Assembly: GCA_026388255.1 (NCBI GenBank)
Contig: JAPLKC010000102.1
Span: forward strand, 1-64,000
Origin: Pseudomonadota bacterium
GTDB taxonomy: Bacteria > Desulfobacterota > Syntrophorhabdia > Syntrophorhabdales > Syntrophorhabdaceae
DNA: 64,000 bases
Direction: 5' to 3'
Part shown: positions 1 to 64,000 of the stretch, piece by piece
How the letters are laid out: each line of letters opens with the position of its first letter
Position numbering within the stretch: the first letter of the stretch is position 1
The notes under the pieces: generated by a model
Told to the model about the DNA's origin: nothing
The model's database searches: none
What the model saw: only the letters and a program-made list of their open reading frames with translations
Position numbers and translations under genes: made by a program

Positions 1-19
1 GGCGCACAGTCACACCCAT
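1..19 (-). CDS. Site-specific integrase, first six codons only (runs off the left edge)
   Basis: On the minus strand an AAGGAGG Shine-Dalgarno sequence (25-31) stands six bases before an ATG at 19-17. The visible start reads MGVTVR, which I recognise as a common beginning of tyrosine-type phage integrases in deltaproteobacteria. The gene follows the excisionase-like gene on the same strand, and a tRNA attachment scar lies at the other end of the island, so an integrase is expected here. Only six codons are visible, so the identity is inferred from position, ribosome binding site and these few residues. The rest lies outside the window. Confidence 0.55.
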
Positions 20-40
20 CTTATACCTCCTTCAGACTGT

Positions 41-60
41 GCAAAATGCAACCTATACGC
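41..60. repeat. Left copy of a 20-bp inverted repeat
   Basis: GCAAAATGCAACCTATACGC here is the exact reverse complement of 25,190-25,209. It lies between the excisionase-like gene and the integrase ribosome binding site. Beyond the 20 bp the match resumes after a 4-base insertion (ttact at the right copy), so the ancestral repeat may have been longer. It may be a recombinase or excisionase binding site. Confidence 0.7.
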
Positions 61-104
61 AGTAAAGATTTTGCCACAAGGAGAGGTGAAAGTCTATCCA
101 TTAA

Positions 105-368
105 TTAGATCCTTGTTAGCTCGTTTAAAAGATCGTCGGAGCTGGGGCCAATCTTGTTCGAGTCAGTTCGGTATCTCTTTATCCACGAATCAAATTCTGA
201 TCGTTTCACAAGAATCTTTCGTCTGATGCAATAGGAGGGGATGGGGTCTCCGTCGTAGATGAGATATTCCCGGAGGGTCCGCACTGATAAAGATGAATAT
301 TCAGAAAGACCCTTGAGGTCGAGATATCGGTCATTATCATAATTTTCTACCCTGCCATAACTCTTCGG
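105..368 (-). CDS. Excisionase-like helix-turn-helix protein
   Basis: This is a small basic protein of about 87 residues with a MerR/excisionase-type winged helix: LKGLSEYSSLSVRTLREYL forms the helix-turn-helix, followed by a wing that carries KILVKRSEFDSWIKRY. Proteins of this type bend DNA at attachment sites and switch the integrase from integration to excision. A TTG start at 368 is preferred because a strong AAGGAGG lies just upstream of it. A GTG at 416 would add 16 residues but has no ribosome binding site. The gene is expressed leftward from a consensus promoter at 480-508 and is followed by the integrase start at 19, so the two probably form one operon. Confidence 0.7.
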   Translation of the reverse strand, partial: PKSYGRVENYDNDRYLDLKGLSEYSSLSVRTLREYLIYDGDPIPSYCIRRKILVKRSEFDSWIKRYRTDSNKIGPSSDDLLNELTRI

Positions 369-467
369 CAAACCCTGCCCTCCTTGTTGTAGACTATCGA
401 CAAAACCCTCCTCCACGACAGGCTACCGCCATTACAAATAATAAATACCCCTTGCCGGTATAAAAGC

Positions 468-544
468 AGTTGCAAATCCAATATATTTTATTTGCAATAA
501 GATGTCAAGGAATAATTAAAGTAATTTTGATTTGATTTGCAACT
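468..544. promoter_or_regulatory. Three-site operator between the repressor and the xis-int genes
   Basis: Three copies of the 8-mer ATTTGCAA lie in the divergent intergenic region: GATTTGCAACT at 534-544, TATTTGCAATA at 489-499, and the exact inverse of the first, AGTTGCAAATC, at 468-478. The 468-478 site covers the expected start of the leftward transcript, 489-499 sits inside the spacer of the leftward promoter, and 534-544 overlaps the rightward promoter. The arrangement resembles lambdoid repressor operators. The XRE protein encoded from 569 is the obvious ligand, by inference. Confidence 0.6.
480..508 (-). promoter_or_regulatory. Sigma-70 promoter for the xis-int operon
   Basis: On the minus strand TTGACA (508-503), a 17-bp spacer and TATATT (485-480) form a near-consensus sigma-70 promoter. 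The spacer contains an ATTTGCAA operator site, so a bound repressor would block it. Confidence 0.75.
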
Positions 545-560
545 ACTTTTTTGATATAAG
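532..560 (+). promoter_or_regulatory. Promoter for the XRE repressor gene, probably leaderless
   Basis: TTGATT (532-537), a 17-bp spacer and TATAAG (555-560) place the transcription start at about 567, two bases before the ATG at 569. There is no Shine-Dalgarno sequence, so the message is probably leaderless, as is the cI message of phage lambda from its maintenance promoter. Confidence 0.5.
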
Positions 561-568
561 AATCACAT

Positions 569-1300
569 ATGGAATACTATCAGTTATTCAGACTGGCCAG
601 GGTAATGCAAGGAAAGACTCAAACCGGGGTTGGAGCAGCGGCAGGAGTTACACATCAGGCAGTTAATGCTTACGAGAAAGGATCAGCTTCACTTTCAATG
701 GAAACTCTTCGTAAAATGGCAATATCCATAAACATAAATCCGGACTATCTGATCGATCCTTCTGCAAATCCCTTCCTGTCACAAGAAGTTATAAAGATGG
801 AATTCCCCGAAAATCTGTTTCTTCCCGGCTTGAATTTTCAGATCATATATTTTCTTGCAGAAAAAAATTATGCATTAGAACTATGTTTCCTCTTTTCCAA
901 CACAAGATTTGCCAAAACAATTCTTAAAGGTACCATTGCTGCAAACCCTGTAATAGCAATTGTTTGTCAGGACGCAAATCGGAATATTTTTCTGTTTAAA
1001 CGAAGAAAGATCCTTATGGGCCCTATTCTTGGAGATCGCGAACTTAGACTGGAGCTATCTAAATATAAGACTGGAAATAAATCTATTATTATTGATGACA
1101 GAGAGGTCAGCGACAGTCTTCTTGAGAAAATAAGGGATGTTACAGTCACAAAGGATGAATTGGCGCTATTTTTCAATGGGAGAAATGACGTAGTGCTCGA
1201 TGAAGGCGAAAGGTTGATTATATCAAAGAAACGTGAAAAAGGAATAGCTCACTCAGAGATATTACGATTTATAGACAGCTTTCCACGTGAACAAGAATAA
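569..1300 (+). CDS. XRE-family transcriptional regulator, island repressor
   Basis: This is a 243-residue protein. Residues 5-60 form a Cro/CI-type helix-turn-helix (KTQTGVGAAAGVTHQAVNAYEKG, the second half of which is the recognition region), and the rest is an unrecognised domain of mixed helix and strand. I see no LexA-type peptidase motif, so induction by RecA-stimulated self-cleavage is not supported. It is divergent from the excisionase/integrase genes across three ATTTGCAA operator sites and most likely represses them and itself. The ATG at 569 directly follows the predicted transcription start. The C-terminal part could sense a ligand or partner; nothing in the sequence says which. 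Confidence 0.75.
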   Translation: MEYYQLFRLARVMQGKTQTGVGAAAGVTHQAVNAYEKGSASLSMETLRKMAISININPDYLIDPSANPFLSQEVIKMEFPENLFLPGLNFQIIYFLAEKNYALELCFLFSNTRFAKTILKGTIAANPVIAIVCQDANRNIFLFKRRKILMGPILGDRELRLELSKYKTGNKSIIIDDREVSDSLLEKIRDVTVTKDELALFFNGRNDVVLDEGERLIISKKREKGIAHSEILRFIDSFPREQE

Positions 1301-1325
1301 TCGGCGATATGCTTAAAGCAAGATC

Positions 1326-1580
1326 ATGAAACCTGTACGTTATATATACTGGCATGGCGGAAAACACTGGCTGGGTTACATCGAGGGATACGATCAAAAG
1401 AAAAAGGCCCAATGCTTGCTTCGGTGCACCAATGTTGTTTCTCTATTTTTTGCCATAGATTTGTATCTGATAAATATTTGTATCTCAATTTTACCACGTC
1501 CAGAAATCCAGTCAAATTTCTATATCGGCCTAAAACCGACCCTTAACTTTTCCATCAAATGTATCCAGGAAGGTCTTTAG
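1326..1580 (+). pseudogene. Possible remnant of a HicB-like antitoxin
   Basis: The first 22 codons (MKPVRYIYWHGGKHWLGYIE) resemble the start of HicB-family antitoxins, which typically read YIYWxxxxFWLGYLEEY. After about 1,400 the similarity stops and the reading frame is unlike the family and rich in hydrophobic and cysteine residues. No HicA partner is present. Only the N-terminal match supports this, so it is a weak call. Confidence 0.3.
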
Positions 1581-3682
1581 CGCAGTCTTCTGTCTATCCT
1601 CCAGATTGGTATATTTTGGGGATGAAAAAAGTTTCCTGACCCTCGGCTCTATCATCTTGATGCTGATAAAATGGTCAATGCTCTTGAGATCCATTCTCCA
1701 GTTCACCTTACTAACGTAATCCGACATCCCGTGACTTCTGCTCTCACCTAAAAAACTCGTTAAAAAGACTATCAGACCTGTGTCTGTGCGGATAACATCG
1801 CGAACGAATCGATCTATGTTCTTTTTCTCATCCCAGTGATCCCACATAAAGAGAATACTCACGAAATGCTGATGCTGTAATAGCTTCTTGTTTTCCGCCC
1901 ATTGCTTTATTCTGTCGCAAGCAAGACTTTCAAGCTCCTTGAGCTGATCCGAGTTTACAGTTCTTTTCTCTTCCGGCTCCGGATTATCCTTCAAACTATA
2001 TTTTCCATGCTGTTGGCATTGAACGGCAACTTCATCAACAATCGTGTAGAGACTTCGCTTCGCTTGTATAATCGCTTTCTTGAAAATCTCAAAACGCTGC
2101 GTCTGGTCATCAAAGCGTTGGCTCAGTTGATAGAATATTTGCAAAATTTTCATGGAGGTCTCAATTTCAAAAAATCCTTTTGGTCCCTCCGGAAACATAT
2201 CACCAACGTCCATAAGCGCCGTGATTATCGGTTGAATATGTTCTTCTGGAATATCCTCGTGGGTATAATCGTGCATACGTTCGAGAAACCTTAGTATCTT
2301 GCCTTCGCTTTTCAACTTTAAAAGTTCTTCAGCGAATAGCTCATCATTGCGCCCGGACGCCAATACCATCTTGATTTCATTTTGAGATAACTCACCTTTA
2401 GGTAGTGATAGTCTGAAATACGCATCAAACATATCAGGGCTCGCTATGTTGCCGGCTTTTCTCCAGGACTCCAAGAAACTATCGGAGTGTCCAACATTTT
2501 AGAGTTTTGGAAATAACCTCTCCAGAAAATCCATGAGCGTTTCCGATGGCAGCTCCGTAACTTTGCCAGCAATAGCTTCCAAGGAATCCTTTTGTTTGTT
2601 TTTTGCCTGTTCCGATTGCCCGTAATAGGAGGAATGTGAAATCCCAGTAAATAAATCCTTATTGTCTCTTATTGCATAATACAGTTCAGGCAGAAAAACT
2701 TGAATAGCGGTTATCGCTATGAAATCAATCGGATTAAGATCGTCTTTGACCATTTCAAATCCGAATCTCAGCGTATTGATATATCTATTGACGTCTCTGA
2801 TATCCTTAAAAAAATGCTTAAGCCCGCTGTGGTATATATTACCCCAGTGCGTTTGGTCCCATCTTTCTTCTGGTATCCCGTTGATGATCTCATCGAGCAT
2901 CGAAAATAGTAAACGCTCCACTTCGTCTTGCGAAATCTGGGGAATCTCGAATGGCACCTGAACTACTTTTTCAAGGTAAGCCATCCCGGGGCCTTCCTGC
3001 ACTTTTCCCAAAGCTTTTATCACAACATCTTTATCGAAAGACAAAAAGTAAATTGTGTGAGGAAAATCAGCCAGCGATTTGACTAACTGGAAAACCTGCC
3101 TAATCTCGCTATTATTTAGTCGATCTATATCGTCAATTACAATTAGTATTTTCCTATCAAGATTCGCTAATAGCTGGCTTAACTCAGATTTTACGTCCCA
3201 TAAATCCCCTGCCTGATCTTGACCGGCTTTTTCCGTCACGGCTCCAATGGTTTTGATGGCTCTCGCAACGTTGCCAACTATCGCCACTGCCGGGAAATGC
3301 CTCAGCGGTTCAAAGAAGCCGGCATAAGCCTGCAGAGCTTGCCCTATTTTGATATGCTTTTTACTTTTATCAACTCTACTGACAGCCGCCGAAAGTTCTT
3401 TGAAAAATTGCGCAATAAGCTGATTTTGGTCTGAGAAATACCACGGATTAAACTTAACGATGATAGGGTTTTCCTGCTTCCCCTTCTTTTCATCATGCTT
3501 TTGAATTTCTTCCAGGGCCATATTGACAATTGACGTCTTGCCTGATCCCCAGGGTCCGAAAAGCCCTATCGAAAGGCTGTCCTTTTGATCATACTGTAAT
3601 ATTCCGTCGGCAAGAGACTTGGCAAATCTCTTCCAAGAATATCTTCTTTAGAGGATTGTATTGGTTGATCTGATCTAAACAT
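1530..3682 (-). pseudogene. KAP-family P-loop NTPase, broken by a frameshift and a stop
   Basis: Read from an ATG at 3682 the gene begins MFRSDQPIQSSKEDILGRD. It then loses frame near 3636 and continues as FAKSLADGIL and the Walker A motif GPWGSGKTS (about 3560). The main frame carries Walker B ILIVIDDIDRL and ends at an ochre stop at 2499-2501. The same frame continues past the stop as NVGHSDSFLESWRKAGNIASPDMFDAYF and on to 1530. KAP NTPases are membrane-associated or cytosolic ATPases often found in phage-defence islands, and full-length members match the sum of these pieces (about 710 codons). A single CAA-to-TAA change would explain the stop. Two independent lesions make an inactive remnant more likely than sequencing error. 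Confidence 0.8.
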
Positions 3683-3902
3683 ATAAATCTAAGAGATTTT
3701 ACTACTAATTCCGATCTATGCCTATAATAAAAGTAAAATTTTAGACAATATTCTATTCCTAAGACTCTACAAATATTTAATCTTTCGGGAATATTTCACT
3801 TTTCAAAGTTGTCTGCTACTCGCAAGGCTGTCCAAAGTAGGCAGGATACGCTTTTAGCTTTATTTTCAATCCGATCAGCTATTACATTTCAGGGAGTTGC
3901 TC

Positions 3903-4754
3903 TTAAAGTTTCTCCGAAATCTCCCGATCCAGAATCGCTTTCATATTCTTACTCATATTATTGACAAAACCGGGGTTGCTAATGAGGGCCTCAAGGTCAA
4001 GCTGGATACTCTGGCTATCTATACTGGCGATTATTGCAAGAAGCCTATCTTTGAGATCTTTCATGTTCTCAAAGCCTTCTATGCAGGATAGGTTTGGCTG
4101 AATGCCTTTCTGAAGATACCAGAGGAGATCAAAATAGTCCCGACCTTTTACCTTCACCGTTGTTTTCCCCTGTTTGTCTGTTTTTTCCCACTTACGGAAA
4201 AGGATCGCCCTGATTTTTGTTGCCATGAGGGTAGATATATCAAGGGTCTTAATGAGAACGGAGCGGTTATGCCTGAAAATCGGGCGAATGTCCGTAGAGT
4301 ATTTTGTACAGAAATCAAACTCGGAATAAATCTCAACCTTGAGAAATAAGATGTCTGTTTCTTCTCTTGTGGTAACGCCGAGATCGTGAAGGATTGGAAA
4401 CTTTAAATATATGCGGAATTTCTGGACAGTTGTTTTGACATCAAGATCAGTACGCTTTCTAAAATAGTTTTCTAAATCCTTGGCCAGTTTTGAAACATTG
4501 ATCTTTTTTGTTTCATCAATGAAATCTAAATCTTCAGAAAGACGCTGGAGGTCAAAACAGTGTGCAAGAGCCGAACCTCCGTAAAAAAGAAGCTGGCCAT
4601 AATCGGGATGTGAGTAAATAAAATCAAGGACTACTATCTGAAGATACTCTTTGAGAAGATTCCACTTGTAAAGATTATTTTTTGACGGAGATTCATTTAT
4701 TAGGTTTGCGAGAACCGGTTTGATAGTTTCCAGGATAGTTGTTATTTTAGCCAA
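3903..4754 (-). CDS. abiEii: AbiEii-type nucleotidyltransferase toxin
   Basis: This 283-residue protein belongs to the AbiEii/DUF1814 family of nucleotidyltransferases. The signature GGSALAHCFDLQRLSEDLDF (around residues 60-80) carries the glycine-serine and the two acidic metal-binding residues of the active site. Family members are the toxin half of type IV toxin-antitoxin systems and stop growth, for instance of phage-infected cells, by transferring nucleotides to tRNA or other RNA. Its start overlaps the end of the upstream antitoxin gene by 13 bases, the standard arrangement. The catalytic signature is intact, so the protein is expected to be active. Confidence 0.8.
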   Translation of the reverse strand: MAKITTILETIKPVLANLINESPSKNNLYKWNLLKEYLQIVVLDFIYSHPDYGQLLFYGGSALAHCFDLQRLSEDLDFIDETKKINVSKLAKDLENYFRKRTDLDVKTTVQKFRIYLKFPILHDLGVTTREETDILFLKVEIYSEFDFCTKYSTDIRPIFRHNRSVLIKTLDISTLMATKIRAILFRKWEKTDKQGKTTVKVKGRDYFDLLWYLQKGIQPNLSCIEGFENMKDLKDRLLAIIASIDSQSIQLDLEALISNPGFVNNMSKNMKAILDREISEKL

Positions 4755-5383
4755 TTAAAAATCTCCTTCATTTTTGGTGACCCTTCCATTTCAACATATC
4801 CTATAAACTCTTTAAAATCATTCTCTTTGAATTCATCAAGATTGAGCCGCAGTTCCTCCACTGCTCTTTTGTCGGTAAGCAGTCTTTTTCGGAAATAGAG
4901 AAAATCAAAAAGCGCCTTGGCTTTGGTTGCCTTGAGGATTGAGAAATCGCCTTTTTTCACCACATTGAATCCGAGAAACAATTCTTCCTTGATTTTGTGG
5001 TAGATGAAATTGCCCAGGTCATTGGTAAAATGATCTGTTTTGCGAAGTCCCACCGATGTTATATTCCGGGGAATTTCGGTAAGCATGTTGTGCTCGTGGA
5101 GAACATAGTCAAGGCTGAGATAAGAGGGCAAGTAGAGCCTGTTGGCAATAAATTCAACATAGTCAGAGAAGATGCCCTTGCGCTGTGCATTATCGAGATA
5201 TATCTTGGTCACATACAGATTCTTACGCAGGTGAAGCATCGCTCCTCGCTTCGCGTAACGGGACAAGATGATGTTCATATATGCAGGCTTTTCCCCAATC
5301 GGAGCAAGGTCAGCCGCGCCAAAAGACGGGAGGGTGCCCGCCAGCTTAAGTATTCGTTTTGTCCTTATTTCAGCGTTTCTCAT
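4742..5383 (-). CDS. abiEi: AbiEi-type antitoxin / transcriptional repressor
   Basis: This is a 213-residue protein with an N-terminal winged helix-turn-helix (about residues 8-60, with SRYAKRGAMLHLRKNLYV as wing), followed by the C-terminal AbiEi-like domain containing YLPSYLSLDYVLHEHNMLTE, typical of this family. In AbiE systems the first gene is a repressor of its own operon that also counters the nucleotidyltransferase toxin. It precedes and overlaps the toxin gene, which confirms the pairing. Confidence 0.75.
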   Translation of the reverse strand: MRNAEIRTKRILKLAGTLPSFGAADLAPIGEKPAYMNIILSRYAKRGAMLHLRKNLYVTKIYLDNAQRKGIFSDYVEFIANRLYLPSYLSLDYVLHEHNMLTEIPRNITSVGLRKTDHFTNDLGNFIYHKIKEELFLGFNVVKKGDFSILKATKAKALFDFLYFRKRLLTDKRAVEELRLNLDEFKENDFKEFIGYVEMEGSPKMKEIFNWLK

Positions 5384-5468
5384 AATATACTTTAATTGTA
5401 TATTTAAAGAAATGAGCTGTCAAGGGGAATGGAATCGAATATATGCGGCTATGTACAATTATACGCTA

Positions 5469-6608
5469 TCAGCAGTTTTCAACTATCTTTTTGTAAGCAT
5501 CACACACAGCCGTGACTACCTTACCGACTTCATCTGCACAGTTGTATTGACCGTAAGATATGCGAATCGCCGACTTTGCTTGCTGTTCGGTAAGCCCCAA
5601 AGCAAGAAGCACGTGCGATGGCTCGTCTTTACCTGAAGTGCAAGCCGAACTTGTGGACACGCAAACACCTTTCAGGTCAAGCAGATGCATAAGGGATTCA
5701 CCCGAAACGCCGTCAAAACAAAGGTTGACCGTGCCGGGGAGACGGAACTCGCTGCCCCCGTTAACCCTTATGGAGGGTATTTTTTCTTTTATGCCATTCA
5801 CGGTATCTTCGACCATTGCCTTCAGCCGCCTTGCCGTATCAGCCATTTCACCGATACTTTCCTCAATAGCGTAACCCGCCGCTACGATTCCGGCGACATT
5901 CTCCGTTCCGGCGCGAAGACCGTGTTCTTGTCCGCCGCCGAACACCAATGGCAATAATTGCAAGGCAGACCGTTTATATAAAATTCCCGTGCCTTTCGCC
6001 CCGTTGAACTTGTGTGCGGAGGCAGTCAAAAAGTCAACCTGTAGGTCGTTTACGTCGACAGGGATATGTCCGACAGCTTGCACAGCATCCGTATGAAACA
6101 GAATGCTTTCAGGTTTCAGTAATCGACCTATCTCCGCTATCGGCTGAATCGTGCCGATTTCGTTGTTGACAAGCATAACCGACACCAGTTTGGTGTGGGG
6201 TCTAATTGCCGCCTTTACATTATCGACCGAAACATGTCCCGTCTTATCAACGGGTAAATAGGTAACCTGAATGCCAGTCTGTTCAAGTGAGCGGCAAACG
6301 TTCAGCACAGAATGATGTTCGATAGCAGTAGTTACAATGTGCATCGGCTCGATACGGTAGGTATCCGCGACGCATCGAAACACCCAACTGTTCGCTTCCG
6401 AACCGCCGGAGGTGAAGATGATTTCAGGCGGCTCTGCACCGATGGCCACTGCAACATGTTTTCGTGCCTGCTCTATAGCGCGTTTGGCTTTTGCCCCAAA
6501 CGAATACTGGCTGGAGGCGTTGCCGTATTCCTCACGCAGAAACGGGAGCATCTTCTTAAAGACGCTGTCAGATATTCTTGTAGTCGCGGCGTTGTCTGCG
6601 TAAATCAC
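5469..6608 (-). CDS. Cysteine desulfurase (NifS/DndA/SspA-like) of the defence operon
   Basis: This is a PLP-dependent cysteine desulfurase of 379 residues, complete for the family. It starts MIYADNAATT and carries the PLP lysine K200 in SAHKFNGAKGTG, the neighbouring H98 in IEHHS, and the catalytic C323 in SSACTSGKDEPSHVL. It removes sulfur from L-cysteine and holds it as a persulfide. It uses a GTG start at 6608 with an AAGGTGAGG ribosome binding sequence and lies only 12 bases after the small zinc gene, so it is the last gene of the BREX operon. No IscU, IscA or Fe-S regulator is nearby. This resembles DndA or SspA, which feed sulfur to a PAPS-reductase-like partner for DNA phosphorothioation. 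By inference the partner here is BrxP. Confidence 0.85.
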   Translation of the reverse strand: MIYADNAATTRISDSVFKKMLPFLREEYGNASSQYSFGAKAKRAIEQARKHVAVAIGAEPPEIIFTSGGSEANSWVFRCVADTYRIEPMHIVTTAIEHHSVLNVCRSLEQTGIQVTYLPVDKTGHVSVDNVKAAIRPHTKLVSVMLVNNEIGTIQPIAEIGRLLKPESILFHTDAVQAVGHIPVDVNDLQVDFLTASAHKFNGAKGTGILYKRSALQLLPLVFGGGQEHGLRAGTENVAGIVAAGYAIEESIGEMADTARRLKAMVEDTVNGIKEKIPSIRVNGGSEFRLPGTVNLCFDGVSGESLMHLLDLKGVCVSTSSACTSGKDEPSHVLLALGLTEQQAKSAIRISYGQYNCADEVGKVVTAVCDAYKKIVENC

Positions 6609-6620
6609 GGCCTCACCTTC

Positions 6621-6818
6621 TCAGAATAGATCGCAGCCTTGTTCTTTGAGCTCCTCGACCTTGGCGAGCAGGAACTCAGTATCGACTTCCAAATACTCAG
6701 CGAGGCAATCAACGCAATAGAACCTCTTTGACTCCTTATCGAGCAGTTTCTTGGTCAGTCCGATTTCGTTTTTGCTTAGGGCTTCTCTTCCGCACACATA
6801 ACAGCGTTTTTTTCCCAC
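6621..6818 (-). CDS. Small zinc-ribbon-like protein in the BREX operon
   Basis: This 65-residue protein has two CxxC pairs (CYVCGRE near residue 6 and CVDCLAEYL near residue 35), spaced as in a zinc ribbon or rubredoxin-like knuckle. A charged helix follows and ends in KEQGCDLF. It starts with GTG at 6818, with GAGGT upstream, five bases after brxL ends, and is followed after two bases by the desulfurase. It could be a structural zinc protein, a DNA-binding adaptor or a sulfur relay. I do not recognise a named family, and the function is unknown. Confidence 0.65.
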   Translation of the reverse strand: MGKKRCYVCGREALSKNEIGLTKKLLDKESKRFYCVDCLAEYLEVDTEFLLAKVEELKEQGCDLF

Positions 6819-6822
6819 ACAA

Positions 6823-8289
6823 TTACCTCACTTCTTCAGGGTCAGGCCTGACGCTGAACGCAGGGATGTCTTTCCCGCGATACTCCGCGTCGAGCAGCCC
6901 CAACTGGTACTTAATCGTATCCCTCATCTTTCGCGCCCTGTCAAGGCAGTACCGCTTAAACTCGCGGGCAGTGATGTCGTCTGCGCTGCGAACCTGCGGG
7001 AACAGCAGCTTCAGGTAAGCCGTGGCGATACGCTTGACCGCTTCTGTATCACGGGTGTCCGCCGCTTCGGGGACTTCGATAAGTTCATCCACAATTGCGC
7101 GGTAACTGATATCATCGCGCAGTTCGTGCATAATCGAGCAAAAATATTCCGAGTTTAACGCCCAACCTGCAATTTTGAGGTCGTCGTTCATTCTGGGGAT
7201 ATTCCACCCTTTGATGAAGCCGTGGAAACGTTCAATCAAAGCCGATTCGTGGAACACGGACGGCAGTTCCTCAAACATATTACCAAAGCCGTCCTCGTCC
7301 ATCGTTTCCTTCTTGATGTTGCCGCAGAGGATAACGCCCGCTTCTGCTTTTCCCTCGTAGTTGCCGACGGTGAAGATTCCCAATTCAAGGTAGCCCTTCA
7401 ATGCGGCGCGCATTTCGTCCACATCGGTGAACGAAATGGTCTGTACTTCATCAAAAGTGATGAAGTCGTTGCCGGACACTAATCCCTCGACACGCTTGTT
7501 TTGGTCATAGAACATCTTTGCACGACTCATAACGCCGCCGCTCGAAAGCCACCCGAAGCGGCTGACGCGGCCGAACAAATATGATTTGCCGGTTCCTTTC
7601 GGGGCAAGTTCAATAAGGTTCAGCCGTTTTTCAACGAACGGAAGTAGACGGGTGAGCATCGTAAGTTTCTTTTCCTCATCGCCGAGATAACCGCTCGCGT
7701 TGTAGTCCACCGCACCAAGCAGGACATCAAGCCACTCCGCTGTAGTGAATTCTCGACGTGCATCTTTGTAGTAGTCGATATCAATGGTATATGGGCAGAA
7801 AGTCTTAAACGCCGTCAGCTTGATTTTGCCATGATTCGAGCCCTTTGCCTTGTAGTCATCAGGCTGACGGTGACCGATTTCTACCATTCCCCAAATCTCA
7901 CGACCGTTTAGTAAGTCGTTTTTGCAGCTTTGCCACACCGAGTCCTCAATGACGGTATCTTTGTTTGACAACCCGAAGTCGGGCAACGCAAACGACACCT
8001 CGCTCGTCCTGATGTCGATATCAACCGACACCTTAGCAAGGAACTTCACTCGCTCTTGTTCGATTATAACTTTATCCTTTATTGTCTTCCAGTCGTCCTT
8101 GCGCGGCAAGTAAGTCCGCACAAAACTAACCAATTCATCGGAGTCGAAGTAACCGTTCTCATCCTCGAACCTCTTTAAGAGCCAGTCACGCATAAAGGAA
8201 GGCAGGCTCAGAGCGGAGAAGAAGTTGCTCTTCTTGAGGTCTTTGTACACGACCATCTCGTCAAAGCAATTTCTGAGTTTCTCAATCAT
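6823..8289 (-). CDS. brxL: BrxL, AAA-type ATPase (short form without Lon peptidase)
   Basis: The protein has 488 residues. An N-terminal region with a conserved DEMVVYKDLKKSNFFSAL-like segment precedes an AAA+ domain with Walker A APKGTGKSY (about residue 235) and Walker B ITFDEVQ (about 280). These features and the position after pglZ identify BrxL. Type I BrxL proteins are near 680 residues and end in a Lon-like peptidase domain. Here the protein stops soon after the AAA+ lid (FSVRPDPEEVR) with no room for the peptidase. The ATG at 8289 is chosen because AGGAGGT lies seven bases upstream; a TTG at 8292 is less likely. BrxL is thought to act as a DNA-bound motor in phage exclusion. Confidence 0.8.
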   Translation of the reverse strand: MIEKLRNCFDEMVVYKDLKKSNFFSALSLPSFMRDWLLKRFEDENGYFDSDELVSFVRTYLPRKDDWKTIKDKVIIEQERVKFLAKVSVDIDIRTSEVSFALPDFGLSNKDTVIEDSVWQSCKNDLLNGREIWGMVEIGHRQPDDYKAKGSNHGKIKLTAFKTFCPYTIDIDYYKDARREFTTAEWLDVLLGAVDYNASGYLGDEEKKLTMLTRLLPFVEKRLNLIELAPKGTGKSYLFGRVSRFGWLSSGGVMSRAKMFYDQNKRVEGLVSGNDFITFDEVQTISFTDVDEMRAALKGYLELGIFTVGNYEGKAEAGVILCGNIKKETMDEDGFGNMFEELPSVFHESALIERFHGFIKGWNIPRMNDDLKIAGWALNSEYFCSIMHELRDDISYRAIVDELIEVPEAADTRDTEAVKRIATAYLKLLFPQVRSADDITAREFKRYCLDRARKMRDTIKYQLGLLDAEYRGKDIPAFSVRPDPEEVR

Positions 8290-8301
8290 CAATCGTACCT
8301 C

Positions 8302-10542
8302 CTAAAACAAGCCATCAAAAGCGTCATTGACTTTGCCGCTCTTGCCTTGCGCCTTAATCATAATCTTGCCAATCAGGTTGTCGCCCGCGTAAACGTCCGC
8401 CGAATAGTCGCCTGCCCGTTTTGTGTCAGGCAACTTCACGGAGTAGTGGTTCACATCTATCTGCGAAGCCGAGTAGGGCTTCCCATTAAGGACAACAGAA
8501 ACATTCTGCATCGGCGAGTTAAAGAACAGCTTAATCTCCGTGCCGGTTCGAAAGTCTACGGTCACGCTCTCGTCGACCAGTTTAACCGTTACGCTTCCAT
8601 CCTTCAGAGACAGTTCAATGACGGGAACGACTACTTCTTCCAACGACGCCCCGCCGTGAACCTCGACGTTCGCTGCGCGGCTGCCCTTGAAGCGTCCGTA
8701 ATCGGCAAGTATGAGGTATCCGTTCTCCTCTGCGGCGAACGGGAGGTCATAGGGCTGAAACATCTCACAGCAACGCCCCGAATGCTCGCCTGTCGTATCG
8801 GTATCGTATTTTTCCTCCTTGCGTCGCAGGACAGCGAGCCGCGATGTGCCGTGGTCGCTTACAATCAGGAAGAGTTTGCAATGCCTTAGCGCAAGTTCCG
8901 TAGCCGCCTTGTCTATCATCGCCGTGATGATGTCCAGTTCTTTTGCAAGATGGATGGGCAATTCATTATTAGTAAAGTTGTAACCGCCCGTGTCTTTGTG
9001 CTTGGTATCATCAAAGTTATCGTTCTTCTCTTTGCGACCTTGCCACCCATCAAAAAAGTCTCGGTTGATGACCGTTATAGTCGGAAGTTCCGCACGGGCA
9101 ATGTTGACCCGAACCGACAAACCGCGCTTTTGTGCTAAGGCTTCGATAAAGCCCAGAAATTCGACACCGAGGGCATCAAGCCAGTACAGGAAGGTGTCGC
9201 TCTTATCCACGTTGTCCATAATTTCGTTCCGCGTCGGCAGCCTGTTGAACTTCCGCGAGAAAGCAAGTTCATCAACCTTTTCCAAGAATTCAGGTTCAAG
9301 CTCATTAGACAGCTTTTGCCGTTTATACGCCTCGAAATACTCTGTCAGCAAGTCAGCCAGTCCAGGGCATTTGAATACATATTTTTTCAGGTAAGCCGCC
9401 AACGCTGGATAAAGACCATCAAGATGCGGAACCATACCGTTTTTCGAGAGCCAAGCGATGATCTCTTCACGCTCCACCCTTGTGCTATCCGTCAGCTTAT
9501 AAATGCTTTCAGACACCACTTTTCGATTATTCACCACGAAGTCAGCGATATCCGGCTCAGGGAACTTCTCGACTAGAACCTTACGCTCCTGATAGAACGA
9601 GGGAAACCGCTTATCCGTGTGCGGGATATCGATTATCGCGTTCAGGACATGCCCGGCAAAGTCCTCAAAACGGCTAGTCTTGTCCAGTACGAACCGAAGA
9701 TATCCGTCCTGCAATGTGTCTGCTTTGCTCTTCAGGCAGATGAAATAGAGCCAGTTGCGGTAGTCACTCCCGGCAATACGGGCGTAAAAATCCGACTCCA
9801 GATTATTGCCAAGATCGTGTTTTTCGAAGACCTCGTCAAGAGCCCCGTTGCTCTGGTTGAGTTCTGTCAGCAACTCTGCCCAGCGAGCGTCGCTCCCGCA
9901 GGAATGCGCCAAGACAAAGCCCCTTATTAAGAACTTAATGCCCTCGTAGGCGCTGCTGATTCGATGTACCGTGAATAACGCCTTATCGAGATCGACAGCC
10001 GTGTTCACGACAATACTACCACGCCGCCCATTTTCGAGTTCCGCAAGCATCGCTTTGAAGCCCGATAAAGCCGACAATCCGACAGACGGGGCGGCAAGGG
10101 TAAACGACAAGTCGCATTCAGCCTTGTCGACGACGCTGAACCGACGGTTGTCAAAGCGAGGGTCGGTCTGCAGCCCGGCAATCAGCGAGGCAAGCCCTCG
10201 CAGAAGCAACACGACTTTTGCACCGCCGACATTATGGTCTTTCAGCCGCGAAAGGGTGCGTATTGCCTCATCGCTTCCGCGAAGCGCAAGAAACTCGCCA
10301 AGCCCAGTTACAACGAACTTTTTGCTATTTCCATTCTCACCTGCAGCCTTGATATAGGTGAAGAGTCCATCGATGTCAGGCATTCTGTCGTCGTTGTTGC
10401 AGAAACCGCTCATCGTGACGAAATCAAGCCCCAAGACCGACAACTCATCCATTGCGGTCGCATACTGCCTGTCGCTGATGAACAGGAAATATGGTGTTTT
10501 GACGGAGGATGTCAGGTATTTCTTTACCGAGTCAATTTGCAT
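8302..10542 (-). CDS. pglZ: PglZ, alkaline-phosphatase-superfamily protein of BREX
   Basis: This is a protein of about 746 residues. The C-terminal half carries the PglZ domain with the metal-binding segment LFLIVSDHGTSRLAVLRRKE and, later, DYGRFKGSRAANVEVHGGASLEEVVVP, where the conserved HGG..E.VVP completes the phosphodiesterase-like site. PglZ is the marker gene of BREX systems and a nuclease/phosphatase-fold protein that associates with BrxC and the modification enzyme. An ATG at 10542 directly follows the brxC stop and is preferred over the ATG at 10560, which would overlap brxC by 17 bases and has no ribosome binding site. The N-terminal 500 residues are less conserved and may bind partners. 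Confidence 0.85.
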   Translation of the reverse strand: MQIDSVKKYLTSSVKTPYFLFISDRQYATAMDELSVLGLDFVTMSGFCNNDDRMPDIDGLFTYIKAAGENGNSKKFVVTGLGEFLALRGSDEAIRTLSRLKDHNVGGAKVVLLLRGLASLIAGLQTDPRFDNRRFSVVDKAECDLSFTLAAPSVGLSALSGFKAMLAELENGRRGSIVVNTAVDLDKALFTVHRISSAYEGIKFLIRGFVLAHSCGSDARWAELLTELNQSNGALDEVFEKHDLGNNLESDFYARIAGSDYRNWLYFICLKSKADTLQDGYLRFVLDKTSRFEDFAGHVLNAIIDIPHTDKRFPSFYQERKVLVEKFPEPDIADFVVNNRKVVSESIYKLTDSTRVEREEIIAWLSKNGMVPHLDGLYPALAAYLKKYVFKCPGLADLLTEYFEAYKRQKLSNELEPEFLEKVDELAFSRKFNRLPTRNEIMDNVDKSDTFLYWLDALGVEFLGFIEALAQKRGLSVRVNIARAELPTITVINRDFFDGWQGRKEKNDNFDDTKHKDTGGYNFTNNELPIHLAKELDIITAMIDKAATELALRHCKLFLIVSDHGTSRLAVLRRKEEKYDTDTTGEHSGRCCEMFQPYDLPFAAEENGYLILADYGRFKGSRAANVEVHGGASLEEVVVPVIELSLKDGSVTVKLVDESVTVDFRTGTEIKLFFNSPMQNVSVVLNGKPYSASQIDVNHYSVKLPDTKRAGDYSADVYAGDNLIGKIMIKAQGKSGKVNDAFDGLF

Positions 10543-10543
10543 T

Positions 10544-13500
10544 CTATTTCCCGTCTCCATTCACTAGTATTTCAATTCCGACTGTCATGTTGTCCTTGAC
10601 GAGCCGTTTGAGGTACTGCTTCAACTGGGCGTCGTCCATCTCGTCGATTTTCAGGAGAACCTTGTCGCTACCTCCAGCGTTGTACTCCGCTTCGGCGAGT
10701 TGCTTCACCTTGCCCTTGACGCTTGGATTGTCCCGCCAATCGTAAGTGTCTACGGAAAGGCGGTCGAGCGTGTCCCTGACCTTATCCAAGTCAGGAAGCA
10801 ACGCGCTGTATTCGCCGACAATATCCTGCTTGAATGCCGCATTCCGCTTCTCTTCATCCGCAAAGATGCCGAACAGCGAGGTGGATTCAAGGAACGCAAG
10901 AGCGGATTTGATTTCAGAATCCGTTCCCCAGTTTCGGTTGAGGGTTTCAAATGCTTTCTTAGCTTTTTCGTATTCAGCCGCGGATGCACAGCACAAGATA
11001 GGCATCCTGTAACGACTCGACCACTCACGCGGGTTTTTAGTTCCCGTCTTGTCTTTCCACAAGCGGAAGAGTTGCGATTTCAACTGGTTCTTGCGGAACT
11101 CCTCGGCAGCATCTTTTACCTTGACGTTGCAGTCAGTTTTCGGTAACTCAAACAAGCCTGTTTGAAGTTTGCTCTTCACATCGGCGATGTCGTTATCGCT
11201 CAGGTCTTCAAGGTACGGCTCATAGACCTCGGCAAAAGCATATTTGTCGTTGTTCAGCAATTCCCTGATTTCCCCGCCGTGCGCCGCCAACTCCGCATGG
11301 AACACTTTCAACTGTTCGGGCAGTATATCCTCTTGCTTACAGATTTTCAGGAGCGTATCGAGGACTTTTGCCAAGGCGGGATACTTTGCCCGCAGAGCCT
11401 CGCATGAGATGCCGATGAACTTCAGTCGTTCGCGCCACTCCTTGTACGCGTCGGTCAGGGAATGCGCGGCAGCATTCAGAATTGTATTGCTTTCTTTGAC
11501 CACGCTGTACTCGGTCTGCAGCTTGCGTATTTCGTCCTCGCCTGTCTGCTTATCCCAAAGACACGAGTGTTTCACTCCGAACAAGCGGCAAATGTCGGCA
11601 AGGACATTATTCTCAGCACCAATTGCGGTGGCAAGTTCCATAACTTTGCCACTCTCAAAGGAGCGGAGATATTCGCGCATACCTTTCTGGCAGTTCTCAC
11701 TTGTGAGCAGGGCAAGCAAGCTGTCGGCGAGCGATGGCTTGGCGAACGCAATCTTTCCTATTTCCACCGCTTTCTTATGAGCCTCGTTGCCTTCCTTTTG
11801 AACAAGTTCAATGTACTTCTGAACCACATCAAAGATGCCTACTGTGTCCACTTCTTTAAGGCACCATACCGGCAAGTTCAGACCACGCATTTTCGTAGAC
11901 ACGGCTATGGCAGCCTGTCCTGCGGAAGAACACGAATTTGCGGGTATCCTCCACGCCTTTTCGGTAAGTTCATAAAACGCCATTTCGTCGGCTGTCATCT
12001 TCACGATATAGGTCGGCTTCGGAGACTTGCCGATGTAGTTTCCGAGCATCTCCGCAAGTTTGTCCTGCGTCATCTGCTCGTGACCGCCGGTTGAGTCGCT
12101 GTAGCGGAACGGCTCACCGCCGTACTCTTTCAACAGAAAACCGGCAATAAACGACGAGAGGTTGCACGGTGCAAAGCCATAGGTTTCCTCAAGGAAGTCG
12201 TAGATTTCGCCGATTGAAATCTGCCCGTCGCGGGCAAATGCGACCTCGATGCGCTTGTTTAACTCGACTTTAATTTTCGAGATAGGCAAAGCCGCTGTCG
12301 TAGGGTTTTCCCAATATCTATCAATCTTCCAAGCGGTCGGAAGAACGTGCTTCTCGACGCCGACAACAACACCGCTCGTGGCCTGCGATATGCCGGACTT
12401 TGCCGATTGCTTCATCGCAGGAGTTATCTTAAGTTGGCTCTCTGTAAGGCTCTTGGCAAAATCGAACACATACGGGAATTTGGTCGTTACTATGGTCTGG
12501 AGGACGCTTGCTACGCCTTGCCCGTTGCCGAGTTTCTCGCCCTCTTGATTTGCGTAAGTGTATACGACAAACTGACCGTTATAGATACGGTTTTTCCAGT
12601 CTTGGTCTAAGACACGCTTTGCTTTATCCGCACTTTCCCGAGACGACGTGTTGTTGCTACCTTGGTAGTACATCGCCATAGCGGAGAAGTCCACGTACTG
12701 CTCAAACGCCTCCGAGCCCAGCGGTGTAGAGAGTGCGTCGATGAATACGATGTTCTCATACTGCTTATCCGCAACCGCAGCCTTGAGGGTCTTGCGGAAG
12801 ATTGCCGCTTCCGCATCGTCCTTGGCAAAGGCGATGACGGCGTGGAAATTCCACCCCGCGTGGGCTATGTCACGCAGGATATTGATTGTGCGTGTGAAGT
12901 CAGCGGTGGTTACAGGGGTTATTTTGCCAGTACCCGGCTCAGGCTCAAACCTCAGACGTAGGGCAGGCGAAAGCGACAAAACAGTAGATAGTCCACCCTC
13001 TGGCACCAGTTTCCAGGTTGTACTGTTTTGTCGAATATCTTTCTTGTGGTTGTCGATCTTGGCTTGGTCTCCTGCAAGCACGGCAGCCGCATAGGCATAC
13101 CGCCCACCGCTTATCGGGTTTGAAACGAGGATGCCTTTTTCCTTAAGCCCTTTCGCAAGGTTGGCAGACTTCGTTCCCTCTAAGTCTGGGATGCCCTCAA
13201 AGACATAGCTGAGGTTCTGTTCGGTAGCTTTGAACAGGTCGATCGTGCCACCCAACCGCTGATCAATCGCCTGCATAATGAGAATGGCTTTCAGGACAGC
13301 TTTCTCATCCTCACGCAAATTCTGCTGCTGCGGGAAGGTGTCCAGTATCAGGCGAATGTCTGATGTGAGGTTATCCCTGCCTTTCTCGTAGAAAAAGTTC
13401 CACAGCATATCCACCGTGAGAAGCGGGTGGTCGTCAAAGGGACCCTTATTCTCAATGAACCATTGGAATGCCTTTGCATCGTCCGCGTTAGAGGATTTGA

Positions 13501-14698
13501 TGAAGTCGAACATACTCCGCTGGTTGGACTTGAACGCAGAGGCTATGTTTTTGAGGAGCAGAGCCGCCATCGGGTGAAGCGGCATGATTTCCTTCATCAC
13601 CTGTGGGTTGTCAATCTTCGCAAGCGCCATCACCTTGGAGCGGGAATTCTTGACTCGGTCGTTCAGGTCGTCGGCAAGAATGTCCCACTGCGGCTTGGCG
13701 GCAGACTTCACGTTGAAAGCGTGACCGATGAGGTCGAACGCGATGTTATCTGGCAGAGCAATCTGCACAGGAATAAATCGGTCGCGCACCTTTGTCCAAG
13801 TCGTGTCGGCGGTCGTGAACAACTGTCCCGATTCGTGCGTGACGACGATGAAGTAGAACGGCTTTAGGTTCACCAACTCTGCGAGTTTCTGGAACTCCGA
13901 AAGGCTCTCCCGGTTGTTCTTGAAGTAATCGGAGAACTCGTCCCAAATAAAGACAACCTTAACATTGTTGCGGTCGATAATGTCCATCAGCCAAGCGATG
14001 AGCCTGTTAGTGTCAATATTCAGCGCGGTGATGCCCTCTTTGTCGGCAAGACGGAAGATGTTATCCATCAGCGTCTTGACCTCACCGCCCTTACGGAGGG
14101 CGTTCAGCACCTCATCAGCGGAGGACTGGCTGAACAGAGCCGACCACTCCGGCTTTTTCAAGAGCGCGTCAAAGAACAGCTTGTGCGACGGCTCGTCAAT
14201 CCAAACGATGACGCTTTCTTTCAGGGTGTTCTCGCCTGTGTAAAGGTTTGCCGCTACCAGTGAAGCCTTTAGTGTTTCTTGAACAGCAAGGAAGAGGTCG
14301 CGGGGCGAGTCAATCATACCCGAAGCGTATCGGTAGGCGGTCATGATGCCCTTTTGCTTATGACCGATTAGCTTTTCGAGCAGGTCAGTTTTCTTTTTCA
14401 GCGGCTCGTATCTGTCCCAATAGGCGCGGAGCTCTTCTTCCGGCACTTCGAGAATCTTTTTCAGGGCATAGGCGCACTGCGACTTGCCCGTGCCGTACGC
14501 GCCCTCAATCCAGATGGAACGCTTCTCCTGCCGCGCCAATACCCGCTCCATGTTGTTCAGCATTTCGATGAACGTGTAGTGCGGGTATGTGCGAGTCCAG
14601 AAATCCGGGCTAGCGGCGGCGATGGCAGAGTCGTTGACCTGAGGGAAATACTCCTCGTCAATGTCAAAGTATTCGCGGTATTTGTTGTTATTGGCCAT
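10544..14698 (-). CDS. brxC: BrxC/PglY, large P-loop ATPase of BREX
   Basis: This is a very large protein of about 1,384 residues. Near the N terminus it has Walker A EGAYGTGKSQ (residues about 65-74) and Walker B VVFIWDEFSDYF (about 245). A long alpha-helical, coiled-coil-rich remainder follows, as in BrxC/PglY proteins, which are ORC/STE-like ATPases and the largest component of BREX. The second ATG (14698) is preferred because GGGGG lies nine bases before it; the ATG at 14707 touches the Shine-Dalgarno sequence. It overlaps the end of brxP by 11 bases and runs almost directly into pglZ. No frameshift or stop is seen, so the gene appears intact. Confidence 0.85.
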   Translation of the reverse strand: MANNNKYREYFDIDEEYFPQVNDSAIAAASPDFWTRTYPHYTFIEMLNNMERVLARQEKRSIWIEGAYGTGKSQCAYALKKILEVPEEELRAYWDRYEPLKKKTDLLEKLIGHKQKGIMTAYRYASGMIDSPRDLFLAVQETLKASLVAANLYTGENTLKESVIVWIDEPSHKLFFDALLKKPEWSALFSQSSADEVLNALRKGGEVKTLMDNIFRLADKEGITALNIDTNRLIAWLMDIIDRNNVKVVFIWDEFSDYFKNNRESLSEFQKLAELVNLKPFYFIVVTHESGQLFTTADTTWTKVRDRFIPVQIALPDNIAFDLIGHAFNVKSAAKPQWDILADDLNDRVKNSRSKVMALAKIDNPQVMKEIMPLHPMAALLLKNIASAFKSNQRSMFDFIKSSNADDAKAFQWFIENKGPFDDHPLLTVDMLWNFFYEKGRDNLTSDIRLILDTFPQQQNLREDEKAVLKAILIMQAIDQRLGGTIDLFKATEQNLSYVFEGIPDLEGTKSANLAKGLKEKGILVSNPISGGRYAYAAAVLAGDQAKIDNHKKDIRQNSTTWKLVPEGGLSTVLSLSPALRLRFEPEPGTGKITPVTTADFTRTINILRDIAHAGWNFHAVIAFAKDDAEAAIFRKTLKAAVADKQYENIVFIDALSTPLGSEAFEQYVDFSAMAMYYQGSNNTSSRESADKAKRVLDQDWKNRIYNGQFVVYTYANQEGEKLGNGQGVASVLQTIVTTKFPYVFDFAKSLTESQLKITPAMKQSAKSGISQATSGVVVGVEKHVLPTAWKIDRYWENPTTAALPISKIKVELNKRIEVAFARDGQISIGEIYDFLEETYGFAPCNLSSFIAGFLLKEYGGEPFRYSDSTGGHEQMTQDKLAEMLGNYIGKSPKPTYIVKMTADEMAFYELTEKAWRIPANSCSSAGQAAIAVSTKMRGLNLPVWCLKEVDTVGIFDVVQKYIELVQKEGNEAHKKAVEIGKIAFAKPSLADSLLALLTSENCQKGMREYLRSFESGKVMELATAIGAENNVLADICRLFGVKHSCLWDKQTGEDEIRKLQTEYSVVKESNTILNAAAHSLTDAYKEWRERLKFIGISCEALRAKYPALAKVLDTLLKICKQEDILPEQLKVFHAELAAHGGEIRELLNNDKYAFAEVYEPYLEDLSDNDIADVKSKLQTGLFELPKTDCNVKVKDAAEEFRKNQLKSQLFRLWKDKTGTKNPREWSSRYRMPILCCASAAEYEKAKKAFETLNRNWGTDSEIKSALAFLESTSLFGIFADEEKRNAAFKQDIVGEYSALLPDLDKVRDTLDRLSVDTYDWRDNPSVKGKVKQLAEAEYNAGGSDKVLLKIDEMDDAQLKQYLKRLVKDNMTVGIEILVNGDGK

Positions 14699-17030
14699 TT
14701 GCTGCATCCCCCTTAAACAAGCTGAGTACCTCTTGTGACGATTTGTCCTCTGCCAGTGTTATCTTTTCGAGGTCGTGGGTGAACGACGCCATAATGAATT
14801 CAGGGTACTTTGCCGACAGTCCTAACAAGAGCGGCGTCATATCCTCACGGTCAAGCCCGAAGATGCGGGTGGGGCTGATGCCGTCTCGATCGATGCTGTC
14901 ATTCAGGAGCGTGGCAAGCGTGAACTCCTTATAGTCGTTGCATTTTTCCGCAAACTTGAACAGGCCGTACAGCACCACGCGCGGGTCGCTCACCGAGCAT
15001 TTCGTGCGCACGAGGTCGCCCTGGTCTGTGACGAAGCCCCAGTGCAGGCTTGCGCCGAGTGGTGTCTCGACCAGACGCTTGTAAGCATTGAGAATGCTTG
15101 AAATGTTGTCCTTGCTTTGTCCGTCGGCGGATAGCGTATCTTCAATCTCGCTCCGTCTATATGAACGCCCCACATCCAGCGCTTGTGTATACCACTCGAT
15201 TTGTGGATTGTTGGCGACAAGGTTCGTCAGCATAAGCCCCAAAAACGCTTCGGTATTCCAGCCCATAGACGAACCTAACTCAGCAAACGCCGTCACCTCC
15301 TCTTTAAGTATAAGTTCGGCATCTTTAAGAAAGCGTTTAAACTTCGTCTTTTGGACGGGGCCTAACGAGTTCTCCGTAAGGAATCCTTGCTTTTGTTCGA
15401 AGAAGTCACTAAACCATTCGATTTTCGGCGCGTGGTTGCTGAAGCAGTTAATCGTTTTCATTTTTTGCTCTTCTCCTTTCGGGATTTTCAGTGAGTCGTA
15501 TGCCCAACAACCCGCATTCATTGAATGGCATTCGAAGCAGTGTCGGCAGTTCTCTATTTTCAAACTGTCATCAAAGCTAAGACATCCGAATTTGCATATA
15601 GCCTGACACGTCTTACATTCTAGGCAATAAGCCGCTTTCCGAAATGCATATCGGAACAGCTTCCCGAAGAGTGGATTGTCTTTTGCATTCTTTTCATCTA
15701 ACCTGACCACATAACCCTTCGTGCCTGGTTTACAGGAAAAGCTATGGGCTTGACCTCCGAAAACAATGATGTAATCATCGCCGTCGCCAGATAGGTCTCC
15801 AAGCGTTTTTATCCATTCTTTCCAGTCCGTCTTTGGGAATGAAACTTCAATAATAATTTCGGCATTCTTGACAGACTCTGAATAAATCGGTTTGTTATCC
15901 GTTAGGAATCTCCCGTTCTTTCTGGCATTCCAGCCGCCATTAGCAACATAGTTCTCGGCGGTTATGATAGCCCTTGAGTTACTACTGCGAATGAGTGACA
16001 AGTACACTTCTGTTTCTTGCGGGTAATTCGCTTGTTCGGTAAAACTCGCCTTGCCGCCGCCCATCGGGCAACAGAGACAACCGACCCTTGCGCTACCTTT
16101 TTTGTACGCCTCGTTTAGCGTTATGTCATTTGCATAGATATAAAGCCATATTTCTGCAGATGTCCATTCGAGGATTGAGTTGTGGCTGTACTGCCCCTTT
16201 TGCTTTTTGCCATAGTTTTCATACTCGTACTCGGCACGTGTCGCGCTTTCATGAGCCCGAACGCCAACGAACGCCAAACCCGTATAGTCGTCTTTTCCCG
16301 TAATCTCCCGCAACTTCAACGTCTGCGGAGTGCTTTTATGCACCGAGCAGCACCAACGGAGCACACGCGATGGGGGGCCGAATAACTTCCACGACTCTTT
16401 CGGGTTGAGGTGCGACTTGGCAATGCAGAACGGTATATCATCCTCGGCACATTGTTGTTTGGTCTTTTCGATTACCTCGTAGGTGTCCAGGAACTCCATG
16501 CGCGTATCGCCGAATACCACCACGAAGCTGCCTTTGGGCAGGGCTTTCTTAACGAGGTCGAGCAGGACACAACTGTCCTTGCCGCCCGAAAATGCCACGT
16601 GGAAGCAGTCGAGCCTGTCCTTGTACTTGGTGTAGACTGCAAGTATTTTCTTGACCGTGGTCTGCTCGATGATTTCAAGCATCGCATGATTTGCTTCAAC
16701 CATAGCCCCTATGTCAACGGGGCGAAGCGATATGCCTTTAGGTTCCGGCATTATCGGTTTGCCGTCCTCGCCGTTCGGAATGATAATCTCCGGAGGGGTG
16801 TAGACGCTGCCGCCTTTCAGTTTTGCGACGAGCGTCCCGCGATAGTAGTAATGGTTTGCTTCCGCCCACATATAGGGACAGTCGGTCTGCTTGTCGTACT
16901 TCCAATACTTATCAAAGCCCAGCACGTCCAATTCGGCCGCGTATACCGGGCGGGGTTCTTTGGAGAACCAGGTCGGCGAGGAATTAAGAAGTAACCCGCC
17001 CGTTTTCTTGTCGTACGTATACGAGTACAT
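14688..17030 (-). CDS. brxP: BrxP, PAPS-reductase/ATP-pyrophosphatase-like protein with iron-sulfur motifs
   Basis: The protein has 780 residues. After a 140-residue N-terminal domain comes a PP-loop AFSGGKDSCVLLDLV (about 146-160) and a PAPS-reductase-like core (VVVFGDTRMEFLDTY). Cysteines follow in RVLRWCCSVHK and RVGCLCCPMGGG, which could ligate an iron-sulfur cluster as in DndC and TtuA-like enzymes. A segment at about 470-525 reads CLECKTCQAICKFGCLSF and CRHCFECHSMNAGC, a ferredoxin-like double cluster. The C-terminal 230 residues resemble a DUF4007-type DNA-associated domain. In type 4 BREX, BrxP replaces the methyltransferase PglX. The ATG at 17030 has AAGGA eight bases upstream. It probably activates a DNA phosphate with ATP for sulfur transfer, by analogy with DndC. 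Confidence 0.85.
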   Translation of the reverse strand: MYSYTYDKKTGGLLLNSSPTWFSKEPRPVYAAELDVLGFDKYWKYDKQTDCPYMWAEANHYYYRGTLVAKLKGGSVYTPPEIIIPNGEDGKPIMPEPKGISLRPVDIGAMVEANHAMLEIIEQTTVKKILAVYTKYKDRLDCFHVAFSGGKDSCVLLDLVKKALPKGSFVVVFGDTRMEFLDTYEVIEKTKQQCAEDDIPFCIAKSHLNPKESWKLFGPPSRVLRWCCSVHKSTPQTLKLREITGKDDYTGLAFVGVRAHESATRAEYEYENYGKKQKGQYSHNSILEWTSAEIWLYIYANDITLNEAYKKGSARVGCLCCPMGGGKASFTEQANYPQETEVYLSLIRSSNSRAIITAENYVANGGWNARKNGRFLTDNKPIYSESVKNAEIIIEVSFPKTDWKEWIKTLGDLSGDGDDYIIVFGGQAHSFSCKPGTKGYVVRLDEKNAKDNPLFGKLFRYAFRKAAYCLECKTCQAICKFGCLSFDDSLKIENCRHCFECHSMNAGCWAYDSLKIPKGEEQKMKTINCFSNHAPKIEWFSDFFEQKQGFLTENSLGPVQKTKFKRFLKDAELILKEEVTAFAELGSSMGWNTEAFLGLMLTNLVANNPQIEWYTQALDVGRSYRRSEIEDTLSADGQSKDNISSILNAYKRLVETPLGASLHWGFVTDQGDLVRTKCSVSDPRVVLYGLFKFAEKCNDYKEFTLATLLNDSIDRDGISPTRIFGLDREDMTPLLLGLSAKYPEFIMASFTHDLEKITLAEDKSSQEVLSLFKGDAANGQ

Positions 17031-17032
17031 CT

Positions 17033-17782
17033 TCAATTCCTTCTTTTTCGTATGGCCTTCGCCTTATTTATGATTTCATTAACTTTTGCGGTTGTGCTTC
17101 TGCCCGTGTAGCCGCTCTCATACAGGAACTTGCCCACGGCGGTGGCTTTTAAGGAAACGTCGGCATTCGCCACGGCATCGGTGATAATCTCCGTGTAGTC
17201 CATGCTACAGCTTTTGCGAATGACCGCTCCGGCGTTCCGCGAGTTAACCGATGGGGCATCAAACCGAAACACCCTACTAAAGCGACGGCAGTAGCTCTCA
17301 AGCAAAAACAGATTCCACGTCTGACCGCAGTGAGGGAACACCCCGAATGTGGTGAAAAATTTAAGCGGAAGATAATCTCCCTTAACAAACAGCCCGATTG
17401 CTTCATCAATTATGTCGGCGTTGAAGCGAACATATTTGTCCGCCACATATGTGTTTCTATCAATACGAACCAGAACTGTGTTGCCCGCTTCCATCGGAAT
17501 CCAACGGTGAACTTCACCCGTCAGTTCTTTCTCGTAGGTCAGCAGGTCGTCAAGCGAGCATTTATCGATGGTTCGGCAGTATTCCTTCATTATGGTCAAC
17601 GCATCAAAGACATCTCCCTTCCGCGCGACGATTTTGCCTTTTTTATTGAAGTTGTCCGACAGACAGATGCGGTAAACCGCATCATGAGTCGCCGTGATGG
17701 AAAGTTTGTAGTTGCGTTCCTCGATTTCACCGAAGGGTAAGTCTGTAATCGAGGCATAGCCGCGAGCGTTGCATTCTCGCAC
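17033..17782 (-). CDS. Unknown protein, probably the C-terminal part of the preceding reading frame
   Basis: The frame codes for 249 residues from a GTG at 17782. I do not recognise the family. Residues 1-50 (NARGYASITDLPFGEIEERNY and on) look like a winged-helix repeat that also seems to occur near the end of the upstream product. The C terminus ends in a very basic NKAKAIRKRRN. The reading frame is the same as that of the upstream gene, and only one ochre codon at 17801-17803 separates them. Read through, the join is EER-stop-VIREAAVRECN, which fits one continuous domain. It may therefore be the tail of a 731-residue protein. It ends two bases before brxP and belongs to the same operon. Confidence 0.6.
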   Translation of the reverse strand: MRECNARGYASITDLPFGEIEERNYKLSITATHDAVYRICLSDNFNKKGKIVARKGDVFDALTIMKEYCRTIDKCSLDDLLTYEKELTGEVHRWIPMEAGNTVLVRIDRNTYVADKYVRFNADIIDEAIGLFVKGDYLPLKFFTTFGVFPHCGQTWNLFLLESYCRRFSRVFRFDAPSVNSRNAGAVIRKSCSMDYTEIITDAVANADVSLKATAVGKFLYESGYTGRSTTAKVNEIINKAKAIRKRRN

Positions 17783-17800
17783 CGCGGCTTCGCGGATTAC

Positions 17801-19228
17801 TTACCGCTCTTCGTCGGTGATTTCAATTCGGCTGACGTGTGAGAAGGTCTCCACCGTGCTCCAAATAAAGTCGCCGTTTTGACCGAGGGCGTACTTAATC
17901 CTTTCAAGGGGTACGTAACGCAACCGCTCGGCAAGTTGGCCGTAGATCAGCAGAACATCGTCACCCCACACGCGTAGGATTTCGCCCTCCAGAGCGGCAA
18001 AGACAGAAGCGCCCGTGTAGCCGAAATAGGTCTGTGTGAACGACAGCTTCGGAAACAGCCTACGGAGTAGGTCGATGAGCATATCCTCGGAGACCACGCT
18101 TGCTTCGAACAGCCAGTTCTCGTTCTTGGTATAGAACTCGGAAAAGAATATGACTTGTGCGCCGTCGGAGAAGTAATCATCTACCAATTCTTTGATTCGC
18201 TCTTTAGTCTCTGCCGATACAGCATATACCTTGCCTTCATACGTAGTTCCGCAAGCCGAAATGTACCTTTTCAGTTCCTCATGAGACAGGACGATTTCCT
18301 CGCCAAAATCCTCTGCGGCAAAAGACCTAAAACGCGCAAACTCAATAGAGGAGTTCAGCCTGTATCCATTAGCGAAATGCGCCGAAAGAACATCAGTCAG
18401 CTTTTCAATTACCTCAGGGTCAAGCGCAGGATTAGGAGGCGAGGCGGGGACAGCATTAGGGGGGAGTGCACAAAGTTCTGCGCGAGTGAAGTCAAAGCGC
18501 TGTGCCAAATTGGTGATCCCTTTCGATCCTGTATAGACGGGCTGTGCTTCTTCTGGTTTTTCAGACTTTGGCCTATTTACAGGTTCTAAAGATTTATACC
18601 ACCAAGCATCTCTGTAATCGCTGCTACGCCCACCGCCAGCCTTGAAAGTAAAAGAAAAGCCAGAGTCACGGAGTTTCAGCATTGTGGGCGAGAGTTCTCT
18701 ACCGCCAATTACCCATAATGCGCCGCCTGAATCTCGCTTGTCTACATGCTTCAAATTGTGACTTTCAATCAACTGAACAACATCCGGCTTTTCCACGTTG
18801 AGTACATCTGATAAATGTTGCAGATATCTCATGTAGCAGCCCATACCAGCAGAGAACATACCAGAAGTGTTGCTGTTCACTTGCTTATAGTTTGGCGCAG
18901 CTCTGCAAATGTCCCAATAGGCATTCAGTTCATCAGGTGTAAGGCAGGAGAAAACGCTCGTAACATCAAATACGACATGAATTTGCAGTTTCGCGGGTGC
19001 GGCACGGAGCACCCCCATATACTGTCGCACCACATTTTCCAAATATAAAGTGCCGTTGGCGTTCGGCTGCGTAACCAGCCAAGCAATTACATCTTCAGGG
19101 TCAATGGCGCTATTTGAAATATGTTCAAATTCAATAGCCGATTCCACTCTTTCCAATTTGGCCTTAGGGTGAATGGAAGCCTTCAGGCCGCCGCCCAGTA
19201 ACGAGATGAGCTCCTCGATGATCCTCAT
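17801..19228 (-). CDS. Unknown BREX-associated protein, 475 residues
   Basis: This soluble protein of 475 residues starts at the ATG at 19228, which overlaps the stop of the HTH gene in an ATGA. An earlier in-frame start would only re-read the HTH gene. No catalytic motif is recognised. Residues about 10-230 form one globular part (DVIAWLVTQPNANGTLYLE and so on). A proline-rich linker (PPNAVPASPPNPALDPE) leads to a second half with KERIKELVDDYFSDGAQVIF and LERIKYALGQNGDFIWST, which look like winged-helix modules. It precedes brxP and is the first large gene of the operon. Its frame continues beyond a TAA at 17801-17803. A role in target recognition or regulation is possible but not shown. Confidence 0.65.
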   Translation of the reverse strand: MRIIEELISLLGGGLKASIHPKAKLERVESAIEFEHISNSAIDPEDVIAWLVTQPNANGTLYLENVVRQYMGVLRAAPAKLQIHVVFDVTSVFSCLTPDELNAYWDICRAAPNYKQVNSNTSGMFSAGMGCYMRYLQHLSDVLNVEKPDVVQLIESHNLKHVDKRDSGGALWVIGGRELSPTMLKLRDSGFSFTFKAGGGRSSDYRDAWWYKSLEPVNRPKSEKPEEAQPVYTGSKGITNLAQRFDFTRAELCALPPNAVPASPPNPALDPEVIEKLTDVLSAHFANGYRLNSSIEFARFRSFAAEDFGEEIVLSHEELKRYISACGTTYEGKVYAVSAETKERIKELVDDYFSDGAQVIFFSEFYTKNENWLFEASVVSEDMLIDLLRRLFPKLSFTQTYFGYTGASVFAALEGEILRVWGDDVLLIYGQLAERLRYVPLERIKYALGQNGDFIWSTVETFSHVSRIEITDEER

Positions 19229-19434
19229 TCGTCCAAACCCTTCTTGTTGCGGTCTGCCGCGCCGCCAGCCTTCACCCACTCGTCGACCCCGTCTTTCTTG
19301 AACTTCCAAAGACGGCCCATGCGATGCGCGGGCATTCCATGCTTGTCGATCCACTTGTATACGGTGTCATTACTGACCCCAAGGTATTTGCAGATCTCGG
19401 TTATTGATAACCAGCGGTCTTCCATCTCGTTCAT
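19225..19434 (-). CDS. Small excisionase-type helix-turn-helix protein, likely BREX operon regulator
   Basis: The protein has 69 residues. WLSITEICKYLGVSNDTVYKWIDKH is a classical HTH_17 motif and PAHRMGRLWKFKKDGVDEWVKAGG its wing. The ATG at 19434 is chosen because AGGTGGGG lies eight bases upstream. A longer reading from 19515 lacks a ribosome binding site. It is the first gene of the operon and overlaps the next gene by four bases. Proteins of this fold (lambda Xis is the model) bind phased sites cooperatively. Five CGA triplets at exact 10-bp spacing lie upstream of the operon promoter, so autoregulation is a reasonable inference. Confidence 0.75.
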   Translation of the reverse strand: MNEMEDRWLSITEICKYLGVSNDTVYKWIDKHGMPAHRMGRLWKFKKDGVDEWVKAGGAADRNKKGLDE

Positions 19435-19532
19435 TCTCAAAACCCCACCTGCGTTTTGATTTGCGGCTACGTCCGCCAAAGGCGAAACTAGAGAGAGTCG
19501 ACGAATCCCTCCCAAGTTAAAGAAACTGTCTA

Positions 19533-19562
19533 AATATACAATGGCTTTTCGTGCTAAGTCAA
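19533..19562 (-). promoter_or_regulatory. Sigma-70 promoter of the BREX operon
   Basis: On the minus strand TTGACT (19,562-19,557), an 18-bp spacer and TATATT (19,538-19,533) give a good sigma-70 promoter about 90 bases before the first gene. The 10-bp phased CGA array lies directly upstream. Confidence 0.65.
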
Positions 19563-19610
19563 ACGATCTTTGCCGATTTCATCCGAATCTATTCGAGTTC
19601 ATTCGACAAT
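19561..19610. promoter_or_regulatory. Five CGA triplets at exact 10-bp spacing upstream of the BREX promoter
   Basis: CGA occurs at 19,564, 19,574, 19,584, 19,594 and 19,604. The last three units read ATCCGAATCT, ATTCGAGTTC and ATTCGACAAT. The array touches the -35 element. One helical turn per unit suggests a regulator that polymerises along one face of the DNA. Part of it overlaps the 3' end of the degraded gene at 19,599. Confidence 0.5.
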
Positions 19611-20325
19611 AGGACATAGACCAGCTTGAGTTGATTGACCGACAAGAGGCATGGCCAAGACTTTTGCGCCGTTATCAACTGCCGTTACGACTATTTTCAT
19701 TTTGTGGTCTTTGCAAAAACTAAGAAGATCCCTCTCGTAAGTACAATTCTCAGCCATTATCTTAAGGATATCAGCCGATTGCATATCAGCAGATCGAATA
19801 GTAACTCCGAACGCATACATATAATTGTAAGCTTTTAGGAAACCTTTATTCTTATAATCGTCTTCGAAACTATAGCACGTGGAAAAGTAACCGCCATTGT
19901 CTGCCACATCTTTCTGCCGCTTCGATATGACATTCCATTTTCCAACACGCTTTCCAACAAACATAGATGCTAATGGAGCCCAGTGCATCGATGCCCCCTT
20001 TATCTTTCAATTCTCCTCCTATTTTGCTAGTTTGCCAAGCTAATTTTCCATCAATATCCACTCATCATAGTGCATGGAACAGCAGAATCATTCAGGAAGA
20101 CAGCTTTGTTCTGCATGGACAGAAAACATGCCGTTAAGGGCTTGCACGTTTCATGTGGTATCCAATAGGCTCTCTCAATCGTTGATGGTACAGCTTTGTA
20201 TTTGCAAGCGGCATACTTCCCTTTTGATCAAAACCGTTGATAAGGAAATAGTTGTTACCCACAGAATTTTCAGTAGAAAAAATAACAGGTTCTTCCCGGC
20301 CTCTTAATATTGCTTCAGCATTCAC
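19599..20325 (-). pseudogene. Degraded unidentified gene in at least two frames
   Basis: Three open segments on the minus strand look like pieces of one protein: 20,325-20,134 (FLINGFDQKGSMPLANTKLY), about 20,060-19,995 (DIDGKLAWQTSKIGGELKDK) and 19,988-19,599 (VGKRVGKWNVISKRQ onward, 129 residues, ending LCPIVE). The frame changes near a run of five G at about 19,995, and again with stops around 20,070-20,130. I recognise no family. The last segment alone could be a real short gene, but it has no obvious ribosome binding site. Confidence 0.35.
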
Positions 20326-21491
20326 CTCGGATATATCATCTCTATGGCCTTGAGGTATCCCGATTTCCTTGATTCTATTTCGGCTATGTCAAACCTTCCA
20401 TCCATATTTATCGGTGTGAAATAATCCTTGAGCTTCCTTCCGTAAATGAACTTAATTTCAAACCTCTGAGCGTACCTGTTCTGCTGAAGAGAGGGGTGTG
20501 TGTGACCCGCTTTCATCAAGGCGTTAGCCACAAGCCTGATGGCGTTTTCAGTCTCCAACTCGTACACAAAAGTCAGGTCAAGTGCCTTCTTGTCGTTGCA
20601 GAGGTTTTTTGCCAGTTCATATAAGTAGTCCGGCCTTGCATAGATAATTCCCCTGAATGAAAATGCCTTATGTTTATTTTTTCTATTCTTATCGGTGTTG
20701 ATATCCGGTTCGAGCATTTTCAGGAATTCATCCACATCGAACCAGGCTTTGAAGGGCTTTATTTCATACCCAATTGAGAACGTAATGAGTTCCATCTCCC
20801 GTGCTCTTCTTTCGGCAGTCTTAAGAAGATTTATAAATCGATAATCGGTTTGTATATGGTGATCTCTAACCGCTTCAACGGCTTCCTTCCTCCATAAGAC
20901 ATTATCTATTCCTACAAACAGTTCATCCAACTTATTAGCTGATATCATCGTATGCTCGGATGTGTTATAGAGTCTGCTTTCTCTCAGTTCAGGTATCTTG
21001 CCGAGATCGTGGGCAAGGCTTACTACAATAGTTTTGGGTATAAGGTTTTCATAATTCCTGTATTCTTCTTTCACGAGGGCAAGCATATTTCTTGTCACCG
21101 AGTAGGTGTGATCTTTAAGCGATATTGTAGCCAGATTATCCCTTACAGATATGAGGTCCAATGATTCGTCATCCCTGTTGCTCATTGCCACTGACGGGGC
21201 GGAACCATGTTTCTCTATAAGATTTATCAGAGACTGTACCACCGGTAATACACCCTGCATTTTTATAATATGTATGTAGGGACCGATACAGTCGTTCAGG
21301 AAGGACTTCAATGGTTCAGGGATGATCTCAACTATGTTCATGGAGTCAACAGCACCGGGTTTAGCTAACTTTCTGAGTATACAAAAAGCAGTGCGCCCAA
21401 TTATGTCAGGCAAGATTGATAATCGAACCTGTATCCGTGGTGAAGAAATGGCGTTTAACATGTTTTTCAAATAAACCTTCATCTTATCCAT
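20322..21491 (-). CDS. HD-domain protein 1, resembling a MOB_H/TraI-type relaxase
   Basis: This 389-residue protein carries an HD metal-binding domain: KDHTYSVTRN, then SLAHDLGKIPE, SEHTMIS and AVRDHHIQ (about residues 125-225). The C-terminal winged region (WFDVDEFLKML, then GIIYARPDYLYELAKNL) resembles the DUF1528-like tail of TraI relaxases from integrative elements. It is the most complete of three tandem paralogues and has all HD residues. In MOB_H relaxases this domain cleaves DNA at the transfer origin; other HD proteins hydrolyse phosphates, so a different substrate is possible. The 129 bases upstream separate it from the second paralogue, and the family likeness to relaxases is judged by eye. 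Confidence 0.6.
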   Translation of the reverse strand: MDKMKVYLKNMLNAISSPRIQVRLSILPDIIGRTAFCILRKLAKPGAVDSMNIVEIIPEPLKSFLNDCIGPYIHIIKMQGVLPVVQSLINLIEKHGSAPSVAMSNRDDESLDLISVRDNLATISLKDHTYSVTRNMLALVKEEYRNYENLIPKTIVVSLAHDLGKIPELRESRLYNTSEHTMISANKLDELFVGIDNVLWRKEAVEAVRDHHIQTDYRFINLLKTAERRAREMELITFSIGYEIKPFKAWFDVDEFLKMLEPDINTDKNRKNKHKAFSFRGIIYARPDYLYELAKNLCNDKKALDLTFVYELETENAIRLVANALMKAGHTHPSLQQNRYAQRFEIKFIYGRKLKDYFTPINMDGRFDIAEIESRKSGYLKAIEMIYPR

Positions 21492-21617
21492 TTTTAACCT
21501 CCTATGTTGTTGGTTCTACCTGATGGTAGGATTGATAAAAAACTCGAAAAATATGTGCGGGAGAATGACTGAGTATGTAATATATATAGACAGGCACAAA
21601 CTCGCACAAATTTGTGC

Positions 21618-22313
21618 CTAATAAAGAACAAGCTCCTGCCCCCTTGCCAGGTGGTCTGCGCGACGGAGTATCCTGTCATGAGTATCATTGCTGTCCCGAT
21701 GGTGGTTAATAATTGCCTGCGTGACAGCCATTATCCATGGGGTATCATGACCTGCGAAACAACTCCTGACGACTCTGGCCCCGATGATCGGGTGGTCTGC
21801 CGTGGCATAGTTGTCTAAACTTCCGAAGGCAGGGATCTTCCCCACATCATGACCCAAGGCTGTAATTATATGCATGGGTATCAAATCAAGATAACTTCCG
21901 GGATATTCCTTCTTGTGTAATGCAATTATAATCCTCGCAACGCGGCAACTGTGGTCCTTAAGGGAGACCCTTGCAAGGACATGCCATTGAGAAGCTGTGC
22001 CGTTTGAGGCCAGTCCATATGTTCGTACCGATGGGCAATCACCATGCTTTTCAAGTATGTTGAGCAGATTAAGGGTGCCTTCCAGAGAATTGAAAAGCAG
22101 AAACTCCTTTTTGTATGGGTGAACAAACTCTGCATAGAGATCATGGATTGCGCTATCAATGGGCTGTGCTGTTAGGATATAGGGAGACTCCTTGATGAGG
22201 GGGGTAGTAAGTCTGTCCTCCGATAGAGTTTCATTGGTATCCTGAGAGAGAATGTTCTCCTGTTGAGTTCTTTTCCTGAATAAATTTCGTATGATTTGCA
22301 ATGTCTGTTTCAT
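21618..22313 (-). CDS. HD-domain protein 2, short paralogue
   Basis: This is a 231-residue paralogue of the neighbouring genes. It shares EKHGDCPSV, SLKDHSCRVARI, ITALGHDVGKIPAFG, DHPIIGARV and AIINHHRDS, so the HD residues are intact. It stops shortly after ADHLARGQELVLY and lacks the C-terminal winged region present in the other two. The N-terminal 60 residues are low in complexity and probably flexible. Its ATG overlaps the stop of the third paralogue (ATGA at 22,310-22,313), so translation is coupled. It may be a truncated duplicate or a regulatory subunit. Confidence 0.6.
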   Translation of the reverse strand: MKQTLQIIRNLFRKRTQQENILSQDTNETLSEDRLTTPLIKESPYILTAQPIDSAIHDLYAEFVHPYKKEFLLFNSLEGTLNLLNILEKHGDCPSVRTYGLASNGTASQWHVLARVSLKDHSCRVARIIIALHKKEYPGSYLDLIPMHIITALGHDVGKIPAFGSLDNYATADHPIIGARVVRSCFAGHDTPWIMAVTQAIINHHRDSNDTHDRILRRADHLARGQELVLY

Positions 22314-23887
22314 CCTTCCTTCTTTGACCTATAATTTCTCGACGCGGTGACGCGTTCTATCCAACGCATATCGCCTTTTTTCTTCTTTTCGAGTTCACAG
22401 GGCATTCCGAAATAATCAATCTTAAGAGGTAAAAGATGCACCCTTTCATTTGGCCGCTTTTTGGTTGAATACATAATCTCGTAATATCTTCCAAAGGATC
22501 CGTAGGGAAGATCGCCTGCTATATAGCCTCCTTGTTTAAAAAATTGAGCTATCTTTATAAGGACTGACCGCCGGTCTGATGAACGAAAGAGTGCAATATC
22601 GAAAACATGCCTTTCATCTGCAAGTTTTTTGACTGCGTCAAAGAGGAAATTAGGTGTTACAAAGAGGGTGCTTCCAAGCGTGAAAGCTCCCAATTTTCCA
22701 TCATGGTATTCATTGATGCCTTGTCGGATGATTTCTTTATACCAGGTGAGGTCAAACCATGCTTCCATATTCAGGTAACTACGGGTGCCCTTAAGGATTG
22801 CCATCTCCTGCTCCCTTGCCATCCCATCGGCCTGTTTAAGAATCTCACCGAAATTGCTTTGCGGTGATTCGTGATGCAAAAGAATATCATCATATAGAAA
22901 GTCCCAATCCATTCCCTTGGGTTCCATGAGAACCCTTAATATGGATGAGCTTGATTTAGGATGGTCGATCTTTGCGAATCTCCCTTGGGCTCCGTAAATC
23001 TTGGAAATATCGAAGGCCAGGGCCATTATAATCATTACAACTTCTGTCGTTGCGCTGTGGAGAACCGGTTGTTGTTCTACCAGTTTGAGCCCCAGATCAA
23101 GGACACGAAAGCTGTGCGAGATGAGGTCTACCTGCTGGAATGTGTCCTTAATAGGCATGTAATCCGAGACCTCACGGTCATACTTATTATTGTCCAACAA
23201 AGACGGGCACTTGCCGTACAACACAAGAGCATTGAATAAGGCATACACCACATCATAGAGGTCCATCTTTATCAGTTCGCCCCTTAAAGCGGCAATATAT
23301 CTATTCCAATATTCGACAGATTCAGGATATAGGGATGCTGATACAGCTATCATTTTGTCCACATGGGATGGTTCTATCCTGTCCCGGGAGAGTTTGAACC
23401 TATCAGGATCAGCATAACGTGCTGTTCTTTCAATGGGTTTACGGATTGGCTGGACTATTTTAATGTCCGGATGGTCCTTACAGGTTTTCTCGAATACAAG
23501 TCCTCCTCTTTTCTCTCTCATTCTGACCCTATTTTTCACTTTCCGGGCAAGGGATTTAAGAAAGTACGACTTTGCAGCAGGAATCTTGAAGTTCTTTCTA
23601 CACTCGGAGACTACACAGGAAGGGGTAAGTGCCGGTTTCCCCTCGAATCTGGTTTCCATCCATTCCTCTATTTTATTTTTATAGCCACCGTAGCCGCTTC
23701 TTGAGGTTTTCGGATCGATACCCTTGGAAACATATAGATAAAAAAAGCACTCGGCAACAATCTTCTCCAGAAATTCTTCATTATCTTTTGCGCTTTCGAT
23801 AATATCTTTGGCAAGAGACAACTTATCTTCATCAGATTTTTGGAGGAAAATCGGCAACATTGTTTGGTTATCGGTATCGCTTTTCAC
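22310..23887 (-). CDS. HD-like protein 3, paralogue with a degenerate metal site
   Basis: The protein has 525 residues and begins the three-gene run. A 190-residue N-terminal extension, rich in charged residues, precedes an HD-like domain in which the key dyad is changed (LAFDISKIYG where the paralogues read HDLGK). DHPKSS and LLHHES remain. The C-terminal winged region (WFDLTWYKEIIRQGI, GSTLFVTPNFLFDAVKKLA) matches paralogue 1 and the DUF1528-like tail of relaxases. Loss of the HD histidine suggests it cannot bind metals normally and may be a scaffold or DNA-binding partner. No promoter is evident in the 280 bases upstream. Confidence 0.6.
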   Translation of the reverse strand: MKSDTDNQTMLPIFLQKSDEDKLSLAKDIIESAKDNEEFLEKIVAECFFYLYVSKGIDPKTSRSGYGGYKNKIEEWMETRFEGKPALTPSCVVSECRKNFKIPAAKSYFLKSLARKVKNRVRMREKRGGLVFEKTCKDHPDIKIVQPIRKPIERTARYADPDRFKLSRDRIEPSHVDKMIAVSASLYPESVEYWNRYIAALRGELIKMDLYDVVYALFNALVLYGKCPSLLDNNKYDREVSDYMPIKDTFQQVDLISHSFRVLDLGLKLVEQQPVLHSATTEVVMIIMALAFDISKIYGAQGRFAKIDHPKSSSSILRVLMEPKGMDWDFLYDDILLHHESPQSNFGEILKQADGMAREQEMAILKGTRSYLNMEAWFDLTWYKEIIRQGINEYHDGKLGAFTLGSTLFVTPNFLFDAVKKLADERHVFDIALFRSSDRRSVLIKIAQFFKQGGYIAGDLPYGSFGRYYEIMYSTKKRPNERVHLLPLKIDYFGMPCELEKKKKGDMRWIERVTASRNYRSKKEG

Positions 23888-24168
23888 TGGGCTAACTATG
23901 AAATTCTGGAAAGATTGTTGAATCGTTTTTCAAAATGCAGAAACTATCGATATTCTTTAGTGGCCGAAGGGTTTGCAACTTGGATCCAATTGATTAAGAG
24001 AAGATGAGTATTTGAAATGTTAAATTCAACGTTGGTGAGGAATACTAATTTTGCATGGAGGTTGCAGATGGTTCCATATCATCCAGTCCTGTCAACAGCC
24101 TGAATGATTGCTCCTGAGACTAAATGCCCATACTATAACTGATATGTGCAACAAAATCCGTCAATCAT

Positions 24169-24351
24169 TTACTGTACGGGTTCATAGAAGCATCGCTTCG
24201 GTGATATCACTTTTCCTTCCTTCTTTAAGCTATCAATAATTTTGGAAACCTCATCTTTGTCCATTTCAGCTTTTTTGGCAATGTCTCCGGGTCTCATAGG
24301 TTTTCCTTCTTTTTTCATTGCATCCAGAACAATCTTTTCTTTTGTATCCAT
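24169..24351 (-). CDS. Small winged-helix DNA-binding protein
   Basis: This is a 60-residue protein consisting of one winged helix: TKEKIVLDAMKKEGKPMRPG, then DIAKKAEMDKDEVSKIIDSL and the wing KKEGKVISPKRCFYEP. Very similar stand-alone proteins are common in deltaproteobacteria and archaea and are annotated as transcription factors. The ATG at 24351 is preferred because GGGGGGTG lies seven bases before it; an ATG six bases upstream sits right on that sequence. No operon partner is adjacent, and its target is unknown. Confidence 0.7.
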   Translation of the reverse strand: MDTKEKIVLDAMKKEGKPMRPGDIAKKAEMDKDEVSKIIDSLKKEGKVISPKRCFYEPVQ

Positions 24352-24447
24352 ATTCATCACCCCCCTTGATCTGATCACCCTTCCTTTAATCAGGAACAGT
24401 CTTATAGCAACCGTTTTATGGGTGGCAGTTATGCCTCGACATTGTTT

Positions 24448-24675
24448 TTATGCGGCAACGTATTGGCGTATATCCACCTGTGTACCAACTTTTACCATTT
24501 GCTCTGCAGATTTAAGCAGATCACCTGTTACATTTTCATCTACATAATCTTCACCACAATTCGGGCATACTTGAGCAGGTACTTGTTTAATAACGTAGGT
24601 AAGACCATCCCTTTCCAGGGTGACCGTTGTTGTGCCAGGTTCTGTTTCAGCGTGTTTGCAAATGACACATTTCAT
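24448..24675 (-). CDS. YgiT-type zinc-finger antitoxin (MqsA N-terminal-like)
   Basis: The 75-residue protein has two CxxC pairs, CVICKHAETEPG at the start and VCPNCGEDYVDENVT in the middle, as in the zinc domain of MqsA/YgiT antitoxins. The helix-turn-helix half of MqsA is absent. Such short forms are usually encoded with a DUF4258 toxin, and here they overlap by four bases. It is expected to bind and neutralise that toxin. Confidence 0.8.
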   Translation of the reverse strand: MKCVICKHAETEPGTTTVTLERDGLTYVIKQVPAQVCPNCGEDYVDENVTGDLLKSAEQMVKVGTQVDIRQYVAA

Positions 24676-24959
24676 GGGATTCTCCTTTTAAAATTAGGGC
24701 TCCATTTATCTCGCTCAGGTTCATAAACAGTAATAACAATCGTTTCATTGTCAGCGATATTATCTGCTGCAACAATATGTATCGGTCTATTTGCCATCCA
24801 CCCTAAGATGAGGCAGCTTGGATATGGTGTGTCGTCCGGGTACATTTCTATGATTTCTCCAGTTTCCAGAACAGAACGAACATCCTTTTCATTAATGCGA
24901 CGTTGAAACATTCGTTTAATCGCATGAGTTCGAAATATAATCTTACCAACTTCCGGCAA
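24672..24959 (-). CDS. DUF4258-family toxin
   Basis: This 95-residue protein begins with an RTHAIKRMFQRRI motif and contains VLETGEIIEMYPDDTPYPS and a final VYEPERDKWSPNFKRR, all typical of DUF4258 proteins. These are predicted RNases related in fold to MqsR/RelE toxins, with the histidine and arginines of the first motif near the active site. It is the first gene of a two-gene operon with the YgiT-type antitoxin. It lies 330 bases from the tRNA attachment scar, a common place for addiction modules that stabilise islands. Confidence 0.8.
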   Translation of the reverse strand: MPEVGKIIFRTHAIKRMFQRRINEKDVRSVLETGEIIEMYPDDTPYPSCLILGWMANRPIHIVAADNIADNETIVITVYEPERDKWSPNFKRRIP

Positions 24960-25189
24960 AAGATGAAACTCCTTATATCATAGACAGTTATATTGCATCA
25001 CCTTACTTTTGTAGTATATGGCTAATAAACGTTTCTGTCAAATAAATTGACTTTACGAAAGCAACACATGACATTCGACGCTGTTAAAACGCTGAATAAA
25101 AGGCGTTCCAGTATGTTGGGACATTGGACTGAGGAATTACAAATTCCCAATATTGCCTTTTTGCTTATTTTCTAATACAATTACTGGTT
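24960..25189. other. Gene-free stretch at the right end of the island
   Basis: This AT-rich stretch carries no credible reading frame. It leads into the inverted repeat and the tRNA scar and probably belongs to the attachment-site arm. Confidence 0.5.
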
Positions 25190-25209
25190 GCGTATAGGTT
25201 GCATTTTGC
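25190..25209. repeat. Right copy of the 20-bp inverted repeat
   Basis: GCGTATAGGTTGCATTTTGC is the exact reverse complement of 41-60. It lies 80 bases inside the tRNA scar. The next 60 bases contain several short related words (GTCATTTAATGTCATATTTTG, GCAATTTGC), as in recombinase arm regions. Confidence 0.7.
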
Positions 25210-25289
25210 TGTCATTTAATGTCATATTTTGTCGCAATTTGCTGCTTAATGTTGGCTAATATATTGATTTAATTAACCATTTAACAATT

Positions 25290-25334
25290 CTCATAACCCG
25301 AAGGTCACTGGTTCAAATCCGGTCCCCGCAACCA
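25290..25334 (+). tRNA. Displaced 3' half of an initiator tRNA-Met gene (attR scar)
   Basis: The sequence starts in the anticodon loop (CTCATAACCCG, anticodon CAT), continues through AAGGTCAC, the T arm GGTTCAAATCC and the acceptor CCCCGC, and ends in A-CCA. The 5' half is missing and the upstream bases do not pair with it, so it is not a functional tRNA. Initiator tRNAs carry exactly this CATAACCCG anticodon stem. Integration of the island on the left regenerated the real tRNA there and left this fragment. Confidence 0.85.
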
Positions 25335-25344
25335 AACAAATACA

Positions 25345-25377
25345 GGGTCTTGGGATTTTCCCCAAGACCCTTTTTTT
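25345..25377 (+). terminator. Intrinsic terminator, originally of the tRNA-Met gene
   Basis: A perfect 10-bp stem GGGTCTTGGG / CCCAAGACCC with a six-base loop is followed by seven T. It lies 10 bases after the tRNA scar, in the same orientation, which marks the original chromosomal side of the integration point. Confidence 0.9.
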
Positions 25378-25430
25378 ATTGTCCGTTTCTACCACTTTTT
25401 TACCTTTGAAGAGAACATGGCATATAAACC

Positions 25431-25456
25431 ACCTCCCCGCAGCATAGCTGCGAGGT
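25431..25456 (-). terminator. Possible terminator after nrdJ
   Basis: On the minus strand a stem of ACCTCGCAGC with GCTGCGGGGAGGT (three-base bulge, three-base loop) lies 19 bases after the nrdJ stop. The following T-tract is weak. Confidence 0.35.
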
Positions 25457-25474
25457 AGTTCATTATTTAATTAA

Positions 25475-27685
25475 TCAAATACATTCGCTGAATCCACATG
25501 AATGACATACGGAACAGCCCCCTTCATGTTCAACCTTGCCGCCGCATTCGGGGCAAGCCCCCTTAAAGAGAGACCTCTTTTCCATGTGCTCTTCATGCCC
25601 CGCTGAAGACATATGATTCCGTATCGCTTTGGCGACAGCATCGGCGCAGGAGAGAATCTTGTTTGCGCCGAAGCCGGAATGGGAATGACAGGAGATATCC
25701 ATGAGTTGTTTGACGACCTGTTCCGGCTGAATCCCGGTCCTCCAGGCAAGAGAGACCATCCTGCCTATGGCCTCGCTTTGAGAAGCGGCACAGCCGCCGG
25801 CTTTGCCCATGGTTGTAAACAGCTCGAAGAGTCCGTCTTCGTCCTCATTGATGGTAATATACAGAGGCCCGCAACCTGTCTGCATTCGGTATGTCCAGCC
25901 TTTGAGAGACAGAGGACGGTCCCGGACAATTTTTGTTTCACTTTCCTCTGTATTCTGGGGTGTTTTCCCGGTAGAAAGAACCTGATTTTCCCTTGAACCG
26001 TCACGGTATATTGTAACGCCCTTGCAATCCAGTTTATAAGCAAGTTCGTATACTTCTCTGACTTCCTCAAGCGTAGCTGTTTTAGGAAAATTCACAGTTT
26101 TGCTTACCGCGTTATCTGTATGCTTCTGGAATGCTGCCTGCATCCGGATATGGGCTTCCGGTGTTATGTCATGGGCTGTAACGAATATATTGCGAATATC
26201 AAGAGGGATTTCTTCGATGTTTTGAATCGTTCCATACTCGGCAATTTTTTCCATAAGGGCCTTAGAATAAATGCCGCGTTTTCTGGCCATTAGTTCAAAC
26301 AGGGGGTGGACTTCGACAAGGATATTGTTATCCAGTACCTGTCGTACAAATGAGACCGCGAAAATCGGTTCGATCCCGGATGAGGAGCCTGCAATGATGG
26401 AGATTGTTCCTGTGGGGGCAATGGTAGTGACGGTGGAATTTCTGATAAAAGGTTTTCCGTTCTGGGAAAAGAGCGAGCCTTCAAAATTCGGAAAGGCGCC
26501 CCTCTCCTTGGCTAAACCCATCGATGCGTCATGTCCTTCGGTATTGATAAATTCCATAACCTTTTCGCCTAATTCGACTGCCTGCAGGGAGTTATATGGA
26601 ATTCCCAGCGCAATGAGCATATCGGCCCACCCCATGACACCCATACCTATCTTGCGGTTGGCATAGGTCATTTTGGAAATCTGAGGCAAGGGATATTGAT
26701 TAAGTTCAATTACATTGTCCAGAAAATGTACGGCCAGATGCACAACTTCTTTTAAACGCTGCCAGTCAATCTGGCCATCATTCACCATCAATCCGAGATT
26801 GATTGAACCCAGATTGCATGACTCATAAGGGAGCAGCGGTTGTTCACCGCAGGGGTTTGTCGATTCGATGATGCCGATGTGGGGTGTAGGATTGTCACGG
26901 TTCAGTCTATCGAGAAAAACGATACCCGGTTCTCCATTCTCCCAGGCATGTTTGACAATCAGGTTAAAAACATCACCGGCTTTCAATATTTCGACAGTTT
27001 CCTTGCTCCGGGGATTGATCAGGGGATATGTTCCATCATATTCCAATGCTTCCATGAAGGTCTCGGTCAAACCTACCGAGATGTTAAAGTTGTTCAGTTG
27101 TTTCTGATCGGATTTACATTGGATGAATTCCAGAATATCCGGATGATCTACCCGCATGAGACCCATATTGGCTCCCCGCCTTGTTCCTCCCTGTTTGACC
27201 GTTTCTGTGGCAATGTCGAAAACCTTCATGAATGATATGGGCCCGCTGGAAATACCCGTCGTTGATTGTACAACATCATTTTTGGGACGAAGATTGGAAA
27301 AAGAAAAACCTGTCCCCCCTCCTGACTTGTGTATAAGCGCGGTGTGCTTAACTGAGTCAAATATTTCCTCCATGGAATCGCCGACGGGCAGCACAAAACA
27401 GGCGGATAGCTGGCCCAATTCGCGGCTCGCGTTCATGAGCGTGGGGGAATTGGGCAGAAATTCCAGATTGGCCATAAAAGCATAGAACCGGTGTGAAAGG
27501 GCTTCGGTGTCAGAATCTTTATTGAACTTTTTATCAGCTCCGGCAATCGCATCGGCAACACGATGGAACATGTCGGCAGCGGTTTCGATCACACGGCTTC
27601 GATGGTCTTTTTTCAAATAACGACGTTCCAGGACTGTTATCGCGTTTTTTGATAACCGGGGAACGATTGATTGATAAACGTCCAT
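25475..27685 (-). CDS. nrdJ: Adenosylcobalamin-dependent (class II) ribonucleotide reductase
   Basis: This 736-residue enzyme reduces ribonucleotides to deoxyribonucleotides using coenzyme B12 and needs no oxygen. Visible family features are the first redox cysteine in QLSACFVLPVGDSMEE, the active-site NPCGEQPLLPYESCNLGSINL region split over residues 290-315, the STVTTIAPTGTISIIAGSS loop, and a C-terminal zinc/redox tail CPECGGKVEHEGGCSVCHSCGFSEC. The ATG follows AAGGAGG. The upstream region has two NrdR boxes. I see no cobalamin riboswitch, so control is probably by NrdR and nucleotide level. It is the first resident chromosomal gene beyond the island. Confidence 0.95.
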   Translation of the reverse strand: MDVYQSIVPRLSKNAITVLERRYLKKDHRSRVIETAADMFHRVADAIAGADKKFNKDSDTEALSHRFYAFMANLEFLPNSPTLMNASRELGQLSACFVLPVGDSMEEIFDSVKHTALIHKSGGGTGFSFSNLRPKNDVVQSTTGISSGPISFMKVFDIATETVKQGGTRRGANMGLMRVDHPDILEFIQCKSDQKQLNNFNISVGLTETFMEALEYDGTYPLINPRSKETVEILKAGDVFNLIVKHAWENGEPGIVFLDRLNRDNPTPHIGIIESTNPCGEQPLLPYESCNLGSINLGLMVNDGQIDWQRLKEVVHLAVHFLDNVIELNQYPLPQISKMTYANRKIGMGVMGWADMLIALGIPYNSLQAVELGEKVMEFINTEGHDASMGLAKERGAFPNFEGSLFSQNGKPFIRNSTVTTIAPTGTISIIAGSSSGIEPIFAVSFVRQVLDNNILVEVHPLFELMARKRGIYSKALMEKIAEYGTIQNIEEIPLDIRNIFVTAHDITPEAHIRMQAAFQKHTDNAVSKTVNFPKTATLEEVREVYELAYKLDCKGVTIYRDGSRENQVLSTGKTPQNTEESETKIVRDRPLSLKGWTYRMQTGCGPLYITINEDEDGLFELFTTMGKAGGCAASQSEAIGRMVSLAWRTGIQPEQVVKQLMDISCHSHSGFGANKILSCADAVAKAIRNHMSSAGHEEHMEKRSLFKGACPECGGKVEHEGGCSVCHSCGFSECI

Positions 27686-27746
27686 AATACTGCCTCCTTG
27701 TATATGGTTATGTTAGATGTTAAAGCATACATTTTTTATGAAATTA

Positions 27747-27793
27747 ACACAACATGTAGTATGATATTCCATCATAACCACAATATATAGGAC
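27747..27793 (-). promoter_or_regulatory. Two NrdR boxes upstream of nrdJ
   Basis: ACACAACATGTAGTAT (27,747-27,762) and CCACAATATATAGGAC (27,778-27,793) both match the NrdR core C-A-A-y-A-T-r-T-A-G. Their centres are 31 bp apart, the three-helical-turn spacing known for NrdR. They sit 60-110 bases before the nrdJ start. NrdR is the ATP/dATP-sensing repressor of ribonucleotide reductase genes. Confidence 0.75.
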
Positions 27794-27851
27794 TCGTCAA
27801 GAGGAAATTTACTGAAGTTTCCTTACTTTTCTATTGGGCATGGTCGGAACA

Positions 27852-28268
27852 CTATTTTGCTCCCTGCCGCGACTTCAGATATTGTTTGATCAATGGGACA
27901 TCCGCCTCGGCCCAATCCTGTGACAGGAGCTCCTCCGGGGGCAGCCACACTACATCAGCGTGTTCATGCAGCGTAATCCCGCCTGAAAGGATGGTGCAGA
28001 CAAAGGGATAAAGTGTCACCATGAAGGACGAATATTGGTAAGTCATCGGATCGAGGGGGTGGCCTATGGCAATATAAATGCCCATTTCTTCAATCAACTC
28101 CCGTTTCAGGCAAGCCTCAGGATTCTCTTCTGCCTCGATTTTGCCGCCGGGAAACTCCCATTTCAGGGCCATCCTCATGCCTTCTTTCCGCTGGGCGGCA
28201 AGGACGGTGCCGTTACGTTCAATAATGGCACATGCTACATGTATATGTCCAATACCCCTTCTTTCCAT
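27852..28268 (-). CDS. MutT-like Nudix hydrolase (8-oxo-dGTP diphosphatase type)
   Basis: The protein has 138 residues. The Nudix box GGKIEAEENPEACLKRELIEEMG (in two parts: GGKIEAEENPEACLK and RELIEEMG) is complete with the RELxEE core. The N-terminal HVACAIIERNGTVLAAQRKEG is typical of MutT proteins that remove oxidised nucleotides such as 8-oxo-dGTP. The length is normal. It stands just upstream of nrdJ on the same strand but is separated by the NrdR region, so it is probably a separate transcript. The exact substrate cannot be told from sequence. Confidence 0.85.
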   Translation of the reverse strand: MERRGIGHIHVACAIIERNGTVLAAQRKEGMRMALKWEFPGGKIEAEENPEACLKRELIEEMGIYIAIGHPLDPMTYQYSSFMVTLYPFVCTILSGGITLHEHADVVWLPPEELLSQDWAEADVPLIKQYLKSRQGAK

Positions 28269-28539
28269 TCTAAAAACTCATTCTCTTCTCAGTTTAGCCT
28301 TTCGGCACGGCAAAGTGAATAATAATCAATATCCGGAAGATGATCCGAGAATAAAAGCCCTATCAGCGCGCTAATATTGTTTACACCAGTTCGCCTTCAA
28401 ACATATTTAGTTTTGTTGTTGACTCATCTTCCCCATCAATATATCTCGACTGCAGACGGACATTTTGCAACTGTGTCGCGGCATACGCCTACAGCTCATC
28501 TTCACGCTTCTTTCCATCTCAAAATCCGGATTGGAATAG

Positions 28540-28938
28540 CTACGGATTTACAGCAACCCAGGCTCTATGAGAAGGAACCCATTTACCGTCTACCCATTGA
28601 CCGGGTACTGTAACCCACTTGCCGGGAGGGTTCTCACCTGTATATTGTCCCGTAAGTCCGGGATCAGGATAGGCATAGGCAGGCTGGGCAACAGGATTCA
28701 CATACGCAACAGGCTGTGGATAGACATATACAGGAGGGGGAATATACCATGGATTTACAAAACCTACATAAACCCCTGGACGATACCATCCATGGTGTCT
28801 GTAGGGGCCCCACCCGCCATAATATCCGGCCCCGACTCCAACTCTGCCTCTCCAGGCAAAGCTCTCAATCGGCAGGATACATGAAAGTCCTAACGCAAGA
28901 ACCAAGACCACTAACATCCTTTTTTTCATCTTCATCAC
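28540..28938 (-). CDS. Secreted glycine/tyrosine/proline-rich protein
   Basis: The 132-residue protein has a clear signal peptide (MKKRMLVVLVLALGLSCILP, cleavage likely after ESFA). The mature part begins WRGRVGVGAGYYGGWGPYRHHGW and is rich in Gly, Tyr, Pro and Val, ending with KWVTVPGQWVDGKWVPSHRAW, a repeated W-V-P/D pattern seen in small envelope proteins of deltaproteobacteria. It is likely exported to the periplasm or cell surface. The function is unknown. It is monocistronic. Confidence 0.75.
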   Translation of the reverse strand: MMKMKKRMLVVLVLALGLSCILPIESFAWRGRVGVGAGYYGGWGPYRHHGWYRPGVYVGFVNPWYIPPPVYVYPQPVAYVNPVAQPAYAYPDPGLTGQYTGENPPGKWVTVPGQWVDGKWVPSHRAWVAVNP

Positions 28939-29378
28939 CTTTCTTTGCCCCTATGACAGGGTGCTTTACTTATTATAATGATAACGGATCGGCTCATGTT
29001 CAAATTTTATCTAAAAAACATCTTTAAACTCTCTATCATACATAAACAGAAAGCAATAAACATACCAACCAATAATGAATTGTAACATGCTGTTTTAGTT
29101 ACATGTTTTAACGTAGGACGACTATAATTTAAGGAAAATAATGTCGAAAAGAACATAAATACTCGACAAAATTGTTGTTACATGATCTATTACCCCGTAA
29201 AGGTATTGCAGAGACAAATTGCAGCAACAGCAAAAAGAGGAGAGGAGCGAAGCTCAGCTCCCAGTTAGCGGCACGCCTTCGGTGGCCGCTAACATAAGTA
29301 TCGGTCCCAGCAGAAGCCGGAATAGGGATGATAGCAAAGCTGTATCTAACCTGAAACCTGCAAGATAATGCATTTGCT
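28939..29378. other. Intergenic stretch without a credible gene
   Basis: This is AT-rich up to about 29,220, then a GC-rich patch with an inverted repeat (29,264-29,293), then the galT promoter. Short open frames here show no family likeness. Confidence 0.5.
29264..29293. repeat. Inverted repeat in the galT upstream region
   Basis: GTTAGCGGC and GCCGCTAAC form a 9-bp stem around a 12-base loop. The GC-rich block stands out from its AT-rich surroundings. There is no T-tract, so it is not an obvious terminator; it could be a mobile repeat or a protein site. Confidence 0.5.
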
Positions 29379-29407
29379 TTGACAAAAACATTTTTGTATT
29401 TTACTAT
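29379..29407 (+). promoter_or_regulatory. Near-consensus sigma-70 promoter of galT, leaderless
   Basis: TTGACA (29,379-29,384), 17 bp and TACTAT (29,402-29,407) predict a start at about 29,414, one base before the ATG at 29,415. No Shine-Dalgarno sequence is present. Confidence 0.7.
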
Positions 29408-29414
29408 AGAAATT

Positions 29415-30392
29415 ATGGCAGAATTAAGAAAAGACCCTGTTGGCGGCAACTGGATAGCGACCGATTATAGGAGCCCCGAAAGCAGTTCAGTGGGTATATG
29501 TCCTTTTTGTCCCGGTAATGAGCATCTTACCCCAAAAGCAATCAGAGAGTACAAAGACATTGACGGCTCCTGGCTTTTACGCTGCTTTCCGGCAATAAGC
29601 CCTGTTTTTGTCATAGAAGCTGTCGAAAACAAGAGGGCTGAAGGGCTTTATGACAAAATGAACAATGTGGGGGCGCACGAAATCATCGTAGAGAACAGGT
29701 CGCACACAAAGACCATGTCGAACTTCACAGATAAAGAGTTGTTATTGTTATTGGAAGTCTATATGGAAAGGATTTCCGATTTAAAGAAAGACAAAAGGTT
29801 TAAAAACATACAGGTATTCAAAAATCACGGGGAACTTGCAGGTTCGCATATGTTTCATCCTCATTCCCATCTCCTTGCAACACCTATGATTGCCGCAAGG
29901 CTTGAACTTGAGGTTACCAATTCAAAAAACTATTATCAACAAAAAGAGAGATGTTTGCTCTGTGATATAATAAACCAGGAAATAAAACAGAACAAAAGGG
30001 TGGTCAGTATGAATTCCGATTTTATTGCATTATGCCCTTTTGCCTCAAGATTCCCCTTTGAAGTCTGGATCCTGCCGAGGTTGCACAGTGAAAGCTTTGA
30101 GCAAATGCGAGGGTATGATATAAAACTCGGACTTGTCAATCTTATGCTGGATATTATGAAAAGGATTGAAAAATTAACAAATGCATATACACTGGTAATC
30201 CACACATCGCCAAATACATACAAAACAGATTTTGAAAAAGAAAGGGTGCCGATAAGCGAATATTTTCATTGGCATATTGAGATACTTCCCCTGGACCAGA
30301 AATCTTCCAAATATAAGCGGGAAGATGAATTTTACGTCACCTCCATAACACCGGAAGAAGCAACAAGGACTTTAAAGGAACAGACTATTTAG
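29415..30392 (+). CDS. galT: Galactose-1-phosphate uridylyltransferase-family protein
   Basis: The 325-residue protein is a HIT-superfamily nucleotidyl transferase. The N-terminal RKDPVGGNWIATDYRSPESS and ICPFCPGNE (zinc ligands) lead to the active-site motif GSHMFHPHSHLLATP, whose HPH histidine forms the uridylyl intermediate. The second half has CLLCDIIN and FHWHIEILP. The ATG at 29,415 is preferred over a TTG at 29,379 because the latter lies inside the -35 element. It is monocistronic and ends in a strong bidirectional terminator. Anaerobes often use such enzymes with other sugar nucleotides or as ADP-glucose phosphorylases, so galactose as substrate is not certain. Confidence 0.85.
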   Translation: MAELRKDPVGGNWIATDYRSPESSSVGICPFCPGNEHLTPKAIREYKDIDGSWLLRCFPAISPVFVIEAVENKRAEGLYDKMNNVGAHEIIVENRSHTKTMSNFTDKELLLLLEVYMERISDLKKDKRFKNIQVFKNHGELAGSHMFHPHSHLLATPMIAARLELEVTNSKNYYQQKERCLLCDIINQEIKQNKRVVSMNSDFIALCPFASRFPFEVWILPRLHSESFEQMRGYDIKLGLVNLMLDIMKRIEKLTNAYTLVIHTSPNTYKTDFEKERVPISEYFHWHIEILPLDQKSSKYKREDEFYVTSITPEEATRTLKEQTI

Positions 30393-30429
30393 TTTCCATC
30401 AGGCAAGGGTCCTTTTCCATTCGGGAACC

Positions 30430-30468
30430 AATAATTTCTCATCCGGAGTTTCCGGATGAGAAATTATT
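30430..30468. terminator. Bidirectional terminator between galT and the convergent gene
   Basis: A perfect 18-bp stem AATAATTTCTCATCCGGA and its complement surround a three-base loop. A-rich and T-rich ends on both sides let it work in either direction. The stop codon of the minus-strand gene (30,464-30,466) lies inside it. Confidence 0.85.
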
Positions 30469-30721
30469 TAAGGTAAAGAATCCCGACTAATCCACAGACA
30501 ATCCCGATGACTAATGCTAAGAAACTCCCTATTGTGCCGCCTGCGTAAAACATATATGCAAAGAAAAACACCGCAACACATAAAAGTATGATCGCCTTAA
30601 CCCGTTGCTTTTTTCTGCCATTCTTTGCATCATTACGGGCAGATTTACCGCCTTTTTCTGTTTTATTGTCCTTCTCTGATTTAATACTTTTCTTCTTTAC
30701 TTTTTTATTTTTCATGTTCAC
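30464..30721 (-). CDS. Small basic membrane protein
   Basis: This is an 85-residue protein. The first 43 residues are almost all Lys, Asn, Ser, Arg and Glu, and two transmembrane segments follow (AIILLCVAVFFFAYMFYAGG and GSFLALVIGIVCGLVGILYL). The basic tail should lie in the cytoplasm and may bind nucleic acid or acidic lipids. Its ATG overlaps the stop of the hydrolase gene by four bases, so the two are co-translated. No family is recognised. Confidence 0.65.
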   Translation of the reverse strand: MNMKNKKVKKKSIKSEKDNKTEKGGKSARNDAKNGRKKQRVKAIILLCVAVFFFAYMFYAGGTIGSFLALVIGIVCGLVGILYLK

Positions 30722-31539
30722 CTGATTATTCTGTGTTTTTCGATAAACTTCATCAATCCATCTTTATATATTGCACCTGAGAGAAGAAAACCATCATTAT
30801 GCCCACCTCTGATTTCCAGAAAATCCTTTGGCTGGGAGGCTTTTTCATATAGCATCCTGCCGTGTTGAAAGGGAACTATTTCATCATCCGGACTGTGGAT
30901 AATGAGTTTAGGAAACTTTATCATGCCTATTTTAGTTACCGTGGAATACTGATATTTTGACAAAAGTTTTACTGGCAGCCATGGGTAAAGTTTTGCACCA
31001 AGATCAGGCATGGACGTAAAACCTGCTTCTATGATTAAGGCAACAGGATTTTTTCTTATGGCAACCTCTGTTGCTATTGCGCTGCCAAGCGAATGGCCGT
31101 AAACAATTATCTTTTCAGGGGGATTGCCCTGTTGGAGCAGATAATCCCAGGCAGCTTCTACATCAAGATAGGTGCCCGCCTCTGACGGTTTACCGCCGCT
31201 TTTGCCGTAGCCTCTGTAATCAAAAACCAACACGCTGAAGCCCGCCTCATGGAAAATCTTTATATGCTCCATTACATTCGATATATTCCCGGCATTGCCG
31301 TGGCAGAAAAGAAGAGTGCCTTTCTCCGGGTTCGCAGGAATATGCCAGCCGGATATGTTTACGCCGTCTTTTGTTGAAAAATTGATCTCCCTGTAATCAA
31401 GATTTATGTTTTGCGGGGTTTGCAAAATCTCTTTCTCGGGAAAGTAGATCATGCTGTCCTGTGTGAAGTACGTCGCCCCCATAATAATGGAATAGGCAAT
31501 TAACAGTATCATTCCGGCAGAAGCTGCCATTTTTTTCAT
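30718..31539 (-). CDS. Membrane-anchored alpha/beta hydrolase (BEM46/ABHD-like)
   Basis: The protein has 273 residues. An N-terminal membrane anchor (AGMILLIAYSIIMGATYF) is followed by an alpha/beta hydrolase fold: LLFCHGNAGN (oxyanion hole), VFDYRGYGKSGG, the nucleophile elbow GHSLGSA with the catalytic serine, the acid in HSPDDEIVP and the histidine in RGGHNDGF. This is the BEM46/ABHD13-like group, serine esterases of unknown natural substrate. It probably sits on the outer face of the inner membrane and is co-expressed with the small basic membrane protein downstream. Confidence 0.85.
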   Translation of the reverse strand: MKKMAASAGMILLIAYSIIMGATYFTQDSMIYFPEKEILQTPQNINLDYREINFSTKDGVNISGWHIPANPEKGTLLFCHGNAGNISNVMEHIKIFHEAGFSVLVFDYRGYGKSGGKPSEAGTYLDVEAAWDYLLQQGNPPEKIIVYGHSLGSAIATEVAIRKNPVALIIEAGFTSMPDLGAKLYPWLPVKLLSKYQYSTVTKIGMIKFPKLIIHSPDDEIVPFQHGRMLYEKASQPKDFLEIRGGHNDGFLLSGAIYKDGLMKFIEKHRIIR

Positions 31540-31634
31540 CCTGATATCTTAAAGCCCTGTGGCTGTCCTTTCAAGACTGTCCTGCGAAAAGGGTTTTGCT
31601 AATGTTTAATTTGCATTATTAGTGTTTTATATCG

Positions 31635-31820
31635 TTAAGCCGGGGATTTTTTTAAAAATTTCAAATCTATAGGCTTACACTTCAAGTGTCTCCATACCCC
31701 CTTGCCCACATTCAGTCCGTCGTCCTTCTTGATCCATTTGCGACAGACATAACAGATGTCTTTTTTAAATTCTTCAAACAAGGGTTCCTGAATGTATAAG
31801 AATTGCGTCTTTCTCCGCAT
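31635..31820 (-). CDS. Small protein with a treble-clef-like Cys motif
   Basis: The 61-residue protein has CYVCRKWIKKDDG followed by VWRHLKC, a CxxC...HxxC pattern that could hold one zinc ion. The rest is basic. It stands alone on the minus strand. There is no recognised family, but the spaced Cys/His set argues for a real gene. Confidence 0.5.
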   Translation of the reverse strand: MRRKTQFLYIQEPLFEEFKKDICYVCRKWIKKDDGLNVGKGVWRHLKCKPIDLKFLKKSPA

Positions 31821-32179
31821 GGCAGATATCTCTTATGCAATGATAAACCTGGAAGAATAGAAATGCAAGATTAAAGTAAAGCAAAAAAAGTGTTCACGGT
31901 TCACAGATTAAGAGTCAAAAAACAGCAGGCGCTTTATCTGCAAAATTGCCGGACATAGATCACCACGGCAAGCCTGTAGGCAAGCACCCCGAATGTAAAC
32001 GAGCGGATGTCACACGTTCATACAGGAAGTCTAAAAAGAGAGAGTGAACGACGGGTACCCGCGGGTGTCACAGTAATAGAAAAACAGTTGCAAAAAACCT
32101 TGAGTTACAGGAGAATACAATAAAATGCCCTGTCACAAGCAGTGGGGCTTTTACCTGGAGGGAATAAAGTGGAGTATAC
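31821..32179. other. Intergenic stretch holding a copy of the dispersed 15-bp repeat
   Basis: There is no credible gene. The 15-bp repeat is at 32,053-32,067. A Shine-Dalgarno sequence (GGAG) for the next gene lies at about 32,171. Confidence 0.5.
32053..32067 (+). repeat. Dispersed 15-bp repeat, copy 1
   Basis: GGGTACCCGCGGGTG, identical to 44,354-44,368 and to the complement of 62,368-62,382. It contains two overlapping palindromes, GGGTACCC and CCCGCGGG. Confidence 0.65.
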
Positions 32180-34621
32180 ATGGGCAATCTGAAAAAAATG
32201 CTTAACCCTAAAACCATTGCCTTCATCGGCTCAGGTGACCGGGAGGGTACTATCGAAAGATCGATACTTGATAACCTTTTCTCCTCAGGGGGGAGGCAGT
32301 TATTTGCAGTCTGCCCGGACAGAAATAAGATGCTTCACTTTGATTGTTACCCCTCCGTCTCTCACATTGATGAGCATATCGATCTTGCTGTCATCGTCGC
32401 ACCCGATGAACTGATTCTGGATGTGGCTGAGGAATGCGGCAAAAAGGGCGTGGAAGGCGCAATTATCATATCTGCAGGCCCAAAAGCTACTCTGGAGGAG
32501 AAAAAGAAGTTTGAAAACGAGATATGGAAGATAGGAAAAGGTTACGGCATGAGGGTAATCGGCCCCGACAGTAACGGCGTTATCCTGCCTAACGATAACC
32601 TGAATACTACATTTCTGAAGGTAAACCCTGAACCGGGAAACATAGCCTTTATCTCTCAGAGCAGCACTATAGGTAACACCATGCTCCACTGGGGAGTAGA
32701 TAACCACATTGGTTTCAGCATGTTTGCATCTCTCGGTTCCATGGTTGACGTGGATTTTGCCGACCTTATAGATTTTCTTCAGGAAGATTATTTCACAAAA
32801 AGCATCATGCTCTATGTGGAACACATAAAAGATACAAAAAAATTTTTAAGTGCCTCACGCTGTTTTGCGCGAAACAAGCCTATTGTTGTTTTTAAACCGG
32901 GCAGATATCCGCAGAGCAGAGAAGCGCTCTTCTCCCGTACAGGTCTGGAGACAGGAAGTGATGCAGTCTATGACGCTGCCTTCAGGCGGGTTGGTATAGT
33001 AAGGGCAAAGGAAACAATGGATTTTTTTGACACAGCAAAAGTCCTTGTTTCGAGATCTCTCCCCAGGGGGTCAAGGCTCGCTGTTATCACCAACTCGGGC
33101 AGCATCAGTATTATTGCCTGTGACACCCTTGCAGAGCAGAAAGGGCAACTTGCCTGTCTCTCAGAAAAAAGTATGGAAAGGCTTTGCCGGATAATGCCGC
33201 CTTACTGGAATGAAAATAACCCCTTTGATCTTTTCGGAGATGCAGATGTTGAAAGGTATATCGAAGTAACCGATATTTGCCTTAAAGACGAGGGTGTTGA
33301 CGGCATTCTCATCGTATATGCGCCCGCTCCTCATTGTGACCCGGGGGAACTGGCAAAGCAGATAGCTGGACTGTCCCTGAAAACAGCAAAACCGATTGTT
33401 GCTGTCTGGATGGGGGGTCAATATTCGCATGAAGGTTTCGATATTTTGAAAGAGGCCAATATACCTGTCTACACAACCCCGGAGGTCGCCGTCAGGGCAT
33501 GTATGTATATGTTCAACTACCGCAGGAATATCGAGCTTCTTAACGAAACCCCGGAAGAGATCCCTGAAAACAAAATGGGACTGACAAATCATCTGAGGGC
33601 TATCATTAACAATACCATTAAAGAACAAAAAGAGATTCTTACCGTAGAGGATGCTGCAAATTTTCTTAAGAATTATGAGATTCCCCTTCTTAAAGAACTT
33701 ATACCTGATGAGAGGAAGGCAATACCGGAATACCCTGTTGATGAATGGGCTTTAAGATCAATGAAGGACATTGATTTTGGGACTGTTATTCTTTTTATAT
33801 CCATGACCGGAGGGAAAAGAAATCGTGTCGGTTTTGCCGTAGGATTACCTCCCTTAAACCAGGTTCTGGCAAAGTATTTAATGGATGAAGCGGAATTCAG
33901 AGCAGCCAATAAATCTGTTATGAGACATATGGAAGAAGTTCTCATAAATTTTTCCCGGTTCATTGTCGATTTTCCAGAGATTGCAGAGATAGAAATCGAA
34001 ATCGTTGTAACAGCCGACGACAAGGTATATGTAAAAAATGCAACAATCCAGGTCGATAAAAACTATCGGAAGGGTATCGCTCAATATCCTCACCTTGTTA
34101 TTATGCCCTACCCGACACGATATATCATGCCCTGGAAATTACGCGACGGAAGAGATGTGCTGCTGCGGCCTCTCAGGGCTGAAGATGAACCTCTAATAAA
34201 GGAAATGATGTCTACTTTGTCCAAAGAAACACTACGGTTAAGGTTCTTTGTGGCTATGGAGATCGATCACAGGATGCTCATGAATTTTTGTAACACAGAT
34301 TATGACAGAGAAATCGCCATTGTTGCCGAATTAAATGAAGGTGACAAAAAGAAGATTATCGGCGGTGGGCGACTCGTCGTCGAACCCGACTTAGGGAGTG
34401 GTCAATTCGCTTTATCTGTTCATGACGACTTCCAAAGGCAGGGCCTGGGAGAAAAGTTCCTCGATATTACCATCGGGATTGCACAGGACAAGGGATTGCA
34501 TGAGATTTACGGGATTGTGCTCAGTGAGAATGATAAAATGCTGAAGTTGAGCAGGAAAATGGGATTTAAGTTGGCAAGACTACCCGACGGTATTTCCAGA
34601 GTCAGCCTGGAGCTTGATTGA
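32180..34621 (+). CDS. Acyl-CoA synthetase-like / GNAT acetyltransferase fusion (Pat-like), catalytically reduced
   Basis: The protein has 813 residues. A CoA-binding Rossmann domain (about 8-130) and a succinyl-CoA-ligase-like domain (150-460, with FISQSSTIGNTMLHWG) precede a shortened linker region (480-650) and a GNAT acetyltransferase domain (665-813, acetyl-CoA loop QRQGLGEKF). In active ADP-forming synthetases the phosphorylated histidine sits in SHTGALAG; here the site reads SRTGLETG, so R253 replaces it. Most of the ATP-grasp nucleotide-binding half is missing between residues 490 and 520. It is therefore probably a protein lysine acetyltransferase like Pat/PatZ, which often controls acetyl-CoA synthetase. 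It is a single gene, convergent with the larA-like gene. Confidence 0.8.
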   Translation: MGNLKKMLNPKTIAFIGSGDREGTIERSILDNLFSSGGRQLFAVCPDRNKMLHFDCYPSVSHIDEHIDLAVIVAPDELILDVAEECGKKGVEGAIIISAGPKATLEEKKKFENEIWKIGKGYGMRVIGPDSNGVILPNDNLNTTFLKVNPEPGNIAFISQSSTIGNTMLHWGVDNHIGFSMFASLGSMVDVDFADLIDFLQEDYFTKSIMLYVEHIKDTKKFLSASRCFARNKPIVVFKPGRYPQSREALFSRTGLETGSDAVYDAAFRRVGIVRAKETMDFFDTAKVLVSRSLPRGSRLAVITNSGSISIIACDTLAEQKGQLACLSEKSMERLCRIMPPYWNENNPFDLFGDADVERYIEVTDICLKDEGVDGILIVYAPAPHCDPGELAKQIAGLSLKTAKPIVAVWMGGQYSHEGFDILKEANIPVYTTPEVAVRACMYMFNYRRNIELLNETPEEIPENKMGLTNHLRAIINNTIKEQKEILTVEDAANFLKNYEIPLLKELIPDERKAIPEYPVDEWALRSMKDIDFGTVILFISMTGGKRNRVGFAVGLPPLNQVLAKYLMDEAEFRAANKSVMRHMEEVLINFSRFIVDFPEIAEIEIEIVVTADDKVYVKNATIQVDKNYRKGIAQYPHLVIMPYPTRYIMPWKLRDGRDVLLRPLRAEDEPLIKEMMSTLSKETLRLRFFVAMEIDHRMLMNFCNTDYDREIAIVAELNEGDKKKIIGGGRLVVEPDLGSGQFALSVHDDFQRQGLGEKFLDITIGIAQDKGLHEIYGIVLSENDKMLKLSRKMGFKLARLPDGISRVSLELD

Positions 34622-34633
34622 TTCGAATTGGTA

Positions 34634-35917
34634 TCACTTTATCCCCGGAATAATATTACCTCCTGAAGGGAAAATTGCAACATCCGCCTCCGGTATTGTC
34701 CGGGATGCTATATCAACAGCCTCGGGAAGTGTTTGCGCATGTGTGAATTTCATCATCTTCACTTGCTCGGTAGTAAGACCTTCCGTGACATGAATTACAT
34801 TAAACTTTTCAGCAAGTTCCTTGAAATACACCACCTGCATGATGTATGAAATACCGAAAGACCTGAGATGATCGGGGATGTCGTCCCTGATCAGGCGTTG
34901 ATGGAAATAGCTTGCAGTTTCATTGCTTGCCATCTCCTTAACAAGAGGCATAATAGGTCCTGCTTCCTTCTGAGGGGCAACCCAGATAATCGTTCCCCCT
35001 GACCGGGTGCAGAAGCTTGCCATTGTCAGCGCTTTTGTGGCCTGAACCCCGATCTCCAATGGAAAGGCAGAGATGATCGTCACATCGGCAGCCTTCGGGA
35101 GCGGCACATGATAAAGCGATTGCGCATAGAGGGATGCCTCCCGGTGTTCAGCCACAGGGTCGCCTGCAAAGGCTTTTACAACTTCCTTCTTATGGTTCAT
35201 GATAATATCCAGCTTGAATGACAGCCTTGAGAGCCGCCCTGCATCGATGATCTCCTCGTAAAAAGGATTCCCGTCAAGGATATTAACACGGCAACCCCGA
35301 TGTCGCATCCAGGTAAAATGATGGTCAGCAACTGAACGATATGAAGAGACGCCGGGCATAATAATCTTACATCCCCCGCCGTATCCGGCAATAGGATGGG
35401 GCATGCACTCCCCGACCCCGATAATCATGTCTGCAAAAGCAACCAGAGGATTCACCTCCACCAGCGTCCCGCGATGGGTTTTGCCGATGACCACATTCTC
35501 TGAAGAATGTGGATCATGAGAAAAAACCCTGCCCTTCAAACGGCTGAATGCCTCTGTGCCTATCTTGTTTTCCAATTGCGTTGCGCTGAGGGCCGGGTGT
35601 GTCCCCAGAGCACAGACAGCTTTGACCCGTTCATCCCGGATACCGGCCTTGTTTAAACGGTTTAGTATTTCAGGCACGGCTATGTGTGCCGGAGTGGGCC
35701 GCTGAAGGTCGTCAAAGAGAACTGCAACCTCCATGCCGGGCTTTGCTATTTCTTCGATTCCCAACGAGCCTATGGGGTTATCCAGGGCTCTCTTTATATC
35801 CCCCAACGCATCGGCAACACCCGGTACCGGAGGTATATCCTCGGCAGAAATGACGTTCCACCCGTCAGGCAGGGTAAAACAAAGTTCTTTCCCTTCGCAT
35901 AATACAAAATAACTCAT
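34634..35917 (-). CDS. LarA-family nickel-pincer 2-hydroxyacid racemase
   Basis: The protein has 427 residues. Four LarA residues known from Lactobacillus plantarum (H108, H174, K184, H200) are matched by H107 in GTHPALS, H174 in ECMPHP, K184 in GGCKIIMPGV and H200 in VADHH. K184 binds the nickel-pincer nucleotide. The family interconverts D and L forms of lactate, malate, phenyllactate or similar acids. It is the last gene of the operon with a TRAP transporter and a 2-oxoacid oxidoreductase. No LarB, LarC or LarE cofactor genes are in the window. It may also act on a non-lactate substrate, because the rest of the operon favours larger acids. Confidence 0.85.
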   Translation of the reverse strand: MSYFVLCEGKELCFTLPDGWNVISAEDIPPVPGVADALGDIKRALDNPIGSLGIEEIAKPGMEVAVLFDDLQRPTPAHIAVPEILNRLNKAGIRDERVKAVCALGTHPALSATQLENKIGTEAFSRLKGRVFSHDPHSSENVVIGKTHRGTLVEVNPLVAFADMIIGVGECMPHPIAGYGGGCKIIMPGVSSYRSVADHHFTWMRHRGCRVNILDGNPFYEEIIDAGRLSRLSFKLDIIMNHKKEVVKAFAGDPVAEHREASLYAQSLYHVPLPKAADVTIISAFPLEIGVQATKALTMASFCTRSGGTIIWVAPQKEAGPIMPLVKEMASNETASYFHQRLIRDDIPDHLRSFGISYIMQVVYFKELAEKFNVIHVTEGLTTEQVKMMKFTHAQTLPEAVDIASRTIPEADVAIFPSGGNIIPGIK

Positions 35918-35970
35918 GGTCTAACCTCATTAAAATGTAACGGGCACGAGCATATGAGAATCTATTTCCC

Positions 35971-36969
35971 TTATTTAGTCAAGAGTTTCTTCAACTCCGG
36001 GCCGGTCTTGGGGTTTTTCGTAATGACATCTCTCCATCCTTCATCATAGGCTACTTTCAGGAACTTTTCCTTCTCTGCTGCGGGCAGATCAATGGTTTCA
36101 ATACCTTCTTTTGTTAATAACGGACGCTCCTTCTTTTCAAGGTCTTCAAAAACAGCGACCACCTTTTTCTCAGCCTCTATAGCCGCTTCTGTTAAAATAT
36201 CCTGGAGCTTCTTCGGGAGCTTGTTCCATGTCTTCAGGTTTACGAGAAGAGGGTTCGGCACATTGTAAAACCCCGGGTCTACAACATATTTTGTCTGTTT
36301 ATGCCAGCCCCAGTCACGAATCCCGACAGCCGGCCAGCAATAACCATCAACAACGTTTCTTTCAAGCGCTATATACACTTCTGTGGGCGGTATTACTACA
36401 GGGTTCCCGCCAAGCCCTTTTATTGCCTGCAGATACATGGGGGATACACGAATGTTAAGCCCCTTGAGGTCGGCAGCCTTTATGGGCTTTTTCAGGTAGA
36501 GATGGAATTTTGTACCGAGACCAAGCCTTGCCAGCATATGGACTCCGATCTTTTTTTCGTGGAGGTCGTTCATATAAGCCAGGGCGCCGCTTGTTCTTTC
36601 TTCGGCAGGTGTAAAACTCGATAGTTTGTAAGCATCCACTTCAGGCAAAACCGATACATAATAGGCAGTGGTGGTAAAGACCATGTCAACCATACCGCGC
36701 TGCAATGCCTGAACCTGATCCGGTGATTTCACCGCCTCCGGTCCTCCGATAAACTGTATCTTCAGTTCACCGGGGGCCTTTTTTGCCATTATCTGGTCCA
36801 GTGTGTCCGTAAAGATGGTAAAGGCCTTATATTCACTGGCTGTTTTTGGCCACCCGGCTACTGCCTTCAGTGTAATGGTTTCCGCTTTAACAACTCCGTT
36901 TACGATACCTATGGCCAGAAATGTAAATAAAACCGTAAACAACAGAAAAAATGATTTTGTCTTTCCCAT
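35971..36969 (-). CDS. TRAP transporter substrate-binding protein (DctP type)
   Basis: The 332-residue periplasmic protein has a signal peptide (FFLLFTVLFTFLAIGIVNG, cleaved near VKAET) and a DctP-type body with QVQALQRGMVDMVF and EVYIALERNVVDGYCWP, which contribute the substrate pocket. The ATG at 36,969 has AAGGAGG seven bases upstream; a longer start from 37,050 is not supported. It delivers a carboxylate substrate to the DctQ/DctM membrane parts encoded upstream. The 176 bases between it and dctM contain a CACGC-GTGAA-GCGTG hairpin that might stabilise this part of the message. Confidence 0.9.
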   Translation of the reverse strand: MGKTKSFFLLFTVLFTFLAIGIVNGVVKAETITLKAVAGWPKTASEYKAFTIFTDTLDQIMAKKAPGELKIQFIGGPEAVKSPDQVQALQRGMVDMVFTTTAYYVSVLPEVDAYKLSSFTPAEERTSGALAYMNDLHEKKIGVHMLARLGLGTKFHLYLKKPIKAADLKGLNIRVSPMYLQAIKGLGGNPVVIPPTEVYIALERNVVDGYCWPAVGIRDWGWHKQTKYVVDPGFYNVPNPLLVNLKTWNKLPKKLQDILTEAAIEAEKKVVAVFEDLEKKERPLLTKEGIETIDLPAAEKEKFLKVAYDEGWRDVITKNPKTGPELKKLLTK

Positions 36970-37145
36970 AATCAACCTCCTTAGTTTTAATCTCGGCGAG
37001 TAAATCCCCGCAGTTTGTTTTGAAAGCTTTTTTACTTTTTTGTCTTTCATATCCCGTCCGCTTGCGGCCGAGATATTTTATTTAATTGTCGAGACACACA
37101 TAAAAGCACGCGTGAAGCGTGTACCACGAGCTTACCCGTGCGAAC

Positions 37146-38468
37146 CTACCTTGCCATTCCCATAAAAGTCGGCACAATAGTTGCTATAACTGGTATTGCC
37201 AGCACAATGGCAATACACAGTATATCTATGATTACATAAGGGGTAACTGCCCTCCAGATATCTGCCATTGTCACTTCAGGAGGGGCAACGCCTTTCATCA
37301 CAAAGAGTGTAACACCGAAGGGAGGGGTAATCAAACCTGTCTCCAGCGCGATAAGCATGAGCACCCCGAACCATATTGTATTATATCCGAAGGCATTAAC
37401 GACCGGCATATATATAGGTATGGTAATCATCATAATGGCAACGGTTTCCATGAAACAGCCCATAACAAGGACCACAATCAGCATACCCATAATTATTACA
37501 ATCGGCGATACGGTAAGGTTTGTGATGAAACTTGTCATGCCTGCAGCAGCACCGGTAAAGGCCAATATTTCACCGTATGTGCTGGAAACGATAATAATCA
37601 TGAATATCATAACAGTAATTTTCATGGTGCCCATTACCGATTTTTTCATGTTTTCCCATGTTAAACGCCGGTAGACAAGGGCTAAGATAAATGACCCCAA
37701 TGTCCCTGTGGCGGCTGCTTCTGTCGGAGTTGCCACGCCGAGGAATATGAAGCCTATGACCATGAAGATGATAAGACCCAGCGGCAGGAGGTACTGCACA
37801 GTAGCCATCACCTTTTTTTTCAAGGGCACATAGGGCACATCATACATTGGTGCCTCATTCGGGAAGATATGACACCATATGACGACAAAGACAAAGTAAA
37901 GGCCGGACATGATAATGCCCGGTATGATGCCGGCAATAAGAAGCTGGCCCACATCGATATTTGCAAGGCTTGCGAGTACCACGGTAAGCGCATTGGGAGG
38001 GATAAGGGCGTCAACGGTGCCTACCCCCATGAGTGGTCCAAGACTCATGTTCTTGCTGTAGCCGCGCTTAAGCATGTCAGGCAGCAGGATAGTGCCAAGT
38101 AGCGCGCATGTAGCGATAGTAGAGCCGGAAAGGGCTCCGATAATGACTCCCATAATAATTGCCAGAATAGAGAGCCTTCCCCTGAGTTTGCCTAGCCACT
38201 TGTCAAGCACGTTTACTGCATCGAGTCCGAGGTTTGTATGGAATATCAGTTCACCCATAAGGATGAAAAAGGGTACAGGAAGTAAAGTGAAAGTTGTGAT
38301 AGATGTGAACACTCCCGTAACCACACCGACAAGACCCGGTATTCCCCCAAGGAAAAAATAGGCTGCAACCATGTTAACAATGAGAAAGGCAAAGGCAATG
38401 GGTATCCCGGTAAGCAGCAGCAAGACCATGCCGCCGAAAAGTAATGAGATAATCTGCCACCATTCCAT
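37146..38468 (-). CDS. TRAP transporter large membrane subunit (DctM type)
   Basis: This 440-residue integral membrane protein has about 12 hydrophobic segments. Typical motifs are LLLLTGIPIAFAFL near the start, GALSGSTIATCALLGTILLPDML, and the second half with MITIPIYMPVVNAFGYNTIWFGVLM. DctM forms the sodium-coupled transport channel. It lies four bases after dctQ and before dctP, an order found in many TRAP operons. The substrate cannot be read from this subunit. Confidence 0.9.
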   Translation of the reverse strand: MEWWQIISLLFGGMVLLLLTGIPIAFAFLIVNMVAAYFFLGGIPGLVGVVTGVFTSITTFTLLPVPFFILMGELIFHTNLGLDAVNVLDKWLGKLRGRLSILAIIMGVIIGALSGSTIATCALLGTILLPDMLKRGYSKNMSLGPLMGVGTVDALIPPNALTVVLASLANIDVGQLLIAGIIPGIIMSGLYFVFVVIWCHIFPNEAPMYDVPYVPLKKKVMATVQYLLPLGLIIFMVIGFIFLGVATPTEAAATGTLGSFILALVYRRLTWENMKKSVMGTMKITVMIFMIIIVSSTYGEILAFTGAAAGMTSFITNLTVSPIVIIMGMLIVVLVMGCFMETVAIMMITIPIYMPVVNAFGYNTIWFGVLMLIALETGLITPPFGVTLFVMKGVAPPEVTMADIWRAVTPYVIIDILCIAIVLAIPVIATIVPTFMGMAR

Positions 38469-38471
38469 GGG

Positions 38472-38966
38472 TTAATTACCTTCCCTGATATTGATAAACC
38501 TGCTCCAGGCCATCCTGAAAAACTGGACAGTAAGGAGTATGCTGCCTATGGGGATGATACAGAACACAGACCATTTCGGAACGGTTACTGCGCGCACATC
38601 CGTTACCCCGTTTGCTATACATTCATACATGTAGAGAACGCTGAAATACACCATTACAGCACAGGCAAGCCCGCCGATAATAAACATGATGCAATCGAGA
38701 TACTGCTGAGTTTTCTTATTGAGGTGGACGTATACGATTTCGGTAATGACGTGTCCTCCCTCTCGTAATAGCCAGGTCGTTGCAAGAAATACTATCCACA
38801 AGAGGGCATATTCGGTTGTCTGCGTAATCCATATAGTCGTCTGTCTGAAGAGGAAACGCATACCTATGGTATAGCAGACAGCAGCGCATATAAACAAAAG
38901 CATGACACCTGCCAGAGCTGCCATGATATCCAGTGCTTTATCAAAAACAGTCCAGAAACGTCTCAC
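38472..38966 (-). CDS. TRAP transporter small membrane subunit (DctQ type)
   Basis: The 164-residue protein has four transmembrane segments and the DctQ signature FLATTWLLREGGHVITEIV. It uses a GTG start with GGGGG upstream. It pairs with DctM in the membrane and is essential for TRAP function. It is the first transporter gene after porB, with a 45-base gap. Confidence 0.85.
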   Translation of the reverse strand: MRRFWTVFDKALDIMAALAGVMLLFICAAVCYTIGMRFLFRQTTIWITQTTEYALLWIVFLATTWLLREGGHVITEIVYVHLNKKTQQYLDCIMFIIGGLACAVMVYFSVLYMYECIANGVTDVRAVTVPKWSVFCIIPIGSILLTVQFFRMAWSRFINIREGN

Positions 38967-39011
38967 AAATACAAACCCCCTAAGATTATATATATTTACT
39001 CACAGGTGTTT

Positions 39012-39887
39012 TCAAATGCACCCCTTTGTTTTTGTTATAAGCTTCTCCCAGCTTTCATCTACCTCTTTCTGCATCTGTTGTATCTGCCCTTCGTTTAACT
39101 GGCGGTATCTTCCCTGGATTTTGAGATATTCCTCCACCGGCAGACCTTGAGGTTCATGTGTGATGCGGTACTGCGTCCCGTCAATGATCTCATATAAGGG
39201 AAATAGCTTTGTCTCCACGGCAAGCATCGTTGATTTCGCGGTAAGATCCTCGGGCATTCTCCAACCTGTGGGGCACGGGGCCAGCGTATGGATAAACTTT
39301 GTGCCCTTTATGTCTTTTGCCTTTTTCACCTTTTCCATAAGGTCCAGGGGATAACCCATAGCAGCAGTTGCAGCGTAGGGTATTCTGTGGGCTGCGATGA
39401 TCTGCATAAACTGTTTCTTTTTTCCCTGCCGTCCTGCCGGGGTGGTCATGGTCCAGGCATTCTCAGGGGTTGCAGAGCTTGACTGGATGCCGGTGTTCAT
39501 GTATGCCTCGTTGTCGAGACAGACATAGATGAAGTTGTCATTCCGGTCTGCAGCGCCTGATAAGGACTGGAGCCCGATATCAAAGGTTCCGCCGTCACCG
39601 GCAAATGCGAGCACTGTTGTGTCTTCTTCGCCCCGCATTTTCAGGGCATTTGCTATACCTGCCGCAGTAGGGGCTGCTATCTCAAAGGCCGAATGGAAAC
39701 TGGGCACATCCATGACGCTATTCGGGTAGGCTCCGCTGATCACGGCAGCACAGGAGGGGATAATAACAACAATCGTTTTCTCTCCAAGTGCCTTTAAAAC
39801 AAGCCTCATGGTGCTTGCCACGCCGCAGCCCGGACATCCCATATGCCCTGACCGCATGTATTCTTTTTCTGTCTGCTCAATGACCAT
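39012..39887 (-). CDS. 2-oxoacid:ferredoxin oxidoreductase, beta subunit
   Basis: The 291-residue protein carries the thiamine-diphosphate half of the enzyme. HMGCPGCGVASTMRLVL gives two of the cluster-type cysteines, FAGDGGTFDIGLQSLSGA is the GDG motif for ThDP/Mg binding, and CLDNEAYMNTGIQSS the conserved DN(E/T)xYxxTGxQxS. The ATG at 39,887 has GGAGGG seven bases upstream. It forms the active site with the alpha subunit encoded just before. The enzyme decarboxylates a 2-oxoacid to acyl-CoA and reduces ferredoxin. Confidence 0.9.
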   Translation of the reverse strand: MVIEQTEKEYMRSGHMGCPGCGVASTMRLVLKALGEKTIVVIIPSCAAVISGAYPNSVMDVPSFHSAFEIAAPTAAGIANALKMRGEEDTTVLAFAGDGGTFDIGLQSLSGAADRNDNFIYVCLDNEAYMNTGIQSSSATPENAWTMTTPAGRQGKKKQFMQIIAAHRIPYAATAAMGYPLDLMEKVKKAKDIKGTKFIHTLAPCPTGWRMPEDLTAKSTMLAVETKLFPLYEIIDGTQYRITHEPQGLPVEEYLKIQGRYRQLNEGQIQQMQKEVDESWEKLITKTKGCI

Positions 39888-39889
39888 GC

Positions 39890-41041
39890 TCAATCCCTCC
39901 GTACCCAGACAGGCAATTCTCCGGTCTCTTTTCTTTGGAGAGAGTCAATAACCATGCCTTCGATCATGTCCGGCGACACATCTGCGCCGCAGATACCGGC
40001 AATGTAACCGGTTATGAGAGGGCGGCGCTCAAGGGGATAGAGGGCAGCCTTCAATTCCTGGCACCATATTCCCTCTTTTCCGATGGAGATATTCCGGTCC
40101 AGCACTGCCACCCTGGGAACGTTCTTTAATGCCTCCTGTACCTCTTCGGTCGGAAAAGGTCTGAAGGCTTTCATCTTAAGCAGCCCGGCTTTATAACCCT
40201 TATCCCGGAGAGACTGTATGGCCATACGGGCCGTGCTCGTCATGGCCCCGCTCGTAACAAGCACAATCTCGGCATCATCCGTATTGACAGCCTCTATCAT
40301 ATTGTAGCCTCTACCGATGATTTCCTCATATTCCCTGTTCACCTCTTTTATCACCGGTTTTGCCTTCTCCATGTCTTCGAAGGTTCGCTGCCGGTATTGC
40401 ATGTAATGGTCCGCGTTTATCACATTTGCAATAAATGCGGGGTTGTGTATGTCGAACCGCGAAGGCAGGGAAAAGGGCGGCAGGAATGCGTCGATTGAAG
40501 CCTGGTCGGGTATCTCGATGGGTTCCAGGAAGTGGGAGGTAAAAAAACCGTCTATGCAGACCATGATGGGAAGGAGAATCTGCTCAGCAATCCTGTAAGC
40601 CTGGATAACGGTATCGCAGGCTTCCTGGGCATCTTCACAGTAAAACTGCAGCCAACCGGTGTCTCTCTGTGATAGGCTGTCGGACTGGTCGCTCCCGAAT
40701 GCCCAGGGGATGGCAATTACACGGTTCACGTTGCACATTACCACAGGAACCCTGTTCCCTGAAGCAAAGTGGAGCATCTCATGCATGAGGGCAATGCCCT
40801 GCGAGGCTGTGGCCGTAAACGTGCGCACACCGGTAAGGGAAGCCGCTACCACGGCTGCCATGGCCGAGTGTTCCGACTCCATCCTCATCATTATGCCTTT
40901 GAGCTTTCCTTCCATTTCCATTTCAGAGAGCTTTTCATAAATAGGGGTCTGGGGGGTAATAGGATAGGCTGCTACCAGTTGTACCCGTGCGAGACGGACT
41001 GCTTCTGCTACCGCATAATTGCCTGTTAACAGCTCTTTCAT
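39890..41041 (-). CDS. 2-oxoacid:ferredoxin oxidoreductase, alpha subunit
   Basis: The 383-residue protein starts MKELLTGNYAVAEAVRLARV with YPITPQTPIYEKLSEM, the pyrimidine-binding domain typical of pyruvate/2-ketoisovalerate synthases, and EHSAMAAVVAASLTGVRTFTATASQG follows in pieces. RALVL-type domain II (VTSGAMTSTARMAIQSLRDKG) lies at about 270. The start at 41,041 overlaps the previous stop in an ATGA. It belongs to the separate-subunit (gamma, alpha, beta) class of anaerobes, not the large single-chain pyruvate enzyme. The substrate could be pyruvate, a branched-chain or an aromatic 2-oxoacid. Confidence 0.9.
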   Translation of the reverse strand: MKELLTGNYAVAEAVRLARVQLVAAYPITPQTPIYEKLSEMEMEGKLKGIMMRMESEHSAMAAVVAASLTGVRTFTATASQGIALMHEMLHFASGNRVPVVMCNVNRVIAIPWAFGSDQSDSLSQRDTGWLQFYCEDAQEACDTVIQAYRIAEQILLPIMVCIDGFFTSHFLEPIEIPDQASIDAFLPPFSLPSRFDIHNPAFIANVINADHYMQYRQRTFEDMEKAKPVIKEVNREYEEIIGRGYNMIEAVNTDDAEIVLVTSGAMTSTARMAIQSLRDKGYKAGLLKMKAFRPFPTEEVQEALKNVPRVAVLDRNISIGKEGIWCQELKAALYPLERRPLITGYIAGICGADVSPDMIEGMVIDSLQRKETGELPVWVRRD

Positions 41042-42849
41042 TGGCCGCCTCCCATCTCTATCACATGTCTCGGGCATGTGGAGGCGCAAATGCCGCAGCC
41101 CTTGCAGTAATCGGCTTTCACGCTGTACCCGTCATTTTCTGCCTTTATTATGGAAATGTCCGGACATAGCAGAAAACAGAGGTCGCATCGGGTACATTTT
41201 CCGCAATAGAAGCACCTTTTAGCTTCTTCAACTGCATTCGATACATCTAATCCTTTATTAACTTCCTCAAAACCCTGAATCCTCAATTTCGGAAGGGTCC
41301 TGTTTCCATGGTGGGACGGGGTCTTTCTATAGAGAAGTGTATTAATTTCTGAAAATTGTACAACACTTTTAAGGTTAATCCCCTGGATTTGAGATTCGGC
41401 TTGCTCCAATTTGCACCCTTTGAACTGTTCATCTCCAGAGTTCTGCCCCATGGAATGCGTATATGGCTGAAAGGATAACGAAGGCCCGGCCCCGAGCCGC
41501 AACAATGGGACGGCCTCTTCGGCCTTGCCGCCCGATGCATGGAGGTGCATTGCAAGGGCCGCTTTTTTCCCGGAGGCAATGGCGTCAACAACAGCAGGTC
41601 TCTGTCTGATTAAATCGCCGCCAGCGTAAATGCCCCCGATTCGGGTCATACCAAATTCATTTACATAAACCTTATTGAAATCCCCATCGAGGATTTCTGA
41701 CGTAAAGGGACCAACATCGGGTATCTGCCCGATTGCCACAATTGCAAGATCAGCCTCAAGAACCAGGTCTTTACCCCTTGCGGGTATCATTGTGTAAATA
41801 CCGGTCTGCGGGTCTTTCCGTACTTTTGTCCTGCTTAAGCGGATATGCTCCAAACCCTTGTCAAGTACGATAAATTCTGCCGGTTTATAGCCCCCTGTTA
41901 TTTTAATCCCTTCCTCACGGGCTTCTTTGATGCTTTCCTGGATAGCAGGGAAATCATCGAGGGCTTCAGGGGCAACCATGGTAACTTTAACACCGGGGGC
42001 GCATATACGCAGGGCAACTCTTGCAACATCCACGGCAACATCGCCGCCGCCGATAACCACAACATGCCTCTTGTGCTTATACCTGCTGCCTTTAGCGCTA
42101 TCTGAGAGGAAATCAAGTCCGTGCAACACATCCTGTGCATCCTCGCCCGGAGCACCTGCTTTCCTCGGAATCCATGCCCCCACAGAGAGGAAGAGAAAAT
42201 CATATGCAGATTTAATGTAATTCAACATCTTCCGGTCAACATTTATACCCGTCTCTATGTCTATTCCCAGAGAACCTATCCTGTTTATCTCTTTTTTCAG
42301 TATATCCTTGGGTAGCCGGTAGTCGGGAATCCCGTATCTCAGGACTCCGCCGGGCTCATCATACTTCTCGAATATTTTTACCCTGTGACCGAAACGTGCC
42401 AGAAAATATGCCGCGGACAGACCGGCCGGACCGGAACCGATAACAGCAATGTTTTTTGGGGTCGGAGCAACAGCGCTGAATATCTTCGGCGCAGCATTGC
42501 CGGATTCTGCTATCATGCGTTCGAGACTCCTTATTTCCACGGCCTCATCGTACTGGCCTCTGTTGCATTTAACCTGACACGGATGGTAACACACCCTGCC
42601 GCACACACCGGGAAGGGGGTTCTCCTGAAGAAGCAGTTCCAATGCATGATCAAAATCTTTCTCTGCAACCAGGGATAGAAAACCGGAAATATCGTTGCCT
42701 GCGGGACAGACCTCCCTGCATGGGGATATTTTCTCAACATAAAAAGGTTTTTTTGAGCTCCACTGTCCGGTCTTGAATATTTCCGTTGATCCTCTTGAAA
42801 AAATTGAGACAGCCTCTATATCCTTTATGGTTATTGCATGGTTATCCAT
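41038..42849 (-). CDS. FAD/iron-sulfur oxidoreductase (GltD-like) with C-terminal 2[4Fe-4S] ferredoxin domain
   Basis: The protein has 603 residues. It has an N-terminal helical cluster domain (CPAGNDISGF, PGVCGRVCYHPC), an FAD-binding Rossmann fold (GSGPAGLSAAYFLARFG with DEPGGVLRYGIPDYRLPKDI), an NAD(P)-binding fold (VIGGGDVAVDVARVA) and a final ferredoxin domain with CYFCGKCTRCDLCFLLCP and CKGCGICASTCP. It probably takes electrons from the 2-oxoacid enzyme and passes them to NAD(P) or bifurcates, and its ferredoxin domain replaces a separate delta subunit. It is encoded between the gamma and alpha genes with overlaps at both ends, so it is an obligate part of this complex, much as PadH-like subunits are in phenylglyoxylate dehydrogenase. 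Confidence 0.85.
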   Translation of the reverse strand: MDNHAITIKDIEAVSIFSRGSTEIFKTGQWSSKKPFYVEKISPCREVCPAGNDISGFLSLVAEKDFDHALELLLQENPLPGVCGRVCYHPCQVKCNRGQYDEAVEIRSLERMIAESGNAAPKIFSAVAPTPKNIAVIGSGPAGLSAAYFLARFGHRVKIFEKYDEPGGVLRYGIPDYRLPKDILKKEINRIGSLGIDIETGINVDRKMLNYIKSAYDFLFLSVGAWIPRKAGAPGEDAQDVLHGLDFLSDSAKGSRYKHKRHVVVIGGGDVAVDVARVALRICAPGVKVTMVAPEALDDFPAIQESIKEAREEGIKITGGYKPAEFIVLDKGLEHIRLSRTKVRKDPQTGIYTMIPARGKDLVLEADLAIVAIGQIPDVGPFTSEILDGDFNKVYVNEFGMTRIGGIYAGGDLIRQRPAVVDAIASGKKAALAMHLHASGGKAEEAVPLLRLGAGPSLSFQPYTHSMGQNSGDEQFKGCKLEQAESQIQGINLKSVVQFSEINTLLYRKTPSHHGNRTLPKLRIQGFEEVNKGLDVSNAVEEAKRCFYCGKCTRCDLCFLLCPDISIIKAENDGYSVKADYCKGCGICASTCPRHVIEMGGGQ

Positions 42850-43402
42850 CTATTGCGCCTCCGTAAAAAAGTCGGGTTACTTCATATGCCCTCCGGGCGG
42901 CAGCAACATTCTCTTCAATCTTGGCAGGAACAGTTTCCTTGATCGCTTTTTCCAGATATTCCATGGGTATGGCGCCACTTGCCTTAGCGTATGCCCCGAG
43001 CATTGCTGTATTGATCATAGCCCCCATACCCAGGTCTTCAGAAATCGAAAGGGCATCCACAAGTGCAAGACGGAACTTCCGTAAGGCTTTAAATCCATTT
43101 GTAGTAAGGGCATCGTTGATGAGGATGAGCCCGCCGGGTTTTAATATTGCATCAATCTCCTTTTCGTCAACCAGGTCCGGGGCCATAAAAATAACCTCGT
43201 CAGGCCTTATAATTTCACACTTAAGGAGGATTTTTTTATCATCAACCCTCAAGAAACTCGCAACAGGAGCGCCCCGTCTCTCACCGCCAAAGAGGGAAAA
43301 GCACTGCGGGTATTTCCCCATGCTGAAGAAAACCTTTGCCAGTATCTGGGATGCGATTACCGCTCCCTGTCCTCCCCGGCCGTAAAATTTGATTTCAACC
43401 AT
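42842..43402 (-). CDS. 2-oxoacid:ferredoxin oxidoreductase, gamma subunit
   Basis: The 186-residue protein carries the gamma-domain signature VEIKFYGRGGQGAVIASQIL and FSLFGGERRGAPVASFLRV, which bind the CoA-side of the reaction. The ATG at 43,402 follows AGGGGCAGG and overlaps the GntR gene by eight bases. It is the first structural gene of the operon and the third essential subunit of the oxidoreductase. Confidence 0.9.
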   Translation of the reverse strand: MVEIKFYGRGGQGAVIASQILAKVFFSMGKYPQCFSLFGGERRGAPVASFLRVDDKKILLKCEIIRPDEVIFMAPDLVDEKEIDAILKPGGLILINDALTTNGFKALRKFRLALVDALSISEDLGMGAMINTAMLGAYAKASGAIPMEYLEKAIKETVPAKIEENVAAARRAYEVTRLFYGGAIDG

Positions 43403-44114
43403 TGTCTGCCTGCCCCTTTTCTGAAGACATAGCGCTGGTTCCATCCGCATTGCTTTTCTCGAATGCATAGCGGAGCGTATCTTTTTTTGACTGTTCAAGG
43501 TGGTAAGTTATTGCCTCATTTACCTTTTGAATATCGCCTGCTTCAATCGCCTCAAGTATCCCTTTGTGACCGTCTATGGCACGCAAGACAACGTCTTTTA
43601 GAAATATGCTCTGCGCCCTGTATCTCAGCATATGCCGTCTTAGAGTCTGTGTTAACTCAAGCAAACGTTCGCTGCCGCTATGTTTCGAAATAATTTCATG
43701 AAACTGGCCATCCAACTCAACAAAGGCCTTTACATTTCCCTTTTCAACCTCAATTTCAGCGGCTGCTATATTTTTTGACAACTCTTTTGTAAGCTTTTTA
43801 TGCGCCTTTTGTATTGCCCAGCGGGCAGCCAGACCTTCCAATAAAGCACGGATCTCGCATATCTGTGATACATCCTCCTCGCTTATAGGCTTAACCATGT
43901 AACCCACACTCGGTATTGATGTAATAAGTCTCTCAAGTTCAAGGCTATGAAGCGCTTCCCTTACAGGGGTCCTTGATGTTCCGATCTCCTCGGCAATCTT
44001 TGCTTCTATTAACCGTTCATTGGGGGCCATTATACCGCTTAAAATCATCTCACGGATGTGGCTGTATACCTTTCTTCGTATTGTTATGTCTTTATTTATC
44101 AATAACTTCTTCAT
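43395..44114 (-). CDS. GntR/FadR-type regulator (FCD domain) of the operon
   Basis: The 239-residue protein has an N-terminal winged helix (VYSHIREMILSGIMAPNERL, EAKIAEEIGTSRTPVREAL) followed by an FCD ligand-binding domain with conserved acid and histidine metal ligands (ELDGQFHEIISKHSG, RAIDGHKGILEAIEAGD). FCD regulators sense organic acids such as lactate, pyruvate or glycolate. The first gene of the operon, it overlaps the gamma-subunit gene. A 7-1-7 palindrome (44,118-44,132) covers its own promoter, so it is likely autoregulated and released by the operon's substrate. The start codon is two bases from the predicted transcript start. Confidence 0.9.
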   Translation of the reverse strand: MKKLLINKDITIRRKVYSHIREMILSGIMAPNERLIEAKIAEEIGTSRTPVREALHSLELERLITSIPSVGYMVKPISEEDVSQICEIRALLEGLAARWAIQKAHKKLTKELSKNIAAAEIEVEKGNVKAFVELDGQFHEIISKHSGSERLLELTQTLRRHMLRYRAQSIFLKDVVLRAIDGHKGILEAIEAGDIQKVNEAITYHLEQSKKDTLRYAFEKSNADGTSAMSSEKGQADNG

Positions 44115-44117
44115 ATT

Positions 44118-44152
44118 GGGATACTGTACCCCGGTTTAAAATTAATTGTCAA
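44118..44152 (-). promoter_or_regulatory. Promoter and operator of the 2-oxoacid operon
   Basis: On the minus strand TTGACA (44,152-44,147), 18 bp and TACAGT (44,128-44,123) form the promoter. The imperfect palindrome GGGGTAC-A-GTATCCC (44,132-44,118) covers the -10 element and is a likely GntR operator. The start codon at 44,114 leaves almost no leader. Confidence 0.65.
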
Positions 44153-44353
44153 TATTATTTTATAACAATATCAGTCATATACCGGCATTGTAACAGGTCA
44201 GAAATTATATCTTTTTCATTTCGTGTACTTTGAAGTGGAATGTAGCACGTGGTTTTCATGATGTCCGTGAATATCTTCATAAGATCAGTACAATTCAGGT
44301 TTAAACCTCTGCAGATCTCTAAAAATGCCGTCATTAAGCCTTCCCCGGAGTGG

Positions 44354-44368
44354 GGGTACCCGCGGGTG
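44354..44368 (+). repeat. Dispersed 15-bp repeat, copy 2
   Basis: GGGTACCCGCGGGTG, identical to copies at 32,053 and (inverted) 62,368. It lies 16 bases before a 28-bp palindrome. Confidence 0.65.
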
Positions 44369-44383
44369 CAGGAGGCTATGATT

Positions 44384-44411
44384 GTAGAGACGCAAAATTT
44401 TGCGTCTCTAC
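44384..44411. repeat. Perfect 28-bp palindrome, possible terminator
   Basis: GTAGAGACGCAAAA is followed directly by its complement. Palindromes with this GTAGAGACGCAAAATTTTGC core occur in many unrelated genomes as intergenic repeats. It overlaps the stop codon of the minus-strand gene at 44,408, and an AT centre with no loop makes a cruciform or hairpin possible. Confidence 0.7.
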
Positions 44412-45004
44412 GTAAGCTTCTCCGGGTCTGTGGATACAACATTTTTTTCCCAGTACAGTACTTTTCGTATTCTTTCCACGATGGATTTGATCATGTCGGG
44501 GTTTTTTATCGTCTCGGTTTCGCTCCATTGCCTCCAATCGCCCAGGAGTTCGTGATAGAGATCTGCGCATGCCTTGTGATATAAGACTTGCGGCTGGGGA
44601 TTCATCTGTGCTGCACATGCTTTAAGTTTATTATATAAAAGGTCTTTTTCCTTTTCGTTTTCCGTGTTAAAAACGATGACCTGTGTGTTTTTGCTCGCGT
44701 CACCGGACCCGAACCGTCCCTTTATATACATGTCTTCAGGCATATCTTTCTCAAATTCATATAAAAAACCGGTACATTCATCAATGTCGTTCAGCAACAC
44801 AACTATTTTCCAGCAACGAAAGGCGCTGCCAAGTTTAATTGCCGTCTTTCCTGCTGAAAGTTGTTCGTAAAGATTTGTTATGCAGGGAACACATTTTCCA
44901 TATATATCGTTCTTTGTCCTTTTAAGCCTTGGATCGGTTTCAAAGCTTACCCATTTTGTCTTGCTCTTTGCAAAATATCGTTTGTCTATATATAGTTTTC
45001 CCAT
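44408..45004 (-). CDS. Conserved-looking hypothetical protein
   Basis: The 198-residue soluble protein starts at the ATG at 45,004, supported by AGGA eight bases before; the longer reading from 45,058 overlaps xseA. No motif is recognised. It has a helical centre with ELSAGKTAIKLGSAFRCWKIVVLL, then IKGRFGSGDASKNTQVIVFNTENEKEK in parts, and a C-terminal region with DLYHELLGDWRQWSE. It lies 16 bases after xseA and is probably co-transcribed. No function is proposed. Confidence 0.6.
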   Translation of the reverse strand: MGKLYIDKRYFAKSKTKWVSFETDPRLKRTKNDIYGKCVPCITNLYEQLSAGKTAIKLGSAFRCWKIVVLLNDIDECTGFLYEFEKDMPEDMYIKGRFGSGDASKNTQVIVFNTENEKEKDLLYNKLKACAAQMNPQPQVLYHKACADLYHELLGDWRQWSETETIKNPDMIKSIVERIRKVLYWEKNVVSTDPEKLT

Positions 45005-45020
45005 AAACCAGATTCCTGTG

Positions 45021-46232
45021 TTACAGGCGTTTATCCATGACAGTACAATCGGCCTCACCTTTGTGTAGTTTTACAAGCAGTTCCTCGCCCCTGACAATCT
45101 GATCTGCGCGGACAACAACCTCTTTAGTATCCTTCTTTATTGTGATACTGTAGCCCCTCCTTAAAATATTGTCGGGATTCAGGTCTGATATCCTCTGGGT
45201 AAGCGTGTCGACTTGCCCCTTTTTACCCCTGAAATATAAAGAAAAACCGTGTATCATGTTATTTAGCAACTCATCCAGATACATCCGGTAATCTGTAAAC
45301 AGTCTTTTCCTCTCTTTTAACTCCATAGACCCCTGATAAAGAAGGAATCTTGACCTTTCGAGCCTGTTACTGATTCCCTTTTTCAGCTTTTTCTCCATAT
45401 CAAGGATTGCATCGAGAAATTCTGCCTTGTTCCTCACAACAATATCGGCAGCAGCAGTCGGTGTGGGCGCTCTTACATCTGCAGCAAAATCGGCTATGGT
45501 AAAATCTACTTCATGTCCAACAGCAGACACAACAGGTATTTCCGATGAGAATATGGCCCTTGCCACGACCTCCTCATTGAAGGGAGCCAAATCTTCCAGA
45601 GAGCCTCCTCCCCGGCCTACAATGATAACATCTGCCTCTTTTGTCCTGTTGAAATAGTTGATTCCTTCAGCAATTTCATAACATGCGTCATCGCCCTGAA
45701 CCTTAACAGGATATATTAATACGGACATATTTTCATATTTTCCATATATAACCTTTAGCATATCCCTTATGGCCGCACCTGCCGGCGAGGTCACAATGCC
45801 GATTAACTTTGGCAATAATGGCAACTGTTTTTTCCGCTCGGCATCAAAAAGCCCTTCTTTCAGCAACTTTTCTTTAAGCTTCTGGAATTTCAATTGCAGA
45901 AGTCCCTGGCCCTGCACCTCTATGGCGTCCACAAGCAGTCGGTACTCGCCTCTTTTTTCATATACATCCACCCTGCCTTTGCAGATGACGGCCGAGCCGT
46001 CTTCTATCATGTTTTCAGAATACTTGTCCCAAAAATTGAAAACTACAGCCTTGATCATTGCATTATCATCCTTCAGCGTAAAATAAAGGTGTCCCGAAGG
46101 ATAGAGTTTGAAATTAGAAATCTCCCCTTGTACCAGCACATCCCTGAATTGGCTGTTAATGGATTGCCGTATCTGTGAGGTGAGGGCGGATACCGTATAG
46201 ACCTGGATTTGCCATGGAGAAGGTTTTTTCAT
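45021..46232 (-). CDS. xseA: Exodeoxyribonuclease VII large subunit
   Basis: The 403-residue protein has an N-terminal OB-fold (YTVSALTSQIRQSINSQFRDVLVQGEISNF, read in parts) that binds single-stranded DNA, then the catalytic domain with LLPKLIGIVTSPAGAAIRDML, DVIIVGRGGGSLEDLAPFNEE and VSAVGHEVDFTIADFAADVRAPTPTAAA in parts. The C terminus is a coiled coil that binds XseB. The enzyme degrades single-stranded DNA from both ends in mismatch and recombination repair. The small subunit gene xseB is not adjacent. Confidence 0.95.
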   Translation of the reverse strand: MKKPSPWQIQVYTVSALTSQIRQSINSQFRDVLVQGEISNFKLYPSGHLYFTLKDDNAMIKAVVFNFWDKYSENMIEDGSAVICKGRVDVYEKRGEYRLLVDAIEVQGQGLLQLKFQKLKEKLLKEGLFDAERKKQLPLLPKLIGIVTSPAGAAIRDMLKVIYGKYENMSVLIYPVKVQGDDACYEIAEGINYFNRTKEADVIIVGRGGGSLEDLAPFNEEVVARAIFSSEIPVVSAVGHEVDFTIADFAADVRAPTPTAAADIVVRNKAEFLDAILDMEKKLKKGISNRLERSRFLLYQGSMELKERKRLFTDYRMYLDELLNNMIHGFSLYFRGKKGQVDTLTQRISDLNPDNILRRGYSITIKKDTKEVVVRADQIVRGEELLVKLHKGEADCTVMDKRL

Positions 46233-46296
46233 ATATTGATATTAATCGTAGAACGTTTGGTATACAGAAAAACCAAAAATACATCCACGCGCTACA

Positions 46297-47589
46297 TTAT
46301 TTTTTTAAATAATCCTTCATTATTTTCATCGAGCAGAATTCGCCGCACATGCTGCAAACATCATCGCGGAGATTTCTCTCTTTCCTGAAATTCTTTATCT
46401 TATCCGGGTCAATGGCGCACCGGATCTGCCCTTCCCAGTCAAGGGCCTTCCTGTATCCGGACATTGCCTTGTCGCGCTCCAAGGCCTTTTGATTACCCCT
46501 TGCCAGGTCTGCTGCATGGGCTGCGATCTTAGTTACTATAACACCCTCTCTTACATCTTCCGGCGTTGGGAGGCCAAGGTGTTCCGAAGGCGTGACATAG
46601 CAGAGAAAATCGGCCCCATAGTACCCCGCAAGGGCTCCGCCGATAGCTGAAGTAATGTGGTCATAACCCGGCGCAATATCAGTTACCACGGGCCCGAGCA
46701 CATAAAAAGGCGCGTCATTACATATCCTTTTCTGTAGCAGGATATTCATTTCTATCTGGTTTATCGGCACATGCCCGGGGCCTTCGATCATCACCTGCAC
46801 CCCGTTCTTTATTGCCTCTGCACAGAGTTCGCCGAGGATGATAAGCTCCTCTATCTGTCCCCTGTCGGTTGCATCGGCAATACATCCCGGTCTTAAACCG
46901 TCGCCAAGGCTCAAAGTCATATCATATTTTTTTGCAATCTTAATAAGCCGGTCAAACTGCTCATACAAGGGGTTTTCCTTCTTGTTCACTATCATCCATT
47001 CCGTAAGAAAAGCACCCCCTCTGCTTACGATATCCGTTATCCTGCCCTGTTTTCTAAGACGTTCTATTGAGCCTTGAGTGACTCCGCAGTGAACTGTAAC
47101 AAAATCCACGCCATCAGCCCCATGCCGCTCTATGACGTCAAAGAGGTCGTCAGGCTCCATATTGGTGATAGCTTTCCTCTTCTTTACCGTTTCCACCGCT
47201 GCCTGATATATGGGGACCGTGCCAAGGGGGATACCGGCCTCTTCTATGATTGTCTTTCTGATCTCGTCTAGGTTGCCACCTGTACTTAGATCCATCACCG
47301 CATCTGCACCGGCCTCTTTTGCCATCCTCAGTTTTTCCAGCTCCACTTTGATATCTATCTTTTCCGTTGATGTCCCGATATTGGCATTTACTTTTACGCT
47401 CAGGCCTTTCCCAACCCCCTTAGGTGTGAAATTCTTATGTTTGTTATTGGCAAGGATTGTTGCCTTACCTGAGGCGATGTATTCCCGTAAAAGTGCTTTA
47501 TCAATGCCTTCATCCACCGCAACACGCTCCATAATTTCCGTGATCGTTCCTTTGCGTGCAGCAATCAATTGATTATTCTGATTCTTCAT
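46297..47589 (-). CDS. thiC: Phosphomethylpyrimidine synthase ThiC
   Basis: This 430-residue radical-SAM enzyme makes the pyrimidine part of thiamine (HMP phosphate) from aminoimidazole ribotide. The C-terminal CSMCGEFCSMK carries the three cysteines of its cluster (CxxCxxxxC). Other family motifs are MEIEGPGHVPINQIEMN and SLGDGLRPGCIADATDRGQ in parts. The length is that of the short bacterial/archaeal form. Its start overlaps thiDN by four bases, so it is part of the thiamine operon. I see no TPP riboswitch upstream of the operon. Confidence 0.95.
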   Translation of the reverse strand: MKNQNNQLIAARKGTITEIMERVAVDEGIDKALLREYIASGKATILANNKHKNFTPKGVGKGLSVKVNANIGTSTEKIDIKVELEKLRMAKEAGADAVMDLSTGGNLDEIRKTIIEEAGIPLGTVPIYQAAVETVKKRKAITNMEPDDLFDVIERHGADGVDFVTVHCGVTQGSIERLRKQGRITDIVSRGGAFLTEWMIVNKKENPLYEQFDRLIKIAKKYDMTLSLGDGLRPGCIADATDRGQIEELIILGELCAEAIKNGVQVMIEGPGHVPINQIEMNILLQKRICNDAPFYVLGPVVTDIAPGYDHITSAIGGALAGYYGADFLCYVTPSEHLGLPTPEDVREGVIVTKIAAHAADLARGNQKALERDKAMSGYRKALDWEGQIRCAIDPDKIKNFRKERNLRDDVCSMCGEFCSMKIMKDYLKK

Positions 47590-48914
47590 GGTCTTATCAT
47601 CTCCATTTTATTTATTAACTCAAGAGGGTCTTTTGCGAAAAGCCTTATAATAGGTTCTTTTCCAACATCACCCAGGTCATAAATTATATCCGGCGGCTGA
47701 TCTGCCCTTTTTAACACCTCTTCAGTCAAATAATCGAGGCTTTTCCCCTCTGCTTCTTTCAGCTTTTCAGGCTCGCTTTTTCTGTCAAAAAACAACACAT
47801 TCATGGCAGACTCGTGGGCTTTTTCGATTATTGCCCTGTCATATCTCACGCTGACGCACGACCTTATATGGGGGTAATATTTCAGAAAGGTGAGAATCAG
47901 CCTTGCCACATGGGATGACGCGCCAAAGGCAGGTTCTCCCTTTATAAGTATCTTCCCATTATTTATACCTATCCTTCCGGGAAAGGCAGCTATATCTTCA
48001 ATCCCTCTTGCATCCCTTATCGCATAACCCATGTTCATCTGCACTGCCGGTATCAAATCGGCCATATTAAGTCTGCACAGCATCTCACCGGCTTCCTTCA
48101 TGGCCTGAAGTACGCCCCATCTGTCGGAGCATCTGCTGTTTGTTATACCGGAAGATGTATAGAAATATCCGTCAATGTCTATCCTGTAGCTGTCTTCCAG
48201 CAACTCTTCCATGACCTTTTCCGATGCAAGGAAGGCCTCTTTCTTATCATAGCCATGGACAAGGAAGGCAGTTATGAGAGAGGAGAATGCGCAGCCTGTA
48301 CCGTGTACTTCCTGGTTAATCCTGTGTTTTTTCCAGGAGGTAAATTCCTTGCCGTCGAAGAACAGGTCAATGGGTTCGCCTGTCAGGTGCCCTCCTTTTA
48401 CAACAACAGCCCCGGGTCCCATATCAAATATGTCTTTTGCACAGGCCTCCATGTCTTCAAGGGTTTCTACCTCTTTCCCGATGATAAAAGACGCCTCCGG
48501 CAGATTCGGGGTAACAACATCTGCCACGGGGAATATTTGCTCTATCAGGCATTGCAGCCCCTCATCGCTTAAAAGCCGTGTCCCGTTCTTTGATGCCATA
48601 ACAGGATCAACAACAAGGACAGGGTTGTCAAGACCGCTTAAAATATATGCAATCCTCTCTACATAAGCCTCGTTCCATACAACGCCGATCTTTATACCGT
48701 CAACAGGCGAACTTTTTTTTACCATATCCATCATCTCAAAAAACTGTGAATATGGTATGGGATATACATCCTGCACTCCCCGAGGTCCCTGGAGCACTAT
48801 ACACGTGGGCACGGATACACCATGTATGCCGAGAGCAGAAAATACATCGAGGTCCTTTGTAATACCTGCCCCGGTTGATGGGTCATAACCGGCTATGGTG
48901 AGAATTTTTTTCAT
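47586..48914 (-). CDS. thiD: ThiD-ThiN fusion: HMP-phosphate kinase and thiamine-phosphate synthase
   Basis: This is a 442-residue two-domain protein. Residues 1-260 are a ribokinase-fold kinase (TIAGYDPSTGAGITKDLDVFSALG, DPVMASKNGTRLL, and the anion hole HGTGCAFSSLITA) that phosphorylates HMP. Residues 270-442 are ThiN, the archaeal-type thiamine-phosphate synthase (PAVQMNMGYAIRDARG, VRYDRAIIEKA), which replaces ThiE. The fusion carries out two successive steps and so suits a compact operon. It overlaps the thi4 remnant upstream and thiC downstream. Confidence 0.9.
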   Translation of the reverse strand: MKKILTIAGYDPSTGAGITKDLDVFSALGIHGVSVPTCIVLQGPRGVQDVYPIPYSQFFEMMDMVKKSSPVDGIKIGVVWNEAYVERIAYILSGLDNPVLVVDPVMASKNGTRLLSDEGLQCLIEQIFPVADVVTPNLPEASFIIGKEVETLEDMEACAKDIFDMGPGAVVVKGGHLTGEPIDLFFDGKEFTSWKKHRINQEVHGTGCAFSSLITAFLVHGYDKKEAFLASEKVMEELLEDSYRIDIDGYFYTSSGITNSRCSDRWGVLQAMKEAGEMLCRLNMADLIPAVQMNMGYAIRDARGIEDIAAFPGRIGINNGKILIKGEPAFGASSHVARLILTFLKYYPHIRSCVSVRYDRAIIEKAHESAMNVLFFDRKSEPEKLKEAEGKSLDYLTEEVLKRADQPPDIIYDLGDVGKEPIIRLFAKDPLELINKMEMIRP

Positions 48915-49105
48915 TTGATCTTATCGGCAATAATATCTGCCACTTTCTTGCCGGACAGAAGCCTCCCGCCAAAAATAGGCCACGTCCTGTATGAGCCGAA
49001 AGCGGCATTGGCACTTATGCCTGCAACATTGAGTTCAAGACAGGCTAAAAGCTTTTCGGAATATCGCTCTATTATGGCCCTGGTAACAACCCTTTTGTTT
49101 ATCAT
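48911..49105 (-). pseudogene. Thi4-family thiazole synthase with a large internal deletion
   Basis: Only 64 residues remain. The first about 25 (VVTRAIIERYSEKLLACLE) match the start of Thi4 proteins and the last about 38 (NVAGISANAAFG, PIFGGRLLSGKKVADII) match the end. The intervening roughly 200 residues, including the FAD/NAD Rossmann fold and active site, are missing. The junction keeps the reading frame, so translation can still couple into thiDN. The protein cannot make the thiazole, so this step must come from ThiG/ThiH elsewhere or from salvage. Confidence 0.75.
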
Positions 49106-49293
49106 GGTCTATCCTTAGAGATGATTTACAAAAATATATCATATTTCTCAGTATGAGGGATATTAAAATCAGATTGAGCGGGTAAGCTGGTATCCGGTTA
49201 AAAATGGAACAGTACAATTATTGATTTTTGCAACTTTCTGGTATTACGGGATAATTGCTGATATTATATGAAAAACCCGGAAACCCCAGAATA

Positions 49294-49809
49294 TTAAGCG
49301 CCTTGGGCCAGTTTGAACTTTGTTAATATAAACCCTGCAACGCCTTCTATATCGTCTCTTTGAAAAACCGGGACATGGGTGGTAAAAGGGATATCCGTTA
49401 TGATGGCAACAAGATTTCTGTCATCGATACAGACAGGCTCTGCCCCCTCTTTCTTCGGATAAACCTCGATTTTGGGCATATCCTCTTTTTTATATCCTTC
49501 GGTGATGAGAAGATCAATGTCATCTATGTACCCGGAGATAATTTCTTCTATGGAAAGGTCTTTTTCAGTATCCTTAACCATTGCTATTTTTCCGGGGGAG
49601 GACAGTATCACGGTTTTTGCGCCTGCCTTTTTATGCCTGTATGTATCCTTGCCCGGTATATCAAACTCAAAATCATGAAGATGATGCTTGATAACAGCCA
49701 CCTTAATGTCTTTATACATAAGAACAGGTATAAGTTTTTCAATAAATGTTGTTTTTCCTGTTTTTGCCCTTCCCACTATAGAAATAACGGGGATTTTTAT
49801 TTTGTCCAT
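49294..49809 (-). CDS. mobB: Molybdopterin-guanine dinucleotide biosynthesis protein B
   Basis: The 171-residue protein has the P-loop GRAKTGKTTFIEKLI at residue 13 and DLLITEGYKKEDMPKIEV, typical of MobB. It is a GTPase that helps load nucleotide onto molybdopterin for molybdenum or tungsten enzymes such as formate dehydrogenase and aldehyde oxidoreductases. It overlaps the preceding Nudix gene by 13 bases. No mobA is adjacent. Confidence 0.9.
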   Translation of the reverse strand: MDKIKIPVISIVGRAKTGKTTFIEKLIPVLMYKDIKVAVIKHHLHDFEFDIPGKDTYRHKKAGAKTVILSSPGKIAMVKDTEKDLSIEEIISGYIDDIDLLITEGYKKEDMPKIEVYPKKEGAEPVCIDDRNLVAIITDIPFTTHVPVFQRDDIEGVAGFILTKFKLAQGA

Positions 49810-50354
49810 AGATTACAACATCCTTTTTTTGAAAAGTAATAATGGAAGGCAACTACTACCAATGCATGGTTAATAATGCCTCTGTCGATCAGGGATGGAA
49901 TCTCGGGTAATGGTACCAGAACTACTTCAATGTCTTCATCGGGGTCAAGGTTTTTAGAAGAAGTCTTCCTTGCTTTCTCTACAAGGTATGTGTGACAGAG
50001 ATTGCTGAATATTGCCGGATTCGGATTAACAGCCCCGAGGCATTCTACATACTCACCCGTATATCCGGTTTCCTCAAGGAGCTCCCTCAAGGCTGCCTTT
50101 TCCGGGTGTTTTTCGTCAACAAGACCGCCGGGTATCTCAAGGGATATTTCTTTTGATCCATGCCTGTATTGTCTTATCATGACAACTTCCCTATTTTCCG
50201 TGACAGGAATAATATTTACCCAGTCCTTTGTCTCGATTGTGTAAAATATTCCTGTACCGTTGGTCCTTGGAGATGTTGCCTGGATAGCTTTTATCTTGAA
50301 TAATTTATAGTCTCTGTCTGTCCTTGAATCTAAAAGTTCCCATTTTTTTATCAT
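49797..50354 (-). CDS. Nudix hydrolase, ADP-ribose pyrophosphatase type
   Basis: The 185-residue protein has the Nudix box GGLVDEKHPEKAALRELLEETGY in two parts (GGLVDEKHPEKAALRE and LLEETGY). IPVTENREVVMIRQYRHGSKEISLEIPG before it is characteristic of ADP-ribose pyrophosphatases. It recycles ADP-ribose or similar compounds. It is the first of two overlapping genes with mobB and the last resident gene before the tRNA-Pro scar. Confidence 0.85.
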   Translation of the reverse strand: MIKKWELLDSRTDRDYKLFKIKAIQATSPRTNGTGIFYTIETKDWVNIIPVTENREVVMIRQYRHGSKEISLEIPGGLVDEKHPEKAALRELLEETGYTGEYVECLGAVNPNPAIFSNLCHTYLVEKARKTSSKNLDPDEDIEVVLVPLPEIPSLIDRGIINHALVVVAFHYYFSKKGCCNLWTK

Positions 50355-50445
50355 TATTTTGGTAGACCTCGCGGAAATAATTTATCAAAGGATGACAGGA
50401 GCGAGAATGGTTTCAGATTCCACCCCGATGGTCTGACTCTGTAAA

Positions 50446-50490
50446 AATGGTTGGGATGACTGGATTTGAACCAGCGGCCTCTTTCTCCAG
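50446..50490 (-). tRNA. Displaced 3' fragment of tRNA-Pro (not functional)
   Basis: This is the reverse of a tRNA 3' end: CCA, acceptor strand, the T arm GGTTCAAATCCAG and a variable region, ending in the anticodon stem. It matches 60,489-60,533 at 42 of 45 positions and lacks the 5' half. Confidence 0.75.
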
Positions 50491-50604
50491 AAATATATAA
50501 TCAATTTTTATCTGCAATTATAACAAATTGTTACAATGCATTTGCTGTACACGGTGGACATCAGAAAACGAGTATTCAACATTAATAAATATCAAAAACA
50601 GCGT

Positions 50605-50639
50605 TTTATCAATTCCGGGCACCCCGGTACCTTGATAAA
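50605..50639. repeat. Composite hairpin downstream of the efflux operon
   Basis: TTTATCAA and TTGATAAA form an outer stem around an inner CCGGG-CAC-CCCGG hairpin. It lies 200 bases after the last efflux gene and may be its terminator, although the T-tract is poor. The rest of 50,491-50,840 shows no gene. Confidence 0.4.
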
Positions 50640-50840
50640 TACTATAACTACTTTTTTATTTTTGTCCAGAAAAATATTGGGTCCATGTATATACTATACA
50701 GGGGCTAAATAGCCTGAGATATCACATAATGAAAGCAACTGATCATTACCGTTGAAACGACAATGACAGTTATGTAAAACTTGTTTTGATTACCCATTAT
50801 TGCATCTACTTTCATTTTTTTTTGCTTCTTCTCAACTTTT

Positions 50841-52280
50841 TCAATCTCCTACTGCGCCTTGATTTTTCCTTTCCCAGCCCCCGCCGAGGGCTTTGATAAG
50901 AAGCACACTGGCGGTCATCCGTCGGCCCAAGATGCTGGCCGCCGTTTTTTCGCTGTTTAATGCCGCCACTTGTGCTGTTATCACATTAAGATAACTCACC
51001 GTTCCCTGCTTATACTGATTGAGGAAAAACTCCAAAGATTTCCGTGCCGTCTTCACTGCCTCATCTTGTGCCAGCGCCTCCTGTTCAAGGATACGGAGGG
51101 CGGCCAGATTGTCTTCTACCTCCTGAAATCCGATAAGTACTGTTTGGCGGTAGGAGGCCACATTCGCATCATAAACAGCACGAGCTTGATCATTCAGGGC
51201 TCCTCTTAAGCCTCCGTCAAATAAGGCTTCAGCAATTGCAGGTCCAACAGACCAGAAACGACTTGGCCAGGCAAACCAGTTAAAGGTATCTGTGCTTTGA
51301 TAGCCTATTGATCCTGTTAGCATGACAGTCGGGAAGTATGCAGCTTTGGCAGCTCCAATCTGTGCGTTTGCAGCAGCAACACGTCGCTCGGTGCCTGCTA
51401 TATCAGGTCTGCGTTCGAGCAGTTCCGACGGCACTCCGACCGGTATGGGAGGAGGAGTTGCATCGAGAGGTGAAATAGGAATGGAAAAATCGGATGCAGG
51501 TTTCCCCACAAGCAGGGCAATGGCATGTTCTGCCTGAGCACGCTGAATGCCTACATCGATTGCCTGGGCCTGTATTGTTTTGAGTTGAGTTTCCGCCTGG
51601 AGTACATCTGCCCGGGACACAACACCGCTCTTATATTGGTTCGTAGCTAATTCGAAAGACCTCTGGTAGGCTTGAACCGTCGCATCAAGAAGCTGCTTTT
51701 GCCTGTCAAGCGCACGTAACAGAAAGTAGTTCTGGGCAAGGGCAGCATGAACGCTTAGCCGAACCCCTTCAAGGTCTGCCGCGCTCGCCCGGGTATTGGC
51801 CCGGGCTGCCTCTACAGTACGGCGTATCCGGCCCCAGACATCCAATTCCCACGAAGATATATTAAGAGGAGCCGTATAGACGGTGTTTGTACCGGAAGTA
51901 CCTTGGCCGATATTGGAAGACTTTAAAGAACGGGTTACAGCAGGGTTTGCAGTAATGGTAGGAAAAAAACTTGATGTGGCAGTCTGGACCAGAGCGGTTG
52001 CCTGTCGGAACTGTGCTTCCGCCATAGCGATATTCTGGTTTGAGATATTGACCTGCTCTTCGAGGAAATTCAATTTGGGATCATTAAATATCTCCCACCA
52101 TGGGCCATGGAACAAATCGTCCCTTGGCTCTGCCACCTTCCACTCTTTATTCTCCTTATAAGATTCCGGCACAAGGACTGTGGATCTCACGTAATCTGGG
52201 CCTACGGCGCAGGCAGAGATTAAAGCCGACATTGCTGCAGCTAAGATTACCCTGTTAATCAGTTTGTGTAAAATTCGCAT
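50841..52280 (-). CDS. RND efflux outer-membrane lipoprotein (OprM/NodT family)
   Basis: The 479-residue protein has a lipoprotein signal (ALISACAVGPDY, with the acylated cysteine in SAC) followed by the OMF fold: PWWEIFNDPKLNFL near the start, NTRASAADLEGVRLSVHAALAQNYF in parts, and the second repeat with LLERRPDIAGTERRVAAANAQIGAAKAAYFPT. It forms the trimeric tunnel through the outer membrane. The last gene of the efflux operon, it follows the second permease by 20 bases. Confidence 0.95.
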   Translation of the reverse strand: MRILHKLINRVILAAAMSALISACAVGPDYVRSTVLVPESYKENKEWKVAEPRDDLFHGPWWEIFNDPKLNFLEEQVNISNQNIAMAEAQFRQATALVQTATSSFFPTITANPAVTRSLKSSNIGQGTSGTNTVYTAPLNISSWELDVWGRIRRTVEAARANTRASAADLEGVRLSVHAALAQNYFLLRALDRQKQLLDATVQAYQRSFELATNQYKSGVVSRADVLQAETQLKTIQAQAIDVGIQRAQAEHAIALLVGKPASDFSIPISPLDATPPPIPVGVPSELLERRPDIAGTERRVAAANAQIGAAKAAYFPTVMLTGSIGYQSTDTFNWFAWPSRFWSVGPAIAEALFDGGLRGALNDQARAVYDANVASYRQTVLIGFQEVEDNLAALRILEQEALAQDEAVKTARKSLEFFLNQYKQGTVSYLNVITAQVAALNSEKTAASILGRRMTASVLLIKALGGGWERKNQGAVGD

Positions 52281-52300
52281 AATACTCTCCTGTTTGGATC

Positions 52301-55300
52301 TTAATAGGTTCTGTTCAAATTATAAGACCTATTAAAAGGCTTTTTCCCTTTGCACCATAGTCTGAACCGTTCAAGATAGAGATACATCACCGGAGTTGTA
52401 TAAAGGGTGAGCATTTGGCTGATCACGAGCCCACCCACAATGGTGATCCCCATTGGTCGGCGAAGCTCCGACCCCACGCCTGTTCCCAGTGCCAAGGGGA
52501 GTGCGCCAAGAAGTGCTGCCATGGTAGTCATCATGATGGGGCGGAACCGCAACAAACAGGCTTCATAGATTGCTTCATCGGGCTTTTTACCTTCCTTGCG
52601 CTCTGCTTCCAGGGCAAAATCGACCATCATAATGCCGTTCTTTTTCACAAGGCCGATAAGCAGGAATAGACCGATAAGTCCGATAAGATTCAGTTCCGAA
52701 CGACAGATGATCAGCGCCAGCAGCGCCCCCACGCCTGCCGAAGGCAGGGTGGACAGAATTGTTATGGGATGTATATAACTTTCATAGAGCATACCGAGGA
52801 CGATGTAGACCGTAATAAGAGCCCCAAGAATCAGGAAAGGTTGATTTGCAACGGAGTCCTTGAAAGCCTGGGCTGTGCCGGAGAAACTCCCCAGGATACC
52901 TGAAGGGAATCCCATCTCCCTGCTGGCTCGCTCTATTGATGCCACCGCCTTCCCAAGAGGCACCTGCGGTGTCAGATTAAAGGAGATAGTGACTGAAGGG
53001 AACTGACCCTGGTGAGGAACGGCAAGAGAAGTGCCGGTTGTTTCAAACTTAGCAAAAGCGCTGAGAGGTACCATTGCTCCCATGGTAGACTTAATATAAA
53101 TTTCCTTCAGCGTATCAGGGTTTTGCCAGAAACGGGGTTCAACAACCATTACCACGCGGTATTGGTTTAAGAGTGTGTATATGATAGATACCTGGCGCTG
53201 ACCAAAGGCATCGTAGAGGGTATTATCTATCATTGCGGCAGTAATCCCAAACCTCGAAGCCATATCCCGGTCAATTGCAAGCGTGACCTCCAGCCCCTTC
53301 ATTTGCTGGTCACTGGCCACATCAACCAGTTCGGGCAATGTTCGCATTTTCTGGAGAATACGGGGGCCCCATGTATAGAGTTCCGAGATTTCAGCGGCCT
53401 GGAGTGTATATTGATACAGGGCAGTACCGCCTCTTCCTCCGACACGGAGATCCTGGACAGGCTGAAGATAGGTTGGTGTTCCCGGCAGCCCTGAAAGCTT
53501 TCTGCGGAGCCTTGACATAATTTCACTTAAGCTACTTTTCCGTTGTTCAAAGGGTTTCAATGTAATAAATATGGATGCGGTATTTGCTGCGCTGCCGCCT
53601 CTTCCGCCGCCGGTAGAGCCAACTACATACACCACATCGGGGTCTTCTTTAATGATTTTTGCCACAGTCTCCAATTTTGTCTTCATGGCCTGAAAGGATA
53701 TATCCTGTTCTGCCTGAATGGAGCCTCGAATACGTCCTGTATCTGTTTCCGGGAAAAAGCCCATTGGGATAACAATGAAAAGACAGATATTGACTATGAA
53801 TATACCCACTGCTAAACCGAATATAAAACGCGAGTGACGTAAAGCCCAGATAAGTGTCACATTATAAAAATCCCGCATCCGGTTAAAGGCCCTTTCGCTT
53901 GCTCTATAGAGCCAGGTATTATCATAGTTTTTCTCAGGTTTAAGAAGCATAGCACACATCATAGGCGTTGTTGTAAGCGAGACCACGAGAGAAACCAAAA
54001 TCGCAGCGGAAAGAGTAACAGCAAATTCTCGGAACAAACGACCTACCATGCCACCCATAAGAAGAATTGGAATAAACACGGCAACGAGAGAAATACTCAT
54101 GGAAAGTACCGTAAATGTAATCTCTTTCGATCCCCGTAATGTGGCTTCCATGGGCGATAGCCCCTTTTCGATATAACGGGTAATGTTCTCAAGGACAACA
54201 ATAGCGTCGTCCACCACGAATCCTGTTGCAATAGTGAGGGCCATAAGGGAAAGATTATCGAGACTATAACCACAGAGATACATGATTCCGAATGTGCCGA
54301 TAAGAGAAACCCCTACAGCAACTGCAGGTATGACGGTGGAACGGATATGTCTTAAAAAGACGAAGACTACAAGAATTACAAGGGCAGCGGAAACAATAAG
54401 CGACTTCTCAACCTCTTTCAGGGAACCGCGTATAGGCGGTGTGCGGTCCTGGACGACAAATACTTTAGCACTTCCCGGCAAGGAAGCTGCCAATTGAGGG
54501 AGCAAATCGCAAACGCGATCCACGGTTTCAATGATGTTTGCCCCTGGCTGACGGTAGATCATTACCATGACGGCCGGTTTATCGTTCACAAACCCCGCGT
54601 TATTCACGTCCTCCACCGAATCCTCAACGTTCGCAACGTCCTTCAGCCTTACTGCCGAACCGGCCCTGTAGGCAACAATCACCGGCCGGTACTGAGCAGC
54701 TTTTCGAAGCTGATCGTTTGCCTGAATCTCCCATGTTTTCTTATCATCCGAGACCTGCCCCTTCGGCTTATTTACATTAGTGGAAGCCAACACACCGCGC
54801 ACGTCCGACAGGCTGATGCCATACTTGTGAAGCGCCAGGGGGTTCAACTCAACACGGACTGCAGGGAGAGAACCTCCCCCGATCAACACCTGACCTACAC
54901 CCTTCACCTGTGACAGCTTCTGTTGCATAATGCTCGATGCGGCGTCATATAACTGAGGCCTGTCTATGACATCGGATTGGAGAGCAACTATGAGGATAGG
55001 AGCATCAGCCGGATTAACTTTACGGTATGTCGGATTACTGGGGAGGTTGGGCGGCAGAAAACCACGGGCTGCATTGATCGCTGCCTGCACATCGCGGGCA
55101 GCACCGTCGATATTACGGTTCAGATCGAATTGCATTGTAATGTTTGTCGTACCGCGGAAACTGGTGGATGTCATTTCGGTTACACCTGCTATACGCCCGA
55201 ATTGGCGCTCAAGAGGCGCGGCAACGGATGTTGCCATAGTCTCGGGGTTTGCTCCCGGCAGGCTTGCCGATACCTGGATAGTCGGAAAATCCACCTGGGG

Positions 55301-55411
55301 CAAAGGAGCAACAGGCAGCATCTGAAAAGCAACAATACCTGAGAGCACTATCCCTATGGTAATAAGGGTAGTCGCAACGGGCCTATGGATAAAAATAGCT
55401 GAAAAGTTCAT
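52301..55411 (-). CDS. RND multidrug permease, second of the pair (MdtC-like)
   Basis: This is a 1,036-residue inner-membrane proton antiporter with 12 transmembrane segments and two large periplasmic loops. RPVATTLITIGIVLSGIVAF starts the protein, [21 protein letters not shown] is the TM4 region with the proton-relay aspartates, and [25 protein letters not shown] the TM10-11 region. It is very similar in layout to the preceding permease. The two probably form a mixed trimer like MdtB/MdtC. Drug-pocket residues cannot be predicted confidently. Confidence 0.9.
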   Translation of the reverse strand: MNFSAIFIHRPVATTLITIGIVLSGIVAFQMLPVAPLPQVDFPTIQVSASLPGANPETMATSVAAPLERQFGRIAGVTEMTSTSFRGTTNITMQFDLNRNIDGAARDVQAAINAARGFLPPNLPSNPTYRKVNPADAPILIVALQSDVIDRPQLYDAASSIMQQKLSQVKGVGQVLIGGGSLPAVRVELNPLALHKYGISLSDVRGVLASTNVNKPKGQVSDDKKTWEIQANDQLRKAAQYRPVIVAYRAGSAVRLKDVANVEDSVEDVNNAGFVNDKPAVMVMIYRQPGANIIETVDRVCDLLPQLAASLPGSAKVFVVQDRTPPIRGSLKEVEKSLIVSAALVILVVFVFLRHIRSTVIPAVAVGVSLIGTFGIMYLCGYSLDNLSLMALTIATGFVVDDAIVVLENITRYIEKGLSPMEATLRGSKEITFTVLSMSISLVAVFIPILLMGGMVGRLFREFAVTLSAAILVSLVVSLTTTPMMCAMLLKPEKNYDNTWLYRASERAFNRMRDFYNVTLIWALRHSRFIFGLAVGIFIVNICLFIVIPMGFFPETDTGRIRGSIQAEQDISFQAMKTKLETVAKIIKEDPDVVYVVGSTGGGRGGSAANTASIFITLKPFEQRKSSLSEIMSRLRRKLSGLPGTPTYLQPVQDLRVGGRGGTALYQYTLQAAEISELYTWGPRILQKMRTLPELVDVASDQQMKGLEVTLAIDRDMASRFGITAAMIDNTLYDAFGQRQVSIIYTLLNQYRVVMVVEPRFWQNPDTLKEIYIKSTMGAMVPLSAFAKFETTGTSLAVPHQGQFPSVTISFNLTPQVPLGKAVASIERASREMGFPSGILGSFSGTAQAFKDSVANQPFLILGALITVYIVLGMLYESYIHPITILSTLPSAGVGALLALIICRSELNLIGLIGLFLLIGLVKKNGIMMVDFALEAERKEGKKPDEAIYEACLLRFRPIMMTTMAALLGALPLALGTGVGSELRRPMGITIVGGLVISQMLTLYTTPVMYLYLERFRLWCKGKKPFNRSYNLNRTY

Positions 55412-55462
55412 AGAGAATTCATGTCCTGATCTCTTTCTATATGTTCAAATGGCCCAAGCGGC

Positions 55463-58400
55463 TTAAACAATTGGATCATCCCCCTTGTTTTCAGCTACCT
55501 TATGCTGCAACAGCCGTACCCGTTTTGCCAGCCGGTCAAAGGCAAGATAAATCACAGGCGTTGTGTAAAGAGTCAATATCTGGCTGATGATCAACCCGCC
55601 GACAATCGTAATGCCCATAGGTCGTCTAAGTTCAGACCCCACACCTGTTCCCATCGCCAGGGGGAGGGCGCCAAGAAGTGCTGCCATGGTGGTCATCATG
55701 ATGGGACGAAACCGAAGGAGCGAAGCCTGATAAATCGCATCCTGAGGACTCTTTCCTTCCGTACGCTCTGCATCCAGGGCAAAGTCCACCATCATGATAC
55801 CGTTCTTCTTTACAATACCGATAAGTAGAATGATGCCGATGAGAGCAATGACACTGAACTCCGATCTACAGATCATAAGTGCGAGAATTGCCCCCACTCC
55901 GGCAGAGGGTAATGTGGAAAGGATGGTAATAGGATGAATGTAGCTTTCATAAAGTATACCGAGGACAATGTAGACCGTGATAAGGGCTGCAAGGATTAAA
56001 AGAGGTTCATTTTCAAGGGAGACCCTGAAAGCCTGGGCAGTTCCCTGGAAGCTGCCCCTGATGCCGGCAGGGAAATCCATCTTTTTCTCGGCTGATTCTA
56101 TGGCACTTACTGCGTCTCCTAGAGCTGCTCCCGGCGCCAGATTAAAGGAGATCGTAGTGGCGGGAAACTGACCTTGGCGGCTGATAACAAGCGGTCCGGT
56201 TGTTTCCGAGGTTTTGATAAATGCTCCGAGAGGCACCTGTCCGCCGCTTATGCCCTTAAGATAAAGGGATTGCAACGCACCCGGACCTTTCTGAAATTCT
56301 GGATTAACAGCCAGGACAACACGGTACTGGTTTAACTGGGTAAAAATGGTGGAGACCTGACGCTGACCGAATGCGTCATAGAGTGCATCATCAATCATCT
56401 GTGGTGTAATGCCGAGCCGCGAGGCAGTGCTGCGGTCTATTTCAACTGAGAGCTGTAACCCTTTGTCCTGCTGGTCACTGCTTAAATCACGAAGTTCCGG
56501 ATGGGCACGAAGCGATTCGACGAGCTTTGGTGCTAATTTATTCAACTCATCGATATCCGGATCCTCAAGGGTGTACTGATATTGGGTACGGGCCACCCGT
56601 GCATCGACGGTAAGGTCCTGTACCGGTTGCATAAAGAGCGTGATCCCTTCGACTTTTGCCAATTCAGGCTGGAGTCGCCGGATCACCTCGCTTGCAGCCA
56701 CTTTCCTTTTTGCCAGGGGCTTAAGGTTAATAAGAATTCGTCCGGTGTTGAGTGTAACATTTGTTCCATCAATGCCGATAAAGGACGAGAGACTTTCAAC
56801 TGCAGAGTCCTTTAAAATCACCCGTGCAAGAGCCTGCTGACGATCGGCCATAGCTGTGAAGGAGACTGCTTGGGGTGCTTCGGATATTCCCTGAATAACC
56901 CCTGTGTCTTGTACAGGAAAAAAACCCTTAGGCACAGAATAAAACAATAAAAACGTAAAAACCAGTGTACCTACAGCCACCCATAGTGTAGATTGCTGAT
57001 GTCTCAGCACCCATGTCAACGTCCTTCCATAAAATCCGATCACCTGATCAAAAAACCTCTGCGACGAGCGATAAAATTTTCCCTGCTCAGCCTCAGTCTG
57101 ATGTTTGAGCAGCTTTGCACACATCATTGGCGTGAGTGTAAGTGATACTACGGCGGAAATGACTATTGTAACACCAAGGGTAACAGCAAACTCCCTGAAT
57201 AGGCGTCCTACCACATCCCCCATAAACAGGAGCGGAATAAGCACAGCGATAAGCGACACCGTAAGAGACAGTATTGTAAAGCCTATCTGTTTGGAACCTT
57301 TCAAGGCCGCCTCGAGTGGAGGGTCTCCCGCCTCAATATATCTGGCCACATTCTCGATCATGACAATAGCATCATCTACCACAAAACCGGTGGAAATGGT
57401 AAGTGCCATCAAAGAAAGGTTATTCAGACTGAATCCGAGCAGATACATAGCACCGAAACTTCCCACAAGTGACAGAGGCACAGCAACACTGGGAATAATC
57501 GTTGCAGGGATATTGCGAAGGAAGAGAAACATGACCAGAACAACAAGCACTACGGCAAGCATCATTTCAAACTGGACATCATGAACCGACGCCCGGATTG
57601 TGGAGGTACGGTCGGTTAACACAGAAACCTTTACAGCAGGGGGCAGAGTCTTCTCGAGTTTCGGGAGCACTTTCTTAACCTGATCGACAACCTCTATGAC
57701 GTTTGCTCCCGGTTGCCGCTGAATATTTACAATAACCGCAGGGGAACCATTCATCCAGGCCGCCTGTTTTATGTTTTCGGCATCGTCAACAGCCTCGGCT
57801 ACGTCAGACAGCCTCACAGGAGCATTATTACGATAGGCGACAATCAGGGACTTATATTCTTTGCTTGAGAAAAGCTGATCGTTAGCATCAATAATGTAGG
57901 ACAGACGAGGGCCATCGAAGCTTCCTTTCGCCTGATTGACATTTGCAGTTGCAATAGCAGTTCTCAGGTCCTCAAGAGTCAGACCGTAAGCAGCCAGGGC
58001 TGTCGGGTTGGCATGGATCCGAACAGCCGGTCTTTGTCCGCCGCTGATGCTTACCAATCCTACTCCGGGAAGCTGCGAGATCTTTTGTGCAAACCGTGTG
58101 TCGGCAAGGTCCTCCACTTGTGTCAAAGGCATAGTTTCAGAGGTCAAACCAAGCGTCAGGATAGGGGCGTCAGCAGGATTTACCTTGCTGTATACCGGGG
58201 GAACAGGAAGGTCTCGCGGCAGATAGGTAAAAGAGGCATTTATTGCCGCCTGCACCTGCTGTTCAGCTACATCAAGGCTTAAGTCCAGGGTAAACTGGAG
58301 CGTAATGATCGAACTGCCGCTTGAACTTGTCGAGGTCATCTGGGTAAGGCCGGGCATTTGGCCTAACTGACGTTCCAGAGGCGCTGTTATGGATGAAGCC

Positions 58401-58576
58401 ATGACGTCAGGACTTCCCCCCGGATAGAAGGTGCGTACCTGAATGGTCGGATAATCCACCTGGGGCAAGGCAGATACTGACAACTGTTTGTACGCAACAG
58501 CACCGCTTAAAAAGATGGCAACCATCAGTAATGTTGTCGCAACAGGCCGGGTTATAAAAAGGCGGGAAATATTCAT
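55463..58576 (-). CDS. RND multidrug permease, first of the pair (MdtB-like)
   Basis: This is a 1,037-residue RND transporter with the same plan as its downstream paralogue: [20 protein letters not shown] at TM1, [21 protein letters not shown] in TM4, and [20 protein letters not shown] in the second half. The start at 58,576 overlaps the adaptor's stop by one base (TAATG), so translation is coupled. The pairing of two distinct but related permeases after one adaptor is typical of the MdtABC class, which exports bile salts, novobiocin and similar amphiphiles. Confidence 0.9.
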
Positions 58577-59790
58577 TAGCGGCCCTTTTCAGGAGTCTCT
58601 GCACTATTGCGCTTCGGCTCTACTTTCGATCCTTCTCTGAGTTTGTCTGCGCCATCTGCCACAACCGATTCACCCGGCGAGACTCCTGTTTTTACCGAAG
58701 CTTCATTACCCTGAATCTCGTCGATACTGACCGGACGCACTGTGACTGTCATATCTTCCTTCACTACATAAACAAAGGTCCCCTGTGGTCCGCGTTGTAT
58801 AGCTGATGAAGGTATAATAACAGCCCCCAGCTTGACATCGACAAGGAGTTGCACATTAACAAATTGATTAGGAAACAACTCATTCTGTTTGTTCGGGAAG
58901 GTTGCCTTAAGCTTAACAGTCCCGGTGCTTGTGTCGATCTGGTTGTCAATGGTCGATAGAGACCCTACGGCAAGTTTTTCTTTTTGTCCACGATCGTAAA
59001 CCTCTACCTGTAATTGTGCACCTTTTTTGAATCTTCGAAGTATCTGAGGAAGGCTGTCTTCAGCGATGGGAAAAACAACAGTCATCGGCTGAAGTTGGGT
59101 AATCACAATAAGACTATTCGTATCGCTCGCACGGACCATATTACCCGGGTCCACAAGACGAAGTCCAATGCGGCCCGTAATCGGTGAGGTAATCCGGCAG
59201 TAGACCAACTGAAGCCTGGCGCTGTCAACCAATCCCTGGTCAACCTTTACAGCACCTTCATATTGCTTGACCAGCGCCTCCTGGGTATCAAGCTGTTGTT
59301 TTGAGACTGAATCCTGCTGCCAGAGAACCCCATAGCGGTCAAGGTCAATCTTTGCATTGGCAAGGGTTGCCTGGTCACGCGCCAACTGCCCCTCAGCCTG
59401 TGTCAACTGGACTTCGAAGGGTCTGGGATCTATAAGCGCCAGCAGGTCTCCCTTGTTGACGATTTGACCCTCCTTATAAAAGACATCCATGAGCTGCCCG
59501 TCCACACGAGTCCTGACTAATACCGTGTAAACCGGCATGACAGTACCAAGGCCATTCACATACACATTAATATTCCCTTTTTTCGCAGGTATTGCCAGGA
59601 CAGGCGTAGTGCGTGTCCTGGCAATAGATCCCTTTTTGTCAGCCTGTGCCATGCCCGATTTTACAAAAAGCAGGTATGTTCCTGCAACTGCAAAACACCC
59701 TGCCAGCAGCACAAACAGCCAGCGCTTTTGTAAGGCAGTGAAACGAGCTTGACGCTGAATGCCGTCCTTCCCATTTTCTTCTCTAAGCAT
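58576..59790 (-). CDS. RND efflux periplasmic adaptor (membrane fusion protein, MdtA-like)
   Basis: The 404-residue protein has an N-terminal membrane anchor ([19 protein letters not shown]), a lipoyl half-motif ([29 protein letters not shown] in parts), a long coiled coil ([19 protein letters not shown] in parts), and the beta-barrel domains ([31 protein letters not shown]). It links the permease to the outer-membrane tunnel. It is the first gene of the four-gene operon. No regulator gene or two-component system is adjacent. Confidence 0.9.
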
Positions 59791-60295
59791 TGTATTTATA
59801 TCCTCCTTGAACTGTCCAGATTAAATCTTATATCCCTCAAAAAACACAGCTACTATCCATTTTCCATTATTTTTTGTGCAACTTCAATGTAAAAGGTTTT
59901 GCAATAAACATACCTGTAAAAAAAACAGTGAAAGTATTTAAAATCAGCTAAAATATTTCTCAACCGGATAAAACAAACCCTTGAGATCGACGTAATTGTC
60001 GCAACAGCCCTCCAAACTCGACAGAACTGTTGCCAAGTTCCATCTTAAGGGAACTCATAGATGTATCAGCGCCTGGGGGCAGGTCAGATGTAGATTTGTA
60101 TTTTAAATGTTGTTTTTTGAAAGTGACGGCATATGCTTTATAACACAAACGACAGCAGAAGTATGTTATGCATATCATGCTACTCATCATTCGTATCCGT
60201 GTATCGTGTAAGACTACGTGAAAACCATATCATCAAAACCAGCATCATCAATTACACAATTAATAAAACAAAGGCGGTGAAATTGGTAGTGATCT
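59791..60295. other. Intergenic stretch upstream of the efflux operon
   Basis: I find no convincing gene. A 76-codon minus-strand frame at 59,960-60,190 ends in GNSSVEFGGLLRQLRRS and is not recognisable; it may be a decayed gene. The promoter of the operon probably lies at 59,800-59,960. Confidence 0.4.
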
Positions 60296-60345
60296 TGAGG
60301 GAATGGGATTTGAACCATTGACCTTTTGCTCCCATTGAAGAAGTA
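60296..60345 (-). tRNA. Degenerate tRNA-like 3' fragment
   Basis: The sequence shares GGATTTGAACCA and TTTTGCTCCC with the tRNA-Pro gene 190 bases away but has lost correct T-stem pairing. It looks like an older displaced tRNA 3' end from another integration event at the same site. Confidence 0.35.
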
Positions 60346-60490
60346 CTGATATAATATCTTTTAAATATATCAAGATGCTGCTAAGCTTAAATACAAATAA
60401 GACGTGGTCAATTGGTGGTCATTTTCAACGTTTTATGCTACGATTTTAACAAATTGTGCAACCTATAACCATTAATAATACTTAATATAA

Positions 60491-60569
60491 TGGTCGGGAT
60501 GACTGGATTTGAACCAGCGGCCTCTTGCTCCCGAAGCAAGCGCTCTACACCGAGCTGAGCTACATCCCG
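60491..60569 (-). tRNA. tRNA-Pro(CGG)
   Basis: On the minus strand this is a full cloverleaf: acceptor CGGGATG/CATCCCG, D arm GCTC...GAGC, anticodon stem CTTGC/GCAAG with loop TTCGGGA (anticodon CGG), T arm GCTGG-TTCAAAT-CCAGT, and an encoded CCA. The D loop is slightly long. It is the likely integration site of the element to its left. Confidence 0.9.
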
Positions 60570-60663
60570 TGGAAGAATAAGGATAGCAGAGTTATGGAAA
60601 AATTTCCATTGATTTTTCACATAATACATGATACGAATTCAAACTTTTTAGAGGAGGTTAACA

Positions 60664-62043
60664 ATGGCAGAAAAGAGACCAATAATGATTACTGATCTTA
60701 CCTTGAGAGATGGCCATCAGTCACTATTTGCAACAAGGATGAAGACAGAGGATATGCTCCCCATCGCTGAAAAAATGGACAGCATAGGGTTCTACTCCAT
60801 GGAGGTTTGGGGAGGTGCAACCTTTGATGTAATGACACGTTTTTTAAATGAAGACCCCTGGGAAAGGGTAAGGCTTCTGAAGGCAAAGATGCCCAACACT
60901 AAGTTTCAGATGCTGCTTCGAGGGCAAAACCTTGTCGGATACAGAAACTATGCGGATGACGTGGTAGAGGCATTTGTTGAGAAATCAGCCGAAGTAGGTA
61001 TTGACATATTCAGGGTGTTCGATGCACTGAATGACGAGAGAAACTTTATTGCAGCTTTCAAAGCGATAAAAAAATGCGGCAAGCATATACAGGGCACCCT
61101 TTCTTACTCGTTAACCGAAAAAAGGCTCGGAGGTCCCATATTTAATATTGATTACTTTGTCGGCAAGGCAAAATTAATTGAAGAAATGGGCGCTGATTCC
61201 TTCTGCATAAAAGATATGGCGGGCATTATATCGCCTTACGATGCATACGAACTTGTCACAGCCCTGAAAAAGAACCTGAGCATACCGGTGCATCTCCACA
61301 CACATTATACCAGTGGTATGGCTTCCATGTCTTTACTGAAGGCAATTGAGGCAGGAGCCGACGGTATTGATACATGCCTTGCCCCCTTTGGATTGCGTTC
61401 TTCCCACTCGGCAGTGGAACCCTTTGTTGTTACACTCCTTGATACCCCTTATGACCCGAAAATGAACCTTGAATTATTGGCTGAGGTAGATGAGTACTTT
61501 GAGAGTATTATACCTGCTTACATGTCCTTCGCAGACACGACAAGATTTTCCGTGATAGACATAGGGGTACTAATGCACCAGATACCCGGCGGCATGATAA
61601 GCAACCTTGTCAGCCAGTTGAAGCAGGCAAAGGCAATCCACCGCCTGAAAGAGGTATACGAAGAAATCCCCAGGACAAGAAAGGATATGGGGTTTCCCCC
61701 TCTTGTCACACCAACAAGCCAGATTGTGGGCGTTCAGGCAGTATTCAACGTTGTAGCCGGAAGATACAAGATGATTTCCAAAGAGGTGAAGGATTACTTT
61801 TATGGCCTATATGGAAGACCACCTGCGCCGGTTGATGAAGAAATCAGAAAGAAGGCGCTGAAAGGATACGAAAAGGGTGAAACGCCCATAGATATAAGGC
61901 CGGCCGATACCCTTGAACCTGAACTTCCAAAAGCTAAAGAAGCCCTTAACGGTATAAGCGATAAGATGGAAGATATTCTGATTTATGCTTTGTACCCCAT
62001 GACTGGTATGGAATTTTTGAAGAAAAAATATAAAATTCAGTAG
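60664..62043 (+). CDS. Pyruvate/oxaloacetate carboxyltransferase subunit (pyruvate carboxylase B type)
   Basis: The 459-residue protein has the carboxyltransferase TIM barrel: TDLTLRDGHQSLFATRM near the start, EVWGGATFDVMTRFLNEDPW, DIFRVFDALNDERN and HLHTHYTSGMASMSLLKAIEAG in parts, with the metal-binding His pair and the catalytic lysine region FCIKDMAG. There is no biotin-carrier domain, so the biotin protein is separate. It either makes oxaloacetate from pyruvate with a separate biotin carboxylase or acts as a decarboxylase. RBS AGGAGG lies seven bases before the ATG. A ferredoxin gene follows 70 bases later. Confidence 0.9.
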   Translation: MAEKRPIMITDLTLRDGHQSLFATRMKTEDMLPIAEKMDSIGFYSMEVWGGATFDVMTRFLNEDPWERVRLLKAKMPNTKFQMLLRGQNLVGYRNYADDVVEAFVEKSAEVGIDIFRVFDALNDERNFIAAFKAIKKCGKHIQGTLSYSLTEKRLGGPIFNIDYFVGKAKLIEEMGADSFCIKDMAGIISPYDAYELVTALKKNLSIPVHLHTHYTSGMASMSLLKAIEAGADGIDTCLAPFGLRSSHSAVEPFVVTLLDTPYDPKMNLELLAEVDEYFESIIPAYMSFADTTRFSVIDIGVLMHQIPGGMISNLVSQLKQAKAIHRLKEVYEEIPRTRKDMGFPPLVTPTSQIVGVQAVFNVVAGRYKMISKEVKDYFYGLYGRPPAPVDEEIRKKALKGYEKGETPIDIRPADTLEPELPKAKEALNGISDKMEDILIYALYPMTGMEFLKKKYKIQ

Positions 62044-62115
62044 ATGTCACTTTTTTATTGACATTATTGTTTTATTTGTTTAGGAATTTCTAAAAATATT
62101 AAAAGGAGGTAAAAC

Positions 62116-62289
62116 ATGCCTACAAAAATTGATGAGGATGCCTGCACAGGATGTGGAGCGTGCGCCGAAGTATGTCCTGTCGATGCGATAACCGTTGATG
62201 ATACGGCCAAGGTCGACCACGAGCTCTGTACAGAATGCGGGGCATGTGTTGAAGAGTGCCCGGTTGAAGCAATTTCACAGGAAGAATAA
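62116..62289 (+). CDS. 2[4Fe-4S] ferredoxin
   Basis: The 57-residue protein has two CxxCxxCxxxCP motifs, CTGCGACAEVCP and CTECGACVEECP, which hold two low-potential clusters. The acidic composition suits interaction with 2-oxoacid oxidoreductases and hydrogenases. It starts at the ATG at 62,116, with AAGGAGG ahead of it. It is probably the electron carrier for the window's 2-oxoacid enzyme and the cell's other redox enzymes, by inference. Confidence 0.95.
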   Translation: MPTKIDEDACTGCGACAEVCPVDAITVDDTAKVDHELCTECGACVEECPVEAISQEE

Positions 62290-62311
62290 CTTATATCTTC
62301 TTAGAAAAATC

Positions 62312-62348
62312 AAAAGGGATGACTTAAATAAGATAAGTCATCCCTTTT
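62312..62348 (+). terminator. Terminator after ferredoxin
   Basis: AAAAGGGATGACTTA and TAAGTCATCCCTTTT form a 15-bp stem with a seven-base loop, flanked by A and T tracts, so it may act in both directions. Confidence 0.85.
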
Positions 62349-62367
62349 CTGTCTTCATTTTCCGGGA

Positions 62368-62382
62368 CACCCGCGGGTACCC
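62368..62382 (-). repeat. Dispersed 15-bp repeat, copy 3 (inverted)
   Basis: CACCCGCGGGTACCC, the exact complement of the copies at 32,053 and 44,354. It lies between two terminators. Confidence 0.65.
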
Positions 62383-62401
62383 GGTAGCCCCCTCTATAAG
62401 C

Positions 62402-62438
62402 AAAAAAGCCGCCACCCGCTTGTAGGGTGACGGCTTTT
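62402..62438. terminator. Terminator of the membrane Fe-S reductase operon
   Basis: AAAAAGCCGCCACCC and GGGTGACGGCTTTT form a stem with one mismatch and a seven-base loop, 24 bases after the stop codon of the minus-strand gene. A and T tracts make it bidirectional. Confidence 0.75.
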
Positions 62439-62462
62439 AATAACACAAGTTAAGAACTTTCT

Positions 62463-64000
62463 TTATATGCCTTTTACTACAACTTCAGACAAATCCAATG
62501 CTTTCATGGTTTCGGACTTTTCCTTATCCTTAATGGCGTCCTCCATCATAATAAGGCAATAGGGGCATGCAGTTACAACCGTATTTGCCGATATATCAAT
62601 TGCCTCATCTATCCTTAAGTGATTTATTCTTTTGTGATGTTCTTCCATCCATATTCTGCCGCCGCCGCCGCCGCAGCAGAAGCTCCTGTCGTGGTTTCTC
62701 CCCATTTCTACAAAATTTCCCTGCTTCACTTTATCCACAACATGTCTTGCCTCGTCGAATATCCCGTTTACCCGTCCGAGGTAGCATGGATCGTGAAATG
62801 TTATAGTCCCCTCAATAGATGGATTGATTGACAGCTTGCCTTCTTTTAGCAGCTTAGAGATAAAATCAGCCTGGTGGTATACCTCAAAATTCCCTCCGAT
62901 CTGGGGATATTCGTTCTTTAACGTATGATAGCAGTGAGGACAAGTGGTGATGATCTTTTTTATACCCATTTCATTGAGAAGCTCTACGTTGCCCTGTGCG
63001 ATGCCAAGGTAAAGTTCTTCATTTCCGCATCTTCGAGCCGGATCTCCGCAGCAGGTCTCTTCCTGTCCCAGGATACCGAATGAAACGCCTGCTTGTTGTA
63101 ATATTTTGGTAAATGCCTTTGCAACCTTTCTGTTTCTGTCGTCAAGAGAGGCAACGCATCCTACCCAATATAAATATTCCACCTCTTCCTCGCCGGCATT
63201 TTTCACTTCAAGCCCTTCAGTCCATTCGGTTCTCTGTCTCTTTCCCATACCGTAAGGATCGAGCTTCTGCTGGAGGTTCTTGAAAAGAAGTCTTGTTTCA
63301 GATGTAGTCTTGCTCAGTGTCAAGGTAAGGTATCTTCTCATCTCAATATTTTTATCAAAGGTAGGTATTGATACAGGACAATTTACCTGGCAGGCAAGAC
63401 AGGCTGTGCAGGACCACAACGCTTCTTCGTCAATGACGGTATCTATTATTCCATCCTCGTTTTTTACTCCCGCTGCGGTTCGTTCCCACTCAGTCTTTAA
63501 ATCCTGGATGAATTTTTTCGGTGAGAGCGGTTTTTCGCTTGCATATGCCGGGCAAAGATCCTGGCATCTGCCGCACCTTGTACACGCATCAAGGTCAAAT
63601 ATCTGTTTCCAGGTAAATCCTTCTATCGAATTGACGCCAAACTCCTCGGCATTTTCAAAATCCTCAATAGGGACGATTGCGCCTCTCGGATTGTCCTCAA
63701 CCCCCCTGAACATCATGTTTAGAGAAGATGTGATAATATGGAGCAGCCTTGAGTATGCAATGTAAACTATGAGACCGAAGGAAAGGAGCATATGAAGATA
63801 CCACATAATTGCATGTGGCATATAAGTTACGCCCTTTTCTGCACTCGGAAAAATAGATGCAACATACCATCCTATAAAACTCCAGACCTCGTATGGTTTA
63901 GGATCGGCAGCTATTCTTGCTCCTTCCACCAGAAAGCCTGTAACCAGCACAACAAGTATCCACATAAGGACAATCAGATCATCAGGCTTATTGTCAAGCC
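62463..64000 (-). CDS. Membrane-bound iron-sulfur (HdrD/EMO-like) reductase, 5' end cut off by the window
   Basis: The frame is open to the right edge (LDNKPDDLIVL before MWILVV), so the true start lies outside. The visible 512 residues have two membrane segments (ILVVLVTGFLVEGA, YLHMLLSFGLIVYIAYSRL) of a NarI-like cytochrome domain, then two [4Fe-4S] sites (CTRCGRCQDLCP, CTACLACQVNCP) and two CCG domains (DRSFCCGGGGGR and ETCCGDPARRC with CPHCYH, CPYCL) as in heterodisulfide reductase HdrD and the ETF:menaquinone oxidoreductases. It probably passes electrons between a flavoprotein and the quinone pool, a key step in syntrophic fatty or aromatic acid oxidation. It ends in a bidirectional terminator shared with the ferredoxin side. 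Confidence 0.85.
   Translation of the reverse strand, partial: LDNKPDDLIVLMWILVVLVTGFLVEGARIAADPKPYEVWSFIGWYVASIFPSAEKGVTYMPHAIMWYLHMLLSFGLIVYIAYSRLLHIITSSLNMMFRGVEDNPRGAIVPIEDFENAEEFGVNSIEGFTWKQIFDLDACTRCGRCQDLCPAYASEKPLSPKKFIQDLKTEWERTAAGVKNEDGIIDTVIDEEALWSCTACLACQVNCPVSIPTFDKNIEMRRYLTLTLSKTTSETRLLFKNLQQKLDPYGMGKRQRTEWTEGLEVKNAGEEEVEYLYWVGCVASLDDRNRKVAKAFTKILQQAGVSFGILGQEETCCGDPARRCGNEELYLGIAQGNVELLNEMGIKKIITTCPHCYHTLKNEYPQIGGNFEVYHQADFISKLLKEGKLSINPSIEGTITFHDPCYLGRVNGIFDEARHVVDKVKQGNFVEMGRNHDRSFCCGGGGGRIWMEEHHKRINHLRIDEAIDISANTVVTACPYCLIMMEDAIKDKEKSETMKALDLSEVVVKGI

Follow-up and report, generated by a model that had tools for sequence, protein, structure and literature searches.

The DNA analyzed here (hereafter, the window) is a 64,000-nucleotide stretch of contig JAPLKC010000102.1 from a Syntrophorhabdaceae genome (GCA_026388255.1). 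It contains three homologous open reading frames, P1, P2, and P3, which all lie on the minus strand and are transcribed in the order P3, P2, P1. The genes and associated features are as follows.

20322..21491, minus strand: P1, 389 aa; HD domain and C-terminal winged tail, with E227 for the distal metal-ligand Asp
20325..20765, minus strand: P1 tail (residues 243-389); AlphaFold2 model of winged-helix topology (pLDDT 93.6)
21561..21610: block of about 50 bp following the P2 stop codon, containing TTTGTGC repeats and a run of TATATATATTA; the block shared with genome G016 ends here
21618..22313, minus strand: P2, 231 aa; HD domain with complete ligand set, no tail
22310..22313, minus strand: ATGA overlap of P3 stop and P2 start
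22310..23887, minus strand: P3, 525 aa, GTG start; N-terminal domain, F-altered HD domain, and winged tail
22313..22780, minus strand: P3 winged tail
23393..23887, minus strand: P3 N-terminal domain (residues 1-165), an extra part of about 165 residues
23888..24025: noncoding block of 138 bp preceding P3; candidate cis site with 92.8% identity to G016

The initial annotation had described these genes as paralogues, one with both the HD domain and a winged tail (P1), one with the HD domain and no tail (P2), and one with the tail and FD in place of HD (P3), two of them overlapping by four bases. The reading frames, the motifs, and the ATGA shared by P3 and P2 confirmed this description. Using P1 as query, P2 was recovered with homology beyond chance (E 1.4e-22, 34% identity), and P3 matched P1 residues 36-386 (E 6.6e-19, 24% identity). 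P1 carries H128, HD161/162, H180, and HH211/212, followed by a Glu at the distal Asp position 227 that is unique in the 33-sequence alignment (one other row has Asn there), and because of this residue P1 is not the template of the family. The full family set (H-HD-H-HH-D) is found in P2, the only one of the three with both the HD motif and the distal Asp, before its chain ends. In P3, the His of the HD motif is replaced by Phe, and the remaining ligands and the tail are retained. The Pfam HD profile (PF01966, cut-off 22 bits) scored 32.6 bits with P2 and 20.7 bits, under the cut-off, with P1, and did not match P3. A gap of 126 bp separates P2 from the downstream P1, whose start is preceded by its own AGGAGG. 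P1 looks like the oldest-standing, third paralogue, in which both domains are present and the site is conservatively changed.

Comparison with G016, a genome of the same family and another genus, showed that the P3-P2 arrangement is conserved: P2 ends at the identical point, and the His of the HD motif in P3 is again replaced, there by Ser (SD). The dN/dS values against G016 (P3: 0.19-0.24; P2: 0.22) indicate purifying selection on both genes. The G016 counterpart of P1 (48% identical, dS saturated) lies on a separate contig, about 7 kb from a gene for a type IV coupling protein (T4CP). In a tree of 62 rows, from which duplicates and rows with X residues had been dropped and to which the full-length window and G016 rows had been added, P1, P2, and P3 each grouped with their own G016 counterpart; the three are thus old paralogues, and a recent tandem triplication was rejected. 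Pseudogene decay was likewise rejected for P2 and P3, given dN/dS values of about 0.2. Of the alignments used, A5 (30 rows) corresponds to A4 (33 rows) without the pair of sequences from G016 and a further one containing X residues. Given this selection and the pair and P2 end point kept in G016, the earlier view of the paralogues as different stages of change, in the sense of progressive decay, does not stand. Family members occur in 6 of the 46 genomes of the order (own genome included), and a recurrence of the triplet elsewhere was not supported: the triplet was found in the window alone and the P3-P2 pair, outside the window, solely in G016.

The two noncoding blocks that flank the pair were compared in the same way. 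Identity to G016 is 92.8% in the block before P3 and 86% over 51 columns in the block after P2, against 69.9% for the P3 and 65.1% for the P2 coding sequence, and it falls to 36% beyond 24025. Neither block contains a conserved ORF, Rfam gave no match on 19300-25470, and RNA folding of the conserved block showed no excess (z +0.6 and +1.0 vs 100 mononucleotide shuffles). Among viral contigs, TTTGTGCGAGTTTGTGC was found in one, which otherwise showed no resemblance. The blocks may be a regulatory region, the end of an element, or an origin of transfer.

These data also bear on whether the triplet is what is left of a conjugative element that has decayed, its genes now functionless. The genome that contains the window has one T4CP gene (L140, G000:C120, 2845-4125), which resembles the T4CP on the contig of the G016 P1 counterpart and whose C-terminal part was unmatched, and a TraC_F_IV search of this genome found no match; HD-tail fragments are present in G016. 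Such a remnant is nevertheless distinctly unlikely, since the reading frames are intact, P2 and P3 are under the selection described above, the end point of P2 is conserved, and the two noncoding blocks are more conserved than the genes between them.

The extra N-terminal domain of P3 provides a second line of comparison. Residues 1-165 match a small basic protein that has a gene of its own in eight related loci (L024, L026, L041, L042, L043, L048, L053, and L081); in L024, L041, and L053, this gene and the HD gene share 4 bases. Pfam was unproductive on the standalone protein. In L051 and L054, the accessory domain forms a single chain with an HD protein that is intact. Since the domain occurs both standalone and fused, the P3-P2 pair looks like an accessory-protein/HD-protein operon in which the tail is now on the first gene and the second gene encodes the HD domain only. 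A split between HD domain and tail also exists in Desulfosarcina BuS5, where the two are encoded by overlapping ORFs, independently of the P3/P2 case; a second BuS5 copy near traL (L016 11908-12564) is tail-less and degenerate, with HN for HD and loss of other ligands. The proposal of a complex with catalytic and scaffolding parts gained indirect support for P2 and P3, through their complementary losses, overlapping genes, and conservation as a pair.

The triplet is situated beside a ribonucleotide reductase and a defence cluster of BREX-like type. In this cluster (5469-17036), PADLOC recognized homologues of BrxL, PglZ, BrxC, and BrxP; a class-V aminotransferase accompanies them, suggesting a phosphorothioation-linked BREX variant. 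A DUF4258 gene (24672-24959) lies upstream of the triplet, and an HTH gene at 569-1300 is 88% identical at the DNA level to one in G016 (L028), which adjoins a P1-tail fragment and has a traH homologue a few kb away. The adjacency to the Brx and PglZ homologues raises the question of whether the three genes encode orphan or domesticated nucleases with a defence role alongside this cluster, as do weak Cas3-HD matches of P1 and P2 in PADLOC (E 9e-4 and 2e-7, respectively). We consider this very unlikely: the P1 and P2 matches are to generic Cas3/Cas10 HD models only, P3 matched none of the PADLOC families, the P3-P2 pair of G016 has a different neighborhood (with two PIN-type genes, recognized by eye, close to it), and homologues elsewhere adjoin tra genes. 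That the window itself is a conjugation island was not supported, as it yielded no match to the tra-seed proteins and its genome none to TraC_F_IV. The window copies are orphans without neighboring transfer genes.

The family as a whole has a different genomic context. A profile scan recovered 39 named homologous loci, and a scan of the phylum found members in 15 of 395 genomes (own genome included); a scan of genome contigs with P1 alone as query was unproductive. In 19 of the 39 named loci, the HD gene and a T4CP gene are immediate neighbors with the same orientation, and many of these pairs overlap by a few bases; no such adjacency is found at the window triplet. Eight further loci have other tra genes in the fetched DNA, eight have none, and four have too little upstream sequence to be informative; these searches for tra genes used 26 seed proteins and a threshold of E 1e-6, at which divergent ones can be missed. 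The T4CP-HD pair was also present in 10 of the 14 other genomes of the phylum sample, and homologues were found on five plasmids, in each of which the T4CP gene is immediately followed by the HD gene (Desulfosarcina BuS5, Campylobacter iguaniorum, C. upsaliensis, Geobacter anodireducens pSD, and Pelobacter propionicus pPRO1). As named loci, phylum-sample loci, and plasmids overlap, these counts were not summed. When a hydropathy rule was applied, an N-terminal membrane segment was assigned to 28 of 36 T4CP-adjacent proteins but to none of P1, P2, and P3. In L040, the T4CP gene is immediately preceded by a gene (4555-4965) for a small protein that weakly matches Pfam KOW, and a similar-looking small protein likewise precedes the T4CP in L048.

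All five plasmids are typed as non-mobilizable in PLSDB. None of the four relaxase profiles searched (PF03432, PF08751, PF03389, and PF07514), each positive in control genomes, had a match in them. These five complete plasmids carry F-type transfer genes and encode a coupling protein, and they are typed non-mobilizable because no relaxase is recognized. The HD family occurs mainly in Thermodesulfobacteriota, Nitrospirota, and Campylobacterota, and we found no description of it in open PMC papers. Its homologues were not confined to phage- or stress-related HD phosphohydrolases, the finding that would have spoken against the original interpretation: viral contigs scanned with A3 and A4 contained no homologue, and the sole PHROG match was P2 at E 0.088, on which basis a phage origin was also rejected.

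Structure models were used to compare the two domains with known proteins. For the P1 model (pLDDT 84.7), the best match was to YhaM, an HD-domain nuclease of the YhaM/CBF1 type; it involved the HD domain of YhaM (Z 14.6 over 162 residues, within 58-308 of the model) and left the P1 tail outside. YhaM is not known to occur in an operon with a T4CP. The model also matched 3kq5 over nearly its whole length (Z 9.9) with a poor superposition (rmsd 15.1). The tail alone was closest to TcpK, the accessory wHTH protein of the pCW3 relaxosome (Z 7.5, rmsd 2.7, 91 residues), and next resembled 2ipq, the C-terminal domain of STY4665 (DUF1528; Z 6.6, 113 residues), both being structural similarities with Z under 8, which can reflect a common arrangement. 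DUF1528 is the present TraI_2_C, and by structure the tail may be a domain of this kind. Sequence similarity between the tail and TcpK was not found, and Foldseek with either model gave no match at E <= 0.001. TcpK binds oriT repeats (PMC6137059). Unlike the family studied here, it is a separate protein without an HD domain.

At the sequence level, the HD core aligned with a MOB_H profile built from eight TraI N-termini (hhalign probability 94.8%, E 4.9e-8; about 94-95% over the comparisons), pairing H128, the HD motif, H180, and position 227 with invariant MOB_H residues. The same profile also found 3kq5 (E 9.5e-6), and an HD_5 protein of a Campylobacter plasmid, used as negative control, gave nothing. 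The TraI_2 profile (PF07514), with which five genuine MobH proteins scored 166-297 bits, did not match P1-P3 at E up to 1, nor nine relatives. Of the 3H motif of MOB_H, taken here as HHxxxGGLLxH, the last His alone has a counterpart in the family (H128), and the MOB_H HH pair is unmatched. A profile of the tail aligned with TraI_2_C and the MOB_H C-terminus no better than shuffled sequences (21/100 and 33/100 reached the observed score). Formal membership of MOB_H was rejected on the TraI_2 profile and the HH pair. The family resembles the MOB_H relaxases (TraI from SXT/R391, IncC, and the gonococcal genetic island) in an HD-hydrolase core that can be aligned from the His before HD to the distal Asp position, in a C-terminal region of apparently winged type, and, at the T4CP-adjacent loci, in gene position, the TraI gene adjoining that of the T4CP TraD in MPF_F systems. 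In contrast to MOB_H, the family proteins are smaller, their HH pair is at another place and without MOB_H counterpart, and the T4CP gene precedes the HD gene rather than following it. MOB_H is described as mainly from Proteobacteria (PMC12857230).

The idea that the paralogues are relaxase-like and belong to conjugation is therefore partly supported: at the level of the family, by the position after the T4CP gene, the MOB_H-like HD core, the winged-helix tail, and the absence of the four tested relaxase families from the five plasmids, but not in the form of MOB_H membership. Because the family adjoins the T4CP in plasmids without a recognized relaxase, the triplet may be a divided-up version of an overlooked DNA-transfer enzyme. 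On balance, we lean toward an undescribed HD and winged-helix-tail family that acts as the relaxase-like DNA processor of one MPF_F branch, with its parts redistributed in the window. Against a relaxase stand the absence of tra genes near the triplet, the single, partly unmatched T4CP and the lack of a TraC_F_IV match in its genome, the failure to match TraI_2 and the MOB_H HH pair, the confinement of the tail similarity to structure, the 8 of 39 loci without tra genes, and a GGDEF fusion that suits signalling. This fusion is found in the C. iguaniorum member (L017 11539-13941), where a GGDEF domain sits between the HD domain and the tail.

A rather unlikely alternative is that the family consists of nucleotide or second-messenger phosphohydrolases regulating conjugation from the T4CP operon, with P3 as a catalytically dead regulatory partner of P2. 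The generic HD fold with its full ligand set is compatible with such enzymes, and so are the GGDEF-fused C. iguaniorum member and the EAL and HD_5 proteins on the same plasmid. However, the GGDEF fusion was noted in one member, and regulation of this kind would leave unexplained the winged-helix tail, the MOB_H-like HD profile, and the missing tested relaxases in the five plasmids.

For a relaxase-like DNA processor, we infer nicking, DNA binding by the tail, a P2-P3 complex, and window copies that still serve transfer. The tail would bind the origin region, the HD site with divalent metals would cut one strand, and the complex would pass to the adjacent coupling protein. P2 would supply an intact HD site without a tail; P3 would contribute its tail and fused accessory domain, while its HD domain, catalytically altered, would act as a scaffold. 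In a more specific version, which we regard as unlikely, a new HD-type MOB family exists whose relaxase has two subunits, P2 and P3 (P2 for catalysis; P3 for recognition, as pseudo-HD scaffold, and with the accessory domain), the 138-bp block is its origin of transfer, and the single-chain, T4CP-adjacent homologues are the relaxases of the MPF_F plasmids typed without one.

If the family is a relaxase, conjugative elements from three or more phyla escape mobility typing. A second lineage of HD-type relaxases would then exist, helping to address the open question of the mechanism of HD relaxases, for which no covalent link to DNA has been detected (PMC12857230). The division between P2 and P3, if true, would mean that catalysis and DNA recognition have been separated in nature.
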